From positions 1 to 64,000 of the forward strand of contig NZ_VICB01000003.1 of NCBI RefSeq assembly GCF_006546835.1: a DNA stretch of 64,000 bases. Direction: 5' to 3'. Positions 1 through 64,000 of the stretch are shown here, piece by piece (the stretch's first letter is position 1; every line of letters starts with the position of its first letter). The DNA comes from Actinomyces johnsonii (GTDB lineage Bacteria > Actinomycetota > Actinomycetes > Actinomycetales > Actinomycetaceae). Under the pieces are notes generated by a model, which saw only the letters and a program-made list of their open reading frames with translations, had not been told where the DNA came from and searched no databases. The translations under genes and the position numbers were made by a program.

Positions 1-183
1 CATCCACCACCAGACCCCACCCCAGACCCCACCATTCCCGTACGCGTGATATGTCCCCATCGTGTCGGAGCTCTGAAAGGCGGAACTCCGGCGACGAACG
101 CTGAGACATGTCCGTGACTTTCGCGGTAATGTCGACGGGTTGGTTTCCGCCGGGGTGGATCCGGCCGACTGGGAGGAGCCCCC
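1..183. other. Leader region of the first lipoprotein gene
   Basis: No gene is supported here. The last bases contain a purine-rich ribosome binding site (gggaggag, about 171-178) for the GTG start at 184. The window begins inside an intergenic or unknown upstream stretch. Confidence 0.5.
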
Positions 184-888
184 GTGAAGAACGCCGCGAT
201 TCGCCCCGCCGACTGGACCGGAGCCGGCCGCCGGGCCACTGTCCTGGGCTGCCTGTTGCTGGCCGGCTCGCTCGCCTTCGCCGGCTGCTCATCGAACAGC
301 CCCAAGCCCGGTGCAAAGGCCTCCGCGAGCGGTTCGGGCACCGTGAGCAGCTCGACGCCGGAGCCCTCAGGCGTCGCCACGGCGTCGGGCAGCGCCGGTC
401 CCGTCACGGCGGACTCCCTCTCCGACCCCCAGCTGGGTTACACCGTCACCACCATCCCCGCCGGCCTGGACGTCAGCCAGGTCAAGATCCTCCAGGACTT
501 CGTGGCCTACGACCAGATGTCCTGGACGCTATGGGTCGGCGGCGGCCAGGACATCAGCAAGGTGACGACGGTGACCACCGGCAACCTCCAGCAGCAGCTC
601 ACCAACGATGCCGCCGACATGAGGAGCAAGGGGCAGAAGGTCCGGACCCCGGTCAGGGTCGCGGTCTCCGAAATCGTCATGAGCGCCGACGGCCAGAGCG
701 CCACCGTCTCCTACTGCGTGGACATGACGCAGGTGAGCTTCATCGACGCGCAGGGCAAAGACGTCACCGACCCCGCCAACAAGGCCCAGATCCCGGCGAA
801 GAACACGATGGTTCCCGGCAGCGACGGGCGCTGGCTCGCCTCCGAGGAGGAGGAGACCGGCGAGCCGAACTCCTGCTCGGTCGGCTGA
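184..888 (+). CDS. Lipoprotein of unknown function (paralogue of the gene at 1739)
   Basis: Predicted 234-residue lipoprotein. The GTG start at 184 is preceded by a GGAGG-type site. A hydrophobic segment at about residues 20-36 ends in LAFAGC, a slightly atypical lipobox because of Phe at -3, which would place the protein on the outer face of the cytoplasmic membrane. A Ser/Gly/Pro-rich linker (about 40-70) follows, then a folded domain. That domain shares spaced motifs with the protein at 1739-2380: a DSLSD block, a YTV..IP block, a VAYD block and a V.TVTTG block, so the two are diverged paralogues separated by dps. No recognised family or catalytic motif. Function unknown; the class as an actinobacterial lipoprotein is secure. 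Confidence 0.8.
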   Translation: MKNAAIRPADWTGAGRRATVLGCLLLAGSLAFAGCSSNSPKPGAKASASGSGTVSSSTPEPSGVATASGSAGPVTADSLSDPQLGYTVTTIPAGLDVSQVKILQDFVAYDQMSWTLWVGGGQDISKVTTVTTGNLQQQLTNDAADMRSKGQKVRTPVRVAVSEIVMSADGQSATVSYCVDMTQVSFIDAQGKDVTDPANKAQIPAKNTMVPGSDGRWLASEEEETGEPNSCSVG

Positions 889-992
889 CGAGGCGAAGCG
901 CGTTCACACAGGTGAGCCCCTGTTTCAAGTGAGGCTTGGCTTGCCTGTGAATCATAAGTAACACCCACGGAGGCTGGCGAAGTAGTAAAGTA

Positions 993-1496
993 ATGGCCAT
1001 GAACGCAGACACTGTCACCACCCCGTCCATCAACCTCTCCTTCACCGCCTCCGCCGCCCTGAGCGACAACCTCCAGCGCGTCCTGACCGACCTCATCGCC
1101 CTCGAGCTCGTGGGCAAGCAGATCCACTGGAACGTCGTCGGCCCGAACTTCCGCGACATCCACCTCAACCTGGATGACGTCGTCGACATCGCCCGCGAGG
1201 GTTCCGACGAGGTCGCCGAGCGCATGCGCGCCATCAACGCCGTCCCCGACGGCCGCCCGGCCACCGTCTCTGCCGCCACCACCGTCCCGGCCGCCCCCGA
1301 GGGGGAGATCCTCACCAGCGAGGGAGTGGCCTACATCGTCTCCGCCATTGAGGCCGTTGTCGGCACCCTGCGCGGTGTGGACGAGGACGTCGACGGCGAG
1401 GACCCCACCTCCGCTGGCATCGTCGAGGACCTCATCGGCAAGCTCGAGCAGCAGGCATGGTTCCTCTCCTCCGAGATCCGCAAGCCCGTGCGCTGA
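993..1496 (+). CDS. dps: Dps-family ferritin-like protein (DNA protection, iron storage)
   Basis: 167 residues, normal for Dps, a dodecameric cytoplasmic mini-ferritin that oxidises Fe(II) with peroxide, stores iron and protects DNA. The intersubunit ferroxidase signature is visible: KQIHWNVVG, then F-x3-H-x3-D at about residues 50-60, then D-E-V-A-E-R at about 72-78. A loop with PEGEILT and a C-terminal helix with QQAWFLSSEIR complete the four-helix bundle. Start is ATG 993 or ATG 999; no strong ribosome binding site decides, and GGAGG at 969-973 is too far upstream. A strong hairpin terminator follows. Iron-box-like sequences lie at 910-918 and 932-946, which fits iron-dependent control. 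Confidence 0.95.
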   Translation: MAMNADTVTTPSINLSFTASAALSDNLQRVLTDLIALELVGKQIHWNVVGPNFRDIHLNLDDVVDIAREGSDEVAERMRAINAVPDGRPATVSAATTVPAAPEGEILTSEGVAYIVSAIEAVVGTLRGVDEDVDGEDPTSAGIVEDLIGKLEQQAWFLSSEIRKPVR

Positions 1497-1518
1497 GGAC
1501 GGCGGTTCCATAGCCGAC

Positions 1519-1562
1519 GACTGTGGGCGGCTCCGGATGATCCGGAGCCGCCCACAGTCTTT
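1519..1562 (+). terminator. Rho-independent terminator after dps
   Basis: A perfect 19-bp inverted repeat (1519-1537 with 1541-1559) around a 3-nt loop, followed by a few T residues, lies 22 bases after the dps stop codon. Confidence 0.9.
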
Positions 1563-1738
1563 CGTGTATCGGCTCACCGCGGGGCGGGCTCCGAAGACGC
1601 GGAGGTCAGTGGTGGCCATGGGGCGAGATCCCCATGAAAAAATTGTTGGTCGGTAGTGACGAAACCGTGCGGGAAAGGTATGGTCGATTTACTCGTGACC
1701 GCGTGGATGCTGATCGTGTCGGGGTATGGAGGTTGGCC

Positions 1739-2380
1739 GTGTTTCACCGTCATCGTCATTTATCTGTGTGGAGTGGGCTGCTCCTGGCCGCTTCATGCGC
1801 ACTCGCAGGCTGTTCCTCGAACAATGGGAAGCCGGAATCCACCATTCCACCCATGAAAGATTCGGGCGCTGCGAAATCTGCGACGGCAAGCGCCTCGGGC
1901 AGTGATGTCCCCGTGACTGAGGACTCGCTGTCGGATTCGAAGACCTCGTATACGGTCGTATCCATTCCGGACGATCTGGATGCGGAACAGTCCCAGGTGG
2001 TCAAGGCCTATGTCGCCTACGATCGGGCGACCTGGGAGGCCTATCGGGACATGAAGGGAACTACCAAGGTCGAGTCCGTTACCACCGGGGATCAGTATCA
2101 GGCCTTCAAGAAGGTCTATGACGAGCGGGCCACCGCTGGGCAGCACGTTGAGGGTGAGGCCAGTACCACCATTAACTTCGTTCAATTGAATCCCGATGGA
2201 TTGTCGTCAACGATGACGGTGTGTGCCGATGAGACGAAGATTCGCCTGGTTGCTCGGGATGGTGCGGAGGTGCCCTCGGATGACCTCGGCCATACGATTT
2301 CCCTCGTGGTGAGACTCATCAGAAATCAGGACGGGTGGGTTGTCAACTCCTCCTCGGTGGAAGGTGTGGATCAGTGTTGA
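1739..2380 (+). CDS. Lipoprotein of unknown function (paralogue of the gene at 184)
   Basis: Predicted 213-residue lipoprotein. I place the start at GTG 1739 because GGAGG (1728-1732) lies six bases upstream and the protein then begins directly with a signal sequence; the open frame extends back to 1634 without a good site. The lipobox LAGC is canonical at about residues 23-26. The mature part repeats the motif order of the 184-888 protein (DSLSD, YTV..IP, VAYD, VTTG), showing an ancient duplication. The end overlaps the start of the next gene by seven bases (GTG 2374 before the stop 2378-2380), suggesting translational coupling with the secreted protein downstream. No known family recognised. 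Confidence 0.78.
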   Translation: MFHRHRHLSVWSGLLLAASCALAGCSSNNGKPESTIPPMKDSGAAKSATASASGSDVPVTEDSLSDSKTSYTVVSIPDDLDAEQSQVVKAYVAYDRATWEAYRDMKGTTKVESVTTGDQYQAFKKVYDERATAGQHVEGEASTTINFVQLNPDGLSSTMTVCADETKIRLVARDGAEVPSDDLGHTISLVVRLIRNQDGWVVNSSSVEGVDQC

Positions 2381-3396
2381 AGGCAATGGTGAATCGCGCC
2401 GGCCTGGTGGCGGCGGCGTGTGCGGTGATCGCTCCGCTCGGCCTGCTGCCCTCGTCTCCGGCCTTTGCGGAGGGTGGCGGTGTCTCAGGGCACTCCTCCT
2501 CGAACACTGACGGCGGAGTCACCATCTCCGTATCGGTCTCCTATAACTCCGCCAATCCGGGATCGAGAGGCTCTGGGAGGACAACCACGTCCAGTCGACA
2601 GATTGCGACGAAGGCGAAACCGGTGTGTGATTATGCGAAATTTTCTTCTGGTGCAGAGCTGGGGGCGGTGTTTAATGTATGGAAGGACAGCAAAATGTTC
2701 GGTACGTTTCCTCTCTTCGAGGCAACCGCTCCTGAGTTTCAAGGTTGGGAGAGTCACGTGAACGATAATGAAGGCTATTGGTATGTTCCATCCTGCAGCA
2801 AACCGGATGGAATGAGTGCTGAGGAATTTGACAAGTTGTCTGCAGATTATCATGCCAAGAATGACTCGGTGTTTATTCCTGCAGGTGGTCAGCCTCCTGC
2901 GCCGGTGATAGATGGTGGGACTTTGGCCAAGGCGGCTTGGAAGGCGGTGGAGATTCCTCCTCCGGTGGTGGAGACGAATCCGCGGATGGATGGTGGTGTG
3001 CAGACGTTGGTTGGTGTGGAGAACTGGGTGTGGGCGAGTGAGGACACTCCTCAGTCGGTGACGGCGACGGCGACTGCCGGGCCGGTGACGGCCACCGTGA
3101 CGGCGAGTTCGACCGGGTTGACGTTGTCGGCCCCCGACAGCGAGATCTCCTGCCAGGGTTTCGGCACGCCGTGGCAGTCCGGGATGGCTGAGGGGAGTAG
3201 CCCGTGCACCATGACTTTCACTCGCAGTTCCGAGCACCTGGGTGGGACCAGCACGGTCAATGTGGGGGTGTCCTACAGCGCTTCCTATACGGCCACCGAT
3301 GGTAGTCAGGGGGATCTGCCCTCGGTGTCCACCTCTGGGACCCTGTCCATCAAGGTGGGGGAGGCGCAGAGCCTCAACACCGACGATCAAAAATGA
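2374..3396 (+). CDS. Secreted protein of unknown function
   Basis: About 340 residues from GTG 2374 (alternatives ATG 2386 or GTG 2389). The N-terminus is a classical signal peptide: an Arg-containing n-region, an Ala/Leu/Val-rich core and a cleavage site after AFA before EGGG. The mature protein starts with a Ser/Thr/Gly-rich segment, then an alpha/beta region with several Trp residues, then a beta-rich C-terminal half (about 230-330) rich in alternating Thr/Val/Ala and containing a Cys pair (SCQGFG and SPCTM). No LPXTG sorting motif or C-terminal membrane anchor, so it is probably released or loosely wall-bound. It is coupled to the upstream lipoprotein gene and ends at a strong terminator. 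Function not recognised. Confidence 0.75.
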   Translation: MLKAMVNRAGLVAAACAVIAPLGLLPSSPAFAEGGGVSGHSSSNTDGGVTISVSVSYNSANPGSRGSGRTTTSSRQIATKAKPVCDYAKFSSGAELGAVFNVWKDSKMFGTFPLFEATAPEFQGWESHVNDNEGYWYVPSCSKPDGMSAEEFDKLSADYHAKNDSVFIPAGGQPPAPVIDGGTLAKAAWKAVEIPPPVVETNPRMDGGVQTLVGVENWVWASEDTPQSVTATATAGPVTATVTASSTGLTLSAPDSEISCQGFGTPWQSGMAEGSSPCTMTFTRSSEHLGGTSTVNVGVSYSASYTATDGSQGDLPSVSTSGTLSIKVGEAQSLNTDDQK

Positions 3397-3401
3397 CACC
3401 G

Positions 3402-3446
3402 AGGCCGGTTGGGAGGAGAACCTATTCTCCTCCCAACCGGCCTTTG
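3402..3446 (+). terminator. Terminator of the secreted-protein gene
   Basis: A perfect 19-bp inverted repeat (3402-3420 with 3425-3443), 4-nt loop, followed by TTT, six bases after the stop codon at 3396. Confidence 0.9.
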
Positions 3447-3465
3447 GGTACAAGCCATACGAGAA

Positions 3466-3503
3466 GAAGTGGTCTGGGAGCATTGCTGCTCCCAGACCAC
3501 TTC
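3466..3503 (-). terminator. Terminator of the WXG100-like gene
   Basis: A perfect 17-bp inverted repeat (3466-3482 with 3487-3503) with a 4-nt loop lies 22 bases beyond the minus-strand stop at 3526. Together with 3402-3446 it insulates two convergent genes. Confidence 0.85.
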
Positions 3504-3525
3504 TGACTGCCGACCTCGTGTCCGC

Positions 3526-3825
3526 TTACTCGATGGCGGTGACGGGCGGGAGGGGCTCCAGGCTCTCTCCGTTTGCGATGATGAGGTTGTTGTAGTTGTT
3601 CGCGACGTCGTTGGCGCCGTCAGCGAATGTCTGCTCAAACGCCATCAGCTTCGGCTTGAACTCTTCCCAGGCGGCGCGGAAGTTGGTCGCGTTCGTGCTC
3701 TCCCACACCGCATTCGCCAAAGCACTGTCAGTCTGCTTCTGGATGTCATTGGCGTACTGCACGTCATTCTTCAGGGCGTCGTACAGTGCCTTGAGCGAAT
3801 CGAATTCTGCCTGAATCTTGGGCAT
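3526..3825 (-). CDS. WXG100-like (Esx) type VII secretion protein
   Basis: 99 residues, the usual size of WXG100 proteins: helical hairpins secreted as dimers by T7SS. The first helix (about 5-38) is followed by a turn with W-E-S-T in place of the classical W-x-G, then a second long helix with Trp/Phe positions (AAWEEFKP, MAFEQTF). The C-terminal tail has VANNYNNLI but no clean YxxxD/E export motif. The start is firm: AAGGAG sits six bases before ATG 3825. It is encoded divergently from the tad-EssC operon and has its own terminator. The W-x-S variant recurs in the small genes of the three downstream cassettes, linking this protein to the same secretion system. Confidence 0.82.
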   Translation of the reverse strand: MPKIQAEFDSLKALYDALKNDVQYANDIQKQTDSALANAVWESTNATNFRAAWEEFKPKLMAFEQTFADGANDVANNYNNLIIANGESLEPLPPVTAIE

Positions 3826-4093
3826 GCCGATCTCCTTGTCTGGATGAATTCGTATATTCCGAGTGGGTCCGCGGAATCAGGTCGCCATTGGTAGGGCGCC
3901 TGGGTACAACCTTCTACGGCAAGTATTGGGGAGTCAAGGGGAAAACTACCCGTTGTCTTAATGTGGGGATAGATCCCCATGGCATGGAGAGAGGTTAACA
4001 CCCATGCTGTCTTCTGCGTGATTCAGAAGAATGTGCTGCGTAAGCCTCGACTGAATGACCTAATCGAATCCCGACTTGTACGAGGTATTCCCT
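3826..4093. promoter_or_regulatory. Divergent intergenic region between the WXG100-like gene and the tad operon
   Basis: 268 bases between two divergently read genes, AT-richer than its surroundings, so it should hold both promoters. GAGG at 4082-4085 is the ribosome binding site of the first tad gene. No operator is recognised. Confidence 0.5.
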
Positions 4094-4804
4094 ATGTCGC
4101 CCCGTTTGTCTGGGCGCTCTTCCGAGCGTCGTGATCGCAACTCTGATGAGAAGAAATCGACTCGTTCTCGTCAGGGCGTGGATGGCGCACGTCTTCCTTC
4201 GGCGCCGCGCGAGCGGCGGCCCTTGCTGGCCGCTCTCGCCGTGCTTCTCATCGTCGGCGGTGCACTGCTAGCGGGCTTGTTGGCCAATCAGATGGACCAG
4301 CGGGTCCAGGTGCTGGCCGCGGGGGACACGATTCAAGCCGGAGAGGTCATTACGAAGGAGGACCTGATGAGTGCCTCGGTCTCCTCCGATCTGCGCACGC
4401 TGATCCGCGCCGACCAGATCGATCAGGTGGTTGGGCGTACGGCGCGGGTCGAGGTCTCCAAGGGCCAGCTCCTGGATACCTCCCAGATCGCGACGACCCC
4501 GATGCCCGGTGGGGACAAGCAGGTCGTCGGCATCTCGGTCGCCTCCGGCCGTTTCCCCGCCGGGGGCCTCGGCTCCGGGGACGTTGTCAACGTCGTGGAT
4601 GTCGGTACCCAGTCGGTCTCCGTCGATGACGCGCAGGTCCTCAAGGCTGTTCCTTCCTCCGGTACGGACAACGACTGGACCTCGGGCGCCGTCATCTCCC
4701 TCATCGTCGACAAGAAGGACGCCGCCAAGCTCGCGAGCGCCTCGGCCAACGGCACCATCGCCGTGGTCCAGACCGCGACCAACCAGCCGATCAAGGACAG
4801 CTGA
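4094..4804 (+). CDS. CpaB/RcpC-like Flp pilus assembly protein (SAF domain)
   Basis: About 236 residues from ATG 4094 (GAGG 8 bases upstream; a TTG at 4076 is possible but less likely). A basic, Ser/Arg-rich cytoplasmic N-terminus (1-40) precedes one membrane segment (about 42-65, rich in Leu/Ala/Val/Gly). A SAF-type domain then begins around VLAAGDTIQAGEVI and DLMSASV. CpaB/RcpC proteins organise the periplasmic or wall part of tight-adherence pilus machines. First gene of the tad run; its stop overlaps the next ATG by one base. Confidence 0.82.
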   Translation: MSPRLSGRSSERRDRNSDEKKSTRSRQGVDGARLPSAPRERRPLLAALAVLLIVGGALLAGLLANQMDQRVQVLAAGDTIQAGEVITKEDLMSASVSSDLRTLIRADQIDQVVGRTARVEVSKGQLLDTSQIATTPMPGGDKQVVGISVASGRFPAGGLGSGDVVNVVDVGTQSVSVDDAQVLKAVPSSGTDNDWTSGAVISLIVDKKDAAKLASASANGTIAVVQTATNQPIKDS

Positions 4805-5562
4805 TGCTCATCTCGATCGCCTCCGCGAAGGGGTCTCCCGGCGCCTCGACGAGCGCCCATGTGCTCGCCGCGGTCTGGCCCCGTCCTGCCGTCCTGGCCG
4901 AGCTCGATCCGGCCGGATCCGACCTGGTCTACCGCGCTCGCTCCCGTGACGGCCTCCCGCTGGACAGCGACCGGGGTGTCGTCTCCCTGGCCGCCGCTAT
5001 CCGTCGGGACCCCGACGCCCCGCTGCAGGACCACCTGACCCTCATCGAGGGCGACCTGCCGGTCCTCGTGGGTTTATCCCGCCCGGACCAGGCGACGGCC
5101 ATCGGGGCGGGCTGGCTCGGACTGGCCACCAGTCTGCACCAGCAGGGAGACGTCATCGCCGACGTCGGCCGGCTGGCTCCCGGCGCTCCGAGCCTGGGTG
5201 TGGCCCTGGCATCCGACATCGCCCTGGTGACCGTGCGCCCCGGTGTGGAGAACTACGGCCACCTGCGCGAGCGCCTGTCCTGGATCGTTGCCGAGACCTC
5301 CCGGCGCTCCGAGCAGGCCCGGCTCGGCATTCTGCTCATCGCCCCGTGGAAGGCCCGCCACGAGGCCGATGACCTCAGCCGGCTGCTGCGCGGCAGCGGC
5401 CTGGAGATTCCCATCGTCGGGGCTCTGGCCTTCGACCAGAGTGCCGCCGACTCCCTCGCTGGACGCCGCTCCCGCCCCCTGGGGCGCACTCTCCTGGTGC
5501 GATCCGCACGAACCGTCGCCACCGCCCTGGCCGGAGTCGCCGTCAATGGAGGTGCAGCATGA
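4804..5562 (+). CDS. CpaE/TadZ-like MinD/ParA-family protein with degenerate P-loop
   Basis: 252 residues. Position between cpaB-like and cpaF-like genes, and the start MLISIASAKGSPGAST, point to the CpaE/TadZ branch of MinD/ParA ATPases, which localise Tad pilus assembly in the cell. The signature is altered: KGSPGAST has Ala where the P-loop Lys of KGGxGK[ST] should be, while the first Lys is kept, so ATP hydrolysis is probably weak or lost, as in some TadZ proteins. An acidic ELDPAGSDL follows, resembling the switch I Asp region. Linked by short overlaps to both neighbours. Confidence 0.78.
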   Translation: MLISIASAKGSPGASTSAHVLAAVWPRPAVLAELDPAGSDLVYRARSRDGLPLDSDRGVVSLAAAIRRDPDAPLQDHLTLIEGDLPVLVGLSRPDQATAIGAGWLGLATSLHQQGDVIADVGRLAPGAPSLGVALASDIALVTVRPGVENYGHLRERLSWIVAETSRRSEQARLGILLIAPWKARHEADDLSRLLRGSGLEIPIVGALAFDQSAADSLAGRRSRPLGRTLLVRSARTVATALAGVAVNGGAA

Positions 5563-6875
5563 GCGTTGACCAGGGACTCGTCCGCGACATGCGCGAGGAG
5601 GTTGCCGACCTCCTGGCCCAGCAGCGGCGCGACGACGCCGGCTCCGGCATCCCCCCGATGTCCCCCGAGGATGAGCGCCAATTCGCGCGCGCCCTCATCG
5701 GCCGCGTACTCGAGCAGCACGCCCGCGCCGAGATCGCCGCCGGTCGCAGTCCGATGACCGCCCAGGAGGAGGAAGAGGTCTCCCAGGGCATCCACGCAGC
5801 TCTGTTCGGCGTCGGTCGCCTCCAGCCGCTGCTGGACAACAAGGATGTCGAGAACATCGACATTAACGGCTGCGACAACGTCTTCATCCAGTACGCCGAC
5901 GGCCGAGAAGAGCGCGGCGCACCGGTGGCCGAGTCCGACGAGGAGCTCATCGAGCTCGTCCAGGTGCTCGGCTCCTACTCCGGTCTGGCCTCGCGCCCCT
6001 TCGACTCCGCCAACCCGCAGCTGGACCTGCGCCTGCCGGACGGCTCGCGTCTGTCCGCGGTTATGGAGGTCTGCTCGCGGCCGTCGATTTCGGTGCGCCG
6101 CGCCCGCCTGGACCGGGTGGGCCTGGAGGAGCTGGTGGGGCTCGGATCGCTCACCCCCCGACTCGCCGCCTTCTGCTCGGCGGCCGTGCGCGCCCGCAAG
6201 AACATCATGATCGCCGGCGCCACGAACGCGGGCAAGACCACCTTCCTGCGCGCCCTGGCCAACGAAATCCCGCCCGAGGAGCGCCTCATCACGGTGGAGC
6301 GCGCCCTGGAGCTGGGCCTGGGAGAGTTCGCCGACCTGCACCCCAACGTCGTCGCCTTCGAGGAGCGCCTGCCCAACTCCGAGGGCTCTGGGGCGATCTC
6401 CATGGCGGACCTGGTGCGGCGCTCACTGCGCATGAACCCCTCGCGCGTCATCGTCGGCGAGGTCCTCGGCGACGAGATCGTCACCATGCTCAACGCCATG
6501 AGCCAGGGCAACGACGGCTCGCTGTCCACCATCCACGCCAATTCCTCCTCCGAGGTGTTTAACCGGATCGCCACTTACGCCATCCAGTCCGCCGAGCACC
6601 TGCCCCAGGACGCCACCAACCTCCTCATTGCCGGCGCGGTCGACTTCGTCATCTTCCTGACCCGGGAGAACCGTTTCTCCCAGGGCGGGGGACTGCGCCG
6701 CTTCGTCGCCTCCGTGCGCGAGGTCAACGGCGTCGACGGGAGGGTCCTGTCCAGTGAGGTCTTCGCCGACGACGGCTCCGGCATCGCCCAGCCCGCCGCA
6801 CCGATCGCCTGCGTCAGGGACCTCATGGCAGCTGGTTACGACCCGGCCGCCTCTTATCAGAGGGGGGCGGCATGA
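5559..6875 (+). CDS. cpaF: CpaF/TadA-type pilus secretion ATPase
   Basis: 438 residues, typical for the GspE/VirB11-related ATPase that powers Tad pilus extension and retraction from the cytoplasm. The N-terminal domain contains the family signature around IDINGCDNVF. The core has Walker A GATNAGKT at about residues 220-227, Asp/Glu boxes with ITVERALELGL, a Walker B-like segment RVIVGEVLGDE at about 296-306 and a His box with STIHANS at about 324-330. The start overlaps the upstream gene by four bases and the stop overlaps tadB by four bases. Confidence 0.95.
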   Translation: MSVDQGLVRDMREEVADLLAQQRRDDAGSGIPPMSPEDERQFARALIGRVLEQHARAEIAAGRSPMTAQEEEEVSQGIHAALFGVGRLQPLLDNKDVENIDINGCDNVFIQYADGREERGAPVAESDEELIELVQVLGSYSGLASRPFDSANPQLDLRLPDGSRLSAVMEVCSRPSISVRRARLDRVGLEELVGLGSLTPRLAAFCSAAVRARKNIMIAGATNAGKTTFLRALANEIPPEERLITVERALELGLGEFADLHPNVVAFEERLPNSEGSGAISMADLVRRSLRMNPSRVIVGEVLGDEIVTMLNAMSQGNDGSLSTIHANSSSEVFNRIATYAIQSAEHLPQDATNLLIAGAVDFVIFLTRENRFSQGGGLRRFVASVREVNGVDGRVLSSEVFADDGSGIAQPAAPIACVRDLMAAGYDPAASYQRGAA

Positions 6876-7750
6876 ACGAGTCAACGGCCATGACGGCCTT
6901 CTTATCCGGAGCGCTCATCGGGGGAGGGATCTTCCTCCTGATCGGCTTCTTCATAGGGGTCGACCTGCTCCCCACCCCGGCTGCGGGGGCCTCGGCCTCG
7001 CTGCGCGAGCACCTCAAGGGGCTCTCGGGGCGGCTCATCATCAGCCTTGGCACTGGGGTGGTGCTGCTGATCGTCACGCGCTGGATCGTCCTCGCCGGAG
7101 CCGGGATCGCCCTGGTGCTCGTCTGGCCGTTGCTGTTCGGCGGCGCGAAGGAGGAGAAGCACGCGGCGGCCAAGATCGAGGCCCTGGCCACCTGGGCCGA
7201 GTCCCTGCGGGACACGATCGCCGGTGCGGTGGGCCTGGAGCAGGCGATCCCCGCGACCGCCTACGCCGCCGCCCCGGTCATCCGCGAGGACCTGGCCCTC
7301 CTGTCCGATCGCATGCGCGTGCGCGTGCCCCTGCCGCTGGCGCTGCGCCAGTTTGCCGATGGCCTCAACGATCCGACGGCGGATCTCATCGTCTCCGCCC
7401 TCATCATGAACGCGCGCCTGCGCGGCCCCGGCCTGCGTCAGCTCCTAGGCGCTCTGGCGGATACCGCCCGCTCCGAGCTCGACATGCGCCAGCGCGTCTC
7501 CGCCTCCCGCGCCGGCACCCGGCGCTCGGCCCAGATTGTCGTCATCTTCTCGATCGCCATCATGCTGGGTCTGGCGATCTTCAATCGCAGCTTCGTGGCC
7601 CCCTATTCCAGTGTGCAGGGGCAGTTGGTGCTGGTGGTCGTTGTGGCGCTCTTCGCAATAGGCATGCTCTGGATGCGGCGGCTCGCGGGCGTGCGGCTGC
7701 CACGGCGCTTCCTGATCGCCACCGCGCAGGCCGGAGGTGAGGAAGCATGA
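6872..7750 (+). CDS. tadB: TadB-like type II secretion F-family membrane protein
   Basis: 292 residues with membrane segments near the N-terminus (about 10-28 and 50-75) and two near the C-terminus (about 228-245 and 252-270), flanking a cytoplasmic T2SSF helical domain (about 95-220, with NARLRGPGLRQLLGALAD). TadB and TadC form the inner-membrane platform on which CpaF acts. Four-base overlaps on both sides show tight coupling. Confidence 0.88.
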   Translation: MNESTAMTAFLSGALIGGGIFLLIGFFIGVDLLPTPAAGASASLREHLKGLSGRLIISLGTGVVLLIVTRWIVLAGAGIALVLVWPLLFGGAKEEKHAAAKIEALATWAESLRDTIAGAVGLEQAIPATAYAAAPVIREDLALLSDRMRVRVPLPLALRQFADGLNDPTADLIVSALIMNARLRGPGLRQLLGALADTARSELDMRQRVSASRAGTRRSAQIVVIFSIAIMLGLAIFNRSFVAPYSSVQGQLVLVVVVALFAIGMLWMRRLAGVRLPRRFLIATAQAGGEEA

Positions 7751-8670
7751 TCACCTGGATCCTCCTCGGAGGGGCGATCAGCGGCGCAGGCGTCCTCTTC
7801 CTCATCCTCATCGTCGCCCCGCCTGTCACCCAGCCCGCCGCCGCACTGGCCGAGCTGGATACTCGCCGCAACGAGGGACGCATGCGGCAGGATGCGCGCA
7901 GGGTCAACCCCTCAGAGGCGGAGGTGCCCCAGTGGGCTGATGACCTCAGCCTCAGGATCGCCGCGCTGGCTCGACGGACGGGAGCCGACCTCACCTTCCT
8001 GACCGCGGACCTGTCCGTGGTGGGGCGTTCCCTCGAACGGCATCTTCTCACCTCCCTGTTCCTCGGGATGGGCGTCTTCATGGCTCCGATGGCCGTTGTC
8101 GGACTCATGCAGGTCATGGGGGCTCCCCTGGGCTGGTCCATGCCGCTCCTGGTCAGCATGGTCCTGGGGGCGCTGGGCCTGCTCCTGCCAACGGCCCGCC
8201 TGCGCCGGGAGGCCGACGACGCCCGTCGGGACTTCCGCCACGTCGTCGGCTCCTACCTGGACCTGGTGGCCATGTCCCTGTCAGCCGGTCGCGGCGTCCC
8301 CGAGGCGCTCGACGCCGCCTCCAGCCTCTCCGACGACCCCGCCATGGTGCGCATCCGCAACGCCCTCGATGTGGCTCGCCTGCGCGGCGACACCCCGTGG
8401 ACCGCCCTGGGACAGCTGGGCACCCAGCTGCGCATCGACGAGCTGCGCGACCTGTCTGCCGCCCTGGCCCTCGTGGCCGAGGACGGCGCCAAGATCCGAG
8501 AGTCCCTCGGCGCCAGGGCCTCCAGCATGCGCCGCCGCGACTTGGCCGACGCCGAGGGCAAGGCCGGAGAGAACTCCGAGTCGATGCTCGTGGCCCAGCT
8601 CGTCGTCGCCATGGGATTCATCGTGTTCCTCGTCTATCCGGCCCTGACCGGAATCATGGGCTCGTTTTAG
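7747..8670 (+). CDS. tadC: TadC-like type II secretion F-family membrane protein
   Basis: 307 residues. One membrane segment at the N-terminus, two central ones (about 105-150: long Leu/Met/Val/Gly stretches) and one at the C-terminus ending in ALTGIMGSF. A T2SSF domain lies at about 165-290 with SLSAGRGVPEALDAAS and the long basic helix ASSMRRRDLADAEGKAGE. Partner of TadB in the pilus base. A 60-base gap follows before the pilin gene, enough for a separate ribosome binding site and possibly an internal promoter. Confidence 0.88.
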   Translation: MITWILLGGAISGAGVLFLILIVAPPVTQPAAALAELDTRRNEGRMRQDARRVNPSEAEVPQWADDLSLRIAALARRTGADLTFLTADLSVVGRSLERHLLTSLFLGMGVFMAPMAVVGLMQVMGAPLGWSMPLLVSMVLGALGLLLPTARLRREADDARRDFRHVVGSYLDLVAMSLSAGRGVPEALDAASSLSDDPAMVRIRNALDVARLRGDTPWTALGQLGTQLRIDELRDLSAALALVAEDGAKIRESLGARASSMRRRDLADAEGKAGENSESMLVAQLVVAMGFIVFLVYPALTGIMGSF

Positions 8671-8730
8671 GTCCAGCAGTCATCCGTATCCAGTTCCGAC
8701 TCACACCTCGAAGAAGAAAGAAGAAACACC

Positions 8731-8943
8731 ATGCTGTCCCTACTCGTCACCCTTCAAATACTCGCCGGCGACGTGCGCGACAAGGTGGGGCGCCGCCTTG
8801 CCGAGGAGAAGGGCGCCTCCACCGTGGAGTGGGTCATCATCACCGGCTTCCTCATCGTCCTGGCCGCGCTCGTCGGCCGCGCCATTTACGGCTTGGTATC
8901 CAATGCCTCTGACGGCCTCAAAGCGCCCACCCTCGGCAACTAG
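8731..8943 (+). CDS. Flp-type pilin precursor
   Basis: 70 residues. The basic leader ends in EEKG, followed by ASTVEW and a hydrophobic helix of about 20 residues (VIITGFLIVLAALVG). That matches a class III pilin site, with cleavage after Gly and Glu at +5 of the mature protein (Trp instead of the usual Tyr at +6). It is probably the major Flp subunit. Its leader DNA is purine-rich (GAAGAAAGAAGAAA before ATG 8731), a strong initiation region suited to an abundant subunit. No prepilin peptidase gene is present in the window. Confidence 0.85.
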   Translation: MLSLLVTLQILAGDVRDKVGRRLAEEKGASTVEWVIITGFLIVLAALVGRAIYGLVSNASDGLKAPTLGN

Positions 8944-8985
8944 CGCAAGGTCGGTGCCCTCGTGAGAACGTGGAGGAGGCGCGTC

Positions 8986-9378
8986 ATGAGCCGCTTGGGC
9001 CAGGAGGTGGGAGCCTCCAGCGTCGAGCTGATCATCTTCTTCCCGCTGCTCCTGCTGGTCGTACTGATCACGGTGCAGGTGGCCCTGACCTGGTACGGCA
9101 ACGAGGTCGCCATCGCCACCGCTCGCGAGGTGGCCCGGGAGGCGCGCGCGAACTCCAAGGGGGGCGACCTATCCGCCGCCGCCAAGAGCAACGGCGCCGC
9201 CTACGCCCGCAAGGTGGGCGGCAAGGCGCTTACCGACGTCGAAATCGACGTCTCCACCACGAGCGACCAGGTCACGGTGCGCGTCTCCGGGAAGTCCCTG
9301 GACGTCGTGGCTGGCCTGTCGCCGCGCGTCAAGGCCTCGGTGACCTCAGAGCGGGAGACCTTCCGGAGCGACAGATGA
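8986..9378 (+). CDS. TadE-like pilus protein (first copy)
   Basis: About 130 residues from ATG 8986, chosen because AGGAGG lies six bases upstream; the frame opens at GTG 8962. Near the N-terminus is GASSVELIIFFPLL, the TadE signature: a prepilin-like Gly-x4-Glu followed by a single membrane helix. The rest is a small extracytoplasmic alpha/beta domain with ATAREVAREAR after the helix. TadE/TadF proteins are minor pseudopilins. The end overlaps the next start by four bases. Confidence 0.82.
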   Translation: MSRLGQEVGASSVELIIFFPLLLLVVLITVQVALTWYGNEVAIATAREVAREARANSKGGDLSAAAKSNGAAYARKVGGKALTDVEIDVSTTSDQVTVRVSGKSLDVVAGLSPRVKASVTSERETFRSDR

Positions 9379-9818
9379 AACACCTCAGAAAGAAGCAGGC
9401 CCGGCGTAGCGCCATCGAGGCGGCCGGCTCGGAGAGGGGGACCATGTCCATTGAGATGGTGGTCCTCGTCCCGGTGCTGCTGCTCATCACCATGGTGGCC
9501 GTCGCCGGGGGGCGCATCGTCTCCGCCCAGGGGATGGTCGAGGCCGCGTCGCGCGACGCCGCTCGGGCCGCCTCCATGGAGCGCTCCGTGGGCGCCGCCA
9601 GCACGGCCGCCAACCGGAGCCTGTCCCAGGCGGACACCGCCAACGCCAGCTGCTCGGCCGGCGTCGACGTCGGCGGCTTCCGCCGCGGCGGAGCCGTCAC
9701 GGTCTCGGTCAGCTGCCGCGTCAAGCTCTCCGACCTGGGACTGGTCTTCCTGCCCGGCACCACCGTGGTCAAGGCGGAGTCGAGTGCGCCGGTGGACCAG
9801 TGGAGGGGGACGCGATGA
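9375..9818 (+). CDS. TadE-like pilus protein (second copy)
   Basis: 147 residues from ATG 9375. A basic N-terminus leads to RGTMSIEMVVLVPVLLL, again a TadE-type site and membrane helix. The mature domain has EAASRDAARAAS after the helix and two Cys (ASCSAG and VSCRV) that could form a disulphide outside the membrane. Four-base overlaps link it to the genes on both sides. Confidence 0.82.
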   Translation: MKHLRKKQARRSAIEAAGSERGTMSIEMVVLVPVLLLITMVAVAGGRIVSAQGMVEAASRDAARAASMERSVGAASTAANRSLSQADTANASCSAGVDVGGFRRGGAVTVSVSCRVKLSDLGLVFLPGTTVVKAESSAPVDQWRGTR

Positions 9819-10318
9819 GCGGGACCACGATCTTCAAGAGGCTCCGAGAGCACCCGGAGCGGGGCTCGATATCCGTCTACGTCGTCATCATCGCGGCGGT
9901 TCTCATGCTCGTAGCGGGACTGTGCATCGAGGGGGGACGCGTCCTCAACGCGCGTGCCACCATGGCGGATCAGGCCGAGCAGGCGGCCCGCGCCGGGGTC
10001 CAGCAGCTGAGCATGGCGAAGCTGCGCGACTCCGGTGTGGCCTCGACGGACCCGGCAGCGGCCTCGTCTGCGGCCCGGAGCTACCTGGCCCGCAGCGGCG
10101 CCGCCAAGACCGCGACAGTCAAGGCCTCCTCCGACCGGGTCTCGGTCACCGTCGAACGCGACGTCCCCACCACGATGCTGCGACTGGTCGGCGTCACATC
10201 CATCCACGTCACCGTGACCGGAGAGGCCCGCAACGCCTTCGGCCCAGAGGAGAGAAGGAGGCCCAGATTGCCGAAGACTGGCAACGCCATCGGCCTCGAG
10301 GGGAGGCAGAACCCATGA
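9815..10318 (+). CDS. TadE/TadG-like pilus protein (third copy)
   Basis: 167 residues from ATG 9815 with a strong GGAGGGGG site upstream. RGSISVYVVIIAAVLML is a TadG/TadE-type N-terminal helix, here with Val-Tyr where Glu is usual. It is followed by GGRVLNARATMADQAEQAARAG, typical of the Tad-G-like N-terminal region (shown here only for its first residues). The C-terminal tail is basic and Pro-rich. Likely a minor pilus or wall-linking component. The stop overlaps the next start. Confidence 0.78.
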   Translation: MSGTTIFKRLREHPERGSISVYVVIIAAVLMLVAGLCIEGGRVLNARATMADQAEQAARAGVQQLSMAKLRDSGVASTDPAAASSAARSYLARSGAAKTATVKASSDRVSVTVERDVPTTMLRLVGVTSIHVTVTGEARNAFGPEERRRPRLPKTGNAIGLEGRQNP

Positions 10319-12990
10319 CCACCGCATCGAGACGACGCCGCGCCCAGGCCGCCGGCCCCCAGCGGTTCCAAGCGCCCGTGCGCAGCGCCCGGCCCCCGGT
10401 ATGGCGATCCCTGCTCTCTGGCCTCGTCCTCGCGGCCGTCATCATCGGCTTGCCCGCCGCCCTGCTGGCCACAGTGGGCCCACCGCCCCTGCCGACCGGC
10501 GTGGACATGAGCGTGTTGTTCACACAGGCCGTCTCCTTCGACGTCGTCGTGGGTGTCCTCATCTGGGTGCTCTACCTGGCCTGGCTGCAGTTCACGGTGT
10601 GCGCCCTGGTGGAGGCCGCCTCGGCCATCAAGGGGCACGGCGTTCCCGGACATGTCCCGCTCTCGGGCGGTATGCAGTCGCTGGTGCGCCGACTCATCGC
10701 CTCGGTCCTGCTCCTGGGCGCCGTCAGCGGACCGGTCGCCGCGGCCGCCGCCCCCGTCGTGGAGGAGCCGACGCCGGCCGTAGCGGTGAGCCAGGACGTC
10801 TCCTCCCAGCAGCCCGCCACCGCCGACGACTCCCAGGCCGACGGAGCCGCCACCGCCTCGCAGGGCGCCGACAGCGACCACCAGTACATGCGCTACATGG
10901 TCAACGGGGTCGAGCTCGACCAGGAGATCGGCGCCCAGCTCGTGGGGCAGCGGGTGTACATCGTCCAGCCCCCGGAAGGCCGCTACCACGACAATCTCTG
11001 GGACATCGCCGAGCGCAACCTCGGTGAGGGCCGCGCCTACTCCCAGATCTACGACCTCAACGCGGGCAGGGCGCAGCCCGACGGCGGCTCCCTCGAGCTG
11101 GCCCGGCTCATCCAGCCCGGCTGGCTCCTGGTGATGCCCGAGTCCGCCACCTCCGTGGCCCGGGTCGAGGCCATCCCCACGACCCCCGCCCCGGCCCCGG
11201 CTGCGCCGACACCGCAGCAGCAGGAGGAGGGCAACCACATTCCCGCCGGACTCGGGCAGGACCTGCGGGACATCGCCCCCGTCCAGATGCCGGCGATCGG
11301 CTCGTTGCTGGCCGCCTCCCTGGTCTCGGGGCTCGTCGCCAGGCGCCGGTGGCTGGCGGGCGCCTTCAACGAGGACTCCGCCGAGCTTGAGCGCCTCCTG
11401 CGTGTCGGCGCCGATGAGAGCCGCTCGCGGCGCCTCGACGCCGTCCTGCGCTCTCTGGACGATCTGCCCGGAAGCCCCCGCCCGTACGCCGTCGCCATCG
11501 ACGACGATGCCTGCTACCTGCGCATGGCGCGTCCCCTGCCGGACGCACCCGCCCCGTGGCGGGCGCAGCAGGAGGGGATGACCTGGGCGCTGCGCGCAGG
11601 CCAGGAACCGCCGCTGAAGGACCGGCCCTGCCCCCTGCCCGGGCTGGTGACGGTCGGCCGCACCCCTGAGGGCGCGGACATCCTCATCGACCTGGCCTTC
11701 GCGGATGGAGACGTGATCGTCACCGGGGACCCCGCCATGGCGGCCGAGGTCGTCTCCGCCCTCGCCCTGGAGCTGTGCACCAACCCCTGGTCGCGGGACG
11801 CCGACGTCGTCGGGACGGGCCTGTCCGCCACCCTGCACGGGGTCGCCGGCCAGCGCCTGCAGACCCCCGAGAGTCTCATGGGGCAGGCCGCCCTGCCCGG
11901 CGTCGGCGGGGTCCTGACCGGGCGCCGCCCGGAGACGCAGACGACCTTCATGCTCATCGGCAACGGGGCGACGCCTCCTCCGCTCCCACCGGGACGCAGC
12001 TACGCCCTGGTGCGCACGGACTCCAACCGGCAGGGGCGCTGGACGATCGAGATCGATGCCTCCGGCACCGCCCGCATCTTCCCCCTGGGCATCATGGTCA
12101 CGGCCTCGCGCGCTACCGAGGCGGAGATCGCCGCGCTCGAGGGCCTGTTCGCCCCGGTCGAGGAGACCCACGACGACGGCCGCCCGCCGGTGCCGGACCC
12201 GCCGATGCCGCCCCTGGCCACCGCCGCCCTGCGCGCCGCCTCGGTGCGCATCCAGGTCCTGGGCAACACGCTCGTGGAGACGGCGGGGGCGGTGGACCAG
12301 GCGCGCCGCTCCATCCTCACCGAGGCCGCCGTCTGCGTGGCCCTCCACCCCGAGGGCATCCGCCCCTCCATCCTGGGCGCGATGCTCTGGCCGCTGGGGG
12401 CCACCGCGGACGTCGTGGGGGCGACCGTGGAGCGGTTGCGCAGCTGGCTCGGCCAGGACTCCCAGGGGGCGCCGCATCTGCGCGAGGACGCCGAGGGCCG
12501 CCTGGTGCTGGGGCCCGGGGTGGTCCTGGACTGGGACGTGCTGCGCTCTCTGCTGGACTCCTCCCGCAGGTGCGCGCCGCAGCAGGAGGTCGAGCTTCTC
12601 ACCGAGGCCTTGCGTCTGGTGCGGGGCCCGATGGTCTCCGACGCCGCCGAGGGGCACTACACCTGGCTGGCCCGGGTCCGTGCCGCCCGGCAGTTCGATG
12701 CACTCGTGGTGGATGCCGCCCATCGGCTGGTCGAGCTCATCGGGGACACCGATCCCGACGGCGCCGCCACGGCGATCGCCACGGGCCTGCAGGTGGTCGA
12801 GCTCGACCAGGGGCTGTGGCGCGACCGTCTGCGCCTGGCCTCGCGCCGCGGCCGCGGCGAGCTCGAGCAGGAGATCCGCATTCTCCTCGACGCCGCGGGT
12901 GCCGATGACCTTGACCAGATCGACCCCGCCACGGCGGCGCTCGTCGAGGACCTCTCACCGGGGCTCTCTTTGGGCCGTCGCCCCGCCTGA
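10315..12990 (+). CDS. Membrane LysM-BTAD domain protein
   Basis: 891 residues. Three hydrophobic segments lie at about 33-55, 70-97 and 127-147. A Pro/Ala-rich stretch then leads to a LysM-like domain (about 208-285, with LWDIAERNL, YSQIYDLN and IQPGWLLVMP), the fold that binds peptidoglycan. A further hydrophobic stretch near 323-340 precedes a large cytoplasmic-type region. The C-terminal quarter has a winged-helix-like part (about 640-725, RIQVLGN..LVETAG) and a bacterial transcriptional activation domain (about 735-870), as in SARP regulators. Proteins of this layout are known next to actinobacterial tad loci. Here it bridges tad and the secretion ATPase, ten bases before the latter, so it could sense wall or pilus state. 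Whether it binds DNA is inference. Confidence 0.8.
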   Translation: MTTASRRRRAQAAGPQRFQAPVRSARPPVWRSLLSGLVLAAVIIGLPAALLATVGPPPLPTGVDMSVLFTQAVSFDVVVGVLIWVLYLAWLQFTVCALVEAASAIKGHGVPGHVPLSGGMQSLVRRLIASVLLLGAVSGPVAAAAAPVVEEPTPAVAVSQDVSSQQPATADDSQADGAATASQGADSDHQYMRYMVNGVELDQEIGAQLVGQRVYIVQPPEGRYHDNLWDIAERNLGEGRAYSQIYDLNAGRAQPDGGSLELARLIQPGWLLVMPESATSVARVEAIPTTPAPAPAAPTPQQQEEGNHIPAGLGQDLRDIAPVQMPAIGSLLAASLVSGLVARRRWLAGAFNEDSAELERLLRVGADESRSRRLDAVLRSLDDLPGSPRPYAVAIDDDACYLRMARPLPDAPAPWRAQQEGMTWALRAGQEPPLKDRPCPLPGLVTVGRTPEGADILIDLAFADGDVIVTGDPAMAAEVVSALALELCTNPWSRDADVVGTGLSATLHGVAGQRLQTPESLMGQAALPGVGGVLTGRRPETQTTFMLIGNGATPPPLPPGRSYALVRTDSNRQGRWTIEIDASGTARIFPLGIMVTASRATEAEIAALEGLFAPVEETHDDGRPPVPDPPMPPLATAALRAASVRIQVLGNTLVETAGAVDQARRSILTEAAVCVALHPEGIRPSILGAMLWPLGATADVVGATVERLRSWLGQDSQGAPHLREDAEGRLVLGPGVVLDWDVLRSLLDSSRRCAPQQEVELLTEALRLVRGPMVSDAAEGHYTWLARVRAARQFDALVVDAAHRLVELIGDTDPDGAATAIATGLQVVELDQGLWRDRLRLASRRGRGELEQEIRILLDAAGADDLDQIDPATAALVEDLSPGLSLGRRPA

Positions 12991-13000
12991 GGAGTCGACC

Positions 13001-16000
13001 ATGCAGTTGTTCATCAGTGTCCTGCGCCCCCTCGAGGAGGCTTCAGACGCCCGCGACCTCATCATCGTGGTCCCAGAGGACGCCGTGGTCGGCGATCTGG
13101 CCGCCGCCCTGGACCGCGCCCTGCCCGCCAGCGCACCGGGGCAGTCCCTCCGCCTGGTGGTCAGCGCCGGCGAACCGGTCGATGCCCCGCCATCGTCGCT
13201 ATGGCACGGTCCCCGTCGCCTCGACCCGCAGGCCCCCATCGGCTCGGGCTCGATCCGCAATGGCATGCTGTTGGGGCTGGGCGCTGCCGTGCTCGACGAC
13301 GTCGAGCCGGTCGGCGTCGTCGAGCTGCGCGTCATCGCAGGACGCGGGGCCGGCGCGGTCCACCGCCTGAGCCTGGGCGGCTACACCCTGGGCGGGCCCG
13401 AGGGGGACATCGCCCTGGAGGGCGAGGCCGGGCGGGAGAAGATCGCCGACCTGACGGTCTCCCAGGGCGGACAGGTATTCCTGAGCCCGGTGCCGGGCGT
13501 GGCCGAGCGCACGGTGCCGCTCCCGCTTCCGCGCCGTCGTCCTCTGCCCGGACCGCTTGTCCTGGCCGCCAAGGAGGACGAGAAGCCCTCCAAGCGGAGG
13601 CGCCGCCAGAAGCGCCGCAAGCGCAAGGGGAAGGCGCCGGAGCCGATTCTCAGCGGACGCGAGGTTCTGGAACCCGATGGCCAGCGCCACTTCCTGGAAC
13701 TGGACCGACGCCCGCTCAAGGGCGCGACCTTCTGGCCGGAGAAGGCGGTCCTCACAGTGGGGGAGAGCCTGCTGGTCCTGAGCCCGGTGCCCGCCGCCGA
13801 CGCCGTGACCTCACCCACCCCGGGTGCGCCGACGATCAACTTCAACCGTCCCCCGCGCCTGGCCCGCCCGATCCGGGTCACCAAGTTCACGCTGCCCCGT
13901 GAGCCCGAGCAGCCGCGCAAGCCGCCCTTCCCGTTCGCCATGATGCTCTCCCCGCTGGTCATGGGAGCCGGGATGTACCTGCTCACCAAGCGCATCTACT
14001 CGCTCTTGTTCATGGTGCTCTCACCGGTCATGATGATCGCCAACCAGATCCAGGGGCGCTCCTACAACAAGAAGACTTACAAGGACAACCTGCGCAAGTA
14101 CGAGGATCAGCGGGATCAGGCCGAGGACGCGGCCTTCAAGGCGCTCACCGAGGAACGGGGGCTGCGGCGTTCGGACGCCCCGGACCCGGCCGAGCTCCTG
14201 CTGCGCGCCACCGGGCCGCGGGCGGAGCTGTGGGAGAGGCGCCCCGCCGACCCCGACTGGCTGGATCTGCGGGTGGGGGTGGCGGACCTGCCCAGCGACG
14301 TCGAGGTGGACGATCCCGCTCGCGCCAAGCACGAGGAGCCGCTGCGATGGACGGCCCCGGACGTTCCCGTGACCGTGCACCTGGGGGAGCTCGGCGTCGT
14401 CGGCGTGTGCGGGGACAGGTGCCACGAGGTGGCGACCTGGTTGGCGGCCCAGGCCGCGGTGCTGCACTCGCCGGCCGAGCTGCAGATGGTGCTCCTGGTG
14501 GAGCCGGTGCGCGGCGAGAACCCCGCGGGGCGCTGGGCTTGGGCGAGGTGGCTGCCGCACCTGCGCAACCTGGAGGGGACGGGAGCCCGGGCCCGGGTCG
14601 GCGTCGATGATGAGAGCGTCGGCCGCCGCATCAGCGAGCTCGCTGACCTGGTGCAACGGCGCCTGGAGGCCTCCGACAACCGCGGCAGCGGGCGCTCGGA
14701 GAACGAGCAGGTCCTGGTGGTGCTCGACGGCGGGCACGCCCTGCGACTGCGCCCGGGCCTCATCCCGGTGCTGCGCCGCGGCCCCGAAGTCGGTGTGCGC
14801 CTGGTGTGCATCGACCGGGAGCGCACGGCCCTGCCCGAGGAGTGCCGGGCCGTGGTGGCCACAGGGCCCGCCGCGCCGTCGGTCTCCCAGACCGACGTGG
14901 AGGAGGTGGAGCGGGTCACCCTGGACATGGTGCCGGACGGGTGGTGCGAGCGGGTGGCCCGCGCCCTGGCCCCGGTCCACGACGTCTCCGCCTCCGGGGC
15001 GGACTCCACGATCCCCACCGCCTCGCGGCTGCTGGACGTCCTGCCTATGCCCGAGCCGGGCTCCGACGCCGTCCTGGCGGCCTGGCAGCGGTGCAGCCGC
15101 ACGACGCGGGCGGTCATCGGGGAGGACGCCGAAGGGGACTTCTGGCTGGACGTGCGCGCCGACGGTCCCCACGCCCTGGTGGCCGGGACGACCGGCTCGG
15201 GTAAGTCCGAGCTGCTGCAGACGCTCATCGCCTCGCTGTGCGTGGGCAACACGCCCGAGGCCATGACCTTCGTGCTCGTGGACTATAAGGGCGGGGCGGC
15301 CTTCAAGGACTGCGCGCGCCTGCCGCACACGGTGGGGATGGTCACCGACCTCGACGGACACTTGACCTCCCGGGCCCTGGAGTCGCTGGGCGCCGAGCTG
15401 CGCAGGCGCGAGCACCAGCTGGCCGGGGCCGATGCCAAGGACATCGAGGACTACGTGGCCGCCATGGCCCCGGGTGACGAGCCGATGCCGCGGCTGATGA
15501 TCATCATCGACGAGTTCGCCGCACTGGTGTCCGAGCTGCCGGACTTCGTGACGGGCTTGGTGGATATCGCACGGCGCGGGCGATCCCTGGGGGTACACCT
15601 GGTGCTGGCCACGCAGCGGCCCGCTGGCGTGGTCTCGGCGGAGATCAAGTCGAACACGAACCTGCGCATCGCCCTGCGGGTCACGGATGAGAGCGACTCC
15701 CAGGACGTGATCGAGGCGGCCGCTTCGGCCTTCATCCCGCCGTCGATCCCGGGACGCGCCTACGCTCGGCTGGGGCACGCGAGCCTGCGCCAGTTCCAGT
15801 CCTCCCGGGTGGGGGGACGGCCGCGGGGCGCCCTGCCCCGGGCCGCGCTGCGCTCGGCGACCCTGACCCTGGACGAGCTTTCCCGGCCGGAGGAGGCGCC
15901 CCCGGAGGTGGAGGAGGACGCCGCGATCCCCACGGACCTGGCCACGCTCGTGGACGCCATGGGGGCCGCCTACCGGGCGATGGGCAAGGAGAAGCCGCAC

Positions 16001-17608
16001 AGTCCGTGGCTGCCGCCGCTGCCCGGGCTGCTCACCCTGGATGAGGTGGAGCAGCGGATGGAGGAGCCCGGGGCGGACTCGCGCGCAGAGGGCTTCCTGC
16101 CGGCCCTGCCCCTGGGGCTGGAGGATCTGCCCGCAGAGCAGGATCAGCGGCCCATGACCTGGGACTACACGCGTGCCGGGCACCTGGGGATCGCTGGTGG
16201 CCCCAGGGCGGGGCGCTCCAGCGTCCTGCGGGGGATCGCGGTGGCGGTGGCTCGCGCGGCCTCGGCCGCGGAGGTCCACATGTACGGGATCGACGCCGGC
16301 AACGGGGCGCTGCTGCCGTGCCTGGCGTTGCCGCACGTGGGGGCGGTGACGACCCGCGACCAGCCGGACCGGGTCCGGCGCCTGCTGGGACTGCTGGGCC
16401 GGGAGGTGGCGCGCCGCCAGCAGCTGCTGGCCACCCAGGGCTTCGCCTCGCTGTCCGAGCAGCGGGCCAAGGCGGCCGAACCGGAGCGGCTGCCCTACCT
16501 GCTGCTGCTCATCGACCGATGGGACAACTTCACGGCCACCTTCGACAATGTCGATGGCGGGGCCGTCATCGAGGGCGTGGAGAGCCTCATGCGCGAGGGG
16601 CCCGCCGTGGGGTTGCGCGTGGTGGTCGCCGGGGACAGGACCGTGTTCCGGGGCCGGTTCGGGATGCTGTTGGAGGACCGGCTGCTGTTGCGGATGCCAT
16701 CTCCGGACGACTTCGACCTGGTGGGCATGAGGGCACGCGAGGTGCCGCTGACCATGCCGCAGGGCCGGGCCTTCCGCAGCGGGCCCAGGCCCCGCGAGGT
16801 GCAGCTGGCGCTTCTGACGGCCGACGTCGACGGAACCGCCCAGGTGGAGGCGATCCAGGAGGCGGGGCGGCTCAGCCACAAGAAATGGGGAGAGATCCCC
16901 CGCGCGCTGTCCGCGGGCCACGTGGACGAGCTCCCGGTGGCGATCTCCGAGGAGAAGGCACTCGAGCTCGGGCCGCCGCTGGCGCCGGGGAATATCGCCC
17001 TGGCCGTGGGCGGCGACGACCTGGGGCTCATCCCCGTGTCCATGGACGAGATCGGCAACGGGGTGTTGGTGGCCGGGCCGCGGCGCTCCGGGCGCTCGAC
17101 GGCGCTCATGTTCGGTGCGCAAAGGGCGCTGGACGGTGGGACGCGCGTGGTGCTGGTGCTGCCGCGGCGCTCGCCGCTGATCGCCCTGGAGAGACGTGAC
17201 GGGGTCCTGGGACGGTTGGGTCTGGAGTCCAAGCCCGATGATCTCAAGGCTCTTTTGAAGGATGAGCCTGACAACACGCTCATTGTTATTGACGACTTTG
17301 AGATTATGGGAGGCGATCATGCTCTTGGGCCCGTGATTGAGGAGCATTTGAGGACGTGCCGGGATGCGAATGGCGGTGTCCTGGTGGGCTGCGGAATCGA
17401 TGAGGTGGCGGGTATGTACCGGGGCGTGGTGGCCCAGGTGCGCAAGACCCGAACGGGTCTCATCTTGGCGCCCAGGTCTTCTGAGGATGGCTCGAACCTT
17501 TCGGCGAGGCTGCCGCGTTCCATCGGAGGTCCGGTTCCCAAGGGACGGGGCATCATGGTGACGGCCGGTGGCTGGTTGTGGGTGCAGGTGCCGAAAATCG
17601 ATAGTTAA
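13001..17608 (+). CDS. EssC/EccC-type FtsK/SpoIIIE ATPase of type VII secretion
   Basis: 1535 residues from ATG 13001 (GGAG just upstream). The N-terminal part (about 1-290) looks like two FHA-type beta domains, as in Firmicutes EssC. Two membrane helices follow at about 307-345, then a basic coiled linker. Three ATPase modules: module 1 has an intact Walker A GTTGSGKS (about 728-735), Walker B MIIIDEF (about 832-838) and TQRPAG; module 2 has a degenerate GGPRAGRS (about 1066); module 3 has AGPRRSGRS (about 1360). In EccC the first module drives transport and the last binds the substrate signal. Codon and base composition change abruptly near 17200, inside module 3, and the last roughly 135 codons have a near-identical partial copy at 22683-23109. 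No EccB, EccD, EccE or mycosin gene is visible in the window. Confidence 0.92.
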   Translation: MQLFISVLRPLEEASDARDLIIVVPEDAVVGDLAAALDRALPASAPGQSLRLVVSAGEPVDAPPSSLWHGPRRLDPQAPIGSGSIRNGMLLGLGAAVLDDVEPVGVVELRVIAGRGAGAVHRLSLGGYTLGGPEGDIALEGEAGREKIADLTVSQGGQVFLSPVPGVAERTVPLPLPRRRPLPGPLVLAAKEDEKPSKRRRRQKRRKRKGKAPEPILSGREVLEPDGQRHFLELDRRPLKGATFWPEKAVLTVGESLLVLSPVPAADAVTSPTPGAPTINFNRPPRLARPIRVTKFTLPREPEQPRKPPFPFAMMLSPLVMGAGMYLLTKRIYSLLFMVLSPVMMIANQIQGRSYNKKTYKDNLRKYEDQRDQAEDAAFKALTEERGLRRSDAPDPAELLLRATGPRAELWERRPADPDWLDLRVGVADLPSDVEVDDPARAKHEEPLRWTAPDVPVTVHLGELGVVGVCGDRCHEVATWLAAQAAVLHSPAELQMVLLVEPVRGENPAGRWAWARWLPHLRNLEGTGARARVGVDDESVGRRISELADLVQRRLEASDNRGSGRSENEQVLVVLDGGHALRLRPGLIPVLRRGPEVGVRLVCIDRERTALPEECRAVVATGPAAPSVSQTDVEEVERVTLDMVPDGWCERVARALAPVHDVSASGADSTIPTASRLLDVLPMPEPGSDAVLAAWQRCSRTTRAVIGEDAEGDFWLDVRADGPHALVAGTTGSGKSELLQTLIASLCVGNTPEAMTFVLVDYKGGAAFKDCARLPHTVGMVTDLDGHLTSRALESLGAELRRREHQLAGADAKDIEDYVAAMAPGDEPMPRLMIIIDEFAALVSELPDFVTGLVDIARRGRSLGVHLVLATQRPAGVVSAEIKSNTNLRIALRVTDESDSQDVIEAAASAFIPPSIPGRAYARLGHASLRQFQSSRVGGRPRGALPRAALRSATLTLDELSRPEEAPPEVEEDAAIPTDLATLVDAMGAAYRAMGKEKPHSPWLPPLPGLLTLDEVEQRMEEPGADSRAEGFLPALPLGLEDLPAEQDQRPMTWDYTRAGHLGIAGGPRAGRSSVLRGIAVAVARAASAAEVHMYGIDAGNGALLPCLALPHVGAVTTRDQPDRVRRLLGLLGREVARRQQLLATQGFASLSEQRAKAAEPERLPYLLLLIDRWDNFTATFDNVDGGAVIEGVESLMREGPAVGLRVVVAGDRTVFRGRFGMLLEDRLLLRMPSPDDFDLVGMRAREVPLTMPQGRAFRSGPRPREVQLALLTADVDGTAQVEAIQEAGRLSHKKWGEIPRALSAGHVDELPVAISEEKALELGPPLAPGNIALAVGGDDLGLIPVSMDEIGNGVLVAGPRRSGRSTALMFGAQRALDGGTRVVLVLPRRSPLIALERRDGVLGRLGLESKPDDLKALLKDEPDNTLIVIDDFEIMGGDHALGPVIEEHLRTCRDANGGVLVGCGIDEVAGMYRGVVAQVRKTRTGLILAPRSSEDGSNLSARLPRSIGGPVPKGRGIMVTAGGWLWVQVPKIDS

Positions 17609-17625
17609 TGAAAGGATAGAAATCA

Positions 17626-18021
17626 ATGCTCCCCAATGATGCTTCTGATAAAAGTGGTGAGAAGAAGTTAGTTCCAAATAGAAAGATCAACGCAATTTCA
17701 AAAGTAAAAGCCAGAGTCGACCAAGCGGTAGAAGTTATAGCCAAAAACCCTCAACTGGGAGTCGGTTTACCTGGAGGAGGTTCTCAGCGCTCGAAGGGAC
17801 ACATTTCTAGTATAGGGCAGTTCACGGCGACACTGTCCGACGCGTGGTCGTCATCTGCCGCGAAAAAGGAGGCTGAAGAGATTGAGTCTAAAGTTGGTAA
17901 AGCTCGCGAAATTATCGTCTCCGTTCAGGATCAGGTCGCAAAAGCTCTTTCCGAAGAGCAGAATTTGAGGCCGGAGGTCGAGGAGGGTAGCGATGAATCA
18001 TTGCCTAAGTGGGACGAGTAG
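17626..18021 (+). CDS. Small WXG-like helical partner of cassette 1
   Basis: 131 residues, predicted helical and charged, starting at ATG 17626 with AAAGGA upstream of the start. A basic N-terminus, a Gly-rich turn (GVGLPGGGSQ) and the motif DAWSSSAAKKEAEEIE place W-x-S at a helix turn, as in the small proteins of cassettes 2 and 3 and the Esx-like protein at 3526. The tail is acidic and ends PKWDE; the other two end with Lys/Glu-Trp near the C-terminus as well. It lies 17 bases after the ATPase gene and 57 bases before the large gene. I infer a secretion partner or chaperone, comparable in role to the Lap/WXG-like partners of LXG toxins; no family assignment is certain. Confidence 0.7.
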   Translation: MLPNDASDKSGEKKLVPNRKINAISKVKARVDQAVEVIAKNPQLGVGLPGGGSQRSKGHISSIGQFTATLSDAWSSSAAKKEAEEIESKVGKAREIIVSVQDQVAKALSEEQNLRPEVEEGSDESLPKWDE

Positions 18022-18078
18022 TGCACGTACAGCAGCGCAGTGATCTGCTAAACCGCAAAAATATCGAGGAGCAAAAGA

Positions 18079-20133
18079 ATGGTTTATGTAAGTCTGGATG
18101 TGGAAAAGCTTCTGAAGTTCGTGTCGTCATTGCAGGGCTGGGGAGATAAAGCGATGCAGGAAAGTGACGAGATCAAAAAACTTAACGAACATTGGGATCC
18201 TCCAGCCGTAAAGAGTATCGGATCGGATACAAACCCGGGCGACCCAACATCCGGAGATGCAAGTGGACTGGCATCAGTGCGATCACTAGGAGACTATCTA
18301 AGTAGAATTATTGCAACAGATCTCAAAAGGCGCTGCAAGGAAGCGCAGCAAATGAACTCTGACGGTATCTTGACCAAGACTCCCGAAGGTAGACTCACCT
18401 ATTTTCTTCCAGATGACGCGGAGGATACGGCTGCTAACGTCGAAAAAAACAATACGGAAGCAGCGAAAAAGGCTAAACAACATGCCGAGGAGCTCGGAGA
18501 TATCGATAGACCTGGAGGGCGCTCATCACGGGGGCGGCACCGCACGAGCGGGGAAATTATTGATGATATGGAAGAAAACAAAGACAATCCAGTGTACGGA
18601 AACGTATTTTTGAAAAGCATTCAGCCTGATAAATTTATACGCTTGTATAAAACTCAAAAGGTCATATACCCAAAGACTAAATCGATATTTTCCCACATTC
18701 TAGCGAGCGCTAGTCAAATTGAAGAGAATGGCCTTGATCTGGCTACGACATTCACTAACGGTCTCCAAATTGGTAACCCAAGTAATAGCGATCAGTTCGA
18801 GAACCTGGCCACACTGAATGAGATGCTTCACGATGAAACAACCAAGTTTGGTACAAATTTCCTGATAAATATGGGTGACAATACTAGATTTGCTTATCCC
18901 AAAGATGCGAGCAAATACCCTTCGCAAGAGTATCACTCGCCACTTAATTTTGATGTACATAATGGAGTACTAAGCGCCATGGGGCGTAACCCTGTAGCGG
19001 CTACGAAGTATCTATATGGAGTAGATCACAATGGAGTATATAATAAGGAATTAGCGAAAGCAAGATGGGGCGGACTTAAAAATCGAGAAACGCTCGATCA
19101 GGAAGACGCTACTTCTGCAATGAAGGCCGCGTCCACGCTTAGGACGGATAAGGATTATGGTGAACAGGCAACTAGAGTGACTGCGCTATCGTTGAAATAT
19201 GCGGCAGATAATATTCCAAAATCGCAATATACTGATCAGGTTAAAAAGAATGTCTCCGTTATGGTTGCTAACTGCCCTGAGGAGGTTCATAATATTGCTA
19301 ACGGTCAACAAATCAAATCGTCCCTGCAAATCCCGATGCCTGAAGGTTCGGAAGGTGCGGAAGCTCAGATGAAAGTTAACAGAAACACCATTTCAACTGT
19401 GATATATAACGTCATAGATAACAAAGATGCTGCAGTCACTATTTCGTCGGTAGTTGGCCACCATGCGATTGATAACAAAAGTAATATGGGTACCATTGAC
19501 GGGTTGGAGGCTAAGTATAGAGAGGCTGGGGCAGATCTTGGTTACTTAGAACATATTGCTAACATGCGTTTTAATGATAATAAGGAGGACAAACAGAATG
19601 CTAAAAATACTTCGGATGCTGTTGGGGGGGCATTTCGAACAGTCATTGGCTCACTATTGCCGAAAGGCTTCGATATTGCATGGAGCATAGGAACTTCTAT
19701 TGCTGATGCTGTGGACGCGAACAATCTTAAAGACAAAAATGGCAATAAGATTGATGTAGACAATGTTCCTCCTATCTCGAATGAGGAGTATCTAAAAAAC
19801 CTAGCAATTACAGAAGCCGTCAATACCGGACTGATGAAAGCTGAACCAAACGTCTCAGTTCCGCAAACAATTAGCAAGGAAGAAGATGGGGTTGAAACTT
19901 CGACTGTAACTGTAAATATTACCGATAGTGAAGGTAGAGTCATCATACCAAACGAATATGATCCGACATATGGCGCTGCTCTCGATAGTTTTAAAACGAA
20001 GTTAGAAGGGTCGGAAAAAAAGTTGTCTAATGCTATTGATGACGTCGATGAGGGATCGGACGGTGCCAAGAAGAGGTTTGCTGCGGGGAATGATGTCAAT
20101 GCTGGAGGGATCGTGATTTCAAAAGGAAGATAA
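18079..20133 (+). CDS. Large candidate T7SS substrate, cassette 1 (DUF6571-like)
   Basis: 684 residues with AGGAG 7 bases before ATG 18079. The N-terminus MVYVSLDVEKLLKFV is shared in pattern with the large proteins of cassettes 2 and 3, as is a block at about 90-125 (a Glu/Asn-rich helix, GI, then G-x4-Y-x2-PDD). The middle is helical. Around residues 510-540 a Gly/Val/Ile-rich hydrophobic stretch (GGAFRTVIGSLLPKGF) occupies the same place as hydrophobic stretches in the paralogues. The C-terminus ends GGIVISKGR, near to RGIVIDKS in cassette 2. The protein resembles actinobacterial proteins I know as DUF6571, but I cannot confirm this. No enzymatic motif seen. Much AT-richer than the upstream ATPase gene. 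Position suggests it is exported by the adjacent T7SS; toxin activity is speculation. Confidence 0.72.
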   Translation: MVYVSLDVEKLLKFVSSLQGWGDKAMQESDEIKKLNEHWDPPAVKSIGSDTNPGDPTSGDASGLASVRSLGDYLSRIIATDLKRRCKEAQQMNSDGILTKTPEGRLTYFLPDDAEDTAANVEKNNTEAAKKAKQHAEELGDIDRPGGRSSRGRHRTSGEIIDDMEENKDNPVYGNVFLKSIQPDKFIRLYKTQKVIYPKTKSIFSHILASASQIEENGLDLATTFTNGLQIGNPSNSDQFENLATLNEMLHDETTKFGTNFLINMGDNTRFAYPKDASKYPSQEYHSPLNFDVHNGVLSAMGRNPVAATKYLYGVDHNGVYNKELAKARWGGLKNRETLDQEDATSAMKAASTLRTDKDYGEQATRVTALSLKYAADNIPKSQYTDQVKKNVSVMVANCPEEVHNIANGQQIKSSLQIPMPEGSEGAEAQMKVNRNTISTVIYNVIDNKDAAVTISSVVGHHAIDNKSNMGTIDGLEAKYREAGADLGYLEHIANMRFNDNKEDKQNAKNTSDAVGGAFRTVIGSLLPKGFDIAWSIGTSIADAVDANNLKDKNGNKIDVDNVPPISNEEYLKNLAITEAVNTGLMKAEPNVSVPQTISKEEDGVETSTVTVNITDSEGRVIIPNEYDPTYGAALDSFKTKLEGSEKKLSNAIDDVDEGSDGAKKRFAAGNDVNAGGIVISKGR

Positions 20134-20599
20134 TGGTTGATGGGTTGCTGCGGTGAGAAGAGGAGTGCACGTCGGGGCTTGGCGTGATCCAACTGCACAA
20201 AGAATCCGTGCGGCGATGATGAAGGTGTCTAAGTTATTCCCATTAACGGCGAAGTCATGGCGTCGATGTCGTCTTCCAGCGCGATCGCCTTGTCATGGCA
20301 GGCTGTGGCTCGGGTCCTCAAGGACGTGGCCGGTCTCAGGGATTGGCGGTATATGTGTCACAGTCGGGCCACGATCCTGTCGCTGGCCGTGGTCGACGTG
20401 CCAGCCGGCTGTCGTACCTGAACGGCGGTCTGGGGGTGGTCGCAACGCTACCTACCTAACCGTCTTGCAGGCTCCACTTGCAAGATAGTCAGGTTCCGCT
20501 CATCAACTGGACCACTCGCCGCATACCTTAGATCCGGATACTTTTTCAGTGCTACGTGGGGCAGCGGGGGAGGGTAGCCCGATTATCGGCTGCCCGCCC
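20134..20599. other. Spacer after cassette 1
   Basis: About 470 bases with GC content returning toward the chromosome average. Short open frames exist, but none has a convincing start or resembles a known protein. No hairpin terminator stands out. It joins cassette 1 to the tetR fragment. Confidence 0.4.
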
Positions 20600-21003
20600 T
20601 TATCTCCTCCAGTCGCCCAGGGCTCCTTCCAGGCAGCCCAGGGTCGCGTCGATGAGGCTGTGGCGCTGGTCGTCGGGGCAGCCTGCGTGCACCCAGCGCA
20701 GGCAGGCGTCGTCGAGGAAGCCGAGGTAGCCCCACAGGGCGAAGTCGTCGCGGTGGCCCCGGCTGCCGCCGACCACTTCCGCCAGTGCCGCCACCGCCGC
20801 CTCTCGCGCCTCCCGCCTGACCCGGGCTGCCTCGTCTCCCGGGTCGTGACCGGCCAGCACCTGGTAGGTCACCCAGCCGGGGGAGCGCTCGGCGATGAAG
20901 TCCAAGTAGGTCAGCACCGAGGTCCGCACCCGGTCCCGGGCCGACGATCCCTCCGGCAGGGCGTCGTCGGCCCGACGGGTGCGCTCGGCGAGCTCGTCGG
21001 TCG
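20600..21003 (-). pseudogene. 3' fragment of a tetR gene (copy of the gene at 31174)
   Basis: On the minus strand this encodes about 134 residues matching the C-terminal two thirds of the TetR protein at 31174-31788: shared blocks include LPEGSSARDRVR, VLTYLDFIAERSPGW, VGGSRGHRDDFA and GCLEGALGDWR. Homology stops at DELAERT, so the DNA-binding helix-turn-helix is missing and unrelated sequence is joined upstream. The stop is TAA at 20600-20602, where the intact gene ends in TAG. It marks the right-hand edge of a duplicated segment. Confidence 0.88.
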
Positions 21004-22204
21004 TGGACTGTGGTAGCTGGGTGTTGAGATTGGTCTTGTCCGGTGAAGTGTCGGTGCCATCGGCGACCCTTGTTTGCTCCAGCCGGGAGCGCTCCTGGCT
21101 GAGTCCGGCTCTCTGGTGCACCAGGAGAGCAGTGGTGATGGCGGGCGTCATCGGTCTGAGCCTGGTTGGCGCTTCAGTGCGCGATGAAGATGATTGCGGC
21201 GCTTTCCAGTTCAAAGGCGTGGTCGACGGACCTGGCTGCACAATCGTCGAGGGGAATGTCTTTTATCGCTTTCAACCACGGCTCGGCCGAGGCGCGCGAC
21301 CCGACCGTCCCGGGGTGAAGTAAAGGGAACGCGTTACCAGATACGGGTGTTTCCGCGTGGCTTGCTAGTCGGGGGGAAGGGCCCCGAGCGGTCTCGTGGT
21401 AGCGGGTATTGAGCGGGTCGATCGCGTTATCCGTGTGCGAATGACACAGCGGGTCTCGGCGTCGTGCTCCGGGGAATGGCAGGAGCTTGCGCCCACGATG
21501 ACTTCGACAGCTGCACGATCGTGGAACTGGGACAGCGTCTTACCGAGGTGCACACCTTTGGCGAAGCGGTCTTTGGCCGCGGCCCTCGGACGGGGGCCGA
21601 GCAGACCGGCCTGGAGGGACCTTACGATCGCGTCGTGATGCCTCCCGCCGGCATAAGCGGGGGCTGTTGTGGATCGGGCACGACGCACTGCCGACGACCG
21701 TCTGCCGCCCAATGATACTCGATCCGTCTCCCACAGGCCCTTTCGGGGCCGTCGCGGACCGTGATCAGCGCATCTCGGCGCCCTAGGTTTCCCTTAGTTC
21801 AGAGAACGTATCCATGAAAACCATGGCTTAGTCAGGAAGGTGCCCGGCTCTCCTCGGCGTGGAGAACACCCAGGGGTGGGCAAGAGGCCCCGTGCCCTCG
21901 GCACCGTCGTCGGCCCGAAGGACCCGGAATGTTGCCTCCCCCCGTTTCCACGCTCACGCCTATGACCGCGTGGAAACACACGCGATGGGGCGTGGCGCAC
22001 CCGCCCGTGACGGACCTTTGAGCACAAGTGCATCGAGGAGGACCACCGGATGCGGCGGGTTCAACGCATCCGGTGGCATGCTCGCCCGCTGAAGCCGACC
22101 CGCCGGCCACCCTTCCTGCGCGAGTTCGGCTGATCGCATCCCTGCCAGGCACCGGGATGCCGTGGGAGTGCACGATGATCCTCCCCTGGGGCCAGGGCAC
22201 ATGC
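21004..22204. other. Gene-poor remnant region
   Basis: About 1.2 kb of high-GC sequence without a convincing intact gene. Overlapping short frames on both strands lack ribosome binding sites and mostly show amino-acid composition typical of random GC-rich DNA. A minus-strand stretch at about 22140-22353 (around PKPERQPGGVDRVVLS) resembles one at about 27480-27600 (PKRWLEGNNQVVLSTG), so an eroded gene shared by both regions is likely. Confidence 0.45.
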
Positions 22205-22682
22205 TTACGTGATAGTACGACCCGGTCGACGCCCCCGGGCTGCCGCTCCGGCTTGGGCACGATCACCGGATCGAACGAGCCATCCCAATCCCCGCAGGAC
22301 CCGCCGGAGCGATCTCGATGAGTACGGTCATTGGCCCGCACCCCGTTGCGCACGTTCGTACCCGCTCGGGCGGGTACGTCCGGCGCGGGCGGGGCCGGTG
22401 GGAAGCTCCTGGATGTTTGATCGCAGGATGGGGAGAACTGCCTTTGACGGGGCGAGCGCGGGTGGCGACGATATTTGCGAGCAGTCCTCCAGGTACTCCG
22501 GAAGGTGAAGTTGTTGCGGTGGCACCGACTACCGCAACAACTTCGCCAGTGCCGTCACGGTGGCTTCGTGCATCTCGTGTCTTAACCGAGCTGATTTGTT
22601 CGGTTTGCGCCATGACAATTTGGGATGTCAAACCGACTGACGGGGTATGTGTGCCGGTATTGCTGCAGTGTTCATTGTTGGT
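22205..22682. repeat. Diverged direct repeat ahead of ATPase-tail copy 2
   Basis: This stretch aligns in order with about 27495-28159. Shared landmarks are the GGTCATYGGCC.GC block (22324 and 27608), the GGATGGGGAGAAC block (22427 and 27944), CGAGCGCGGGTG (22452 and 27971) and an ACCGACTG..CTGCAG segment just before each ATPase-tail remnant. It shows that the duplicated unit extends upstream of the ATPase fragment. Confidence 0.7.
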
Positions 22683-23109
22683 TGTTCTGGAGAGGCGTGA
22701 TGGTACTGTGAGGAGGGTGGGGCTGGAGTCTAAGCCTGATGATCTCAAGGGTCTTTTGAAGGATGAGCCTGAGAACACGCTCATTGTTATTGACGATTTC
22801 GAGATTATGGGAGGCGATCATGCTCTTGGGCCCGTGATTGAGGAGCATTTGAGGACGTGCCGGGATGCGAATGGCGGTGTCCTGGTGGGCTGCGGAATCG
22901 ATGAGGTGGCGGGCATGTACCGGGGCGTGGTGGCCCAGGTGCGCAAGACCCGTACGGGTCTGATTCTGGCGCCGAGGTCTTCTGAGGATGGGACGTATCT
23001 GTCGGCGAGGTTGCCTCGTTCCACCGGGGGCGCGGTTCCCAAGGGCCGGGGCGTCATGGTGACGACGGCCGGCTGGTCCTGGGGAGTGACAAGCATATTC
23101 ACAAAGTAA
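22683..23109 (+). pseudogene. Copy of the 3' end of the EssC/EccC-like gene (tail copy 2)
   Basis: In frame, this encodes about 135 residues equivalent to the last part of the ATPase at 13001-17608, starting at VLERRDG and running through NTLIVIDDFEIMGGDH, the Walker B region of the third ATPase module. DNA from 22799 to about 22960 matches 17303-17464 with about two differences. The end diverges (SIFTK instead of VPKIDS) after a short insertion, yet an echo of the original gene end (GTGCCGA.AATCGA..., then GACTGAAAGGA) occurs at 23171-23204. There is no start codon or upstream ATPase module, so it is not a functional ATPase. Confidence 0.9.
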
Positions 23110-23485
23110 GGGGAATGTTGCCTGGAATATGTGAATGTGGGTGATCGTCATATCTCTAGAATAACTCCGCAAGTGCCGACAATCGACGAAGAGGACTGAA
23201 AGGAGAGTGCAACAAATAATAGTTCGTAACTGCTTGAATCGATGGGAGAATTTTAGGAAAATCAAAGTAGCCGTCGGTGTAGCGTTGTCGATTGAAATAC
23301 GAGGGTAGGCAGGAATACTGCAGAAGTTGATAGAATCGGAGAAAATTAACGAAAACCTATTCTAAGAGTAACAGCGTCGACTATCAGCAGACCTCAGCCT
23401 CTGGCGTTTAATTCACATAAATGTTGATCTCGATGCGATATCTATGCATCTATAGAATTCTTCTTCGCGAGGATCAAACTATCTT
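23110..23485. other. AT-rich leader of cassette 2
   Basis: About 375 bases of AT-rich sequence after the ATPase-tail copy. The part near 23415-23430 (TCACATAAATGTTGAT) matches 28500-28515 before cassette 3 (TCACTCAAATGTTGAT), so the leader is conserved between cassettes and may carry the cassette promoter. No -35/-10 pair is convincing enough to place. Confidence 0.45.
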
Positions 23486-23866
23486 ATGAGTGCAACACCC
23501 GAACCAAAACCTCCCGAGTCTACTAGCTATTTTCCGTCGCCTGAACTACCGTCACGTGAAAATAGGAAGAAGGTCGCATTACGATATGTACTTGATTCGA
23601 TTTCTGAAGCCGTACAGGATCTAGGAGCAGACTTTGTAGATACAGGAGCAGCGTCCCCATCCGAAAGTATTGTAAATGGTCTTGGCGGTGATGGGAGTGT
23701 GTGGAAGTCCACCCTAGCAGAAGAAATGCGCGCCGATATTACGGGAATAGTTAGAAAGATCACTTCATGTCTTTCTTCCGAAAAAGAGAAAGTCTCTGGT
23801 GAATGGAGTAATGAACCCGATCTCGTCGACGGTAATGACCCTAGAGGGAAATGGAGAACACAATGA
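23486..23866 (+). CDS. Small WXG-like helical partner of cassette 2
   Basis: 126 residues. A Pro-rich N-terminus (about 1-28) is followed by a helix beginning KKVALRYVLDSI, then GLGGDGSVWKSTLAEEMRAD, a Gly turn followed by W-x-S and an amphipathic helix as in WXG100-type hairpins. The C-terminus ends GKWRTQ. It is strongly similar to the cassette 3 small protein (shared LALRYVLD-type helix, ADF, SPSES, GLGG.GS.WKSTLA) and more distantly to that of cassette 1. The stop overlaps the ATG of the large gene by four bases, so the two are translationally coupled, which suggests a physical complex. Confidence 0.78.
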   Translation: MSATPEPKPPESTSYFPSPELPSRENRKKVALRYVLDSISEAVQDLGADFVDTGAASPSESIVNGLGGDGSVWKSTLAEEMRADITGIVRKITSCLSSEKEKVSGEWSNEPDLVDGNDPRGKWRTQ

Positions 23867-25935
23867 TCCATGTTTCTCTTGATCCCGAGGGCCTGCAGAG
23901 AGTAATTACTGGTCTCTCGAACTACGGGACTAAAGCACGGGAATGTCGCGAGTCCGTAAAGAATACTAACGACCGCAACGATTCTCCAACTGATCTCGCT
24001 TCCTCATTAGATATCATTTCAGGCTCAGCCGACGCCTTGGAAGACAAAGCCAAGGATCTCCAGGCTCGGCTAGATTCCGCCAAAGCGGCTAACGAAAGTG
24101 GAATTACGCCGATGGGAGCGGACGGGACAATTTCTTACGTAATCCCAGAAGGACTAAATGATACAGCTGATACTGTGCTTCGGTATAATCACGTCGAAAT
24201 AGTTAATCAAGCTAGGGCGGATGCTGCTGCGCTTTATCAGGCGAAGAACTCTTTGAATGGACGTTCCGACGATGGGCGAACATTTAATGAAATTCTCGAA
24301 GGAATGAGTAGGCTGTGCGATAGTCCTATATATTCTGTGGGGCTGATAACCGTGCTAGGGAAACAATCTCCTCTCACGGAGGCAGATTTTAATAAGAGCG
24401 GATCTAAGCGATTTCTCGAGATTATGCAGATGGTTAATGAATCGCATATTCCTGAGATCTTGAGCCCGGGATTTGAAAACTTATCTCACGTCCTAGCTTC
24501 TGCCTCTCGAAGGGGAAATGGCGGAGCCGAGTTTGCAGAGGAAATTTATCAAGCTAGTAGCTCGGATTATGCGGCTCGACTTTCCCTTAATGCTGCTCTC
24601 TCTGAATGTTCGGCGCCTTTTGGCTCCGATTTCCTTACACATCTGGCTAGCGCGTATGAGAAGGATGACGCCAACAGGTTTAAACAGTACTCACAGTATA
24701 TTAACCACACTGAGTATAATTGTGATGTGCTTGGAGGTGTCCTTCAAGCTATGGGAAAGAATCATGAAGCGGCAAGAAAATACTTAGGTGGTGAGGGAAG
24801 AATTGGTAGCGATGGAGGATGGATACCCAGTGACGAAATGAAGCAGCGATGGGAGCTACTGAAACATCGAGAATGGAATGCGGCCGGACGGACTGGTTTT
24901 ACAGCCGCGATGGCTGGTGCAGTTCCGGATCGAAATCTTTCAAATGACCCTGGTGAGAAAGCTCGAGCGACCTGGGTGGCCGGCCAGTCTCTTGATTATA
25001 GCGCAAGTGTGAAAAAAGACGACTACACTGATGATATGAAAAGAAATCTTTCGGTTGTACTCGCGAACTGCAGAGAAGAGATACATAGTGTTGCCAACGG
25101 AAAGGGTACATTGGGGCTGAGTTTTCCCGGAAACCCCGATCCAGCGAATCCAGATAAATATGGTAGAAATACATTGGCGACGGTTCTGTATCGGGTAATG
25201 GATAATCAAGATGCTGCTACTACTATTTCCGCGGCTGTCTCAGACTATGCTTTGAATATAGTTCCCGATCCGGATAATATGGGTGGACTTAATGAAAAGT
25301 ATATTTCCGCTGCGAATGATACGGCTTTTCTTAGAGACATCTCGAATCAGCGAGCAATAGATAACAATGCTACACAGAATGAAAAATACAAATTAGCTAA
25401 TACGATCAGCTCTGTTGCTATAGCTGTAGGCGGGGTTGCTCTCGGGGTTGCTACTGATGGAGTTGCGGCTCCACTTGCATACGCTGGAACAACAGCACTT
25501 GTTAAGTCTCTGAGTGCAGATGTGGTGGGTAAAGAAATGGGAACGGACGTGTCAGTGCAACCGGAAGTTACCGATGCAGAGTATTTGGAGACCAGGCAGG
25601 TGACGGAAGCAGTCAACCGAGGCTTCGTAGCTGCCCCCGTCGATAGCCTATATGACAGTAGGGGGCAGCTAATCAGCCGAGAGGAATATGACAGAAGGAA
25701 CGAGGATCCTTCTGAGAATTATAGCGGCATGAAGATCACCGATAAGAATGGTCATGTTGTTCAACCTGAGCGTTATAATGTTACCTTCCGTGACGGGGTC
25801 ACTGAACTTAAGGATCAGATTAACAATCCTGAACTCAATCAAGGCGTGAAGGCCACTCGGGATGAGGCTGAGAATCTTAAGGAGCGCTTTGGTGAAAAGG
25901 CTAGAAGTCGAGGAATCGTTATTGATAAATCGTGA
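23863..25935 (+). CDS. Large candidate T7SS substrate, cassette 2 (DUF6571-like)
   Basis: 690 residues from ATG 23863, chosen because it overlaps the upstream stop exactly as in cassette 3 (an in-frame ATG at 23851 exists). The N-terminus MIHVSLDPEGLQRVI and the block DLQARLDSAKAANESGITPM at about 68-87 are nearly the same as in cassette 3. The middle is helical, with motifs also found in cassette 1 (VLQAMGKN, LANCREEIHSVANG, NMGGLNEKY). Residues about 515-545 form a Gly/Ala/Val-rich hydrophobic stretch (AIAVGGVALGVATDG), a possible membrane-inserting segment. The C-terminus ends RGIVIDKS. No cysteine-protease, nuclease or NADase signature seen. Low GC relative to the chromosome. Function as a secreted effector is inferred from context. 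Confidence 0.75.
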   Translation: MIHVSLDPEGLQRVITGLSNYGTKARECRESVKNTNDRNDSPTDLASSLDIISGSADALEDKAKDLQARLDSAKAANESGITPMGADGTISYVIPEGLNDTADTVLRYNHVEIVNQARADAAALYQAKNSLNGRSDDGRTFNEILEGMSRLCDSPIYSVGLITVLGKQSPLTEADFNKSGSKRFLEIMQMVNESHIPEILSPGFENLSHVLASASRRGNGGAEFAEEIYQASSSDYAARLSLNAALSECSAPFGSDFLTHLASAYEKDDANRFKQYSQYINHTEYNCDVLGGVLQAMGKNHEAARKYLGGEGRIGSDGGWIPSDEMKQRWELLKHREWNAAGRTGFTAAMAGAVPDRNLSNDPGEKARATWVAGQSLDYSASVKKDDYTDDMKRNLSVVLANCREEIHSVANGKGTLGLSFPGNPDPANPDKYGRNTLATVLYRVMDNQDAATTISAAVSDYALNIVPDPDNMGGLNEKYISAANDTAFLRDISNQRAIDNNATQNEKYKLANTISSVAIAVGGVALGVATDGVAAPLAYAGTTALVKSLSADVVGKEMGTDVSVQPEVTDAEYLETRQVTEAVNRGFVAAPVDSLYDSRGQLISREEYDRRNEDPSENYSGMKITDKNGHVVQPERYNVTFRDGVTELKDQINNPELNQGVKATRDEAENLKERFGEKARSRGIVIDKS

Positions 25936-26090
25936 ACCTTAGTCACGTAATAAAATGATCGGTCTCTGACTCGGGAGAATTTGAATGATCGCTACGTCGG
26001 ACAACTTCCCCTCTTAAAGATGCAGGGCCAGTGTGGTCAGTCGAGCTCGGATACTTAACGCGGTGTTCGTGCCCGCTCTCACGCTCTCTG

Positions 26091-27214
26091 GTGTCGCGTG
26101 TTGTTAGTTGTTTTGTGGTTGGTGTTTAGGATGATGGGGGGTATGGCGAATAGGCCTGCTCCTGGACTGGTTCTGCGTGAGGGTGACCTGGAGGTGCTCG
26201 AGTCCTGGCTGCGTGCCACGACGGTGCCGGCTGGTTTGGTGCGGCGGGCGCGGATCGTGCTCCTGGCTGCTCAGGGGGTGGCTAACAGTCGGATCGCGCA
26301 GGCGGTGGGGGTCAGCGTCCCCACGGTGGTCTCCTGGCGGCGCCGTTACCAGGCCGGGGGTGTGCGGGGGCTGGAGGACGCGCCCCGCTCGGGGCGTCCC
26401 AGGCAGGTGCCTCGGGAGCGGGTCGTGGCCGCTACCTTGGCGCCACCTCCCAAGAGGTACGGGGTCACGCATTGGTCGAGCCGGCTGCTGGCCCGTCACC
26501 TGGGCATCGGCAACGCCACCGTGGCGCGGGTGTGGCGCAGCTATGGGATCCAGCCCTGGAGGTCGGGGACCTTCAAGTACTCCACCGATCCCGAGCTGGT
26601 CGCCAAGGTCACCGACGTGGTGGGCCTGTACCTGGCACCCCCGGACAACGCCGTGGTGCTGTGCGTCGACGAGAAGTCCCAGATCCAGGCCCTGGACCGC
26701 ACCGCCCCGATGCTGCCCATGGCGCCGGGCAGGATCGAGCGGCGCACCCACGACTACACCCGGCACGCCACCTCCACCCTGTTCGCCGCCCTGGAGGTCG
26801 CCACCGGCCGCGTCACAGCCGCCTGCAAGCCCCGCCACCGCAGTACCGAGCTGCTCGTCTTCCTGCGCCAGGTCACGCGCGCCTACCCCGACGACGAGCT
26901 GCACCTGGTGATGGACAACTACGCAACCCACAAGACCCCCGAGGTGCGCGCCTGGCTGGAGGCCAACCCTCGCGTCCACGTCCACTTCACCCCCACCAGC
27001 GCCTCCTGGCTCAACATGGTCGAGATCTTCTTCTCCGTCATCGACCGTGCGGCCATCCGCCGAGGAGTCTTCACCTCCGTCAAGGACCTCAACACCAAGA
27101 TCCGCGCCTTCATCAACGGCTGGAACCAGCGCTGCCACCCATTCACCTGGACCAAGACCCCCGATGAGACCCTCACCAAATGCCAACCAAAAACAAACTA
27201 ACAACACAAGACAC
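26091..27214 (+). mobile_element. IS630-family insertion sequence
   Basis: About 1.12 kb bounded by imperfect inverted repeats of about 33 bases: 26091-26123 and 27182-27214, sharing GTGTC..GTGTTGTTAGTT at the outer ends. One transposase gene fills the interior. The flanks CTGG and CTAG next to the repeats make the exact ends and the TA target duplication uncertain. High GC, unlike the cassette genes on both sides, so it is a later insertion. It lies between cassettes 2 and 3 and interrupts neither. Confidence 0.85.
26131..27201 (+). CDS. IS630-family transposase
   Basis: About 356 residues from ATG 26131 (ATG 26143 also possible; the frame is open back to GTG 26098 inside the terminal repeat). 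N-terminal helix-turn-helix (about 30-70: GVANSRIAQAVGVSVPTVVS), then a second winged-helix region with RLLARHLGIGNATVARVWR, then the DDE catalytic core: D in CVDEKSQ, D in MDNYATHK and E in NMVEIFFS, the typical IS630/Tc1 arrangement. The reading frame is intact, so the element may still be active. Confidence 0.93.
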   Translation: MMGGMANRPAPGLVLREGDLEVLESWLRATTVPAGLVRRARIVLLAAQGVANSRIAQAVGVSVPTVVSWRRRYQAGGVRGLEDAPRSGRPRQVPRERVVAATLAPPPKRYGVTHWSSRLLARHLGIGNATVARVWRSYGIQPWRSGTFKYSTDPELVAKVTDVVGLYLAPPDNAVVLCVDEKSQIQALDRTAPMLPMAPGRIERRTHDYTRHATSTLFAALEVATGRVTAACKPRHRSTELLVFLRQVTRAYPDDELHLVMDNYATHKTPEVRAWLEANPRVHVHFTPTSASWLNMVEIFFSVIDRAAIRRGVFTSVKDLNTKIRAFINGWNQRCHPFTWTKTPDETLTKCQPKTN

Positions 27215-27217
27215 TAG

Positions 27218-28159
27218 TGCGTGGCCAATCCTCAGGGGTGGGCGCGGAGGGGCTTACCCCTGTTGTTTGGACGCGCTGATTTCCGGCCTTTGGGATGGTG
27301 AGAGCGGGATGGTCTGAGCATGGCTAGGAAGAGCCATTCCGAGGAGCCTGCGGCATGAAGTGATGAACCTCTATGAGCCGATGCCGGGAGAGGTCTATAT
27401 GGTGTATCAAGCGGCTGCGGGGAGTTGTGTCGATGTCTGCGGATCGTAGGCACTTCCCGTGATCGGCCAGCGCGCGGCCGGTTGAGAGCACGACCTGATT
27501 GTTCCCCTCCAGCCAGCGCTTCGGCTTGGACACGAACACCAGCTCGAACGTATAATTCCGATCCCTTCCGGGCCTCGATCTCCATCGGGCTGATCTTGGT
27601 GAGCATGGTCATCGGCCTGCGCTCCGTTGCACGTATTCGTGCCTGTAGGGGCGGCCTTGCTCATGACCGAGGTGCTCGGTCATCGCCGCTTCCAAGGCTG
27701 TTTCGAGCACGTCGCTGGTGAGCAACCGCCCGCGCGACTCCCCTGATCAATGACCCCTCCAGGCGCAGGACCGATCATCGTCTCATCCACCGTCCCCGGT
27801 CGTGCCAGACACAGCCGTCTCCTCCCGGATCAGACCGACTTACAGCCCCTCTCCCGACAGGCATAGCCCCCGTTCGTACCCGTGGAGACTAACGTTCCCG
27901 GCGCAGATGGGGGTTGTCGGGAGCTGCGAGACGCCTGTTTGCGGGATGGGGAGAACTCCCATTGACGTGGTCGAGCGCGGGTGACCACGATGTTCGTGAA
28001 CATTCCTTCATATGTTCTCGGAAGGTGGATCCATCGCAGTGGCCTCGGTTGCTGTGGTCGGCTTCCGCCACGGTCGCTTCACGCGTCTAACGTCTCATCC
28101 GAGTCGCCTTGATCGGCTTGCGCTACGGCAGTTTGGGAGGCCAGACCGACTGCTGCAGT
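27218..28159. repeat. Remnant region and diverged direct repeat ahead of ATPase-tail copy 3
   Basis: About 940 bases without an intact gene. From about 27495 onward it follows the same order of landmarks as 22205-22682, with insertions. A minus-strand eroded coding stretch (VFVSKPKRWLEGNNQVVLS, about 27480-27545) has a counterpart at about 22230-22290. The whole looks like an older, more decayed copy of the spacer that precedes cassette 2. Confidence 0.6.
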
Positions 28160-28360
28160 GCGAGATCGATGAAGTAACGGGCATTACTGGCGAATGGCGA
28201 AGACTCGTACGGGACTCATTCTGGCACTGAGGTTCTCCGAGGATGGAACATATCCGTCGGTGAGGTATTTGCGCTCCACCGGAGTGCGGCCTTAAAGGGA
28301 CTGGACGCGATGGTGACGGTAGACGGCCGGTCCTGAATACGGACACCGAAAATCGACTAA
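28160..28360 (+). pseudogene. Decayed 3' end of the EssC/EccC-like gene (tail copy 3)
   Basis: Read next to the functional gene end (17395-17608), this segment keeps GAATCGATGAGGT-, ACGGGTCTCAT-, TCTGAGGATGG-, GATGGTGACGG- and CCGAAAATCGA-like blocks in the right order, ending in TAA at 28358-28360. Frameshifts, substitutions and a large internal deletion destroy the frame. It is the oldest of the three ATPase 3' ends and directly precedes the leader of cassette 3. Confidence 0.78.
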
Positions 28361-28589
28361 AAGAGAGAAGGTTACCAGTAATATAACAAGAGCGACTCTT
28401 GCTGATATAACTCAACGAAAGTTATTTGCGAGCGCAGTTATCTCCGATGCTCATTCAATTTAAAGGAGAGTGATTTCTATCTCGTGAATTAGCGTCAATC
28501 ACTCAAATGTTGATTGGCGCAAGCACAGAATGTAGCGACATGAACGATTGGATTCCTGGAACTCGATCTTGTAAGGGGTAAAGCGCATC

Positions 28590-28970
28590 GTGAGTGAACC
28601 AGAACCTTATCCGACACCGGGGCCAGCTCCCTATGAACTGCCAAATGACAAGTCGCAAGCTGTTAATAAGAAGAAACTGGCACTGCGATATGTTCTAGAT
28701 ACGATTGAAAAAGCTGCGACGGAGTTAGAGGCAGATTTTGCTGCCGCCGGAAAGAAATCCCCATCTGAAAGCCTTACAGATGGTCTCGGTGGTAGCGGTA
28801 GTGCATGGAAATCGACACTTGCCGACCAGTTGCGCACCGATTTTTCTGGTGTGATCAGCGATATTTGTTCGTGCATCTCTTCAGAAGAAGGGAAAGTTAG
28901 ATCTGAATGGAATAGCGAGCCTCAGTTTGTCGACAAAACCGATCCTAGAGCAGAATGGGGTAAGCGATGA
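28590..28970 (+). CDS. Small WXG-like helical partner of cassette 3
   Basis: 126 residues from GTG 28590 (AAGGGG upstream). Pro-rich N-terminus, helix KKLALRYVLDTI, then GLGGSGSAWKSTLADQLRTD with W-x-S at the turn, and the end AEWGKR. Close homologue of the cassette 2 small protein, with the same length and the same four-base overlap with the large gene. The W-x-S turn plus two helices is what links these proteins to WXG100 secretion partners; their secretion is inferred. Confidence 0.78.
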   Translation: MSEPEPYPTPGPAPYELPNDKSQAVNKKKLALRYVLDTIEKAATELEADFAAAGKKSPSESLTDGLGGSGSAWKSTLADQLRTDFSGVISDICSCISSEEGKVRSEWNSEPQFVDKTDPRAEWGKR

Positions 28971-31087
28971 CTTACATTTCACTCGATCCTAAGCGACTGC
29001 AGCATCTAATCACCAATCTCACCCGCTATGCGACTAGTTCATATAAACAGCGTGGATACGTGAAGCATGCCAACGAACTTCAATGTTATCCGACGGATCT
29101 CACTCAATTTCATAACAGAATTTCAAGCGCAGTCGGTTTCTTGGAAGAAAAAACCAAGGAACTCCAAGCTCGTCTGGATTCAGCTAAAGCCGCCAATGAA
29201 AGCGGTATCACCCCGATGGGGGCGAACGGGATGATTTCTTACTTCATTCCTGATGGCGAGGACGACACGATTAAAAACGCACTCAAGCACAATCATGTGG
29301 AAACGGTCAAACAAGCCAGGGCGGATGCTCAGAACCTCAAAGACTATTCCTTTCCACGTACTAGAAAGAAGTTTAGTCGCCCTAATGAGAGAATGCCTTC
29401 CGACGTAGAATGGAAGAGTCTGATTAAGAGAATGAAAGCCAATCAGGACGATCCTGTGTACGCCAATGCGTTTATAGCTAACATCAGTCCGAAGATTCTA
29501 CGCGACATTCCTGTTGATCGTTTCAAAGACCGAGACGCCAGGAAGATGGACGTCGTCCCTATAAAAGGATTATCGCAGCGACAGAGAAATGAGGCTACAG
29601 GTGTGCTCGGACCGCTTATCTCTACGGCTTCTAATACCTGGTCAAAAAGCAAAGCAAAGGATTATGCCGACCGACTTACTGAGGGTATAGATGGAAGAGG
29701 TGTGCTGGGCATTAATAAGATCTTCTTGTCGTCGCGAAATGTTGATATTGATGGGGATGGAAAGAAAGAGCGAGTTGGCTTAAAATATAACGATACTATG
29801 CTGGCAGCTGTCGCAAAAAAACTTGAACATTGGGATGGTTCTTCCGATCAATGGCGCCTATCGCCTGGAGGCAAGATATTTGGTATTGTCCATGCCATGA
29901 CTGGAAACACTAGTGCCGCTACAAAGTGGCTTGCGGTAAGGAAGTCTAGTAGCGGCGGCAAAGGGTCTGAAGGCGAAGTGGACGCTGAAAAGACAGCGGC
30001 CCGCACCAAGAAACTTGTCGAACAAAGTTCCATCGGGGATAACCAATGGACGGATGACTGGACGCTACTTGCAGCTCAGCAAGCAGTTTCAAGTAGCGAT
30101 GCTCCCTCTCATGGAGCTGCTCAGGCTGGAATCGTGTCGGGTGCCCTTAATGCTATTGGAGAAGATGATGTTAAAATTGAGCTGTCGGATAAGGCGAGAA
30201 ACGCTGCCTCCATCGCTATGTCGGCATATCCCTATGGTGTACAGCGGTCGGCTGAAACAGACGCTCCTCAATCGATGGTATCTGGCGAAATGGGTAAGTA
30301 TGGCTGGTCGAAGAATCTGCCCCGGCAACCATTACTGACAAACAAGGCACTCACCAACGTCCTTGGACAGATCGGCCAGAATGATTCAGCGCTTGCCCGC
30401 CTAACCGGATCTCAAGAGGCATTCAACAAAATGCAGATAAGTCCCGGAAATGTTCCTCAAGGGAACAGTCAGTATCTCAGTAGCACTTTAACATCGCAAA
30501 GTAGTATGCGGGGGTTCATGCAAGGGGCGATTGCTAGGCAAACAGAGATCTATAAGGCGGACGCCGATGCAAGAACGGCTGCCTGGGCTAACGTGGCATC
30601 GATGGCAGTTGGCGGTATTCCAGTACCGGGATTTAATCAGTTGGGCAAAACTCTTGAGATCGGCTCCAAATTCGCGGCGAACGTGGGCAAGAGTGCTGCC
30701 TCCGAAGGAGCCAAGAATGGGATAACTAAACTGTATGGCAGTCATCAACTGAAAGCCAAGGATAAGAATTCGGCGCTAAAGGCCGCCGGAGTGAACGCCA
30801 ATCGGCAAGTCTCGGGGATGGCGCTTCTTAAAAGCGGACTGTACTCTCAAGATGAACTGAAGGCCGTGGCCAAGATTCCAGGAGTTGATGTAGGTGAAGT
30901 GCTGACGCCGGACGGCGAATTAAAAGTCCACACAGGGGGGCCGTTGAAAGGAACTCAGTCGGAGGCGCTTATCCAGGTGGTCAAAAACTTGCCGGCAGAG
31001 AATCATGGGGCACTGAATAACGTCGATAAGAACATGTCTGATTCATACGAGTCTGCGTACGATGCGGCGCATGAGCAGCCGTACTGA
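28967..31087 (+). CDS. Large candidate T7SS substrate, cassette 3 (DUF6571-like)
   Basis: 706 residues from ATG 28967. The N-terminus MTYISLDPKRLQHLI and the ELQARLDSAKAANESGITPM block (about 69-88) match cassette 2. From about residue 130 onward it diverges: a charged region, then an unusual DVDIDGDGKKERVGL at about 260-274, which resembles a Ca-binding D-x-D-x-D-G loop. A hydrophobic Gly/Pro/Val stretch (VASMAVGGIPVPGF) lies at about 541-555. The last 100 residues differ from cassettes 1 and 2 and include a small domain with LTPDGELKVHTGG. The shared N-terminus with different C-termini is the pattern expected of a polymorphic secreted protein family. No immunity gene can be named. The next gene, tetR, is convergent. 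Confidence 0.75.
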   Translation: MTYISLDPKRLQHLITNLTRYATSSYKQRGYVKHANELQCYPTDLTQFHNRISSAVGFLEEKTKELQARLDSAKAANESGITPMGANGMISYFIPDGEDDTIKNALKHNHVETVKQARADAQNLKDYSFPRTRKKFSRPNERMPSDVEWKSLIKRMKANQDDPVYANAFIANISPKILRDIPVDRFKDRDARKMDVVPIKGLSQRQRNEATGVLGPLISTASNTWSKSKAKDYADRLTEGIDGRGVLGINKIFLSSRNVDIDGDGKKERVGLKYNDTMLAAVAKKLEHWDGSSDQWRLSPGGKIFGIVHAMTGNTSAATKWLAVRKSSSGGKGSEGEVDAEKTAARTKKLVEQSSIGDNQWTDDWTLLAAQQAVSSSDAPSHGAAQAGIVSGALNAIGEDDVKIELSDKARNAASIAMSAYPYGVQRSAETDAPQSMVSGEMGKYGWSKNLPRQPLLTNKALTNVLGQIGQNDSALARLTGSQEAFNKMQISPGNVPQGNSQYLSSTLTSQSSMRGFMQGAIARQTEIYKADADARTAAWANVASMAVGGIPVPGFNQLGKTLEIGSKFAANVGKSAASEGAKNGITKLYGSHQLKAKDKNSALKAAGVNANRQVSGMALLKSGLYSQDELKAVAKIPGVDVGEVLTPDGELKVHTGGPLKGTQSEALIQVVKNLPAENHGALNNVDKNMSDSYESAYDAAHEQPY

Positions 31088-31173
31088 CGGCGAAGACAAT
31101 CAGACGAAGACGATCAGTCATCTGAGCCACAAACGCGTACAGCGGTACGGCTGCCCGTAGTGCACGCACGCTC

Positions 31174-31788
31174 CTACGCTCTCCAGTCGCCCAGGGCTCC
31201 CTCCAGGCAGCCCAGGGCGGCATCGATGAGGCTGTGGCGCTGGTCGTCAGGGCAACCGGCGCGCACCCAGCGTAGGCAAGCGTCGTCGAGGAAGCCCAGG
31301 TAGCCCCAGAAGGCGAAGTCGTCGCGGTGGCCCCGGCTGCCGCCGACGACCTCCGCCAGTGCCCTCACGGCTGCCTCGCGCGCCTCCTGCCTCACCCGGG
31401 CAGCCTCACCGGGCTCGTGCCCGGCCAGAATCTGGTAGGCCATCCACCCGGGGGAGCGCTCGGCGATGAAGTCCAGGTAGGTCAGCACCGAGGCCCGCAC
31501 CCGGTCCCGGGCCGACGACCCCTCCGGCAGGGCGGCGTCGGCCTGACGGGTGCGCTCGGCGAGCTCGTCGACGGCGCCCTGGAGCACCTGGGCGTAGATG
31601 CCGGCCTTTCCCACGAAGTACTTGTGCACCAGTGCCTCGGAGGCCTGCGCCTCCTCGGCGATCTCGGCCAGCGAGACCTCCTCGTAGGGGCGGCTCGCGA
31701 AGGCGCGACTCGCGGCGGACAGGATGAGCTCGCGGCGCTCGGCGGGGTCCATACGCAGGCGTGGGCGCTTGTCGGTGCGGGACGGCAT
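31174..31788 (-). CDS. TetR-family transcriptional regulator
   Basis: 204 residues, normal for TetR. The N-terminal helix-turn-helix is complete (AERRELILSAASRAFA, then VSLAEIAEEAQASEALVHKYF, about 17-58). The C-terminal ligand-binding domain has a cluster of aromatic residues (DDFAFWGYLGFLDD). It is transcribed away from the GH13 gene, 38 bases separating the two starts, and might control that gene or its own expression. Its 3' two thirds are duplicated at 20600-21003, downstream of cassette 1. Confidence 0.9.
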   Translation of the reverse strand: MPSRTDKRPRLRMDPAERRELILSAASRAFASRPYEEVSLAEIAEEAQASEALVHKYFVGKAGIYAQVLQGAVDELAERTRQADAALPEGSSARDRVRASVLTYLDFIAERSPGWMAYQILAGHEPGEAARVRQEAREAAVRALAEVVGGSRGHRDDFAFWGYLGFLDDACLRWVRAGCPDDQRHSLIDAALGCLEGALGDWRA

Positions 31789-31826
31789 CTTGACATGCTA
31801 TCGGGTCCGGCGGCACCCTTAGAGGC

Positions 31827-33140
31827 ATGACTAGTGAGTCAACTGGAATAAGCCGCCCTGCAACCCCTGCCTGGATCGATCACGCCATCTGGTGGCAGGT
31901 CTATCCCCTCGGCGCCACCGGCGCCCCCATCCGCCCCGAACCCGGCGAGCCGCTGACCGAGCCCGGCGCCCCCGCGCGCCTGGACCGCCTGGAGCCCTGG
32001 CTCGACTACGCCGTCGAGCTCGGCGCCAACGGCCTGTCCCTCGGCCCCATCTTCGCCTCATCCACTCACGGCTATGACACCACCGACCACCTGCGCGTCG
32101 ACCCCCGCCTGGGGGACGACGCCGCCTTCGACCGCCTCGCCGAGGGCTGCCGCGCCCGCGGCCTTGCCCTCATGCTCGACGGCGTCCTCGGGCACGTCGG
32201 CACCGAGCACCCCCTCTTCCAATCCGCCCGCGCCGGGGGAGAGGAGCGCAGCCTCTTCCACTTCGACGACGCGGCCGGCGGGGAGGACCACGGGCAGGCC
32301 GGACCCGGCTACGCCACCTTCGAGGGCCACGAGGCCCTGCCCGCCCTCAACCACGGCTCCACCGAGGTGCGCGACCTGGCCGTGCGGGTCCTGATCCACT
32401 GGCTCAACCGCGGCGCGAACGCTTGGCGCCTGGACGCCGCCTACGGCATCGACCCCGCCTTTTGGGCGAGCGTCCTGCCCGCCGTGCGCGAGCACCACCC
32501 CGACGCCTGGTTCATGGGTGAGGTCATCCACGGCGACTACGCCGGATTCGTGGAGGCCTCCACCGTTGACACCGTCACCCAGTACGAGCTGTGGAAGGCC
32601 ACCTGGAGCTCGCTGGCCGACGTCAACTTCTACGAGCTCGACTGGTGCCTGAAGCGCCACAACGAGCTGCTGGATCGCTTCATCCCGGCCACCTTCGTCG
32701 GCAACCACGACGTCACCCGCATCGCCAGCAAGGTCGGGGCCGCCAAGGCCGCGCTCGCCGTCGTCCTGCTCATGACCGTCGGCGGCGTGCCCAGCGTCTA
32801 CTACGGGGACGAGCAGGCCTTCCGGGGGGTGAAGACCGAGACCCTCGGCGGCGACGACGAGGTCCGCCCCGCCCTGCCGGCCGCGCCGTCCGAGCTCGCG
32901 CCGCAGGGCGCCTGGATGCTGCGACTCCACCAGGACCTCATCGGACTGCGGCGGCGCCACCCCTGGCTGGTGCGCGCCCGCACCGAGGTCACCGAACTGG
33001 ACAACCCGCGGCTGGCCTACGACGCCGTGGGTGAGCAGGGCCAGAGGCTGCACGTGAGCCTGACCCTGGATCCGGCCCCCCGAGCCGAGGTCCGCGCCCC
33101 CGGCGAGGCTCCGATCATCGTCGAGCCGCCCGCGGAGTGA
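31827..33140 (+). CDS. GH13 (alpha-amylase family) glycosidase
   Basis: 437 residues without a signal peptide, so cytoplasmic. TIM-barrel signatures of glycoside hydrolase family 13 are present: WWQVYPLG at the start, HGYDTTDHL, the nucleophile in WRLDAAYG (about residue 208), the acid/base Glu in FMGEVIHG (about 231) and the transition-state stabiliser in FVGNHDVTR (about 293). It probably acts on alpha-glucans or small alpha-glucosides; the exact substrate cannot be read. Compared with typical family members of 500-600 residues it is short, with little C-terminal beta domain. The start ATG 31827 lies close to the divergent tetR. Confidence 0.88.
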   Translation: MTSESTGISRPATPAWIDHAIWWQVYPLGATGAPIRPEPGEPLTEPGAPARLDRLEPWLDYAVELGANGLSLGPIFASSTHGYDTTDHLRVDPRLGDDAAFDRLAEGCRARGLALMLDGVLGHVGTEHPLFQSARAGGEERSLFHFDDAAGGEDHGQAGPGYATFEGHEALPALNHGSTEVRDLAVRVLIHWLNRGANAWRLDAAYGIDPAFWASVLPAVREHHPDAWFMGEVIHGDYAGFVEASTVDTVTQYELWKATWSSLADVNFYELDWCLKRHNELLDRFIPATFVGNHDVTRIASKVGAAKAALAVVLLMTVGGVPSVYYGDEQAFRGVKTETLGGDDEVRPALPAAPSELAPQGAWMLRLHQDLIGLRRRHPWLVRARTEVTELDNPRLAYDAVGEQGQRLHVSLTLDPAPRAEVRAPGEAPIIVEPPAE

Positions 33141-33168
33141 CCCCGTCCGGTCTCCGTCTCCCCTGTGC

Positions 33169-33231
33169 CGAGCCGGGCGGATTTCGCGTAGCCGGGCAGA
33201 ATTTCTGTAGGGCTATGCGAGAAATGACCAG
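33169..33231. repeat. Imperfect palindrome between convergent genes, related to 39252-39318
   Basis: Between the ends of the GH13 and GlxA-like genes. The left arm (GCCGGGCGGATTTCGCGTAG) and right arm (GTAGGGCTATGCGAGAAAT) are partly complementary. The right arm shares GTAGGGCTAYGCGARAAA with the palindrome at 39252-39318, so this is a small dispersed repeat that may also act as a terminator. Confidence 0.6.
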
Positions 33232-33272
33232 TTCGACGCCCCGCCGCGCAGGATGTCCCCGTCGGTGCGGCC

Positions 33273-34319
33273 TCAGACGTCGGTGGGGTCGGGACAAGCG
33301 GTGCGGAACCGGCGTCGGTAGGCCGACGGCGTCGTGCCGAGCGCCCGGGCGAAAACCTGCCGCAAGGTAATGGCGCTGCCGAAGCCGCAGGTCGTGGCCA
33401 CCTGCTCGACCGCCAGGTCCGTGCTCTCCAGCAGGCGCTGCGCTTCGCGCACACGCTGGGCGCGCACCCAGGCGGCCGGCGCCGCGCCGGTCGTCTCCCG
33501 GAAGATGCGGATGAAGGAACGGGTGCTCATCTGCGCCGTTCTCGCCAGTCGCTCCACCGGCAGCGGCTCGCCCAGGTGCTCCAGCGCCCAGGTAGCGGTG
33601 CGGCCGATCGGGTCGTCATCCGGGCGCTGCGGCACCGGATGCTCGATGTATTGGGCCTGGCCGCCCTCCCGGTGCGGCGCGATGACAAGCTGGCGTGCGA
33701 CCTCGTTGGCCGCCTGCGCCCCCAACCGTGTACGCACCAGGTGGAGGCAGGCGTCCAGGCCCGACGCCGCACCCGCCGAGGTCAGGACGTCGCCGTGATC
33801 CACGTACAGGACCGACTCGTCCAGCGTGATCTCCGGGTGCTCGCGCGCCAGCGGTTCGAAAGCCCGCCAGTGCGTCACGGCCCGGCGCCCGCCGATGAGA
33901 CCGGCCTCGGCCAGCGGAAGCGCCCCCAGGCACAGGCCGACGATGCCAGCGCCCCGAGCGTGCGCCGCCTCCAGCAGCGAGCACAGGCCTCGTCCTGCGG
34001 GGCGCCCGTCAGCGAACCACGCCGGTACCACGACGACGTCGGCCTCCCTTGCCAGGTCTGGACCGCCCAGACCGCCGAGGACGTAGCCCTCCGAGGTGCG
34101 AATAGAAGCGGAGAACGACGATGGGGCGGACGGCATCGGGCTCGTGCTCTCCGTATAGTCCGCAGTGCTCCCGGCGGGCGCCGTCTGCCCTGAATCGAGG
34201 GTGAACAGTGAGACCCGCCAGTCGGCCAGACCCATTTGTTGCACGGTTCTGAAAACTATCTGGGGGATCGACAGGTGGAACATGGTGATGCCGTCGAAGG
34301 CGTAGACGGCGATGTGCAT
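33273..34319 (-). CDS. GlxA/FtrA-type AraC-family regulator
   Basis: 348 residues with two parts. Residues about 1-190 form a DJ-1/PfpI-like domain (IAVYAFDGITMFHL at the start, VGLCLGALPLAEAGL with Cys at the nucleophile elbow position). Residues about 235-340 form an AraC-type double helix-turn-helix (PLPVERLARTAQMSTRSFIRI shown in part, and VEQVATTCGFGSAITLRQVF). Such regulators usually control nearby catabolic genes. The isochorismatase-like gene starts 171 bases away on the other strand and is the best candidate target. Confidence 0.9.
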   Translation of the reverse strand: MHIAVYAFDGITMFHLSIPQIVFRTVQQMGLADWRVSLFTLDSGQTAPAGSTADYTESTSPMPSAPSSFSASIRTSEGYVLGGLGGPDLAREADVVVVPAWFADGRPAGRGLCSLLEAAHARGAGIVGLCLGALPLAEAGLIGGRRAVTHWRAFEPLAREHPEITLDESVLYVDHGDVLTSAGAASGLDACLHLVRTRLGAQAANEVARQLVIAPHREGGQAQYIEHPVPQRPDDDPIGRTATWALEHLGEPLPVERLARTAQMSTRSFIRIFRETTGAAPAAWVRAQRVREAQRLLESTDLAVEQVATTCGFGSAITLRQVFARALGTTPSAYRRRFRTACPDPTDV

Positions 34320-34490
34320 ACGGCCTCCCTGGGCGATCTCGGTCCGGCTCGACGTCGGGCACGCTTCGAGCCGATTGGCGTGAATTCATCGGTGAATAGC
34401 ATATGCGCCACTGGTGGGTGATGCTCTGTCCTCGCATCCTGAGCGGGACAATGTAATCGCCGCGCCGACGCGCGTACTTCTGGAGGCACT

Positions 34491-35198
34491 GTGCCCGCTT
34501 CACAGGACGAATCCCGACAGACCCTTCAACCCCTTCACGCCGGGTCACGGCCGCGGCCCGGGTCCCAGACCAAGATCCCGTCGGGTCCTCGCCGGGCTCT
34601 CGTCCTCGTCGACGTGCAGAACGAGTACGCCCGCCTGCCGCTGCGCATCCGCTACCCGCGCCTGGGCGACTGCCTGGAGCGGATCGAGCGAGTGCTCGAC
34701 GCCGCCGAGAACGCCGGACTCCCAGTGGTCTGCGTGCAGCACGCCGGCCGGCCCGGCGGTGCGATCTTCGACCCCGAAGGAAAAGGCTTCGCGCTCTGCC
34801 CGAGCATCGAGCGCAGGCGAACCCCGCAGTGGAAGCGTGTCATTAAGCACCGCGGTTCGATCTACGCGGACACGGACCTGGCGGCGTGGCTGAGTGAGCG
34901 GGGCGTCGACACTGTGACGCTCGTCGGATTCATAGCGAATAACTGCATCCTGGCCTCGGCGGCCTGGGGTGAGACGATCGGCCTGACGACGGAGGTGCTC
35001 TCCGACGCCGTCGGCACCATCAACCTGCGCAACCGCGCCGGAAAGGCGAATGCTCGCACGGTGCACACCACGCTCATGGCGCTGCTGCACTCCAACTGGG
35101 CGGCGGTGGCCACCACCGATGACTGGTGCCGGGCGCTGACTCGTGACGAGCCGCTGCCGCGCAGCAACCTCGTCGTCTCCGCGATCGCGCCATTGTGA
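34491..35198 (+). CDS. Isochorismatase-family cysteine hydrolase
   Basis: 235 residues from GTG 34491, with TGGAGG a few bases upstream. The catalytic triad of the isochorismatase/nicotinamidase family is visible: Asp in LVLVDVQNEYA (about 41), Lys in WKRVIKHRGS (about 122), and Cys in GFIANNCILAS (about 153), the last with the usual preceding small-residue turn. The N-terminal 30 residues are Pro/Arg-rich and probably disordered. Likely an amidase or hydrolase of a small heterocycle or amide; substrate unknown. It lies divergent to the GlxA-like regulator, which typically controls enzymes of this class. Confidence 0.85.
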   Translation: MPASQDESRQTLQPLHAGSRPRPGSQTKIPSGPRRALVLVDVQNEYARLPLRIRYPRLGDCLERIERVLDAAENAGLPVVCVQHAGRPGGAIFDPEGKGFALCPSIERRRTPQWKRVIKHRGSIYADTDLAAWLSERGVDTVTLVGFIANNCILASAAWGETIGLTTEVLSDAVGTINLRNRAGKANARTVHTTLMALLHSNWAAVATTDDWCRALTRDEPLPRSNLVVSAIAPL

Positions 35199-35306
35199 TG
35201 CATCGCTTCTTCCCGCCCCCGCCCCCGCCCGTCGGCCGGGAGGAGACGGAGAAGTGGCCCGGGCCGGCCTTGACCCTCACGTAGCGTGAGGAATGAGGCT
35301 GCGCGC

Positions 35307-35819
35307 ATGAGCACCTTCAACGCATTCGAGATGAGTCCGGTCCCCACACCCAGCGAGGACGCCCAGCCGCCCGAGCCCTTCCACGGCATCTACGGGATGC
35401 CGATGTTCGTCACCGTTCCGACGTCGGACCTGGACGCCTCGGTGGACTTCTGGACGGAGGCGCTCGGCTTCTTCCCCCTGTTCAGCATTCCCGGCCGGCT
35501 CGTGCATCTGCGCCGCTGGGCCTTCCAGGACGTCCTTCTGGTGCCGGCCCCGCAGGAGCCCTCCCCGGTCCCTGGCCCCGCGATGAGCGTCAGCTTCGCC
35601 TGCGTCCTGTCCCAGATCGACGAGATCGCCGCGGCCTGCGAGCAGCGCCGACCGGGCAGCGTCACCGGCCCTCGCATCACGCCGTGGAACTCCTCCGAGG
35701 TCGAGGTCACCACCCCCGAGGGCGTGCGCGTCGTCCTCACCGCCGCCAGGCCCCTGGACCCTGACAGCGAGCAGGCCGACAACTTGCGGCGCGTCGGCAT
35801 CGAGGTGCCCGAGGCCTGA
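35307..35819 (+). CDS. VOC (glyoxalase/bleomycin-resistance) superfamily protein
   Basis: About 170 residues from ATG 35307 (TGAGG eight bases upstream; GTG 35286 is an alternative). The betaalphabetabetabeta modules of the vicinal-oxygen-chelate fold are recognisable: MFVTVPTSDLDASVDFWTEA (first part), LGFFPLFSIPGRLVHL, then VTTPEGVRVVLTAA at the end of the second module. It probably binds a metal or sequesters a small molecule; whether it is an enzyme or a resistance protein cannot be decided. It ends at a hairpin shared with the convergent Nudix gene. Confidence 0.78.
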   Translation: MSTFNAFEMSPVPTPSEDAQPPEPFHGIYGMPMFVTVPTSDLDASVDFWTEALGFFPLFSIPGRLVHLRRWAFQDVLLVPAPQEPSPVPGPAMSVSFACVLSQIDEIAAACEQRRPGSVTGPRITPWNSSEVEVTTPEGVRVVLTAARPLDPDSEQADNLRRVGIEVPEA

Positions 35820-35844
35820 CCGCTGCCGTCTCACCCCTGTCGCA

Positions 35845-35878
35845 GCCGGAGGCATTCAACGCGTGGAATGCCTCCGGC
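35845..35878. terminator. Bidirectional terminator between the VOC and Nudix genes
   Basis: A perfect 13-bp inverted repeat (35845-35857 with 35866-35878) with an 8-nt loop lies between two convergent stops (35819 and 35896). Confidence 0.8.
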
Positions 35879-35895
35879 CGGAAGATGGCGCGGGG

Positions 35896-36396
35896 TCAGG
35901 GCGCGGGATGGAAACGCGCGCCGGCGGACGGATCGGCCAGCCATGCCAGCGCCGCCTCAATGCGCCCGGGAGTCGAGCTCAGCAGTGGCTCGGGCAGCGC
36001 GTCGGGTTCGAACCAGCCCACGTGCGTCGACTCGTCGTCGGCCACATGGGCCCGGGCCGCGGTGCCGGGCCGCGCCCGCCCCACGAAGTTGATGTCCATG
36101 AACACGCAGTTGTCCCCGTTGGGGAAGGCGAAGGGCTCGCCCGCGGTCACGTCCGTGAGCGCCAGCACCTCCACGTCCACGCCGGTCTCCTCCAGGCACT
36201 CGCGCCGGATCGCCACCGCGGGCTGTTCGCCGGGCTCGGGGATGCCGGAGACGACCGCCCACCTCCCGTTGTCTGCCCGCCGTCCCAGCAGGAGCCGGCC
36301 GGCCTCGTCGACGACGACGATGCTCACCCCCGGCAGCCACAGCATGTCGTGCCCGATCTTCTGCCGCAGGGAGACGATGAACTCAGGAGTTGCCAT
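35896..36396 (-). CDS. Nudix hydrolase
   Basis: 166 residues. The Nudix box is clear at about 60-82: G-IPEPG-E, then AIRRECLEETGV, matching G-x5-E-x7-R-E-U-x-E-E-x-G-U. Such enzymes hydrolyse nucleoside diphosphates linked to another group. The N-terminus (LRQKIGHDMLWLPGVSIVVVDEA) resembles NUDIX proteins often grouped with housecleaning or NADH-type pyrophosphatases. No neighbour indicates the substrate. Confidence 0.9.
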   Translation of the reverse strand: MATPEFIVSLRQKIGHDMLWLPGVSIVVVDEAGRLLLGRRADNGRWAVVSGIPEPGEQPAVAIRRECLEETGVDVEVLALTDVTAGEPFAFPNGDNCVFMDINFVGRARPGTAARAHVADDESTHVGWFEPDALPEPLLSSTPGRIEAALAWLADPSAGARFHPAP

Positions 36397-36469
36397 GCCG
36401 CGAGCCTAGACGATCGCTCGCCACGGATGAGCCCGGCAGGCGCGGGGTGCTTGCACGCACTCAGCACAA

Positions 36470-36517
36470 CAAAATCTTCATAAACGACACGGCTCCGCGT
36501 CGCCTATGAAGATTCTG
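36470..36517 (-). terminator. Terminator of the downstream feoAB operon
   Basis: A long imperfect inverted repeat (about 23-base arms, 36470-36492 with 36495-36517, four mismatches, 2-nt loop) lies about 45 bases beyond the feoB stop at 36562. Confidence 0.78.
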
Positions 36518-36561
36518 TCGAAGTGGGTGGGTGCAGTCCGGCCCGGGCCCGGCTGGGCCGC

Positions 36562-38661
36562 CTACACGAGCATGGCGACGATGAACCGGGTGAGCGTGGC
36601 CATGATCCAGGCCGTGGCGAACATGTAGGTGTAGGCGATGATCGGCCACTTCCAGGTGCCGGTCTCGCGGCGCATGGCTCCTGCCGTGGCCATGCACTGG
36701 AGGGCGTAGACGAAGAACACGAGGATCGCCGCGATCGTGGCCGGGTTGAACAACATGTCGCCGGCCTTGTTGGTCAGCGTGTCCTGCTGGTAGGTCATGG
36801 TGGCCAGGTGGGCGCTGGGCTCCTCGGGGTCCTCGGCGGCGGCGATCTGGCCGAGTGTGGCCACGAAGGTCTCGCGCGCGGCCAGCGAGGAGAGCACCGC
36901 GACGTTGATGCGCCAGTCGAAGCCCAGTGGCTCGAAGACCGGTTGGACCGCCTTGCCCCCCTTGGCCGCCCAGGAGTTGTCCATCGTGTAGGAGGTCTTC
37001 TGGGCCTCCAGCAGCTTGTCCAGCTCCTCGGGGTCAGTGATGATCTCGCCATCGTCGCCCTTGACCGTGGACGACGACGGGTCATCCACGGCTGCTGCCA
37101 CGGCTGCGCACTCGGCGTCAGTGGCGCAGTGGGCATTGAACTGCTCCTCGGAGCGCATAGGCACGTTGAGCAGCACCCACAGGATGATGGTGGTCAGGGT
37201 GATGATCGTGCCGGCCTTCTTCACGAAGCCCTTGCAGGCATCCCACACCATGAGCGCGACGGCGCGTGGCCGCGGCAGCCGGTAGGGCGGCATCTCCATG
37301 TAGAAGGGCAGGAGCACCCCGCCGCGGTCGGTGAGCTGTTTGACCACCCAGGCGGCCGCCATCGCCGAGACGGCCCCCAACAGGTAGAGGGCGAACATGA
37401 CGGTGCCGCGTGCTCCCAGGGGCCCGATCTTCGCGTCGCCGGGCACCATGATGGAGGTGAGCAGGACGTAGACAGGCAGTCTCGCCGAGCAGGTCATGAG
37501 TGGGGCGGCCAGCATCGTGGCCACGCGGTCCTTGGCGCTGGGAAGTGTGCGGGTGGCCATGATTCCGGGGATCGCGCAGGCCAGCGAGGACAGCAGCGCC
37601 ACGAAGGCCCGTCCCTCCAGCCCGGCCCGACTCATGATCTTGTCCATGAGGAAAGCCGCCCTTGACATGTACCCCACGCCCTCCAGGACGGCGATGATGA
37701 GGAACATGATGATGATCTGGGGGATGAAGGTGAGCACCGAGCCCACGCCCCCGATGAGGCCGTCGCCCAGAAGACCGGCGATGAGCGGGTGGGAGTCGTC
37801 CAGCCAGCCGTGAACCAGCTGCCCCAGCGCGCTGAATCCTCCCTCGACGGCATCCTGGAGGGGCGCGGCCCAGGTGAAGATGGCCTGGAAGAAGGCGTAC
37901 ATGATGGCGAAGAACACCAGGGAGCCTAGGATCGGGTGGAGGAGCACCCGGTCGATGGCAGTCGTGACGCGGTCCTGCTGGGGTGCCTCGTATGCGGCGG
38001 CGGCCAGGATCGAGTCGGCCCAGGAGGCGACTTCGCCGGGCGTCGTCGGTGGAGCCAACGGTGGGCGCTGCCAGTCGGCGACCTTGGTAAGACGCTCGCG
38101 CAGATCGGGTATGCCGATGCCCCGGTTGCCGACCACCCGCACGGCCGGAATCCCCAGGGCCTGGCCCAGGGCCGCCACGTCGAGGTGCCCGGAGCGCCGG
38201 GTGAGCTCGTCGGTCATAGTGACCACCAGGCAGGTGGGCAGGTCCAGGGCGAGGGCCTCGGCCACGAAGTTCAACCCCCGCCGCAGCGTCGTGGCATCGA
38301 CGACGACCACCAGGGCATCGGGGACGGAGACGGTCTGCGAGGAGTCGGTGAGCACATCGCGCACCACCTGCTCGTCGGGGCTGATCGGGTCCAGGGAGTA
38401 GGCACCCGGCAGGTCCTCGATCGTCAGGTCGGTCTCGCCGATCCGGCACGTCCCCAGCGATCGGGTGACGGTGACACCGGGATAGTTGCCGGTCTTGGCG
38501 TGCAGGCCGGTCAGGGCGTTGTAGATGGAGGTCTTGCCGGCGTTGGGGGCCCCGGCCAGGGCGATGCGCCGGGCCCCGACCACCAGTGTCTTGGAGCTGG
38601 AGGAACCGCAGTGGCAGTCTGGGGCGCCGGGGACCTCATGGGCAGCGCAGTGGTCGCTCAT
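36562..38661 (-). CDS. feoB: FeoB ferrous iron transporter (copy 1)
   Basis: 699 residues from ATG 38661, which overlaps the feoA stop by four bases. Cytoplasmic G domain: G1 GAPNAGKTS, switch I NYPGVTV, G3 DLPGAYS, and a G4-like TMTDE in which Thr replaces the usual Asn. The membrane part has Gate motifs (ALLSSLACAIPGIMATRT shown in part) and about eight to ten hydrophobic helices. It moves Fe(II) inward. The first 25 residues are unusual: Cys/His-rich (HCAAHEV..DCHCG), a possible metal-binding tail. The second feoB at 39940-42069 is very similar over its whole length, pointing to a tandem operon duplication. Confidence 0.95.
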   Translation of the reverse strand: MSDHCAAHEVPGAPDCHCGSSSSKTLVVGARRIALAGAPNAGKTSIYNALTGLHAKTGNYPGVTVTRSLGTCRIGETDLTIEDLPGAYSLDPISPDEQVVRDVLTDSSQTVSVPDALVVVVDATTLRRGLNFVAEALALDLPTCLVVTMTDELTRRSGHLDVAALGQALGIPAVRVVGNRGIGIPDLRERLTKVADWQRPPLAPPTTPGEVASWADSILAAAAYEAPQQDRVTTAIDRVLLHPILGSLVFFAIMYAFFQAIFTWAAPLQDAVEGGFSALGQLVHGWLDDSHPLIAGLLGDGLIGGVGSVLTFIPQIIIMFLIIAVLEGVGYMSRAAFLMDKIMSRAGLEGRAFVALLSSLACAIPGIMATRTLPSAKDRVATMLAAPLMTCSARLPVYVLLTSIMVPGDAKIGPLGARGTVMFALYLLGAVSAMAAAWVVKQLTDRGGVLLPFYMEMPPYRLPRPRAVALMVWDACKGFVKKAGTIITLTTIILWVLLNVPMRSEEQFNAHCATDAECAAVAAAVDDPSSSTVKGDDGEIITDPEELDKLLEAQKTSYTMDNSWAAKGGKAVQPVFEPLGFDWRINVAVLSSLAARETFVATLGQIAAAEDPEEPSAHLATMTYQQDTLTNKAGDMLFNPATIAAILVFFVYALQCMATAGAMRRETGTWKWPIIAYTYMFATAWIMATLTRFIVAMLV

Positions 38662-39086
38662 AGGTGCTGTTCCTCTCCCAGAGGCTGGGCGACCGGCTCG
38701 GTGGAGGAGGTCTCCTCTTCCACCTCCGCCTCGGCCGCTGTGGCGGACTCCGCCGCGGCCGAGGCGTCGTCGTCGGTCTCGGCGATGGTTTCGACCCGGA
38801 CGATGCGGGCCTCGTGGCGGCGCAGGCACAGCTCGTAGTCGGCAACGCGGTAGACCACCGGATCGCCCAGCGGGGCCCGGCGCAACGGGGTGACGACCCT
38901 TCCGGGGACGAAGCCCAGGTTGCTCAGCCGTCTGATGATGGGGGCGCTGGCCGTGTCCTCCACAAGGCCGACCACGCGGCCCGTGGCGCCCAGGCGCAGG
39001 TCGGAGAGGGAGCTTTCCGCCGGAGGTGGGGTGCCCGTGGTGCCTGTGGAAGCCGATGTGCTGTGCTGTGAGACTGCTGTCGTCAT
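38658..39086 (-). CDS. feoA: FeoA-like protein (copy 1)
   Basis: 142 residues from ATG 39086 (GAGGA six bases upstream). The SH3-like FeoA domain lies at about 28-100, with the core LSNLGFVPGRVVTPLRR, GDPVVYRV and LCLRRHEA. FeoA proteins bind or regulate FeoB. The C-terminal 40 residues are an Ala/Glu/Thr-rich acidic tail not needed for the fold and absent from copy 2. First gene of its operon, about 85 bases downstream of an iron-box-like sequence. Confidence 0.93.
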   Translation of the reverse strand: MTTAVSQHSTSASTGTTGTPPPAESSLSDLRLGATGRVVGLVEDTASAPIIRRLSNLGFVPGRVVTPLRRAPLGDPVVYRVADYELCLRRHEARIVRVETIAETDDDASAAAESATAAEAEVEEETSSTEPVAQPLGEEQHL

Positions 39087-39171
39087 GATGTCCTCGAATA
39101 TCGTCGGGGTTCCTCAGAGTCCTGTTCCGTCCTCGGTCTCGATGCGGAAGAGGCGCATCGTCTATGCCAGT

Positions 39172-39191
39172 CTAAGGTGAGCCTTCTCTAT
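39172..39191 (-). promoter_or_regulatory. Putative DtxR/IdeR iron box upstream of feoA copy 1
   Basis: The sequence TAAGGTGAGCCTTCTCTAT (39173-39191) matches the DtxR/IdeR consensus TTAGGTTAGCCTAACCTAA at about 13 of 19 positions, with the left half site strongest. It lies about 85 bases before the feoA start, where a repressor active with bound Fe(II) would act. Site assignment is by eye. Confidence 0.55.
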
Positions 39192-39251
39192 GTTCAGGTT
39201 TTCGTGGCGCCCCTGACACAGATCGGAACGTGTTCGCGGTGTTCGCAGCCT

Positions 39252-39318
39252 CGAGCCGGGCATTTTTCGCGTCGCCCAACGGAAAGACGGTAGGGCTACG
39301 CGAAAAACGCCCGGCTCG
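39252..39318 (-). terminator. Long palindrome after the NifU-like gene (terminator or dispersed repeat)
   Basis: Two arms of about 26 bases (39252-39277 and 39293-39318) pair almost fully, beginning CGAGCCGGGC on one side and ending GCCCGGCTCG on the other, with a 15-nt loop. It sits between the NifU-like gene end and the iron box of feoA copy 1. The right arm shares a core with the element at 33169-33231. Confidence 0.75.
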
Positions 39319-39338
39319 GCGAAAGGAGAATGGGCCGG

Positions 39339-39875
39339 CTACTCGTCGACCCGGCGGACCTCGACCAGCCAGGGGCAGCGGCGCCGCAGCAGGTGCTCGA
39401 AGCGCGCGTGCATCGTGATCTCGGCGGCGGGGCAGTCGTCGCAGGCGCCCTCCATGGAGATCTCGACGACGCCGTCGCGCACCGAGCGCACGATCAGTGA
39501 ACCGCCGTGGCTGTTGACGAAGGACCCCAGCGAGCCGTCGGCGATCTGCCGCGCGGCCGCCTCCAGGGCATCGTCGGGCCCGGCGGCGTGGGCGGTCTCC
39601 CCGCCCTCCCAGGAATCCGGGGCTCCCAGGGCGTCCACCAGCGCGCTGCGCACGCGGGCGCCCTCCTGCCGCCAGCTGCGGCCGGGACCCAGGAGTGTGA
39701 GCACGGCCCCGCCGTCGACCCTCACCGAGCCCAGAGTGCCGTCGTCGATGAGCGATTGGAGCATCGCTGGCGCCTGGGCCACCTCCCCGGTGAAGGGCAG
39801 CAGGCCGTCGGGGACGACCCACCGCAGCACGTCGGGATCCGGCGTGGTCACCGGGTGCGTGGGAACGACGGGCAT
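39339..39875 (-). CDS. NifU C-terminal-domain protein (Fe-S scaffold-like)
   Basis: 178 residues. The C-terminal part (about 105-175) has the NifU C-terminal fold with GGSLIVRSVRDGVVEI and the C-x2-C pair in EGACDDCPAAE, which in NifU/Nfu proteins binds a bridging Fe-S cluster. The N-terminal 100 residues resemble the Scaffold/Nfu N domain only loosely. It is placed 64 bases after feoB copy 2 on the same strand, so it probably belongs to the feoA2-feoB2 operon and handles newly imported iron. The role in cluster assembly or delivery is inferred from motif and context. Confidence 0.85.
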   Translation of the reverse strand: MPVVPTHPVTTPDPDVLRWVVPDGLLPFTGEVAQAPAMLQSLIDDGTLGSVRVDGGAVLTLLGPGRSWRQEGARVRSALVDALGAPDSWEGGETAHAAGPDDALEAAARQIADGSLGSFVNSHGGSLIVRSVRDGVVEISMEGACDDCPAAEITMHARFEHLLRRRCPWLVEVRRVDE

Positions 39876-39939
39876 GACTACCGCACCTCTCCTGAACGTC
39901 CTGTTATCCGTCTGCTTACCATTGTGACCCTCATCGAGA

Positions 39940-42069
39940 TCATATGAACAAGGTGACGAGCGCGTGAGACACCGCCGCCATGATCCAGGCCGTGGCGAAC
40001 ATGTAGACGAAGGCGATGATCGGCCACTTCCAGGTGCCGGTCTCGCGGCGCATGGCTCCTGCCGTGGCCATGCACTGGAGGGCGTAGACGAAGAACACGA
40101 GGACCGCGATGACGGTGGCCGGGTTGAACAGCTGGTCGCCGGCCTTGTTGGTCAGTGTGTCCTGCTGGTAGGTCATGGTGGCCAGGTGGGCGCTGGGCTC
40201 CTCAGGGTCCTCGGCGGCGGCGATCTGGCCGAGTGTGGCCACGAAGGTTTCGCGCGCGGCCAGTGAGGACAGGATGGCGACGTTGATGCGCCAGTCGAAG
40301 CCCAGCGGTTCGAAGACCGGTTGGACCGCTTTGCCCCCCTTGGCCGCCCAGGAGTTGTCCATCGTGTAGGAGGTCTTCTGGGCGTCCAGCAGTTTGCCCA
40401 GCTCCTCGGGGTCGGTGACGATCTCGCCATCGTCGCCCTTGACCGTGGATGATGCCGGGTCATCCACGGCCGCAGAGACGGCTGCACACTGGGTATCGGA
40501 GGCGCAGTAGGTCTCGAACTGGGCGTCGGAGCGCATGGGGACGTTGAGCAGCACCCACAGGATGATGGTGGTCAGGGTGATGATCGTGCCGGCCTTCTTC
40601 AAGAAGCCCTTGCAGGCATCCCACACCATGATGGCGATCGTGTGCACGCGGGGCATGCGGTAAGGCGGCATCTCCATGTAGAAGGGCAGCAGGATATGGC
40701 CGCGGTCCGTGAGCTGCTTGACCACCCACGCGGCCGCCATCGCCGAGACAGCCCCCAGTAGGTAGAGGGCGAACATGATGACGCCGCGCGCCCCGAAAGG
40801 CCCGACTCTGGCACCGCCATCGACCGTCAACGAGATCATGATGACGTAGACGGGCAGTCTCGCCGAGCAGGTCATGAGCGGGGCGCCCAGCATCGTGGCC
40901 ACCCGGTCCTTGGTGGAGGGCAACGTGCGGGTCGCCATGATCCCGGGGATCGCGCAGGCCAGCGAGGACAGCAGCGCCACGAAAGCCCGTCCCTCCAATC
41001 CGGCGATGCTCATGACCTTGTCCATGAGGAAAGCTGCTCGCGACATGTACCCCACGCCCTCCAGGACGGCAATGATGAGGAACATGATGATGATCTGGGG
41101 GATGAAGGTGAGCACCGCCCCCACGCCCCCGATGAGGCCGTCACCCAGGAGCCCAGCGATGAGCGGGTGGGATGCGTCGAGCCAGTTGTGAACCATGGTT
41201 CCCAGCGCCCCGAAGCCGTCCTCGATGGCGCCCTTGAAGGGCTCGGCCCAGGTGAAGATGGCCTGGAAGAAGAGGAACATGATCGTGAAGAACACGATCG
41301 TTCCCGGGATGGGGCGCAGCAGGACCTTGTCGATCGCCGAGGTGATTTGGTCGCTCTGGGGCGGCTGGTAGTCGGCGGCCGCGAGCACCGAGTCGGCCCA
41401 GGAGGTGATCTCGTCGGGGTCGGTGGGCGGTGGCAGGGGGGTGCGCTGCCAGGTAGCCACCTGGGCGAGCTGGGCGCGCAGGTCGGGCATGCCGATGCCC
41501 CGGTGCCCGATGACTCGTACGGCCGGGACGCCCAGCGCCTGGCCCAGCGCCGCCACGTTGAGGCGGCCGGTGCGGCGGCTGAGTTCGTCGGTCATGGTGA
41601 CCACCAGGCAGGTGGGCAGGTCCAGGGCGAGGGCCTCGGCGATGAAATTCATCCCCCGCTGCAGCGTCGTGGCGTCGACGACGATGACCAGGGCATCTGG
41701 GGCGCTGACCGTGGTCGAGGTCCCGGTGAGGACGTCGTGGACGATCTCCTCGTCGGGGCTGATCGGGTCCAGGGAGTAGGCGCCCGGCAGATCCTCGACC
41801 GTCAGGGTCTTGCCCCCGATCTTGCAGGTGCCTAGGGACCGCTGGACGGTGACGCCGGGATAGTTGCCGGTCTTGGCGTGCAGGCCGGTCAGGGCGTTGT
41901 AGATGGAGGTCTTGCCGGCGTTGGGGGCGCCGGCAAGGGCGATGCGCGGGGCTCCGGCCGTGAGGGTCTTGGAGCTGCCCGAGCCGTTGTGGCAGTCGGC
42001 GCCGTCATAGTGGTGATCGCCGCGGGGCGGCTGACCGGTGGCGTGCTGCATGGTGTCGTGGGTGCTCAC
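39940..42069 (-). CDS. feoB: FeoB ferrous iron transporter (copy 2)
   Basis: 709 residues from GTG 42069, with GGAGGG five bases upstream and a three-base overlap with the feoA stop. Same G-domain motifs as copy 1 (GAPNAGKTS, NYPGVTV, DLPGAYS, TMTDE) and the same membrane region; long stretches such as the QDTLTNKAGD segment are identical. The N-terminal tail is again His/Cys-containing (GDHHYDGADCHNG) but with a different sequence from copy 1, so this tail evolves faster than the rest. Divergence is concentrated in the G domain surface and the last 20 residues. Confidence 0.95.
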   Translation of the reverse strand: MSTHDTMQHATGQPPRGDHHYDGADCHNGSGSSKTLTAGAPRIALAGAPNAGKTSIYNALTGLHAKTGNYPGVTVQRSLGTCKIGGKTLTVEDLPGAYSLDPISPDEEIVHDVLTGTSTTVSAPDALVIVVDATTLQRGMNFIAEALALDLPTCLVVTMTDELSRRTGRLNVAALGQALGVPAVRVIGHRGIGMPDLRAQLAQVATWQRTPLPPPTDPDEITSWADSVLAAADYQPPQSDQITSAIDKVLLRPIPGTIVFFTIMFLFFQAIFTWAEPFKGAIEDGFGALGTMVHNWLDASHPLIAGLLGDGLIGGVGAVLTFIPQIIIMFLIIAVLEGVGYMSRAAFLMDKVMSIAGLEGRAFVALLSSLACAIPGIMATRTLPSTKDRVATMLGAPLMTCSARLPVYVIMISLTVDGGARVGPFGARGVIMFALYLLGAVSAMAAAWVVKQLTDRGHILLPFYMEMPPYRMPRVHTIAIMVWDACKGFLKKAGTIITLTTIILWVLLNVPMRSDAQFETYCASDTQCAAVSAAVDDPASSTVKGDDGEIVTDPEELGKLLDAQKTSYTMDNSWAAKGGKAVQPVFEPLGFDWRINVAILSSLAARETFVATLGQIAAAEDPEEPSAHLATMTYQQDTLTNKAGDQLFNPATVIAVLVFFVYALQCMATAGAMRRETGTWKWPIIAFVYMFATAWIMAAVSHALVTLFI

Positions 42070-42455
42070 AGGGTCCCTCCTGCTTGTGCCGTGTCCGCGG
42101 CCGCGTGCCTCCCGGCCGGTCTGGGATGAAGGATGATGCGGTTCTCGGCCTCGATGGTGGTGACCTGGATGAGTCGGGCCTCGTGGCGGCGCAGGCACAG
42201 CTCGTAGTCGGAGACACGGTAGACCACCGGGTCACCCATGGGGGCACGGCGCAGGGGCGTGGCGATTCGTCCGGGGACGAAGCCCAGGTTGCGCAGCCGC
42301 CTGATGAGGACTCCGCCGACGCCGTCATCGAGCAGCCGGATGATGCGTCCGCTGGTTCCGGGGCTGAGGTCCGACAGCGCGAACGTGGGGGTTCCGGGAT
42401 CGGGAAGGCGGGCGGTACCGGCGGGGGCGCGGTGTCGTGGAACATCAAAAGCCAT
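42066..42455 (-). CDS. feoA: FeoA-like protein (copy 2)
   Basis: About 129 residues from ATG 42455 (TGAGGA five bases upstream; the frame opens at 42491). SH3-like FeoA domain with LRNLGFVPGRIATPLRR, GDPVVYRV and LCLRRHEA, nearly the same as in copy 1. The N-terminal 25 residues are Pro/Arg-rich. Leads the operon feoA2-feoB2-nifU-like. A weak iron-box-like sequence (TAAGGCGATGCTTCTCTAC, about 42500-42518) lies upstream, resembling the box of copy 1. Confidence 0.92.
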   Translation of the reverse strand: MAFDVPRHRAPAGTARLPDPGTPTFALSDLSPGTSGRIIRLLDDGVGGVLIRRLRNLGFVPGRIATPLRRAPMGDPVVYRVSDYELCLRRHEARLIQVTTIEAENRIILHPRPAGRHAAADTAQAGGTL

Positions 42456-42868
42456 GGTGTCCTCAGCTCGGCATGAAGGGAACTTCGTCATTGGGAGTGT
42501 AAGGCGATGCTTCTCTACCTCGCAGGAAATCAGGACAGACTCTGTGTCAGTGTCGACAGGTCACTCCGGAGATGTTACGGGGAATGAGCAGGGAATTGGG
42601 TATGCCGTGCGCCGGAGCTCTGGTGTTCGACTATCCAGTTGTTCCGAGGTGGACGGTTGACAATGGGAGAAGACGTATAAAATACTTCATGACCATTTCC
42701 CGTCACTGCAAGATATCGCGCTTGCGGCGACGGGAAATGGTCGGTAGATGATATTTCGGAGTGGTTGTGTCGGAATATTCCGATCGGAAGTCGGGAGCTG
42801 TCTCGCCGCCCAGAGCCTTCTTTGGGATGTGTGGGGCGCTCAGGGGTATCTGGCGAGGTGGGGAGTGG

Positions 42869-43069
42869 TTAGCGGACGGTGGGGCTGGGCATGTTCTGGG
42901 CGCCCAGGTAGTAGACGTAGCCGAGCGGCACGACGAAGATGAAGAAGGTGATACGAACCACCCAGGCGTTGATGTTCCACTTGTCGGCAAGGCCTCCGCA
43001 AACGCCGAGCCAGACCTTGTCGTTAGAACGTGCGGGCCAATCGAAACCAGAAGAATTCTGTGCTGTCAT
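42869..43069 (-). CDS. Small PspC-domain membrane protein
   Basis: 66 residues from ATG 43069 (the open frame continues upstream without a better start; the ribosome binding site is weak). The PspC signature is present: LGVCGGLADKWNIN at about 22-35, then a single membrane helix with VVRITFFIFVVPLGYVYYLG. PspC-type proteins sit in the cytoplasmic membrane and act in envelope stress or as small anti-sigma-like factors. The 66-residue length is about the minimal PspC domain. Confidence 0.8.
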   Translation of the reverse strand: MTAQNSSGFDWPARSNDKVWLGVCGGLADKWNINAWVVRITFFIFVVPLGYVYYLGAQNMPSPTVR

Positions 43070-43397
43070 GGCAGATATTCTGCAATGCCTGAGCCCTGAT
43101 GTCACATTGTGGTTCCACCCTGAATAAATCAATGTCCAATAAGGGGGTGGCGGCGTGTCGGGCGGGTGTGGTGCGAGATTTCGACGAAAGTCGGGAGCAG
43201 AAGTGTTCTTCCGGTTTTCTACGGTTTCTATGTGGTCGACCTCGAAAAATACTCCGCATCCAATAAGCGTGATGAGGCTCTCTTTATGCTCTCGCATATT
43301 AGGTTTGCTGCGACTTACTAAAATAGATTAGGTGAGCCTATGTTTATTCGCGACGAGGGCTCACTTCCCCCGGCGGCCTGCGCTGTCATCAGGGGAC
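43070..43397. promoter_or_regulatory. Intergenic region with an iron-box-like site
   Basis: About 330 bases between the GatD gene and the PspC-like gene, AT-richer than its surroundings. It contains the iron-box-like sequence at 43328-43346. I see no convincing gene or terminator in it. Confidence 0.45.
43328..43346. promoter_or_regulatory. Putative DtxR/IdeR iron box
   Basis: TTAGGTGAGCCTATGTTTA matches the DtxR/IdeR consensus at about 14 of 19 positions, the best match in the window. It lies about 260 bases before the PspC-like gene and just after the GatD gene, so its target is unclear. Confidence 0.5.
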
Positions 43398-44153
43398 TCA
43401 GCGGGGTCGGGACATGGCCACCGTGCGGGCGCGCTCGGCCCAGGCGTCGTCGAGCGGTTCGGGTTCCCAGGTGGCGCCGCTGTGCTCGACGGCCCTGGCT
43501 AGCAGCCAGTCGGCCACGGCCGGGTTCTTGGGCAGCAGGGAGCCGTGCAGGTAGGTGCCGATGACGTGGTGGACGCGCCCGCCCTCGGTGGAGTCCTTGC
43601 CGTTGTTGCCGTCGCCCACGCGCACGGTGCCGAAAGGGCGCGCGCCCGACCCCAGGGTGGTCAGGCCAGAGTGGTTCTCGTAGCCGACCACCGCGCCGAA
43701 GTCCTTGGTGTCCAGGGTGATGTTGCCGATGAGGCGGGTGTCTCCGGCCACCGTGTGGGTGTCCATGAGACTGATACCGGGAATCTCCTGGCCTTTGGCG
43801 GTGGTGAAGCCGTGTCCGAAGAGCTGGTAGAGGCCGCAGATCGCCAGCATCGGGACGCCGTCGGCCGCCCACGCCTTGAGCGCAGGTCCGACCTTGACCA
43901 GGTCCTCCTTGATGCGGTCCTGACCGGAGTCCTGGCCGCCGCCGCCCACGAGGATGTCGACGTCGCTCGGCAGCTCGTCGCCCGGATCGTAGGAGAGGAG
44001 TTCGACGTCGTAGCCCTGCCACTGGGCGCGCCGCGCCAGCACGAGCGTGTTGCCCCAGTCGCCGTAGATGTTCATGTCCCGCGGATAGAGCTGGAGCAGG
44101 CGCAGGCTGCCGCGGGCGGGGCCGTCGGTGGTGTGCTCGTAGCGCGCGGTCAT
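43398..44153 (-). CDS. gatD: GatD-type glutamine amidotransferase (lipid II amidation)
   Basis: 251 residues, the usual size. A class I glutaminase of the CobB/CobQ type: the nucleophile Cys lies in MLAICGLYQLFG (about 96) and the His partner in IGTYLHGSLL (about 192). With MurT it converts the D-Glu of lipid II to D-iso-Gln, giving amidated peptidoglycan. Starts four bases before the end of murT (overlap), so both are made together at the inner membrane face. Confidence 0.93.
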   Translation of the reverse strand: MTARYEHTTDGPARGSLRLLQLYPRDMNIYGDWGNTLVLARRAQWQGYDVELLSYDPGDELPSDVDILVGGGGQDSGQDRIKEDLVKVGPALKAWAADGVPMLAICGLYQLFGHGFTTAKGQEIPGISLMDTHTVAGDTRLIGNITLDTKDFGAVVGYENHSGLTTLGSGARPFGTVRVGDGNNGKDSTEGGRVHHVIGTYLHGSLLPKNPAVADWLLARAVEHSGATWEPEPLDDAWAERARTVAMSRPR

Positions 44154-45469
44154 GACATGACCTCCTCAACGTCTGTCATCTCGCCCAAGATCGAGCGCAG
44201 TGCCAGCATGGCGGTGTAGGTGGTGAAGATCCGCATCGGGCGGTCGGTGTCGGCGGCGACCCTGCGCATGAGGGCCACAGCTTTGCGTAGGTCGGGCTCG
44301 ACGTCGGTGACTTCGACGTCGTCGTAGCGCAGCCGCAGCGCCATGTCCCAGGCGCGTACGCCGGTGACGACGGCGACCCCGCCGGGGCGCAGGGCGGCGA
44401 AATCGACGTCCCACAGCCAGGACATGTCCCGTCCGTCGGCGTACTCGTCGTTGATGGCCACGACCACGACCTCACCGGACTGCGCCTGGGCGGCCGCTGA
44501 AAGCAGGCCCATGCGGAAGCCGGCCGGGTTTTTGACCAGGGAGAGCTGGACGGGGCGGCCATCCAGGGTGAGGACCTCGCCGCGGCCGAAGGCGGCCTGT
44601 ACGGTGCCCAGGGTGGCGAGCAGTCCGGGCAGGTCGGCGTCCTCGCCCAGCACCTCCAGGACCACCCCGAGGGCGGCGCAGGCGTTGAGTAGGTTGTGGA
44701 CGCCAGGAATGGCGAAGTCGACCTCGTGGGAGGCTCCATCGACGCGCACGGTAGCGCGCTGACCGTCAATGGCCTCCAGAGTGACGCGCGGGCCGGGGAT
44801 TTGGGATTCGTCCTGGTGCGCCCGGGGGCCGGTCTGGCCGGTGCGCAGATCGTCGTCGGACAGGAACAGGGAGCGCAGGTCCTCGCCGGTGCCGAAGGAG
44901 ACGACGCGGGCGGAGACGCCCTCGAGGAATGCGGGCGCGGCCAGGCGCGGGTCGTCGCCGTTGAGGACGACGACGTCGCTGGTGGCCTTGGCGATGGAGT
45001 GCAGGAGGGAGGCCGTGTAGTCGATCTCGCCGAAGCGGTCGAGCTGATCGCGCATGACGTTGAGCAGCAGGCAGGCGCGCGGGCGGACCCTGGCCACGAA
45101 GTGCACGGCGTGGGCCTCGTCGAGCTCGAGGACCGCGATGTCGGCGTCGAGGCGGCCGGCGGCGTCGACCTCGGTCAGCAGGGAGGCGAGCACGCCGCGC
45201 ACGAAGTTCGAGCCGGTCCGGTTGGTGAAGACCTTGAGGCCCTGCTCGCGCAGGAGCTGGACGACCATCTTGGTGGTCGTGGTCTTGCCGTTGGTGCCCG
45301 AGACCACGATGACGCCGCGGGGCAGGCGGCTCAGCGTGCGCTCCAGGAAACCGGGGTCGGTGCGCTCCATGACCAGGCCGGGGAAAGCGGTGCCGCCGCT
45401 GCCGCCGCCGCGCAGACGCGCCGCCAGCCGCGCCGCGTGGCCGAGGGTGACCGTGAGTCGAGAACGCAT
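44150..45469 (-). CDS. murT: MurT-type Mur ligase (lipid II amidation)
   Basis: About 439 residues from ATG 45469, chosen because AGGAG lies five bases upstream and the protein then begins MRSRLTVTLG like other MurT; the frame opens at 45529. P-loop GTNGKTTT at about 57-64, Mur ligase middle-domain motif VLELDEAHAVHF, and a C-terminal DUF1727-type domain (VVVAINDEYADGRDMSWLWD). Unlike canonical MurT proteins, I do not see the four-Cys zinc ribbon in the middle domain: the expected region (about 195-235) has no Cys pairs. Partner of GatD in lipid II amidation. Confidence 0.92.
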   Translation of the reverse strand: MRSRLTVTLGHAARLAARLRGGGSGGTAFPGLVMERTDPGFLERTLSRLPRGVIVVSGTNGKTTTTKMVVQLLREQGLKVFTNRTGSNFVRGVLASLLTEVDAAGRLDADIAVLELDEAHAVHFVARVRPRACLLLNVMRDQLDRFGEIDYTASLLHSIAKATSDVVVLNGDDPRLAAPAFLEGVSARVVSFGTGEDLRSLFLSDDDLRTGQTGPRAHQDESQIPGPRVTLEAIDGQRATVRVDGASHEVDFAIPGVHNLLNACAALGVVLEVLGEDADLPGLLATLGTVQAAFGRGEVLTLDGRPVQLSLVKNPAGFRMGLLSAAAQAQSGEVVVVAINDEYADGRDMSWLWDVDFAALRPGGVAVVTGVRAWDMALRLRYDDVEVTDVEPDLRKAVALMRRVAADTDRPMRIFTTYTAMLALRSILGEMTDVEEVMS

Positions 45470-45687
45470 GGGACTCCTGCCGACTGAAGAGGGGCGCGCC
45501 AGGGGCGCGGACGGGGCGTTGGTGCTCATATGGGCACCAACTGCGCGCCAGTCTAGGGCAGCAGATCGGTTACGGACGCGTCACGATGCTCACGTGGAAG
45601 GTGTGAGGGATCAGGGGACACCCCGCGTGCTCGTGCGGGTTTGGAAGGGGGCGGGTGGGCCGCAGGCCGGAGCGGGCCCGGGGTGGC

Positions 45688-47304
45688 TCACCGGGGGACG
45701 ATGACGTGCAGGGCGGCCTGATCGACCTCGGCCCGCAGGGTGCGGGTAGAGCCGGCCGTGTCTCCGTCGAGCTCGAAGGGGACGGGACGGTCGGCCTCGA
45801 TAAGGACCGTCCTGGCGCGGGTGAGAGTGAAGCCCTCCATCTCCTGGCCGGTGAGGATCTGCGCGCCCAGGCGCGCCCAGTCCACGACCTTGCCGGGGTT
45901 GGCCAGGAGCAGGTCGACCATGCCGTCGGTGGGGGTGGCCCGAGGGAAGAGTGTCATGCCGGCGGTGATGGTGCCGACGTTGCCCATGAGCGCCATGACC
46001 ATCTGGCGGCGTACGGGGGGCGCGTCGTCGAGCGTGATGGTGGCGGTGAAGGGATCGGGGACCGCGTTCTGGACAGCGGCCACCGCGTAGGCGCCCGAGC
46101 GGATGACCTTCTTCAGGCCCGAGTCGGTGGACTCCATGATTTGGGCGTCCAGGCCCATGCCGGCCATGACGACGAAGCGCTCCTGGCCGTCGTCGAAGGT
46201 GCAGGTGACCATGTCGATGGCCTTCCGGCTGCCGTGCAGGGCCAGACGGATGGCGGCGTCGGTGTCCAGGGGGACGGAGAGGTTGCGGGCCAGCAGGTTG
46301 CCGGTGCCGGCGGGGATGAGGGCCATGGGCATGTCGGTGCCGGCGAGCTGGGAGGAGACGGCACGCACGGTGCCGTCGCCGCCGGCCACCATGACCAGGT
46401 CGACGCCGGCCTCTAGGGCTCGGCGGGCCATGGAGCGGCCGGGGTCGTCAGGTGTGGTCTCCAACCAGACGGTGGGGCGCCATCCGGAGGCGCGCACCTC
46501 CGCGGCGACCCTGCGGCGCAGGAGCGAGAGGTCGTCGAACTTGGTGGGGTTGTAGATGACGGCGGCCCGCTTCTCGCTGCTGGAGCGCGATAGGCGGCGG
46601 TTGACCCAGCTGGTGAGGATCGCGTCGATGCCACCGACCCACAGGGCCAGGTTCGCGAAGGCGGCGCCCAGGAGGAATCCACCGATGAGGTCACTGAGCG
46701 TGGCCTGCCCCATATACCACTGGCCGACGGCGCTCGCGGCGACGGCGGCGTAGCCCAGGACGGTGCCGGTGGCGACCATGGCGCTGCGGTGGTGGGCGCG
46801 CGCGAGGGTCACCAGGACCCATGAGGCCAGCGTTATGGCGGTGATGTGCGCGTTGGGGTAGGAGTAGGTGAAGGCGGCGATGGAGTCGGAGAAGGCGGAG
46901 CCTGGGGCGGGGTGAGCCAGGTGCAGGGCGATGAGGAACTGGGTGGGAATGCCGGCGGCGGCGATGGCCAGTGAGACGCTCAGACGGCGCATGCGGGCCG
47001 TGTAGGCGTAGACGACCCAGGCCGCGATGAGCCCGAGGATGATGATGGGGTGGGTGAAGGTGGCGAAGGCCTCTGCGAACTGTCCGGCGACTGACCGGGG
47101 CTGGGTGTCGGGGATCGGCAGGAGTGCGTCGATGGCGGGAGGGTGCTGTTCGGCGCAGGGGACGAGCCGCCCCGGGGCGCTCAGGTAGGTCCAGACGATG
47201 AAGGCCAGGGCGAATCCGACGCAGAGGATGGCCTCGACATACTTCAGGCGCAATGGGGGGCGAGAAGAGGGGGCGCTGCCACGTGCGGGCCTGCTCGCGC
47301 TCAT
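45688..47304 (-). CDS. PAP2-like membrane domain fused to a diacylglycerol-kinase-family catalytic domain
   Basis: 538 residues from ATG 47304 (AAAGGG upstream; the long open frame to 47901 is not used). The N-terminal half has about six membrane helices arranged as in PAP2 phosphatases, but the catalytic motifs are degraded: PSGH is PNAH, and S-R-x5-H-x3-D reads G-Q-x5-A-x3-D, losing Arg and the nucleophilic His. The C-terminal half is a lipid/diacylglycerol kinase domain: VIYNPTKFDD, GGDGTVRAV (about 348) and PAGTGNLLARN. It probably phosphorylates a membrane lipid, with the first half serving as an anchor or lipid-binding unit. Confidence 0.88.
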   Translation of the reverse strand: MSASRPARGSAPSSRPPLRLKYVEAILCVGFALAFIVWTYLSAPGRLVPCAEQHPPAIDALLPIPDTQPRSVAGQFAEAFATFTHPIIILGLIAAWVVYAYTARMRRLSVSLAIAAAGIPTQFLIALHLAHPAPGSAFSDSIAAFTYSYPNAHITAITLASWVLVTLARAHHRSAMVATGTVLGYAAVAASAVGQWYMGQATLSDLIGGFLLGAAFANLALWVGGIDAILTSWVNRRLSRSSSEKRAAVIYNPTKFDDLSLLRRRVAAEVRASGWRPTVWLETTPDDPGRSMARRALEAGVDLVMVAGGDGTVRAVSSQLAGTDMPMALIPAGTGNLLARNLSVPLDTDAAIRLALHGSRKAIDMVTCTFDDGQERFVVMAGMGLDAQIMESTDSGLKKVIRSGAYAVAAVQNAVPDPFTATITLDDAPPVRRQMVMALMGNVGTITAGMTLFPRATPTDGMVDLLLANPGKVVDWARLGAQILTGQEMEGFTLTRARTVLIEADRPVPFELDGDTAGSTRTLRAEVDQAALHVIVPR

Positions 47305-47737
47305 CTCGCCCTTTCTGCTGGGTGATCGTTCTGAAGGCAGCCTAGTCGGTGAGGCTGTGGACGGCATATGTCCGGGCTGAGGAAACGAGTCGGGCGGGGC
47401 GCGCGAGGTGGGGTGGACGGAACGGAGCAGACGTGCCCGAAGCCTGCTGCCGAGGTCACGATGGACGGGGGAGAGGTGAGTGGGCTGGGAGGGGTGTTTC
47501 GGATGCGCGACGGATGCTCGAGTTCGGTGAGTTGAGGTGATGCGATGTGAACGGAGTGCGACTTTCTCGATCACTCGTGTGTGATGTCTGATGAATGCGG
47601 TGGGGTGCGTGTGCGGATGAATGGATAGCTCGGGCATCAATCCCCTGCGGGGCGGCGGGGGAATGGGTACATTGTGCTGGTTGGTTGTGGGCGCCTCTCG
47701 GCGCTCGTTCCCCGATCTACCTCGAAGGACGTATGTC
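47305..47737. other. Intergenic region before the first Tat-lipoprotein gene
   Basis: About 430 bases. The last 50 bases (from about 47688) are nearly the same as those before the paralogue at 57523, including GGGCGCCTCTC and CTACCTYGAAGGA, so the leader is conserved and probably carries the promoter region and ribosome binding site. The remainder holds nothing recognisable. Confidence 0.5.
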
Positions 47738-48286
47738 ATGCGACAGCAGATTCGGTTCCTCACCCATGCCCTTGGCCGTCGTGAAACGATCAAGTACCTG
47801 TCGATCGCGGCTGTTGGTGCGGCTATCGCTCCTCTAACCGGCTGCTCCGGATCCACTTTAGCGTTCAAGAAGTTCGCCGCCGGGACCTGGGAGATCAACA
47901 TTCCTCAGGACTCGCACGAACGAAAAATCACCCTGACGATTGAGGAAGGGGGAACTTGGAAGGCTGATGTGACCGGCAAGGTGAATAAAAAGGAACCTGC
48001 AAGGACCGAGAAGGCTAACGGTACCTGGAAGCTGGCGGGTACTAACCTATCCATCACTGAGGAGAGCGATCGGGTGCTCGTGCTGGTCTCAGATGGTAAA
48101 GGTACTGTCTCGTCGATTCCGGAGACGGTTGACCAGGAGAAGATGCCATCCTCTATTCAGTGGGCCTTTGAGAACGGTGGTCTTGATGTACCTGTGGTGT
48201 GGGATAAAGATTCCCAAACTCTTACTCTGACGGGACAGGATCCGTATGACAACCCGCTGCCTATTATTGCCGTGAAGAAGAAGTGA
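47738..48286 (+). CDS. Tat-type lipoprotein (paralogue of 57523)
   Basis: 182 residues from ATG 47738 (AAGGA upstream; the open frame from 47621 is rejected because identity with the paralogue starts at this Met). The N-terminus has a twin-arginine-like GRRETIKYLS, a hydrophobic core and a lipobox LTGC at about residues 33-36, so the protein may fold before export by the Tat system and become lipid-anchored. The first about 50 residues are nearly identical to the 57523 protein, and the rest diverges strongly. The mature part looks like a beta-rich domain (WKLAGTNLSI, PVVWDKDSQTLTL). Function unknown. Confidence 0.8.
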   Translation: MRQQIRFLTHALGRRETIKYLSIAAVGAAIAPLTGCSGSTLAFKKFAAGTWEINIPQDSHERKITLTIEEGGTWKADVTGKVNKKEPARTEKANGTWKLAGTNLSITEESDRVLVLVSDGKGTVSSIPETVDQEKMPSSIQWAFENGGLDVPVVWDKDSQTLTLTGQDPYDNPLPIIAVKKK

Positions 48287-48333
48287 TCGGCCGACTATCG
48301 GTGGCAGTTCCGTCTCATCGCGGATGACTTCAG

Positions 48334-48375
48334 ACGTGTGCCCCGTCCGCTCCTATGGGCGGGCGGGGCACACGT
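48334..48375 (+). terminator. Terminator of the first Tat-lipoprotein gene
   Basis: Arms of 17 bases (48334-48350 with 48359-48375) pair with one G-T wobble around an 8-nt loop, about 50 bases after the stop codon at 48286. Confidence 0.82.
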
Positions 48376-48535
48376 CGTGAGATACGCGAATCGATGACCC
48401 AGTGGAGGCGAACGAGGCGCTCCGGCCTGAGATTCGGAAGAGATTTCTCCTGCAACGGCTTGAACGGCATCAGGCCTGCTGGCGATTATCGAAACGCAGA
48501 GCGGCGGCCTGGCCCATCTCCTCGGCCAGTCGGGA

Positions 48536-49168
48536 TTGAGCGTCGACTCAATAGTCGGGGTACTCGGCCTGGCGGCCTCTTACCCCCTCCTCTTCGAAGG
48601 CCTCATGAGCAAGCTCATGGGCCTTCTCATCGTCGCCCTCTCCCTACCCCACTCAAAACAATGGGAGGCGTGTTGGCGGTATGTGATGGGCGTCGTTGAC
48701 CTTGCGGTAGTGCCGACGGGGCGCGGCTCTTCACCGGCGGAGGAACCTGGCAGTTCGCTAGACGTGGCTGGCAGAACGGACACTGAGCAAGGCAACCGGG
48801 CGAGCGCCTCCGCAGAAGCCGCAAGTGCGATCCACCCAGCCCGAGCAGCACAGGACACACAGCAGCACACGGCCACCCAACCGCGGCGGATCAACCGCTA
48901 CCTGCGTCCGCAGCTGGTGGAAGAGATGGTGGCGCTGCACCAGGCGGGGCAGACGGTGGCGCAGATCGCCACACGCTTCGGCTTCCATCGCACCACGGTG
49001 GCGCGGCACCTCAAGCAGGCAGGGGAGACGCTGCGCACCGACCCAGCCGACCCCGTCTTCCAAGAGCGGGTGCGGGAGGCCTACGCCGAACTCGGAACGG
49101 TCAAACACACCGCCCAAAAGCTGGGCGTTAGTAAGGATACGGTAAGGAAGGTGGTGCGGGGTGAGTGA
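48536..49168 (+). CDS. Helix-turn-helix protein, recombinase-HTH-like
   Basis: Up to 210 residues from TTG 48536; the true start is uncertain because no good ribosome binding site is seen (ATG 48605 is an option). The N-terminal part is hydrophobic and the middle is Ala/Ser/Gln-rich linker. Residues about 122-210 hold two helix-turn-helix motifs: VEEMVALHQAGQTVAQIATR (with GFHRTTVARHL) and AQKLGVSKDTVRKVVRGE. The first is close to the C-terminal DNA-binding domain of serine recombinases, but no resolvase catalytic domain is present. It could be a small regulator or the surviving half of a recombinase. Confidence 0.55.
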   Translation: MSVDSIVGVLGLAASYPLLFEGLMSKLMGLLIVALSLPHSKQWEACWRYVMGVVDLAVVPTGRGSSPAEEPGSSLDVAGRTDTEQGNRASASAEAASAIHPARAAQDTQQHTATQPRRINRYLRPQLVEEMVALHQAGQTVAQIATRFGFHRTTVARHLKQAGETLRTDPADPVFQERVREAYAELGTVKHTAQKLGVSKDTVRKVVRGE

Positions 49169-49329
49169 GCCGACGCCGAATATGGCATATAGATCAGCGC
49201 GAGCCATCGTATCGAAGTATCTGGAAGATCGGAAACGACCGTATAGTGTCATTAATCAGATAAAACAGATACTTCTACAGGCGCTTTCAAGTGCAGTTAA
49301 TCGATGCGATCAACGTCGAAAAAACATTC

Positions 49330-49968
49330 CTATCCATCTCTCTCCGGATACCCATGCCTCCGCCAATACCGATAGACAAACGCCCCACTATCTGGATCGA
49401 GACACAAGAAATCTCTGCGGACATTGAACGTGCATGTGGCATGTGGCGCAGAGACAGCATGATCGGCCAAAGACGATGCCGTCGAGCGAGCTGGCGTTGG
49501 CAGGTGGATTGGCCAGTTGGGGCCATAGAGTGACGCCGTACTCTTGATCTCACGCAAGAAGGATTCTGTGCCGCCAGGCGCTTCTGCGCCAAGTGCAGAG
49601 AATTTGTTCCATGGCATGCATCGCTGTGGATTATTTTTGTGCGCGCAGTCTGAAAATATCGTATCTACCGTCTGCGACACTATTTCCTTTCGTTTCGCGA
49701 TATTATCAATTCTCCCGACAAGTGACCCATCGTAGTTGCCACGAAGCAGTGAGATTCTCGTATAGCCAGTATCATAGACAATCGTTGCGTTGTGTGTGAC
49801 GACCGATGCGACACGACGCTCGAATAGCCCGCGCATTGCGTCGTGTGGCTGCAGTGCTGGCAAACTATAAACGATGAAGCAATACCAGAGAATGAGACAG
49901 TCGATGATGATGGTTGAAACTTTGGTGATGCGAGACCAGGAGGGAGATGGGGAATGTGGGAAACTCAT
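49330..49968 (-). CDS. Putative membrane-anchored protein of unknown function
   Basis: Up to 212 residues. One likely membrane helix at about 17-40 (VSTIIIDCLILWYCFIVYSL) with a short cytoplasmic N-terminus, then an extracytoplasmic domain with two Cys-containing stretches (FSDCAHKNNPQRCMPW and ATCTFNVRRDFLCLD) that could form disulphides. Visibly AT-richer than the chromosome. No ribosome binding site is clear before ATG 49968, so the start is unsure. It lies on the same strand as the secreted protein at 50049-51209 and 80 bases beyond its end, a possible partner. No family recognised. Confidence 0.5.
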   Translation of the reverse strand: MSFPHSPSPSWSRITKVSTIIIDCLILWYCFIVYSLPALQPHDAMRGLFERRVASVVTHNATIVYDTGYTRISLLRGNYDGSLVGRIDNIAKRKEIVSQTVDTIFSDCAHKNNPQRCMPWNKFSALGAEAPGGTESFLREIKSTASLYGPNWPIHLPTPARSTASSLADHAVSAPHATCTFNVRRDFLCLDPDSGAFVYRYWRRHGYPERDG

Positions 49969-50048
49969 ACTTAATTATGATAATACCACAATCATTCGCC
50001 TCATGTCGACCCAAATATGCTGTCATCTGACAACTACTACCACGTTTC

Positions 50049-51209
50049 CTACCGGTAGCAGCCCGTCGAAAAAACGTTAAACTCCTGTGCCTTCCCGCTC
50101 CTTGCGGCATCTTTCTGGCCTTTGTATACACCATAATAGTAAGCCTCGTCAAAATCGTAATAGTCGTAGATAATGAAGCAATCATCAGACGTACGGTACA
50201 TAGTGAACTGACCCAAAGATAAGTATACGTCATAGCCGTTGGCAAGCGATCCTAGTGCATCTATATTCTTGAATCCTCCGACAGGGATACTGTAGGCTGT
50301 AAGGCGAAGCATGGGCAAATCTTTGAAGAATGCCCAGTCGATACGAGCATCTACTCCTGGGGAAGAGTCTTCTTTATGGTAGTGGCTGTATAATGAAGAA
50401 AACATCGACATCTTGTCGGCATTAGATGCATCCCAGATGTTCGGCCAAGTTCGTGGGCCTAGCGGCTTAACTCCAGCTGTAGGACTTGTTCCATCAGGAG
50501 AGTTGCAATCCGGAATAGCCCCAATGGCGGTTCCTTCAGTAAGGTAGACTCCGGATACCCATGTATGGTCCGTGGTGTAGTACCACATGGAATCGCTGCG
50601 GGTTGTATCCTGAGGGTTTTCAACCAGCGATCCTGTCGTATAGCACTTAAGAGTCAAAGCGGACCCGGGGGAATAAGTCGTGATAATCTCATGCTGTGCA
50701 GTCGGACCTATTCTTCCGTTAACGTAATCGACGCCAGGGGCGCTGATTACGGTGGTTGGGAAGTCTCGTTGAAAGTAGTTCTCTGGCGTCGGGGCGGGGC
50801 CCGAGTGTGGCATCGTGTCCTGATCGCCGCCCGGACATACCTCAGTCACTGGCTGGTCGCTACCGGTGTACACCATTGCATCGCTGATGTAGTTGGTAGT
50901 CCCGATGTCATTTACGCTGCCTGGCACGCTATACCAGATACGTGAAGAACCATAGGGACCCTCCGCTTCATCACCCCGCACCCAGCAACCGAGCTTTACG
51001 GTGGAACCTGCGGGTATCGTCCCTTTCACGGCGAATTGGGGGCTTGGGCCAACTCGAAGGTTCGCGTAATCCCAGCCAGGAGCCGAAAACACCGTCGCAG
51101 TGAATTCGTCCGCACTTGCTGTCGGCGTCGCAAACACCGCTCCAGCGATCACCAGTAGCACGCTCATGCAGAGCGTCATCAGTCGTTTCATCTTGCTCGC
51201 CTTGCTCAT
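50049..51209 (-). CDS. Secreted protein with two SH3-like repeats
   Basis: 386 residues from ATG 51209, with GAGGAGGA six bases upstream. A signal peptide ends after TASA. Two related repeats follow (about 35-118 and about 150-235), each starting TV[FI]SAPG.DY.N.R[VI]GP, then PGS..[TL]LKC or VKLGC, then a WY strand: a layout like bacterial SH3 domains that bind peptidoglycan. The C-terminal third (about 265-386) is Asp/Tyr-rich (IIYDYYDFDEAYYYG) and unlike anything I recognise. AT-rich relative to the chromosome. Possibly a secreted wall-binding enzyme or a toxin carrier; no catalytic motif identified. Confidence 0.72.
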   Translation of the reverse strand: MSKASKMKRLMTLCMSVLLVIAGAVFATPTASADEFTATVFSAPGWDYANLRVGPSPQFAVKGTIPAGSTVKLGCWVRGDEAEGPYGSSRIWYSVPGSVNDIGTTNYISDAMVYTGSDQPVTEVCPGGDQDTMPHSGPAPTPENYFQRDFPTTVISAPGVDYVNGRIGPTAQHEIITTYSPGSALTLKCYTTGSLVENPQDTTRSDSMWYYTTDHTWVSGVYLTEGTAIGAIPDCNSPDGTSPTAGVKPLGPRTWPNIWDASNADKMSMFSSLYSHYHKEDSSPGVDARIDWAFFKDLPMLRLTAYSIPVGGFKNIDALGSLANGYDVYLSLGQFTMYRTSDDCFIIYDYYDFDEAYYYGVYKGQKDAARSGKAQEFNVFSTGCYR

Positions 51210-51806
51210 CGTGATCCTCCTCGGGGTTGAGGGCGATGGAGCTGTTGACTCCAGCAGACGTCCTTGCCTGCTCTTTGAGGCTATACCGCCTGAGCGGTCG
51301 GTAGTGGTGTACGTCACGAAGTGTGATGAAACCGTAACAACTCGTGTGATTGCAGCCAATGCTGATGAGTGAACGTTGGAGGAACGGCGCAAAAGCCGCC
51401 CTGGGAGCTGGCGACTGTGGGGTCCATTCTCCCAGGGCGAGTCGATGTGGTGAGCATGCTTAAGCGCTGACCGCGTGTAGCTGTCCGCACCTGCGCCGCA
51501 GTAGTGGATGGTCAGATCGCAGTGACCACCAGTTCCATGCGGCACCACCCTGAACTGCCGCATGTAGCCGTCACTCGAGGCCCACTAAGTGGGGGTGGGT
51601 GACAGGTGCCGGTGAAGGCGCTACCCCTGGGGCTGAGCCCGATCCAAGTGCGCGCTGAGGTGGACCGGAGGAGCACAGTGGCACGATGCAGGATGTTGAT
51701 TGCTCAACGTGTTCTGTCAGCGGCGCTGTACTGCTCTGTTACTCGTATCCGTCGGCGTTCCTCCGAGTGCTCACCCCATGCGATCCAATACGTCTGCTCG
51801 TGATTC
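51210..51806. other. Gene-free stretch between the SH3-like and AAA genes
   Basis: About 600 bases without a supported gene. It includes the promoter region of the minus-strand secreted protein and an inverted repeat with 11-base arms (51397-51407 with 51429-51439, loop of 21), of unknown role. Confidence 0.4.
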
Positions 51807-54383
51807 CTAACCATTACGGTAATTACTTCGGGCGGCCTGTAGCTCACCCCAATCGTTTTCAAGCGTGGTGGCTGTCGGCCTAGTGCCTAGAGTAACCAAT
51901 GGCTGTGAATGACTATCAATATAGCGGCAAGAGTCCCTAAATACTCGACTGACCACCTCAATTACTTCTGGCAACGAATCCGCTTTGACTTTCGAAAGGC
52001 AGTTCAGACGTACGTTGGGCTGGTATCGCAGTGTCACTCCAGCAAAGACTTCCGTCTCAACAAACACCTCGCACCATGAACGAATGAGGCTGTAACCCCT
52101 CTGAACAAGCTCATTGCGCTCGTCGCTGTCCTTTGATGACTTTGCTTTCTGCACGACCGAGTTGATTAGCTTTGTAATTTTCGAAATAGAGTCCCATTGA
52201 GGGTGACTCCCTCGCATAATGAAGCCCTTTCCGTTTTCGTCCGAAATCTGGAAGTATGTGCACGTCCGTTTCGCGTCCTCGATGATTTGCAGGAGCGTTG
52301 TCGTGAAGAAGATATCGTGAGTAAACACGATGACCTGCGCTGTTTCAGACAAAGCTGCTACTCGTTCTGCGACTTCGCCAACCCTGCGGTGATCAAGGCT
52401 CGAAACGGGGTCGTCAAAAATTACGGGCGCCGTCACTCCAGAAAGTCGGGCTTCGGCAAGAAAATCTGCCATAGCGAGTACTTTCTGCTCACCTTCGGAG
52501 AATACTGTCGAAGGCTTGTAGTTATCGACTAATAGCCTATTTCGCTGTGCGCGCCCTTGTCGTCCAATGTGATTTACCTTCACTTCTGGGGCGCGGAGTG
52601 CTCGACATTCTTCCGAAAATAGAGCGTCAAAATTGTTGTCGACAATTTGCTTGTTTGCTTGCTTGGAGCAGTTCGTCAGTCTGCGGATAAGGCTAGGAAA
52701 CTGTTTGTTGCAGGTTTTTAGCCCAGCAACCCACTGAGCCTTGTTGACAAACTCTTCGATACTGGCCCACGACTTGGCAAGCTCAACCGCCGCAACAAGT
52801 TCAGAAAGGCGATGCTTCTCTTCTTGCAGCGTCTCGGAGCGATTTGCGTCTTGATCCTGGAGTTGTTCACGTTCTTGTGTTACGTTCTCGAATTCAGTTT
52901 TCAGATCTATACCATCAACACTTACGGTGTTGATCACCGACAGCACTAGTTGTTCAGAAGCGGAAAGAGTCTCGGCTGCTACTTCAAGCGCATTCATAAT
53001 CCGCTCGAGCTTAGCATAATAGGCAGGTTTGTCGTCGGAGTCGGCATGTTCCTGTATAAGCGCTTTGGCATCAGAGAGTTGTGTCGACGTTACTCTCCCA
53101 ACGAGCTCCTTGAGTCGTTCTTTGCTGCTATTGATGTCCGCAGAGATCTTATCTTCCAGGAGTTCGGCATACTTCTCGATGAGCGTACGAGCTGCATCCT
53201 GCAATGGTTGCCGGCAATACAGGCAGCGCCCGGTATCGTACGCCGAATTTGCATCGAGATGCTGGCGATATCTCTCGGCAGACTCGATGAACATCATCCA
53301 AGTATCATCTGGAGTCATCGGCAAGTCAGCTTCTTTAAACAGTGCAACGCGGAACAGTCGATAGTTCTCTTCGAGTTGCTTAAGTTTCTGGCGCTCTTGC
53401 TCGTATGTATCGACGTCAAAGTCTTCTATCGCACGGGTGGCTTCACAGGCTTGGCTTAATGCTTGTTCAGTGCGCTGCAGCTCTCGAATCCTGATTTTGA
53501 TAGTATTGGATTCCAGCTCGGCCACCCTCGTACTTTGCGATTCGATACGGGTGTTAACCTCTGGGTCGGTGACTGCCATTGATTTTAGGTGCGCTAGGTC
53601 TGTGGCAGCACTAAGTGAAACGATATGCTGATATACACTAGTGTTTTTGTCGAACCGAGACAGGATGTCAGGCGGCACCGCTGAGGGTGTCCCAGCCTCC
53701 CTCTTTGCAGCTTCCTGCACGGACTTGACACCCGTCGTGACATGTTCAAACAAGGCCAATACGGCAGGTGTGTAGGTGTAGTCTAAGTCATCATCGACAT
53801 GGAGTTTGACAGCACGACTGTCAAATATTGACATCCTTGTGAAGGGCGGCACGCCTTTTTCTCCGTGCCATTCATGACACTGCTCATCATTATCGCCAAG
53901 TCTGTACTTGATGGTGGCTGACATTGCCTCAGGCTGAGTGTGTGCGATGTTCCCGAGAATCTCTTTGTCGACTGTGCGGCTGTCCGCAAGCGCCTTAAAG
54001 ATTCGCGAGTATCCTGTCTTACCCGTTCCGTTCTCGCCAAACAAGATAGTGAGGTGAGGATCCGGCTTGATAACGTTGCCTGTACCCAGTGCGTTGACGC
54101 CAATGACGTCAGACAATGATGTTATTGTCAGTGGGGCGATTGTCTCTGTGTCGGCGTTGGAGGCGATAAGCAGTGGCTCATCCGGGAGTGTTCGTTCTTC
54201 AAGTCCGTTCTCCTGCAAGAAAAGTTTGTACGCGGTAGCTATACTTTTGCCGTTAAGCGGCGCCTTGTTGTCGATGACATTTCGTACGATGTAGCGCGCC
54301 CATTCTGGCGCTATGTTTGCCCACTCGACCAGGAGGTCGCGCGGGTTTTTGCTGGATGAGATGTTATCGCGTTTCGGGCTCAT
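51807..54383 (-). CDS. AAA_13-type ATPase, RloC/PrrC-like
   Basis: 858 residues from ATG 54383. An ABC/SMC-like ATPase split by a coiled-coil: Walker A LFGENGTGKTGYS (about 112-124), long helices with C-L-Y-C at about 387, forming a zinc-hook-like turn at the coiled-coil tip, the ABC signature FSEGEQKVLAMA (about 625), Walker B VIFDDPVSSLDHR (about 652) and the switch His in VFTHD. The layout is that of RloC/PrrC-related proteins, several of which are anticodon nucleases in phage defence. The C-terminal 150 residues have R-S-W-C-E, with Arg and Glu at the PrrC spacing, but I find no His at the matching place, so nuclease activity is not supported. Isolated gene, AT-rich, likely defence-related. 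Confidence 0.82.
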   Translation of the reverse strand: MSPKRDNISSSKNPRDLLVEWANIAPEWARYIVRNVIDNKAPLNGKSIATAYKLFLQENGLEERTLPDEPLLIASNADTETIAPLTITSLSDVIGVNALGTGNVIKPDPHLTILFGENGTGKTGYSRIFKALADSRTVDKEILGNIAHTQPEAMSATIKYRLGDNDEQCHEWHGEKGVPPFTRMSIFDSRAVKLHVDDDLDYTYTPAVLALFEHVTTGVKSVQEAAKREAGTPSAVPPDILSRFDKNTSVYQHIVSLSAATDLAHLKSMAVTDPEVNTRIESQSTRVAELESNTIKIRIRELQRTEQALSQACEATRAIEDFDVDTYEQERQKLKQLEENYRLFRVALFKEADLPMTPDDTWMMFIESAERYRQHLDANSAYDTGRCLYCRQPLQDAARTLIEKYAELLEDKISADINSSKERLKELVGRVTSTQLSDAKALIQEHADSDDKPAYYAKLERIMNALEVAAETLSASEQLVLSVINTVSVDGIDLKTEFENVTQEREQLQDQDANRSETLQEEKHRLSELVAAVELAKSWASIEEFVNKAQWVAGLKTCNKQFPSLIRRLTNCSKQANKQIVDNNFDALFSEECRALRAPEVKVNHIGRQGRAQRNRLLVDNYKPSTVFSEGEQKVLAMADFLAEARLSGVTAPVIFDDPVSSLDHRRVGEVAERVAALSETAQVIVFTHDIFFTTTLLQIIEDAKRTCTYFQISDENGKGFIMRGSHPQWDSISKITKLINSVVQKAKSSKDSDERNELVQRGYSLIRSWCEVFVETEVFAGVTLRYQPNVRLNCLSKVKADSLPEVIEVVSRVFRDSCRYIDSHSQPLVTLGTRPTATTLENDWGELQAARSNYRNG

Positions 54384-54559
54384 TGTAGTGCTTTCGTTAA
54401 GCATAGTATGCTGAGTTCTGGTTATATGATACGCACATACTTCATAATTCAATCGCTAGCTGTGTCTCCAGTTTTCTATGGGGCTGTATAGTTCGGCGCA
54501 CCTGATCGTGATACGGCTATCTGAGGCTGCATGGCTTTGATAGGTGGCTACGTGTGCTG

Positions 54560-55519
54560 TTACGCCACCGCCCCCACTCCACGCTCCATCACGGTCTGCA
54601 CATCCACTCGCGCTTTCGCCAGTATCGTGCTGGCGTCATTACCAAGAATTTCTTCTATTTCCCAGGTTCTGACTGTCGCCTGCCGTGGTAACCAGATGCC
54701 GATGCGCTGGGCTTGGTAGTCGTTGTCGAGATCGAGGATGAGGTAGCCCAGGAGTTGCATGAGCGTTTTGCGCACCCATGGTGCTGTGATGGTGTCCTTG
54801 ACTTTGAAGTCGAAGAGGGTGTCGTCGATGAACCAGTCACCATCAGCGCCACCAACCAAGGAGGCACCGGTAAAGTGCGGATTCTCCGTGTACTCGACGC
54901 CCTTGCGGATCATTGTGCGCCACTGCTCGACTTGCCCCTGATTGGCAGCGCGTAAGTTGGAGACATCGGCAAGCATGGCGGGCGGAATCGAAGCAAACAG
55001 ATCATCGACGGTTTTGCTCGCGTGCAACCGTTCTCCCAAGGAACTGAAGAGCGCGCGCAGACCCGCTCGATATAACGCCTCACACCAGGTGAAGATGATA
55101 CTAGCGCGATCTTTATCTTCTTCGGTGCCTTGGATCATTAGGTTCTCGGCTTCGCGGAAGCTATCTGCCAGCATTTCTGTGACACGCTCACCGTCCTTCA
55201 TGAGCCGTGCGTACATGAGGGCGAACGCCCTGACGCCAAGGGCGGACGCGCTGTAGGTGGGCTCAAACTGGTCGAGCATCATCCTGGTGCGGATGTCGAA
55301 AGCGGTGCCGACGGTCGGTGAGTGCCGTCGCTTGTCCTGTACTTCCTCCGGCAGCGGAACGACCAACGGTGCCTTGACTAGGTCGTAGAAGCCGAGCTGC
55401 GTGGCGAACTCCTTGCCTGCCTTGGATTGGCCTGCGGCGGTAGCGAGTGCTGGGGCACAGTCCTCCACCAGCTTGCGAAAGGGAGATCGCTTGTCGTTGA
55501 GATGGGTCGTCAGGGTCAT
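54560..55519 (-). CDS. PD-(D/E)XK-like protein of unknown function
   Basis: 319 residues from ATG 55519 (GGAG six bases upstream). The N-terminal 200 residues are helical. A PD-(D/E)XK-type core lies at about 235-300: GADGDWFIDDTLFDFKVKD, where the Asp and the D-x-K pair fit the active-site pattern, followed by a helix with LMQLLGYLILDLD and RIGIWLPRQATVRTW. That arrangement recurs in a group of actinobacterial hypothetical proteins. Nuclease activity is inferred from these residues. It is read in the same direction as the AAA_13-type gene, 176 bases upstream of it, and the two may act together. Confidence 0.65.
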   Translation of the reverse strand: MTLTTHLNDKRSPFRKLVEDCAPALATAAGQSKAGKEFATQLGFYDLVKAPLVVPLPEEVQDKRRHSPTVGTAFDIRTRMMLDQFEPTYSASALGVRAFALMYARLMKDGERVTEMLADSFREAENLMIQGTEEDKDRASIIFTWCEALYRAGLRALFSSLGERLHASKTVDDLFASIPPAMLADVSNLRAANQGQVEQWRTMIRKGVEYTENPHFTGASLVGGADGDWFIDDTLFDFKVKDTITAPWVRKTLMQLLGYLILDLDNDYQAQRIGIWLPRQATVRTWEIEEILGNDASTILAKARVDVQTVMERGVGAVA

Positions 55520-55937
55520 GGGAGGCTCCACCGCAGGATTGAGAGGGATATACAGCAGTGCAGGGCCGAGCGACGCCGGTGTCGCCATGGGTGACAGGGG
55601 CTGGAGGAAGACTCCAACAGGGACGGGGCTGCGTTGCCGCAATCGATAGTAGAGCGTCGCACGGCGAGCCAGTAGCCGTCTCCTGTCCTGGCGGGCTGTT
55701 TGCGGCTGAATCGTGATCTGATGTGGGCAAGACGCGGTGCACTTCGCTGTGCGGGCCCACACCCTGCTACCAGGGGCAATCCGAGCGTTCTTGCGGGCTA
55801 CCCGTGCCCGTGCCTGAGCGCGGGGGAGGACTCTTCTCGTCTCTCTTAGCGCTCGTGGGCGCCAGTTCCGTAGTACAGAAGAAGCAGTAGACGCCGGCGA
55901 GCTGGCGTCCAACGGAGCGATCGAGGTGCCTGCGCCG
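55520..55937. other. Intergenic region upstream of the PD-(D/E)XK-like gene
   Basis: About 420 bases. The frame of the downstream gene stays open through it, but the sequence there is Arg/Ser/Pro-rich with no alternative start or motif, so I treat it as noncoding. It probably contains the promoter of the minus-strand gene. Confidence 0.4.
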
Positions 55938-56414
55938 CTACGCCGCCTGGAACCGGCTCTCGACAATCGCCACCCGGCCCGCAAGCTGTTCGTGCTGGGT
56001 GGTGAGTAGCTTGAGTGCGCCTTGAGCCTGGAGAGCGTCTTCATGCTGGGTTTCGATATCTTTACTGAGTGTGTCGATCCGCTTGGTCACTTCCTGATGG
56101 TTGCGATCGATCTTCTCGTCCAGTTCTGTGAATCGGTTGTCGATCTCATTGAACTGAGCACCGATGGCGTCAAAACGCGTTTCCATGCTTGTACGCATTT
56201 CTTTCATCTCATGTTCAAGCGTGTCGAGTCGACTCTCTACGCCGTTTATACGACCTTCCAAACTGTCTAAACGGCCATCTATCTTATCGAGTCGTTCATC
56301 AACTTTGTCGAGACGCTTGTCTATCTTGTCGAAGCGCTCAGCGTTACGCTCTTCCATGGCGTTGAAGTTAGTGGTTAGTAGCTCTTGTATGCGTTGAAAA
56401 TCGTTATCGGTCAT
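55938..56414 (-). CDS. Coiled-coil protein
   Basis: About 158 residues from ATG 56414. From residue 20 to 110 there is a near-heptad series of KIDKRLDK, VDERLDK, IDGRLDS, LEGRING-type units, giving a long charged coiled coil. A second helix region ends LLTTQHEQLAGRVAIVE. No membrane segment or enzyme motif. Such proteins are frequent as structural or regulatory partners. Its neighbours are a membrane protein (94 bases upstream) and, beyond a gap of 418 bases, the PD-(D/E)XK-like gene. Function unknown. Confidence 0.75.
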   Translation of the reverse strand: MTDNDFQRIQELLTTNFNAMEERNAERFDKIDKRLDKVDERLDKIDGRLDSLEGRINGVESRLDTLEHEMKEMRTSMETRFDAIGAQFNEIDNRFTELDEKIDRNHQEVTKRIDTLSKDIETQHEDALQAQGALKLLTTQHEQLAGRVAIVESRFQAA

Positions 56415-56508
56415 ACTTCTATTTAAGCATGTTGGTGCGCGGGTGTAAACCACGATATCGTGACAGGTAGAATGTGGTCGGCCTGGCGCCAGTATGTCTT
56501 CGACTTGG

Positions 56509-57171
56509 CTAGTACTTCTTTAAGTGCTCGAGAAAAGGATGAATGGCGGAACGGCGGACATCTCCAATGTAGTTGAGGGTCACAATGTCAACAGCAATAG
56601 CGCACATAAGTGCGCCGCTACCACCGTGGTGGACGAAGTTTGCCAACGCAAATGATGTTATCGTCACCGCGAGAGCGGCAAGACTGGCTGGGGTGAAAGC
56701 CTTATACGTCTGCTTATTGAGTGGAAGTAAGAAACCAATACGTGCAGGCAACACTGGCTGGCCCCTGTAGTAGACACGTGCGCAGCGCCGGCGCTCGAGA
56801 TAAAAGAGGATGGTGCGCCGATACTCCAAAATCTGGAGCCCGAACATAATGAGCAGAAACGGCACCAAGGGTTGCTCTCGCAGGACGGGAACCACCACGG
56901 TGACCGTTGCAGCAACGATCGCTTCAACATACTTCCAGGCCGGAATCATCGTCGCTGCCACCACCTCAGACTGCGCCCAGCGCTGCATGTCCTCCAAGTG
57001 TTGCTTGCGCTCGTCTGTGGCTGAGGAAATCTGCTCCTGTGCCCAGGTGGCGGTTCGCATCATGCGGTGGCGGTAGGACAGCTGTGTGGCGGCCACGGCG
57101 GCAGCGATCAGGCCAGTCAGTGCGGTGACAACGCCGACGGCAGTGTCGACACTGAAAGACGCGATATTCAT
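56509..57171 (-). CDS. Membrane protein of unknown function (related in layout to 58906)
   Basis: 220 residues from ATG 57171 (57186 possible). Four predicted membrane helices: about 9-28, 78-95, 97-117 and 165-205 (the last may be two). A cytoplasmic loop carries TDERKQHLEDMQRW. The motif R-R-C-A-R-V-Y-Y-R before a P-x-R segment resembles E-R-V-R-I-N-E-H-Y-R before A-R-I-P in the protein at 58906-59586, so the two could be distant relatives. Function unknown. Confidence 0.65.
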   Translation of the reverse strand: MNIASFSVDTAVGVVTALTGLIAAAVAATQLSYRHRMMRTATWAQEQISSATDERKQHLEDMQRWAQSEVVAATMIPAWKYVEAIVAATVTVVVPVLREQPLVPFLLIMFGLQILEYRRTILFYLERRRCARVYYRGQPVLPARIGFLLPLNKQTYKAFTPASLAALAVTITSFALANFVHHGGSGALMCAIAVDIVTLNYIGDVRRSAIHPFLEHLKKY

Positions 57172-57268
57172 GATTGTATGGCGCACCGCGCCAGATCGTT
57201 GTCGGTGGGATGACCCTGGGGGAGGGGTGCACGTTGGCTCATGGCGGCATTGTAGCCAGGGGTGGTTA

Positions 57269-57337
57269 TCCCACCCCTCCCACCGACTCCTCTACCTGCA
57301 TTTCCAGCGCATTGTCAGGGCGATGAGGGTACGGGGG
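57269..57337 (-). pseudogene. Fragment similar to the 3' end of the XRE gene at 58220
   Basis: About 70 bases (CCCTCCCACCGACTCCTCTA-, then -CAGGGCGATGAGGGTACG) align with 58228-58296, the last 23 codons of the XRE regulator, with about a dozen differences and no open frame. Just upstream of the second Tat-lipoprotein gene, it is a leftover of an earlier XRE gene copy. Confidence 0.65.
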
Positions 57338-57522
57338 TAGCAGCAGTCTTCGATGATGCGGTACTTCTAAACATGCTCAGGGCTGGTGAGAAGGATAGGA
57401 GAACTGAAGGGTGCTGACATAAATCAACTGGGGAAAGGCGCGACGGCGGGTGTAGATCTTCTTGGGTAGTTACGGGCGCCTCTCAACGCCCGGTCCCCAC
57501 CCTACCTTGAAGGATTCGAGCC

Positions 57523-58074
57523 ATGCGACAGCAGATTCGTTTTCTCACCCATGCTCTTGGTCGTCGTGAGACGATCAAGTACCTGTCGATCGTGGCTGTC
57601 GGTACGGCTATCGCTCCCCTGACTGGCTGCTCCGGCTCCACCTTGGCATTCAAGAAGTTCGCCGCTGGCACCTGGGACATATCTTTTGATGATATGGATA
57701 GTTGGAAGACTGCAGTTCTTACAGTAAGTGAGGGAAAGTGGGAATTGCAGGCTGAGCGGAGAGATGGGGGTGAGAAAGAGGCTGCTCAGGGGGTGTGGAG
57801 CATGTCGGGAACCTCTGTGTCGGTGAAGGAGCAGGGGGAGGATACGAGGTTTGTTGAGTATGGCACTGATGTTGCTTCAGGTATTCCTGAAGATGTGGAC
57901 ACCGAGAATATGCCCACTTCATTCACGTGGAGCCACGACGAAGGAGATGATGGGATAAATAGGTTCGAGTTTTCGGTGCAGTGGGATCGTAAGAATCGGA
58001 ATTTGACTTTGCGGAGAGAGGTACCGTCCTCGTGGGGGCCATTCTCACTGACAGCTAAGAAGCGGAAGAAGTAG
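57523..58074 (+). CDS. Tat-type lipoprotein (paralogue of 47738)
   Basis: 183 residues from ATG 57523 (AAGGA upstream). GRRETIKYLS and lipobox LTGC as in 47738-48286, and the first about 50 residues are almost identical. After FKKFAAGTWD the sequence differs: a beta-rich domain with VLTVSEGKWELQ and SVQWDRKNRNLTL, the last recalling PVVWDKDSQTLTL of the paralogue, so the fold is probably kept. A conserved signal and leader with a fast-changing mature part is notable. Function unknown. Confidence 0.8.
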   Translation: MRQQIRFLTHALGRRETIKYLSIVAVGTAIAPLTGCSGSTLAFKKFAAGTWDISFDDMDSWKTAVLTVSEGKWELQAERRDGGEKEAAQGVWSMSGTSVSVKEQGEDTRFVEYGTDVASGIPEDVDTENMPTSFTWSHDEGDDGINRFEFSVQWDRKNRNLTLRREVPSSWGPFSLTAKKRKK

Positions 58075-58219
58075 CAGTTTTCGACTGAAGGGTCGACTAA
58101 CGAATCAAGAACCTAGGTGGACTCTGTCTGTTCTCACGAGCAGGTGGAACGATGGAGCGTATCTGCCACTGCAACATGAGCAGTTCCACGAGTTGCTGCA
58201 GCTGTCTTAGGAGACACAG

Positions 58220-58591
58220 CTACTCACTCATCCCTCCCACCAACTCCTCCACCTGTATGTCCAGCACCGTCGCCAGGGCGATGACGATACGCAGGCGCGG
58301 GTTCATGGGGGTGCCGGGGCGGGACTCGCCCTTTTCGAACTTTTGGTAGGTGTAGGTGGAGATGCCGGCGGCGTGGGCCAGGGCTTCCTGGCTGAGACCC
58401 TTGGCGATACGGGCGCGCTGCAGCCGCAGGCCGAGCTGGCGGGCGATGGGCCACCACTGCTCGTCACATGGCTGATGGAGGAGGAAGCGCTCCGTCACTG
58501 CCCGCTCCTGATCGCGCTGGAAGGCGTACTCGAAGAACGTCGACAGCAGCCCCGCACCAAACAGCGTCCCACCCAACTCTCCCAACGGCAC
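58220..58591 (-). CDS. XRE-family regulator, possibly with a foreign N-terminus
   Basis: 123 residues from GTG 58591. Residues about 50-118 are a Cro/C1-type helix-turn-helix: RLQRARIAKGLSQEALAHAAG, then ISTYTYQKFEKGESRPGT, then ALATVLDIQVEELVGG, a complete DNA-binding domain. Residues 1-38 (GELGGTLFGAGLLSTFFEY) look like part of a membrane protein, so the long frame may have arisen by joining an eroded gene to the regulator. The real start could be internal. Autoregulation or control of nearby accessory genes is likely. Confidence 0.72.
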   Translation of the reverse strand: MPLGELGGTLFGAGLLSTFFEYAFQRDQERAVTERFLLHQPCDEQWWPIARQLGLRLQRARIAKGLSQEALAHAAGISTYTYQKFEKGESRPGTPMNPRLRIVIALATVLDIQVEELVGGMSE

Positions 58592-58603
58592 CGCATGCAG
58601 CTA

Positions 58604-58760
58604 CTACCAATCACCCAGCCGCAGCGGGGTCACCCAAGCGTTGAGCATCATGAGGAGAATGTCGGCCAGCGTCAGGGAGGCGGCCAACAGGGCGGCTTTG
58701 GTTTTGCAGAGGCGGTGGTGGAGGAAGGGGAATGGATGGTGGGCGTGTATACATAAATTA
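58604..58760 (-). pseudogene. Possible remnant of a membrane protein gene
   Basis: In the minus-strand frame ending at 58604, residues such as AALLAASLTLADILLMMLNAW form a hydrophobic segment. It continues in sense, but in another frame, into GTLFGAGLLSTFFEY at the start of the next open frame. The two together look like one membrane protein broken by a frameshift. Confidence 0.4.
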
Positions 58761-58905
58761 TAGGCATTCCGACCTGTAGGGCGCAAACACTTACCTGTCG
58801 TTTGCCACTTCGTCTTTGAAATCATAATCCTGTGGTGGATTTCCGAGCCAATCCTGCACCTTAAGCGCGACTTCCTGAGTTAGTGGATGATACCAGATAG
58901 AGCCC

Positions 58906-59586
58906 TTAGCAACAAGCAACATCCTTCGACCATTCGTGTGCGAACCTTCTCGCAAAAGGCATTGTAAACCAAAGAGAATAGAATCCGACCAACAACGAGC
59001 CTGCGGTAGGCCCTGCAGAAGCCTTCATAACTATCAGAATCGCAGCGAAATATAGAAATATTGGGCAGAATGAACAGAATACTGCGCTCCAGAAAGGCCT
59101 TAGGTCCATTTTCCATAGCGGTATGCGCGCTTCAATAGATCGACTGGCCCTGTAATGCTCGTTGATTCGCACCCTCTCTGCGTACCACCCAACTGTCAGC
59201 CAACTAAGGTAAAAGCAAACAACCGAATAGATTGAGGACAACAATGCAATTCCATTTAAGCTGCCACCTTGTTTCGCAGATTGTATCGTTGGAGCGGCAT
59301 AGCCAATTGCCCATGCTGGAATCAGCATGAATTTCCACCAAGGCACATAGTGGGCCGCAATAAGACGTCCCTCCTGCGACAACCTTAGTTCTTTGAGAAT
59401 CTTCTGACGTGGCTCGTTATCAGTATCCTTGTCGATCGTGCCATTGATCCATTCAATATCTTGGTGAGCTTTTGCTGTCCGAGAGACCCTATTAAGACCA
59501 GCAAACAAGCCAATAGCAGAACCAGACACAGCAATCGCGTTCCTTACAACCGTCCAGATCGAGTCAGACAACAAACCCGTACCCAC
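58906..59586 (-). CDS. Membrane protein of unknown function
   Basis: 226 residues. Predicted membrane helices at about 12-30, 85-103, 110-135 and 165-205. A cytoplasmic loop has INGTIDKDTDNEPRQK, and between helices is ERVRINEHYRASRSIEARIP. AT-rich compared with the chromosome. The start (ATG 59586) is unsupported by a strong ribosome binding site. Distantly similar in layout to 56509-57171. No assigned function; its location within defence-type genes is suggestive only. Confidence 0.62.
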   Translation of the reverse strand: MGTGLLSDSIWTVVRNAIAVSGSAIGLFAGLNRVSRTAKAHQDIEWINGTIDKDTDNEPRQKILKELRLSQEGRLIAAHYVPWWKFMLIPAWAIGYAAPTIQSAKQGGSLNGIALLSSIYSVVCFYLSWLTVGWYAERVRINEHYRASRSIEARIPLWKMDLRPFWSAVFCSFCPIFLYFAAILIVMKASAGPTAGSLLVGFYSLWFTMPFARRFAHEWSKDVACC

Positions 59587-59704
59587 ACGCTACATTGATC
59601 TGATGGCAGCGGTGCCAGTTTGATTCCCCGACACTTTCAAGGCTGTTACTAGCCTCAATCATGCCGTACAATTGTCCATTCACACACCGCACGGCGGGCT
59701 CCGC

Positions 59705-59944
59705 TCACCCATACACCGCCCTCAGCGTGCGTGCTTCATCGGCAATCCAGCGGCGTAGCTCGTCCTGGGCGGCTGGATGGAAGGAGGGGGTAAGCATGGT
59801 GGCCTGCTCGAGAAGCTGCTCACCCTGCTCCTTGGTGTCCAGCCAGTCGGTGGTGGCACCAGTCAGGTTGAGGATTCGTCTCCACCGATGGAAAGAGCGG
59901 TAGAGTAAGTCCAGGACTCCTTGTGAGTGGTTGGCGATGTAGAC
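59705..59944 (-). pseudogene. C-terminal fragment of an unknown gene
   Basis: About 79 codons without any start, between in-frame TAA (59945-59947) and TGA (59705-59707). The translation (WRRILNLTGATTDWLDTKEQ, then ARTLRAVYG) is a well-formed helical protein end with normal high-GC codon use, unlike the AT-rich genes around it. Probably the remains of a chromosomal gene truncated by an insertion or deletion. Confidence 0.6.
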
Positions 59945-60005
59945 TTACTGCATACTGGTGTATATGTCTAACTACCGGACAACGGCATTAATCCGCAACT
60001 TTCGT

Positions 60006-60305
60006 CTATTTTCGAATCCAGTCGATGATTCTGGTAATAATACTCTTTGCTTGGGTTTCTGAAGCACTTCGTTGCCGCGAAGCCATGTCTTTTTTGAATA
60101 CATAGTTCTCCCATGCTGAGTTTGACAACTGCCATTCCTCATTTTCGTCACGAGTGAAGGCGTCTTCCGCGGCCAGTTCTGTTGCGATATCGTGAGGCTC
60201 GCCAAGTATTTTATGCAGTTCTCGCGCTTCTTTTCCGAAACTTTCTCTTTCCTCCTTTAGTTTATTCTCGACCAACAGAGTATGGTCAGGACTTGGACGT
60301 TGCAT
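60006..60305 (-). CDS. Small hypothetical protein downstream of the SIR2 gene
   Basis: 99 residues from ATG 60305, very charged and helical: KLKEERESFGKEARELHKI, then an acidic middle, then a basic amphipathic C-terminal end (IITRIIDWIRK). It lies on the same strand as the SIR2-domain gene and 143 bases downstream, so it may be part of the same unit. No family recognised. Confidence 0.55.
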   Translation of the reverse strand: MQRPSPDHTLLVENKLKEERESFGKEARELHKILGEPHDIATELAAEDAFTRDENEEWQLSNSAWENYVFKKDMASRQRSASETQAKSIITRIIDWIRK

Positions 60306-60448
60306 ACGGTAACTCTTTCAAAGGTTTCGAGCGTTATACTGTTTAAAAAGTTGCATTCTGTAGACTTGAATGGAAGATTCGCGCAGCGCATTAGTACAGA
60401 GTTTTCTTCGCAAAAACGCTCATCTTCGGCTGTAAGCTTCTAAACTAC

Positions 60449-62272
60449 CTACGACACCGAGGCTGCCCTTCCCACAATATGCCCCATGGATTGCATCGCG
60501 GCTGATCTCATTATTTTATTGACTTTTCTTAGCGTAAAGTTTTGCTCCTTCGTCAGCTCACCGGAACGTATTTTTTGAGCAATACGAGCAGCCACTTGAG
60601 AAAAAAGTTCTCGATCTAATCTGGAATTAAATTTATGATGCTCTTCGGATAGTCGTATAGATGCGACTATAGCACCGAGTGAAACTTGGTAGGGAAGCCC
60701 TGAATCGCCGACAGTCCCGCGAATTGGTACGGAGTAAAATGCTTGCCACCGTGAAGCAAAATTACGCATCCCTAGGGTGTCGAGAGTAATTAACTCTGGG
60801 GAATCTAGTTGAATTGACCTCAACGCCGCCGATCGCGATGGGAACCTTCGCATAAAACTATCGCTGCGGCGAGAAGAAGTATCCAGCAGTACTCCGGAAG
60901 AATCTGCAATTTTGACTAAATACTCAGGATCCCCGCAATGTGGGGCCATTCCACGGAGCCAATACTCTAGCCTTACTGCAATTTGAAACGCGACCTTTTT
61001 TTCTTTGCCTAAATCACTTTCTATTAGTTCAGAGAGGATAGACTCAGCAGTATGGCTATGATCTAACAGATCATTGAAAATGCTATGGACGATTGAGGAG
61101 TCTTCAAGCTTATCCGAGGCGGAACTTGACCAGCTCTTCAACTCGTCGTGGGTTATGGTGATACCAAGCGCATCGTCTTTGTCGTTTTCCATCCGAATGA
61201 CGGCGTCACGGAGAATCATCGGTAGATCTGCAAAACATCGTCCGGGCACGAAATGATCGACACCAAGCGCATTGTAGCGAAGCCAAGTCGTACGAACGAG
61301 TTCTCTACGCTCTTCTTCCGTTCGGCAATCCTTGTCGTAACAGTCTTTATCTATTGCTTGAGCGACTATCACGCTCGTTCGGGAACCTTTATTGCACTTA
61401 TTTGACTGTATCCAGTCGAGTAGAGGAGGATCATTAAGCGACGATCCAACGATTAGCATGCAATCGACGTCTTTTGAGGCCGCCGTCATTATTTTAGCGG
61501 TTTTGTTCTTGTTGCGAAAATAGTCTAGTTCAGAGAACACGAGTTGCCGGGGAGAGATTTCGCAGTTGATCTCAGGCTCCTCATTGTTTCCGGGTACCCG
61601 ACCGTGAAGATAAATGAACGGAACACTTTTATTCGTTGGATGTAACTTTGAGTGCGTTAACGTCGTATCGTCGTTCCCGAGCACATTAAGAGAATACTTT
61701 TTCCGTATCTTAGGGCGATCGCTATTCATAATTTTCAGAATCAAACGCAGCGATCGCTCTAAGTGGGTATCGTAGTTTGTTGTGACTACTCTAACCTCGA
61801 CGTTTTTCTGAACAAGGTGTCCAACTATGGCTTTAATATACTGAGGCAGTGTTGCTTCGGTGGGAATTTCCGGGGAGTCGAAGCCATTCTCACAATCTTT
61901 TTTCGGTGGTAACTTACGATACAAAGACCTTCCTATAGCTTTCGACAAAGTCTCATATGGGTCCGACGTTACTACGTCTTCGTTCGCCAACTCATCGAGA
62001 TACGCTGCCAAAGTAGTAGCGTTACCTTGAGGGTCGTAATATCGTTCGGCAATTAGCGTTTTAAGTTGCTGGTATCGATCGTCGCCATGCAAACCGAACT
62101 CTGATTTCATACGTGAAAGTACCTCTAGGATGAGATCATTCCACGTTAGTCCGGTAAGTGAGTACGAGACTCCTGCTCCGCAATATATAAGCACACTTTT
62201 AGCCTTCAAAAGAGTTTCCAGCGTGGCGCTATAAGCTCTTTCACTAACCAACAAGTGCCCCGAGTCGTACAC
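60449..62272 (-). CDS. SIR2-domain protein, probable defence NADase
   Basis: 607 residues from GTG 62272 (GGAAAGG eight bases upstream). The SIR2-like Rossmann domain lies at about 25-300: YCGAGVSYS (about 31-39) for NAD binding, VVTTNYDTHLE (about 162), the catalytic-type His in YLHGRVPG (about 222) and GSSLNDPPLLDW (about 277). The C-terminal half is helical, with no known domain. Bacterial SIR2 proteins of this shape deplete NAD on phage infection (as in ThsA- and DSR-type systems), often controlled by a partner. A 66-residue gene lies 45 bases upstream in the same orientation. AT-rich relative to the chromosome. Defence role is inferred. Confidence 0.82.
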   Translation of the reverse strand: MYDSGHLLVSERAYSATLETLLKAKSVLIYCGAGVSYSLTGLTWNDLILEVLSRMKSEFGLHGDDRYQQLKTLIAERYYDPQGNATTLAAYLDELANEDVVTSDPYETLSKAIGRSLYRKLPPKKDCENGFDSPEIPTEATLPQYIKAIVGHLVQKNVEVRVVTTNYDTHLERSLRLILKIMNSDRPKIRKKYSLNVLGNDDTTLTHSKLHPTNKSVPFIYLHGRVPGNNEEPEINCEISPRQLVFSELDYFRNKNKTAKIMTAASKDVDCMLIVGSSLNDPPLLDWIQSNKCNKGSRTSVIVAQAIDKDCYDKDCRTEEERRELVRTTWLRYNALGVDHFVPGRCFADLPMILRDAVIRMENDKDDALGITITHDELKSWSSSASDKLEDSSIVHSIFNDLLDHSHTAESILSELIESDLGKEKKVAFQIAVRLEYWLRGMAPHCGDPEYLVKIADSSGVLLDTSSRRSDSFMRRFPSRSAALRSIQLDSPELITLDTLGMRNFASRWQAFYSVPIRGTVGDSGLPYQVSLGAIVASIRLSEEHHKFNSRLDRELFSQVAARIAQKIRSGELTKEQNFTLRKVNKIMRSAAMQSMGHIVGRAASVS

Positions 62273-62317
62273 TTCGCGAACCTTTCCAAACTCGGTAAAA
62301 TATAACAGTTTGTCTCG

Positions 62318-62518
62318 TTACTGGGCTCGACTGCGGGGGATTGTGCGAAAATCGTCTATAACACTCTGAGCAGTTGCATAATCCGAGAACTCATACGGGT
62401 CCATTGCCGCTATCTCGGCGGGGGTCACTGTATCTGGGTGACGTGTCCGATACTCAGTTTGTGGGTAGGGGTACTTGAGGGTGCTGGCTGCATACTCAAG
62501 TACTTCGTTCTCGCTCAT
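62318..62518 (-). CDS. Small protein upstream of the SIR2 gene
   Basis: 66 residues from ATG 62518, with AAGGAG five bases upstream (the frame is open to 62569). Acidic N-terminal helix (SENEVLEYAASTLKY), a Pro/Tyr/Thr-rich middle and a helical end. It precedes the SIR2 gene by 45 bases on the same strand and probably shares its transcript. It could be a regulator or sensor of the SIR2 protein; not recognised as a known family. Confidence 0.6.
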   Translation of the reverse strand: MSENEVLEYAASTLKYPYPQTEYRTRHPDTVTPAEIAAMDPYEFSDYATAQSVIDDFRTIPRSRAQ

Positions 62519-62569
62519 TCTGACTCCTTCTGGTCGGGATTCTGGTGCGGATGATTTCGGTATTTCCAT

Positions 62570-63248
62570 ATCTGGAAATAATTATATTTGTTTAATAATA
62601 TAAGTCAAGGATAATTGTGGTTTGTCGGCGAATAATCGACGTACTCTTTTTTTGAGTGTTCAATGAGACGTCAAGCTCTGGGCTCGTTGTGGGGGCTCTA
62701 GAGCGGGATCTGTCTGTTCAGAGTTCTCCTCTCTTGTGTTGACAAAAGTTCACCCTCTCGTGACCTGAGCGTGGGTCTTGATGGCTTTACAAGGTACACC
62801 TCGCCATGCTACGGACGCCAGATCCTCGTTGTGTGGCGTTGTCAGGCGAGTTGCAGCCAGCTGGACCGGATGCAACTCGGATTGAATCGAGCCTGTCCTG
62901 TTTGCGTCAAGGTGACGGCGTTCGGACGGGATGCAGGGACGCGGGGCGACTGAAACGCAATGTAATCGCAATGTACGTGTTGTATGCCACATCGCTTCGT
63001 CGCTGCTGACGTTCATCAGATGGGTCCCATCTGCCCGTCATGCAGCCTCGGCACTACCTCCCTAACGCTGCTGGTGTCGTTGCGCCAGACGAGGCTGATC
63101 TCGGCGGCGCACGGCGGACGGTCTGCGGGCGCACCAGGTGGTGGTGGTGACCACTCAGCTGGTGAGCTGCCAGGCCTGCAGGCAGGCGTGTCCCACAGCG
63201 CTCGACGTGCCACACGCAAGACTTCAGACCGCAGTCACACTCCGTCTC
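62570..63248. other. Gene-free stretch after the SIR2 unit
   Basis: About 680 bases. The first 110 are very AT-rich and probably hold the promoter of the SIR2 unit. The rest returns to mixed composition with short shadow frames only; I see no convincing gene, RNA or repeat. Confidence 0.45.
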
Positions 63249-63650
63249 TCACCCCTCCTTCATCTTCTCCTCCATCTTCCTCCAGGCCACCATTCGGCGT
63301 CGGATGGTGGCTTCGCTGTACTTGCGCCTGCGCAGCAGGGCGCAGTACTGGCGCAGGTCGCGATCGGTGAGGGTCAGGACGTCCTTGTCGCGGGCGATGG
63401 CCCACTCAAAGATGTCCTGCAGGTCGGTCCAGTACGCCCGGGCCGTCTGGTAGCCGTAGTCCAGCAGGATGTCCTCGCGCAGGTCGAAGAACCGCCGCCA
63501 GCGCTGAACCTGCTCCGGAGACAGGTCGGGAGGAAAATCCATGAGGTAGTCGGGATAGCGCTGCTCATGAGCGTCGACTGGTCCTGCACCCGGCGGGTCT
63601 TGCGCCGGGACGTTCTCGGCTTCACCGTTCGTCATCTTCTCCGCAGCCAT
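63249..63650 (-). CDS. Standalone integrase-like core-binding domain protein
   Basis: 133 residues. An acidic Pro-rich N-terminus precedes a domain at about 45-130 (YGYQTARAYWTDLQDIFEWA, then LTDRDLRQYCALLRRRKYSE, then TIRRRMVAWRK). This resembles the SAM-like N-terminal core-binding domain of tyrosine recombinases. The catalytic domain with the R-H-R-Y residues is absent, since the frame ends right after the domain at 63249. Either a truncated integrase or a small DNA-binding protein derived from one. The start is ATG 63650 or ATG 63635. Confidence 0.6.
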   Translation of the reverse strand: MAAEKMTNGEAENVPAQDPPGAGPVDAHEQRYPDYLMDFPPDLSPEQVQRWRRFFDLREDILLDYGYQTARAYWTDLQDIFEWAIARDKDVLTLTDRDLRQYCALLRRRKYSEATIRRRMVAWRKMEEKMKEG

Positions 63651-64000
63651 CCCCGATCGCCCTCCTCGAGCTCATCTCCGACTGTCCGTCTTGCCGCCTA
63701 TGGCTGCTGACCAGCCCCGCCATCGTGTGCCTGAACGAAACGAGCAGGGAGAGGCTGAGACACTCCTGCACTCTCGGCCCCTTGCAAGATGCCCCTTCTT
63801 TCGGAGTGGTCCCAACGACACACCCCAGGCCGACCACCACGAGACCAGGACGCCGGGCCCAGGGTGGCGGCACCGCAGCGCCGGGTTCCGAGGTTCCCAG
63901 TTCCGGAGTATCTCGCAGCCTGCTCGATGTTATCACGCTTATGCTTTTCCTTGGGATTCCAACGGTTTATGTTCGTTACGTCCGAACCGGCTGTTATCAG
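63651..64000. other. Right end of the window
   Basis: About 350 bases with no supported gene. The last 80 bases are AT-richer and could be the leader of a gene outside the window. Confidence 0.4.

What the first reader, a model, noticed from the sequence alone, without database searches (positions are those of the whole stretch)
17190..31087. T7SS cassette array: three substrate pairs, two behind copies of the ATPase 3' end
Three modules in a row have the same plan: a 3' piece of the secretion ATPase gene (complete gene, then copy 22683-23109, then eroded copy 28160-28360), a small W-x-S helical gene, and a roughly 690-residue gene of one family. Copy 2 keeps about two mismatches over about 160 bases with the functional gene end, while copy 3 has decayed. 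Since the third ATPase module of EccC proteins binds the substrate signal, carrying this tail along with its substrate pair would keep receptor and cargo matched. I infer a recombination-driven system that swaps the module joined to the live ATPase and stores older ones as orphans, comparable in logic to CDI/Rhs orphan tips.
Basis: partly seen in the sequence, partly recalled or inferred. Interest (0 to 1): 0.93.

Follow-up and report, generated by a model that had tools for sequence, protein, structure and literature searches.

The report
Stacked secretion-cargo cassettes in Actinomyces
An Actinomyces chromosome carries three different cargo gene pairs in a row at one secretion locus, with copied scraps of the neighbouring genes left between them, which looks like old cargo displaced by new cargo through recombination rather than cargo travelling with its own matched receptor.

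Summary
A T7SS-type ATPase gene (eccC) is followed by a small W-x-S gene and a DUF6571 gene. Two more such pairs follow, each behind a copy of the eccC 3' end (22651-23109; decayed at 28150-28360). In two A. oris-group relatives the same eccC and tetR-amylase flanks hold one different pair each. A 154-base tract of live and copied tail (2 mismatches) marks recent exchange. Module exchange and displacement between two homologous arms is well supported. Matched receptor and cargo is not: over 11 genomes the ATPase tail tracks the ATPase body (r 0.89), not the cargo (r 0.00-0.28), and the orphan tails lack the P-loop-like motif. What co-varies is the small protein with the N-domain of its large partner (r 0.67). 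Listeria truncated-essC modules and CDI/Rhs and T6SS arrays are close precedents, so this is a new variant. In passing: several relatives have membrane-anchored DUF6571 copies, without the N-domain, beside full-length genes; and the ATPase gene is linked to a Tad-type gene row.

The parts
12998..17608 (+). live T7SS-type FtsK/SpoIIIE ATPase gene (EccC/EssC-like), 1536 aa
   Evidence: Pfam PF01580 at 176 bits; best NCBIfam TIGR03928 at 530.6 bits, below its cut-off of 778.4
17298..17451 (+). tract of recent exchange between live tail and tail copy 2 (22799-22952)
   Evidence: 2 of 154 mismatches against 17 of 112 and 25 of 132 in the flanks; 14 of 154 against G021
17626..18021 (+). small gene s1 (131 aa, W-x-S)
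18079..20133 (+). large gene L1 (684 aa), DUF6571
   Evidence: PF20211, 188 bits
20588..21184 (-). tetR remnant alpha behind pair 1
   Evidence: tblastn 59.6% over tetR residues 3-203 at 20606-21184; blastn from 20588; DNA closer to the intact tetR of G040 (92.8%) and G021 (91.0%) than to the intact local tetR (89.1%)
21227..21313 (+). amylase gene scrap
   Evidence: 70.8% over 89 columns to 32300-32388
22210..22488 (.). degraded spacer, homologous to parts of 27483-28018
   Evidence: 64-68%
22489..22645 (-). tetR scrap beta (same orientation as the intact tetR), ends where tail copy 2 begins
   Evidence: 75.5% over 106 columns to 31296-31401
22651..23109 (+). eccC tail copy 2, open in the eccC frame from 22687 to a stop at 23109, last residues changed, without the P-loop-like motif
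23486..23866 (+). small gene s2 (126 aa)
23851..25935 (+). large gene L2 (694 aa), DUF6571; DNA similarity to L3 and to G040 stops near 24225 (about residue 125)
   Evidence: PF20211, 288 bits
26098..27201 (+). DDE_3-type transposase gene between pairs 2 and 3
   Evidence: PF13358, 82.6 bits
27483..28150 (.). degraded spacer with tetR scrap gamma (28021-28150), homologous to parts of 22210-22639
28150..28360 (+). eccC tail copy 3, decayed, with a deletion and stops
28590..28970 (+). small gene s3 (126 aa)
28967..31087 (+). large gene L3 (706 aa), DUF6571
   Evidence: PF20211, 445 bits
31174..31788 (-). intact tetR, right recombination arm
   Evidence: PF00440, 42.5 bits; syntenic in G021 and G040
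31827..33140 (+). alpha-amylase-family gene, right flank
   Evidence: PF00128, 125 bits; about 91% protein identity in G021 and G040

Best explanation
This is a cargo-exchange site of a T7SS-type secretion locus. The 3' end of eccC is one homologous arm and tetR-amylase is the other. Incoming DNA from relatives recombines in these arms and puts a new small-gene/large-gene pair next to the live ATPase gene. On some occasions the right-hand join was not clean, so the earlier pair was not replaced but pushed downstream. It then sits behind a scrap of tetR fused to a scrap of eccC tail. The scraps mark past joins; they are not carried receptors. The pairs are probably secreted effectors in which the small W-x-S protein partners the N-terminal domain (about 120 residues) of the large protein, as Lap proteins do for LXG toxins, while the large body is separately exchangeable. 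Shown: shared arms, unlike cargo, tract of recent exchange, no tail-cargo covariation, small-protein/N-domain covariation, intact orphan ORFs beside decayed scraps. Inferred: secretion by this ATPase, effector role, order of events, donor of pair 1, and that orphans can return to the live position by recombination between tails.
For: G021 against G040, both arms are 93-94% identical in DNA while the cargo bodies are 16% identical. Tail copy 2 is about 89% identical to the live tail although L1 and L2 are only about 31% identical. A conversion-like tract links live and copied tail. tetR remnant alpha is closer to the tetR of G040 and G021 than to the local intact tetR. The tetR-eccC joint recurs before both orphan pairs with about the same tetR-side end. 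G021 has an extra tetR scrap beside its intact tetR. L2 and L3 remain full ORFs while tail 3 has stops. The small protein tracks the large N-domain, r 0.67, P 0.0002; the large body tracks neither.
Against: No strain series was available: the genomes held are one per species, so no event was caught before and after. A second tail beside a full gene of this type was found in 1 of 49 genus genomes, so stacking looks rare; that search did not report tail copy 3 either, so older scraps elsewhere may have been missed. Outside the tract the live tail is not clearly nearer to any one lineage (right part: 27 of 132 against G021, 24 against G040; copy 2: 22 and 21), so the donor of pair 1 is not identified by the tail. 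Pairs 2 and 3 are about as similar in the small gene and N-domain (65.6% DNA) as the spacers and tail scraps are (64-74%), so they may stem from one old duplication. No immunity gene was recognised beside the three pairs. The small protein is matched by no Pfam or NCBIfam model.
Confidence: 0.66

Rival explanations
1. Receptor-cargo cassettes: the eccC tail moves with its pair because it recognises that cargo, and swapping it retunes the ATPase.
For: In S. aureus EssC variants differ in the C-terminal region, and EssC2-4 secrete EsxA but not EsxC (PMC5994694, abstract and start of the text seen). In Listeria truncated essC of another variant precedes its own substrates (PMC10327511, passages).
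Against: The tail follows the EccC body, not the cargo, over 11 genomes. Tails of the trio are 88-96% identical with unlike cargo. Orphan tails lack the P-loop-like motif and copy 3 has stops.
Confidence: 0.07
2. Plain tandem duplication followed by divergence in place, with no import.
For: A similar tetR-eccC joint lies before both orphan pairs. s2/L2 and s3/L3 share 65.6% DNA over 668 columns, like the decayed spacers.
Against: Pairs 1 and 2 show no DNA match while their tails are 89% identical. The L2-L3 match stops near 24225/29329, and G040 matches L2 to the same point at 73%. G021 and G040 hold other cargo between the same arms.
Confidence: 0.17
3. IS-driven patchwork: transposases between the pairs moved and duplicated fragments, and the eccC and tetR scraps have no role in exchange.
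For: A DDE_3 transposase gene at 26098-27201. Spacer DNA within 21342-22357 resembles short stretches elsewhere in G000, G002, G009 and G016, which could be an old IS.
Against: An intact transposase gene was recognised in one spacer only. The arms coincide with the locus flanks in relatives, and the tail shows an exchange tract.
Confidence: 0.1

Closest known systems
Truncated essC plus substrate modules in Listeria T7SSb (Bowran et al. 2023, PMC10327511; passages seen; Bowran and Palmer 2021 is not held, recalled)
   Same: A second, 5'-truncated ATPase gene without a start lies at the T7SS locus along with another set of substrate genes.
   Different: There the truncated copy runs from residue 771 and is of a different EssC variant matched to its substrates. 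Here only about the last 150 residues remain, there are two scraps, they are not a cargo-matched variant, and tetR scraps mark the other side.
EssC variants as specificity determinant in S. aureus (PMC5994694; abstract and start of the text seen)
   Same: Cargo genes linked to the ATPase gene vary.
   Different: No variant-specific C-terminus matched to cargo was found here.
Sequential displacement of T6SS effectors in Vibrio cholerae (PMC5361080; passages seen)
   Same: New modules are added at one site, older ones are pushed outward, and homology-facilitated illegitimate joins are proposed.
   Different: There immunity genes are retained and effectors lost. Here complete pairs are retained and no immunity gene was recognised.
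CDI/Rhs orphan modules (PMC3150448; passages seen)
   Same: An array of displaced modules behind the live gene with homology usable for reloading.
   Different: CDI orphans are effector 3' ends that generally lack starts, with an immunity gene. Here the homology lies in the secretion ATPase and the orphans are whole genes.
T7SSg and T7SSh next to Tad genes (PMC11217815; abstract and passages seen)
   Same: T7SS-type ATPase beside Tad-type genes.
   Different: Those are in Bacillota. This one is in Actinomyces; the word Actinomyces does not occur in that paper's held main text.

Membership tests
T7SS (EccC/EssC-type ATPase) | FtsK/SpoIIIE multi-ATPase protein of EccC/EssC type | tested here: met
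   PF01580 above its cut-off. TIGR03928 530.6 bits, TIGR03924 365.3, TIGR03925 299.4, all below their curated cut-offs, so a relative outside the curated EccC and EssC groups. PDB best hit 4nh0 at 1.6e-81.
T7SS (EccC/EssC-type ATPase) | WXG100 (EsxA-like) gene in the cluster | tested here: inconclusive
   The 99-aa ORF 3526-3825(-) matches TIGR03930 at E 0.0033, 17.6 bits, below the cut-off of 44.85; no Pfam match.
WXG100 superfamily (small genes s1-s3) | helical hairpin with W-x-G-type turn | tested here: inconclusive
   W-x-S invariant in 5 of 5. Helices 27-47 and 76-109 in a weak model of s2, pLDDT 65.5. Foldseek: 0 matches with E <= 0.001; EsxA/EsxB-type chains appear only at E 3.7-5.1 among the 50 listed of 116. 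No Pfam or NCBIfam match for s1, s2 or s3.
DUF6571 (PF20211) | profile match above gathering score over most of the length | tested here: met
   L1 188, L2 288, L3 445 bits, cut-off 27.
Listeria-type truncated essC module | ATPase 3' piece before a substrate cluster | tested here: met
   (that the pairs are substrates is inferred)
Listeria-type truncated essC module | tail belongs to a distinct variant that correlates with its cargo | tested here: not met
   (11 genomes)
CDI/Rhs orphan module | orphan is an effector 3' end lacking a start | tested here: not met
   s2, L2, s3 and L3 are full ORFs with starts
CDI/Rhs orphan module | cognate immunity gene beside each effector end | tested here: inconclusive
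   None recognised: 10 spacer ORFs gave no Pfam match at E 0.1; no ORF of 60 aa or more lies wholly between L3 and tetR, and of 28 ORFs in the three gaps 3 have a hydrophobic stretch above 1.6, of which one is antisense to the transposase gene and one overlies the tetR remnant.
T7SS substrate | secretion dependent on the ATPase | not testable with these tools
   needs an experiment

The most novel reading that the evidence does not exclude
The array is the cargo dock of an undescribed Tad-linked T7SS in Actinomyces. DUF6571 proteins are its polymorphic effectors, loaded by their W-x-S partner. The eccC tail and tetR serve purely as recombination arms. In relatives immunity is given by a membrane-anchored copy of the effector's own body, in which the secretion domain is replaced by a lipoprotein or transmembrane anchor.
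Probability: 0.3. Interest if true: 0.85.

Novelty: new variant of a known kind. Interest (0 to 1): 0.55.

Why it matters
It shows cargo turnover at a T7SS-type locus of Actinomyces with both recombination arms and successive join scars readable in one chromosome. It also separates two ideas usually held together: at this locus the ATPase C-terminus does not follow the cargo, whereas the small partner follows the cargo's N-terminal domain. That makes the question of what selects T7SS cargo testable here. The wider DUF6571 family, with anchored self-copies beside full genes in several relatives, is a candidate effector and immunity family for which the word search found no paper.

Tried and rejected
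Receptor-cargo matching: tested by Mantel and partial Mantel on 11 genomes, not supported. Of the 23 genomes with an EccC tail match at 41% identity or more, these 11 have a DUF6571 ORF after the EccC gene, both open. Left out: G014 (broken) and G033, G041 and G013 (no adjacent DUF6571 ORF), looked at; and G002, G004, G010, G017, G023, G028, G029 and G034, by the coordinates only (in fragmented assemblies such as G028 adjacency cannot be judged). G048's EccC is cut by the end of the stretch, and the ORF starts of the large genes of G006 and G032 run into the small gene. Small-protein identities are 11-51% and noisy, n is small, and the G021-G040 pair pulls on the small-protein/N-domain correlation.

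Plain duplication: rejected for pair 1 against pair 2, not excluded for the small gene and N-domain part of pairs 2 and 3.

Plasmid search with L2: no match. Large-protein profile against solved structures: nothing below E 0.16. Structure of L3 from 5 sequences: pLDDT 65.0, mostly helical; Foldseek 0 matches with E <= 0.001, best 8.8e-3 to a designed armadillo protein. Structure of s2: pLDDT 65.5, no significant match. Degraded spacer: no clear identity, only short matches elsewhere. Papers with the word DUF6571: 0 in the held library. Papers with Actinomyces oris and type VII secretion: 1, by its title on Clostridioides difficile biofilms (listing only). Searches listed no paper on a Tad-linked T7SS of Actinomyces among the rows shown (12 of 63 and 4 of 4). 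No search was made for papers on tail-cargo independence as such.

Full report
WHAT IS THERE. The live ATPase gene runs 12998-17608 (1536 aa). It belongs with T7SS ATPases but scores below the curated cut-offs of the EssC and EccC models. It is followed by s1 (131 aa) and L1 (684 aa), then two further pairs s2/L2 and s3/L3. All three large proteins are DUF6571 and the small ones share a W-x-S. Coding GC is 44-50% in the pairs and 72-73% in eccC, tetR and amylase.

THE SCRAPS. Tail copy 2 (22651-23083) and tail copy 3 (28150-28356) derive from the eccC 3' end. Behind pair 1 lies a tetR remnant and a scrap of the amylase gene. Before each tail copy lies a short tetR scrap, and the degraded DNA before the tails is shared between the two spacers, up to about the same tetR-side end. 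On the eccC side copy 3 starts about 230 bases later than copy 2, most simply through a later deletion (inference; independent joins are not excluded). Intact tetR and amylase follow pair 3. So the repeated unit is tail, small gene, large gene, tetR scrap.

RELATIVES. Of 49 genus genomes searched, this one included, G021 and G040 have the nearest EccC tails (88% each). The window aligns to both from about 4082 to the end of eccC at 86-87%, apart from a short gap near 10.3 kb, and again from tetR at about 90%, with mostly unlike DNA between. Each has one small/large pair there. G021's large protein resembles L2 (45.5%) and G040's resembles L3 (42%), but G040's first 167 residues or so are 62% identical to L2. 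DNA similarity between L2 and L3, and between L2 and G040, ends at the same point near 24225, about residue 125. So both whole pairs and large-protein bodies have been exchanged. G021 has an additional tetR scrap before its intact tetR, the kind of scar expected from an unclean right-hand join.

RECENT EXCHANGE IN THE TAIL. Live and copied tail differ at 2 of 154 positions in 17298-17451 but at 17 of 112 and 25 of 132 on either side; permutation P 1e-5. The block is not merely conserved: the live gene differs from G021 at 14 and from G040 at 15 of 154 there. tetR remnant alpha is nearer to the intact tetR of G040 (92.8%) and G021 (91.0%) than to the local tetR (89.1%), as expected if pair 1 came with its own tetR end. 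The right part of the live tail gives no such hint of a donor: 27 and 24 of 132 differences to G021 and G040, against 22 and 21 for copy 2.

IS THE TAIL MATCHED TO THE CARGO? Over 11 genomes with an EccC-small-large row, tail identity follows the rest of EccC (residues 600-1390; Mantel r 0.89, P 0.0002) and not the small protein (0.17, P 0.12), the large N-domain (0.28, P 0.06) or the large body (0.00, P 0.48). Partial values given the EccC body are -0.03, 0.16 and 0.15 (P 0.59, 0.18, 0.11). The small protein follows the large N-domain (0.67, P 0.0002) but not the body (0.07, P 0.29). The orphan tails begin downstream of the P-loop-like motif at 17075 and copy 3 has stops. This argues against carried receptors and for the small protein as partner of the N-domain, as Lap proteins are for LXG proteins (analogy from passages of PMC11217815, not a test here).

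ARE THE ORPHANS KEPT? L2 and L3 are full ORFs, and L3 is the best DUF6571 match of the three, while the tail scrap before it has decayed to about 64%. This suggests the orphan pairs are still under selection (inference; no rate test was done).

HOW COMMON? A second tail copy beside a full EccC of this type was found in 1 of 49 genus genomes, this one. The search did not report this genome's own copy 3, so decayed scraps elsewhere may have been missed. The other genomes with two or three matches show distant paralogues at 28-37% identity or, in G014, one broken gene in two pieces. G017 has only an EccC remnant and no DUF6571 match. G048 has several DUF6571 genes in a row and a single tail match; its second small gene has a different 5' part, and the 96% repeat covers the 3' part of the small gene and about the first 1 kb of the large gene, so a join can also fall in the small gene.

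NOVELTY. Truncated essC with a foreign substrate set is known in Listeria (PMC10327511, passages). Displacement arrays are known for T6SS (PMC5361080, passages) and CDI/Rhs (PMC3150448, passages). Not met in the searches (listings, partly capped): this Actinomyces locus, the two-arm scars and DUF6571 as cargo.

SEEN ON THE WAY. In 31 fetched stretches, scanned with my own profile, 41 DUF6571-type ORFs lack the N-domain; some are pieces of broken genes. Of 30 with at least 30 residues before the match, 27 have a hydrophobic segment there (19-residue mean of 1.6 or more); of 30 full-length proteins 1 has one in its first 120 residues. Many of these stretches were fetched because they held such ORFs, so the share is not a genus-wide rate. 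13 of 30 full-length genes are followed within about 1.3 kb by an anchored copy; for one anchored copy each, the neighbour is the best match among 51 full-length proteins in 10 of 13, and ranks 2, 2 and 7 in the others. This genome has 4 DUF6571 matches, all near full length, so no anchored copy was found in it.

The upstream Tad-type gene row (CpaB, CpaE, TadA, TadB, TadC, pilin, TadE, TadG-like, LysM-like; names partly by Pfam, partly recalled) is found in part or whole in 13 of 14 genomes with informative upstream sequence: the window, G021 and G040, and G022, G012, G033, G035, G006, G014, G041, G032, G031 and G002. G009 is the exception. Not counted: G048 (stretch cut), G013 (EccC match starts at residue 226, no match in the 2.3 kb before it) and G017 (remnant). 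G002's row and EccC lie on one contig, but the DNA between was not read. The WXG100-like gene at the head of the row was found in G006 and G002; most other stretches did not reach that far.

Noticed in passing
L075 (G048), L082 (G010), L094 and L111 (G004), L095 (G003), L096-L097 (G034), L098-L101 (G023), L104-L105 (G031), L110 (G033): Copies of DUF6571 proteins lacking the N-terminal domain carry a lipoprotein-like or transmembrane anchor instead, mostly beside the full-length gene and sometimes as a string: 27 of 30 with room for an anchor, against 1 of 30 full-length proteins; the neighbour is the best match in 10 of 13. Possible self-derived immunity.
   Followed up: partly
window 3526-12990 and the matching rows in relatives: The ATPase gene follows a Tad-type gene row (CpaB, TadA, TadB, TadC, pilin, TadE, LysM-like), found in part or whole in 13 of 14 informative genomes, with a WXG100-like gene at its head in the window, G006 and G002; perhaps an undescribed T7SS subtype.
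   Followed up: partly
downstream of the large gene in G022, G012, G035, G048, G009, G006, G032, G031: An ORF of about 215-280 aa with a hydrophobic start, often lipobox-like by eye, lies behind the large gene, directly or one ORF later; the three tested have no Pfam match. None recognised behind L1-L3. Immunity candidate.
   Followed up: partly
L075 (G048), 3478-12121 of the reverse complement: Several DUF6571 genes in a row; a 96% repeat covers the 3' part of the small gene and about the first 1 kb of the large gene, after which the large genes differ.
   Followed up: partly
G000:C20:10985-13162 (L081): A fourth DUF6571 gene elsewhere in this genome (744 aa open frame); its neighbourhood was scanned for DUF6571 only.
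   Followed up: no
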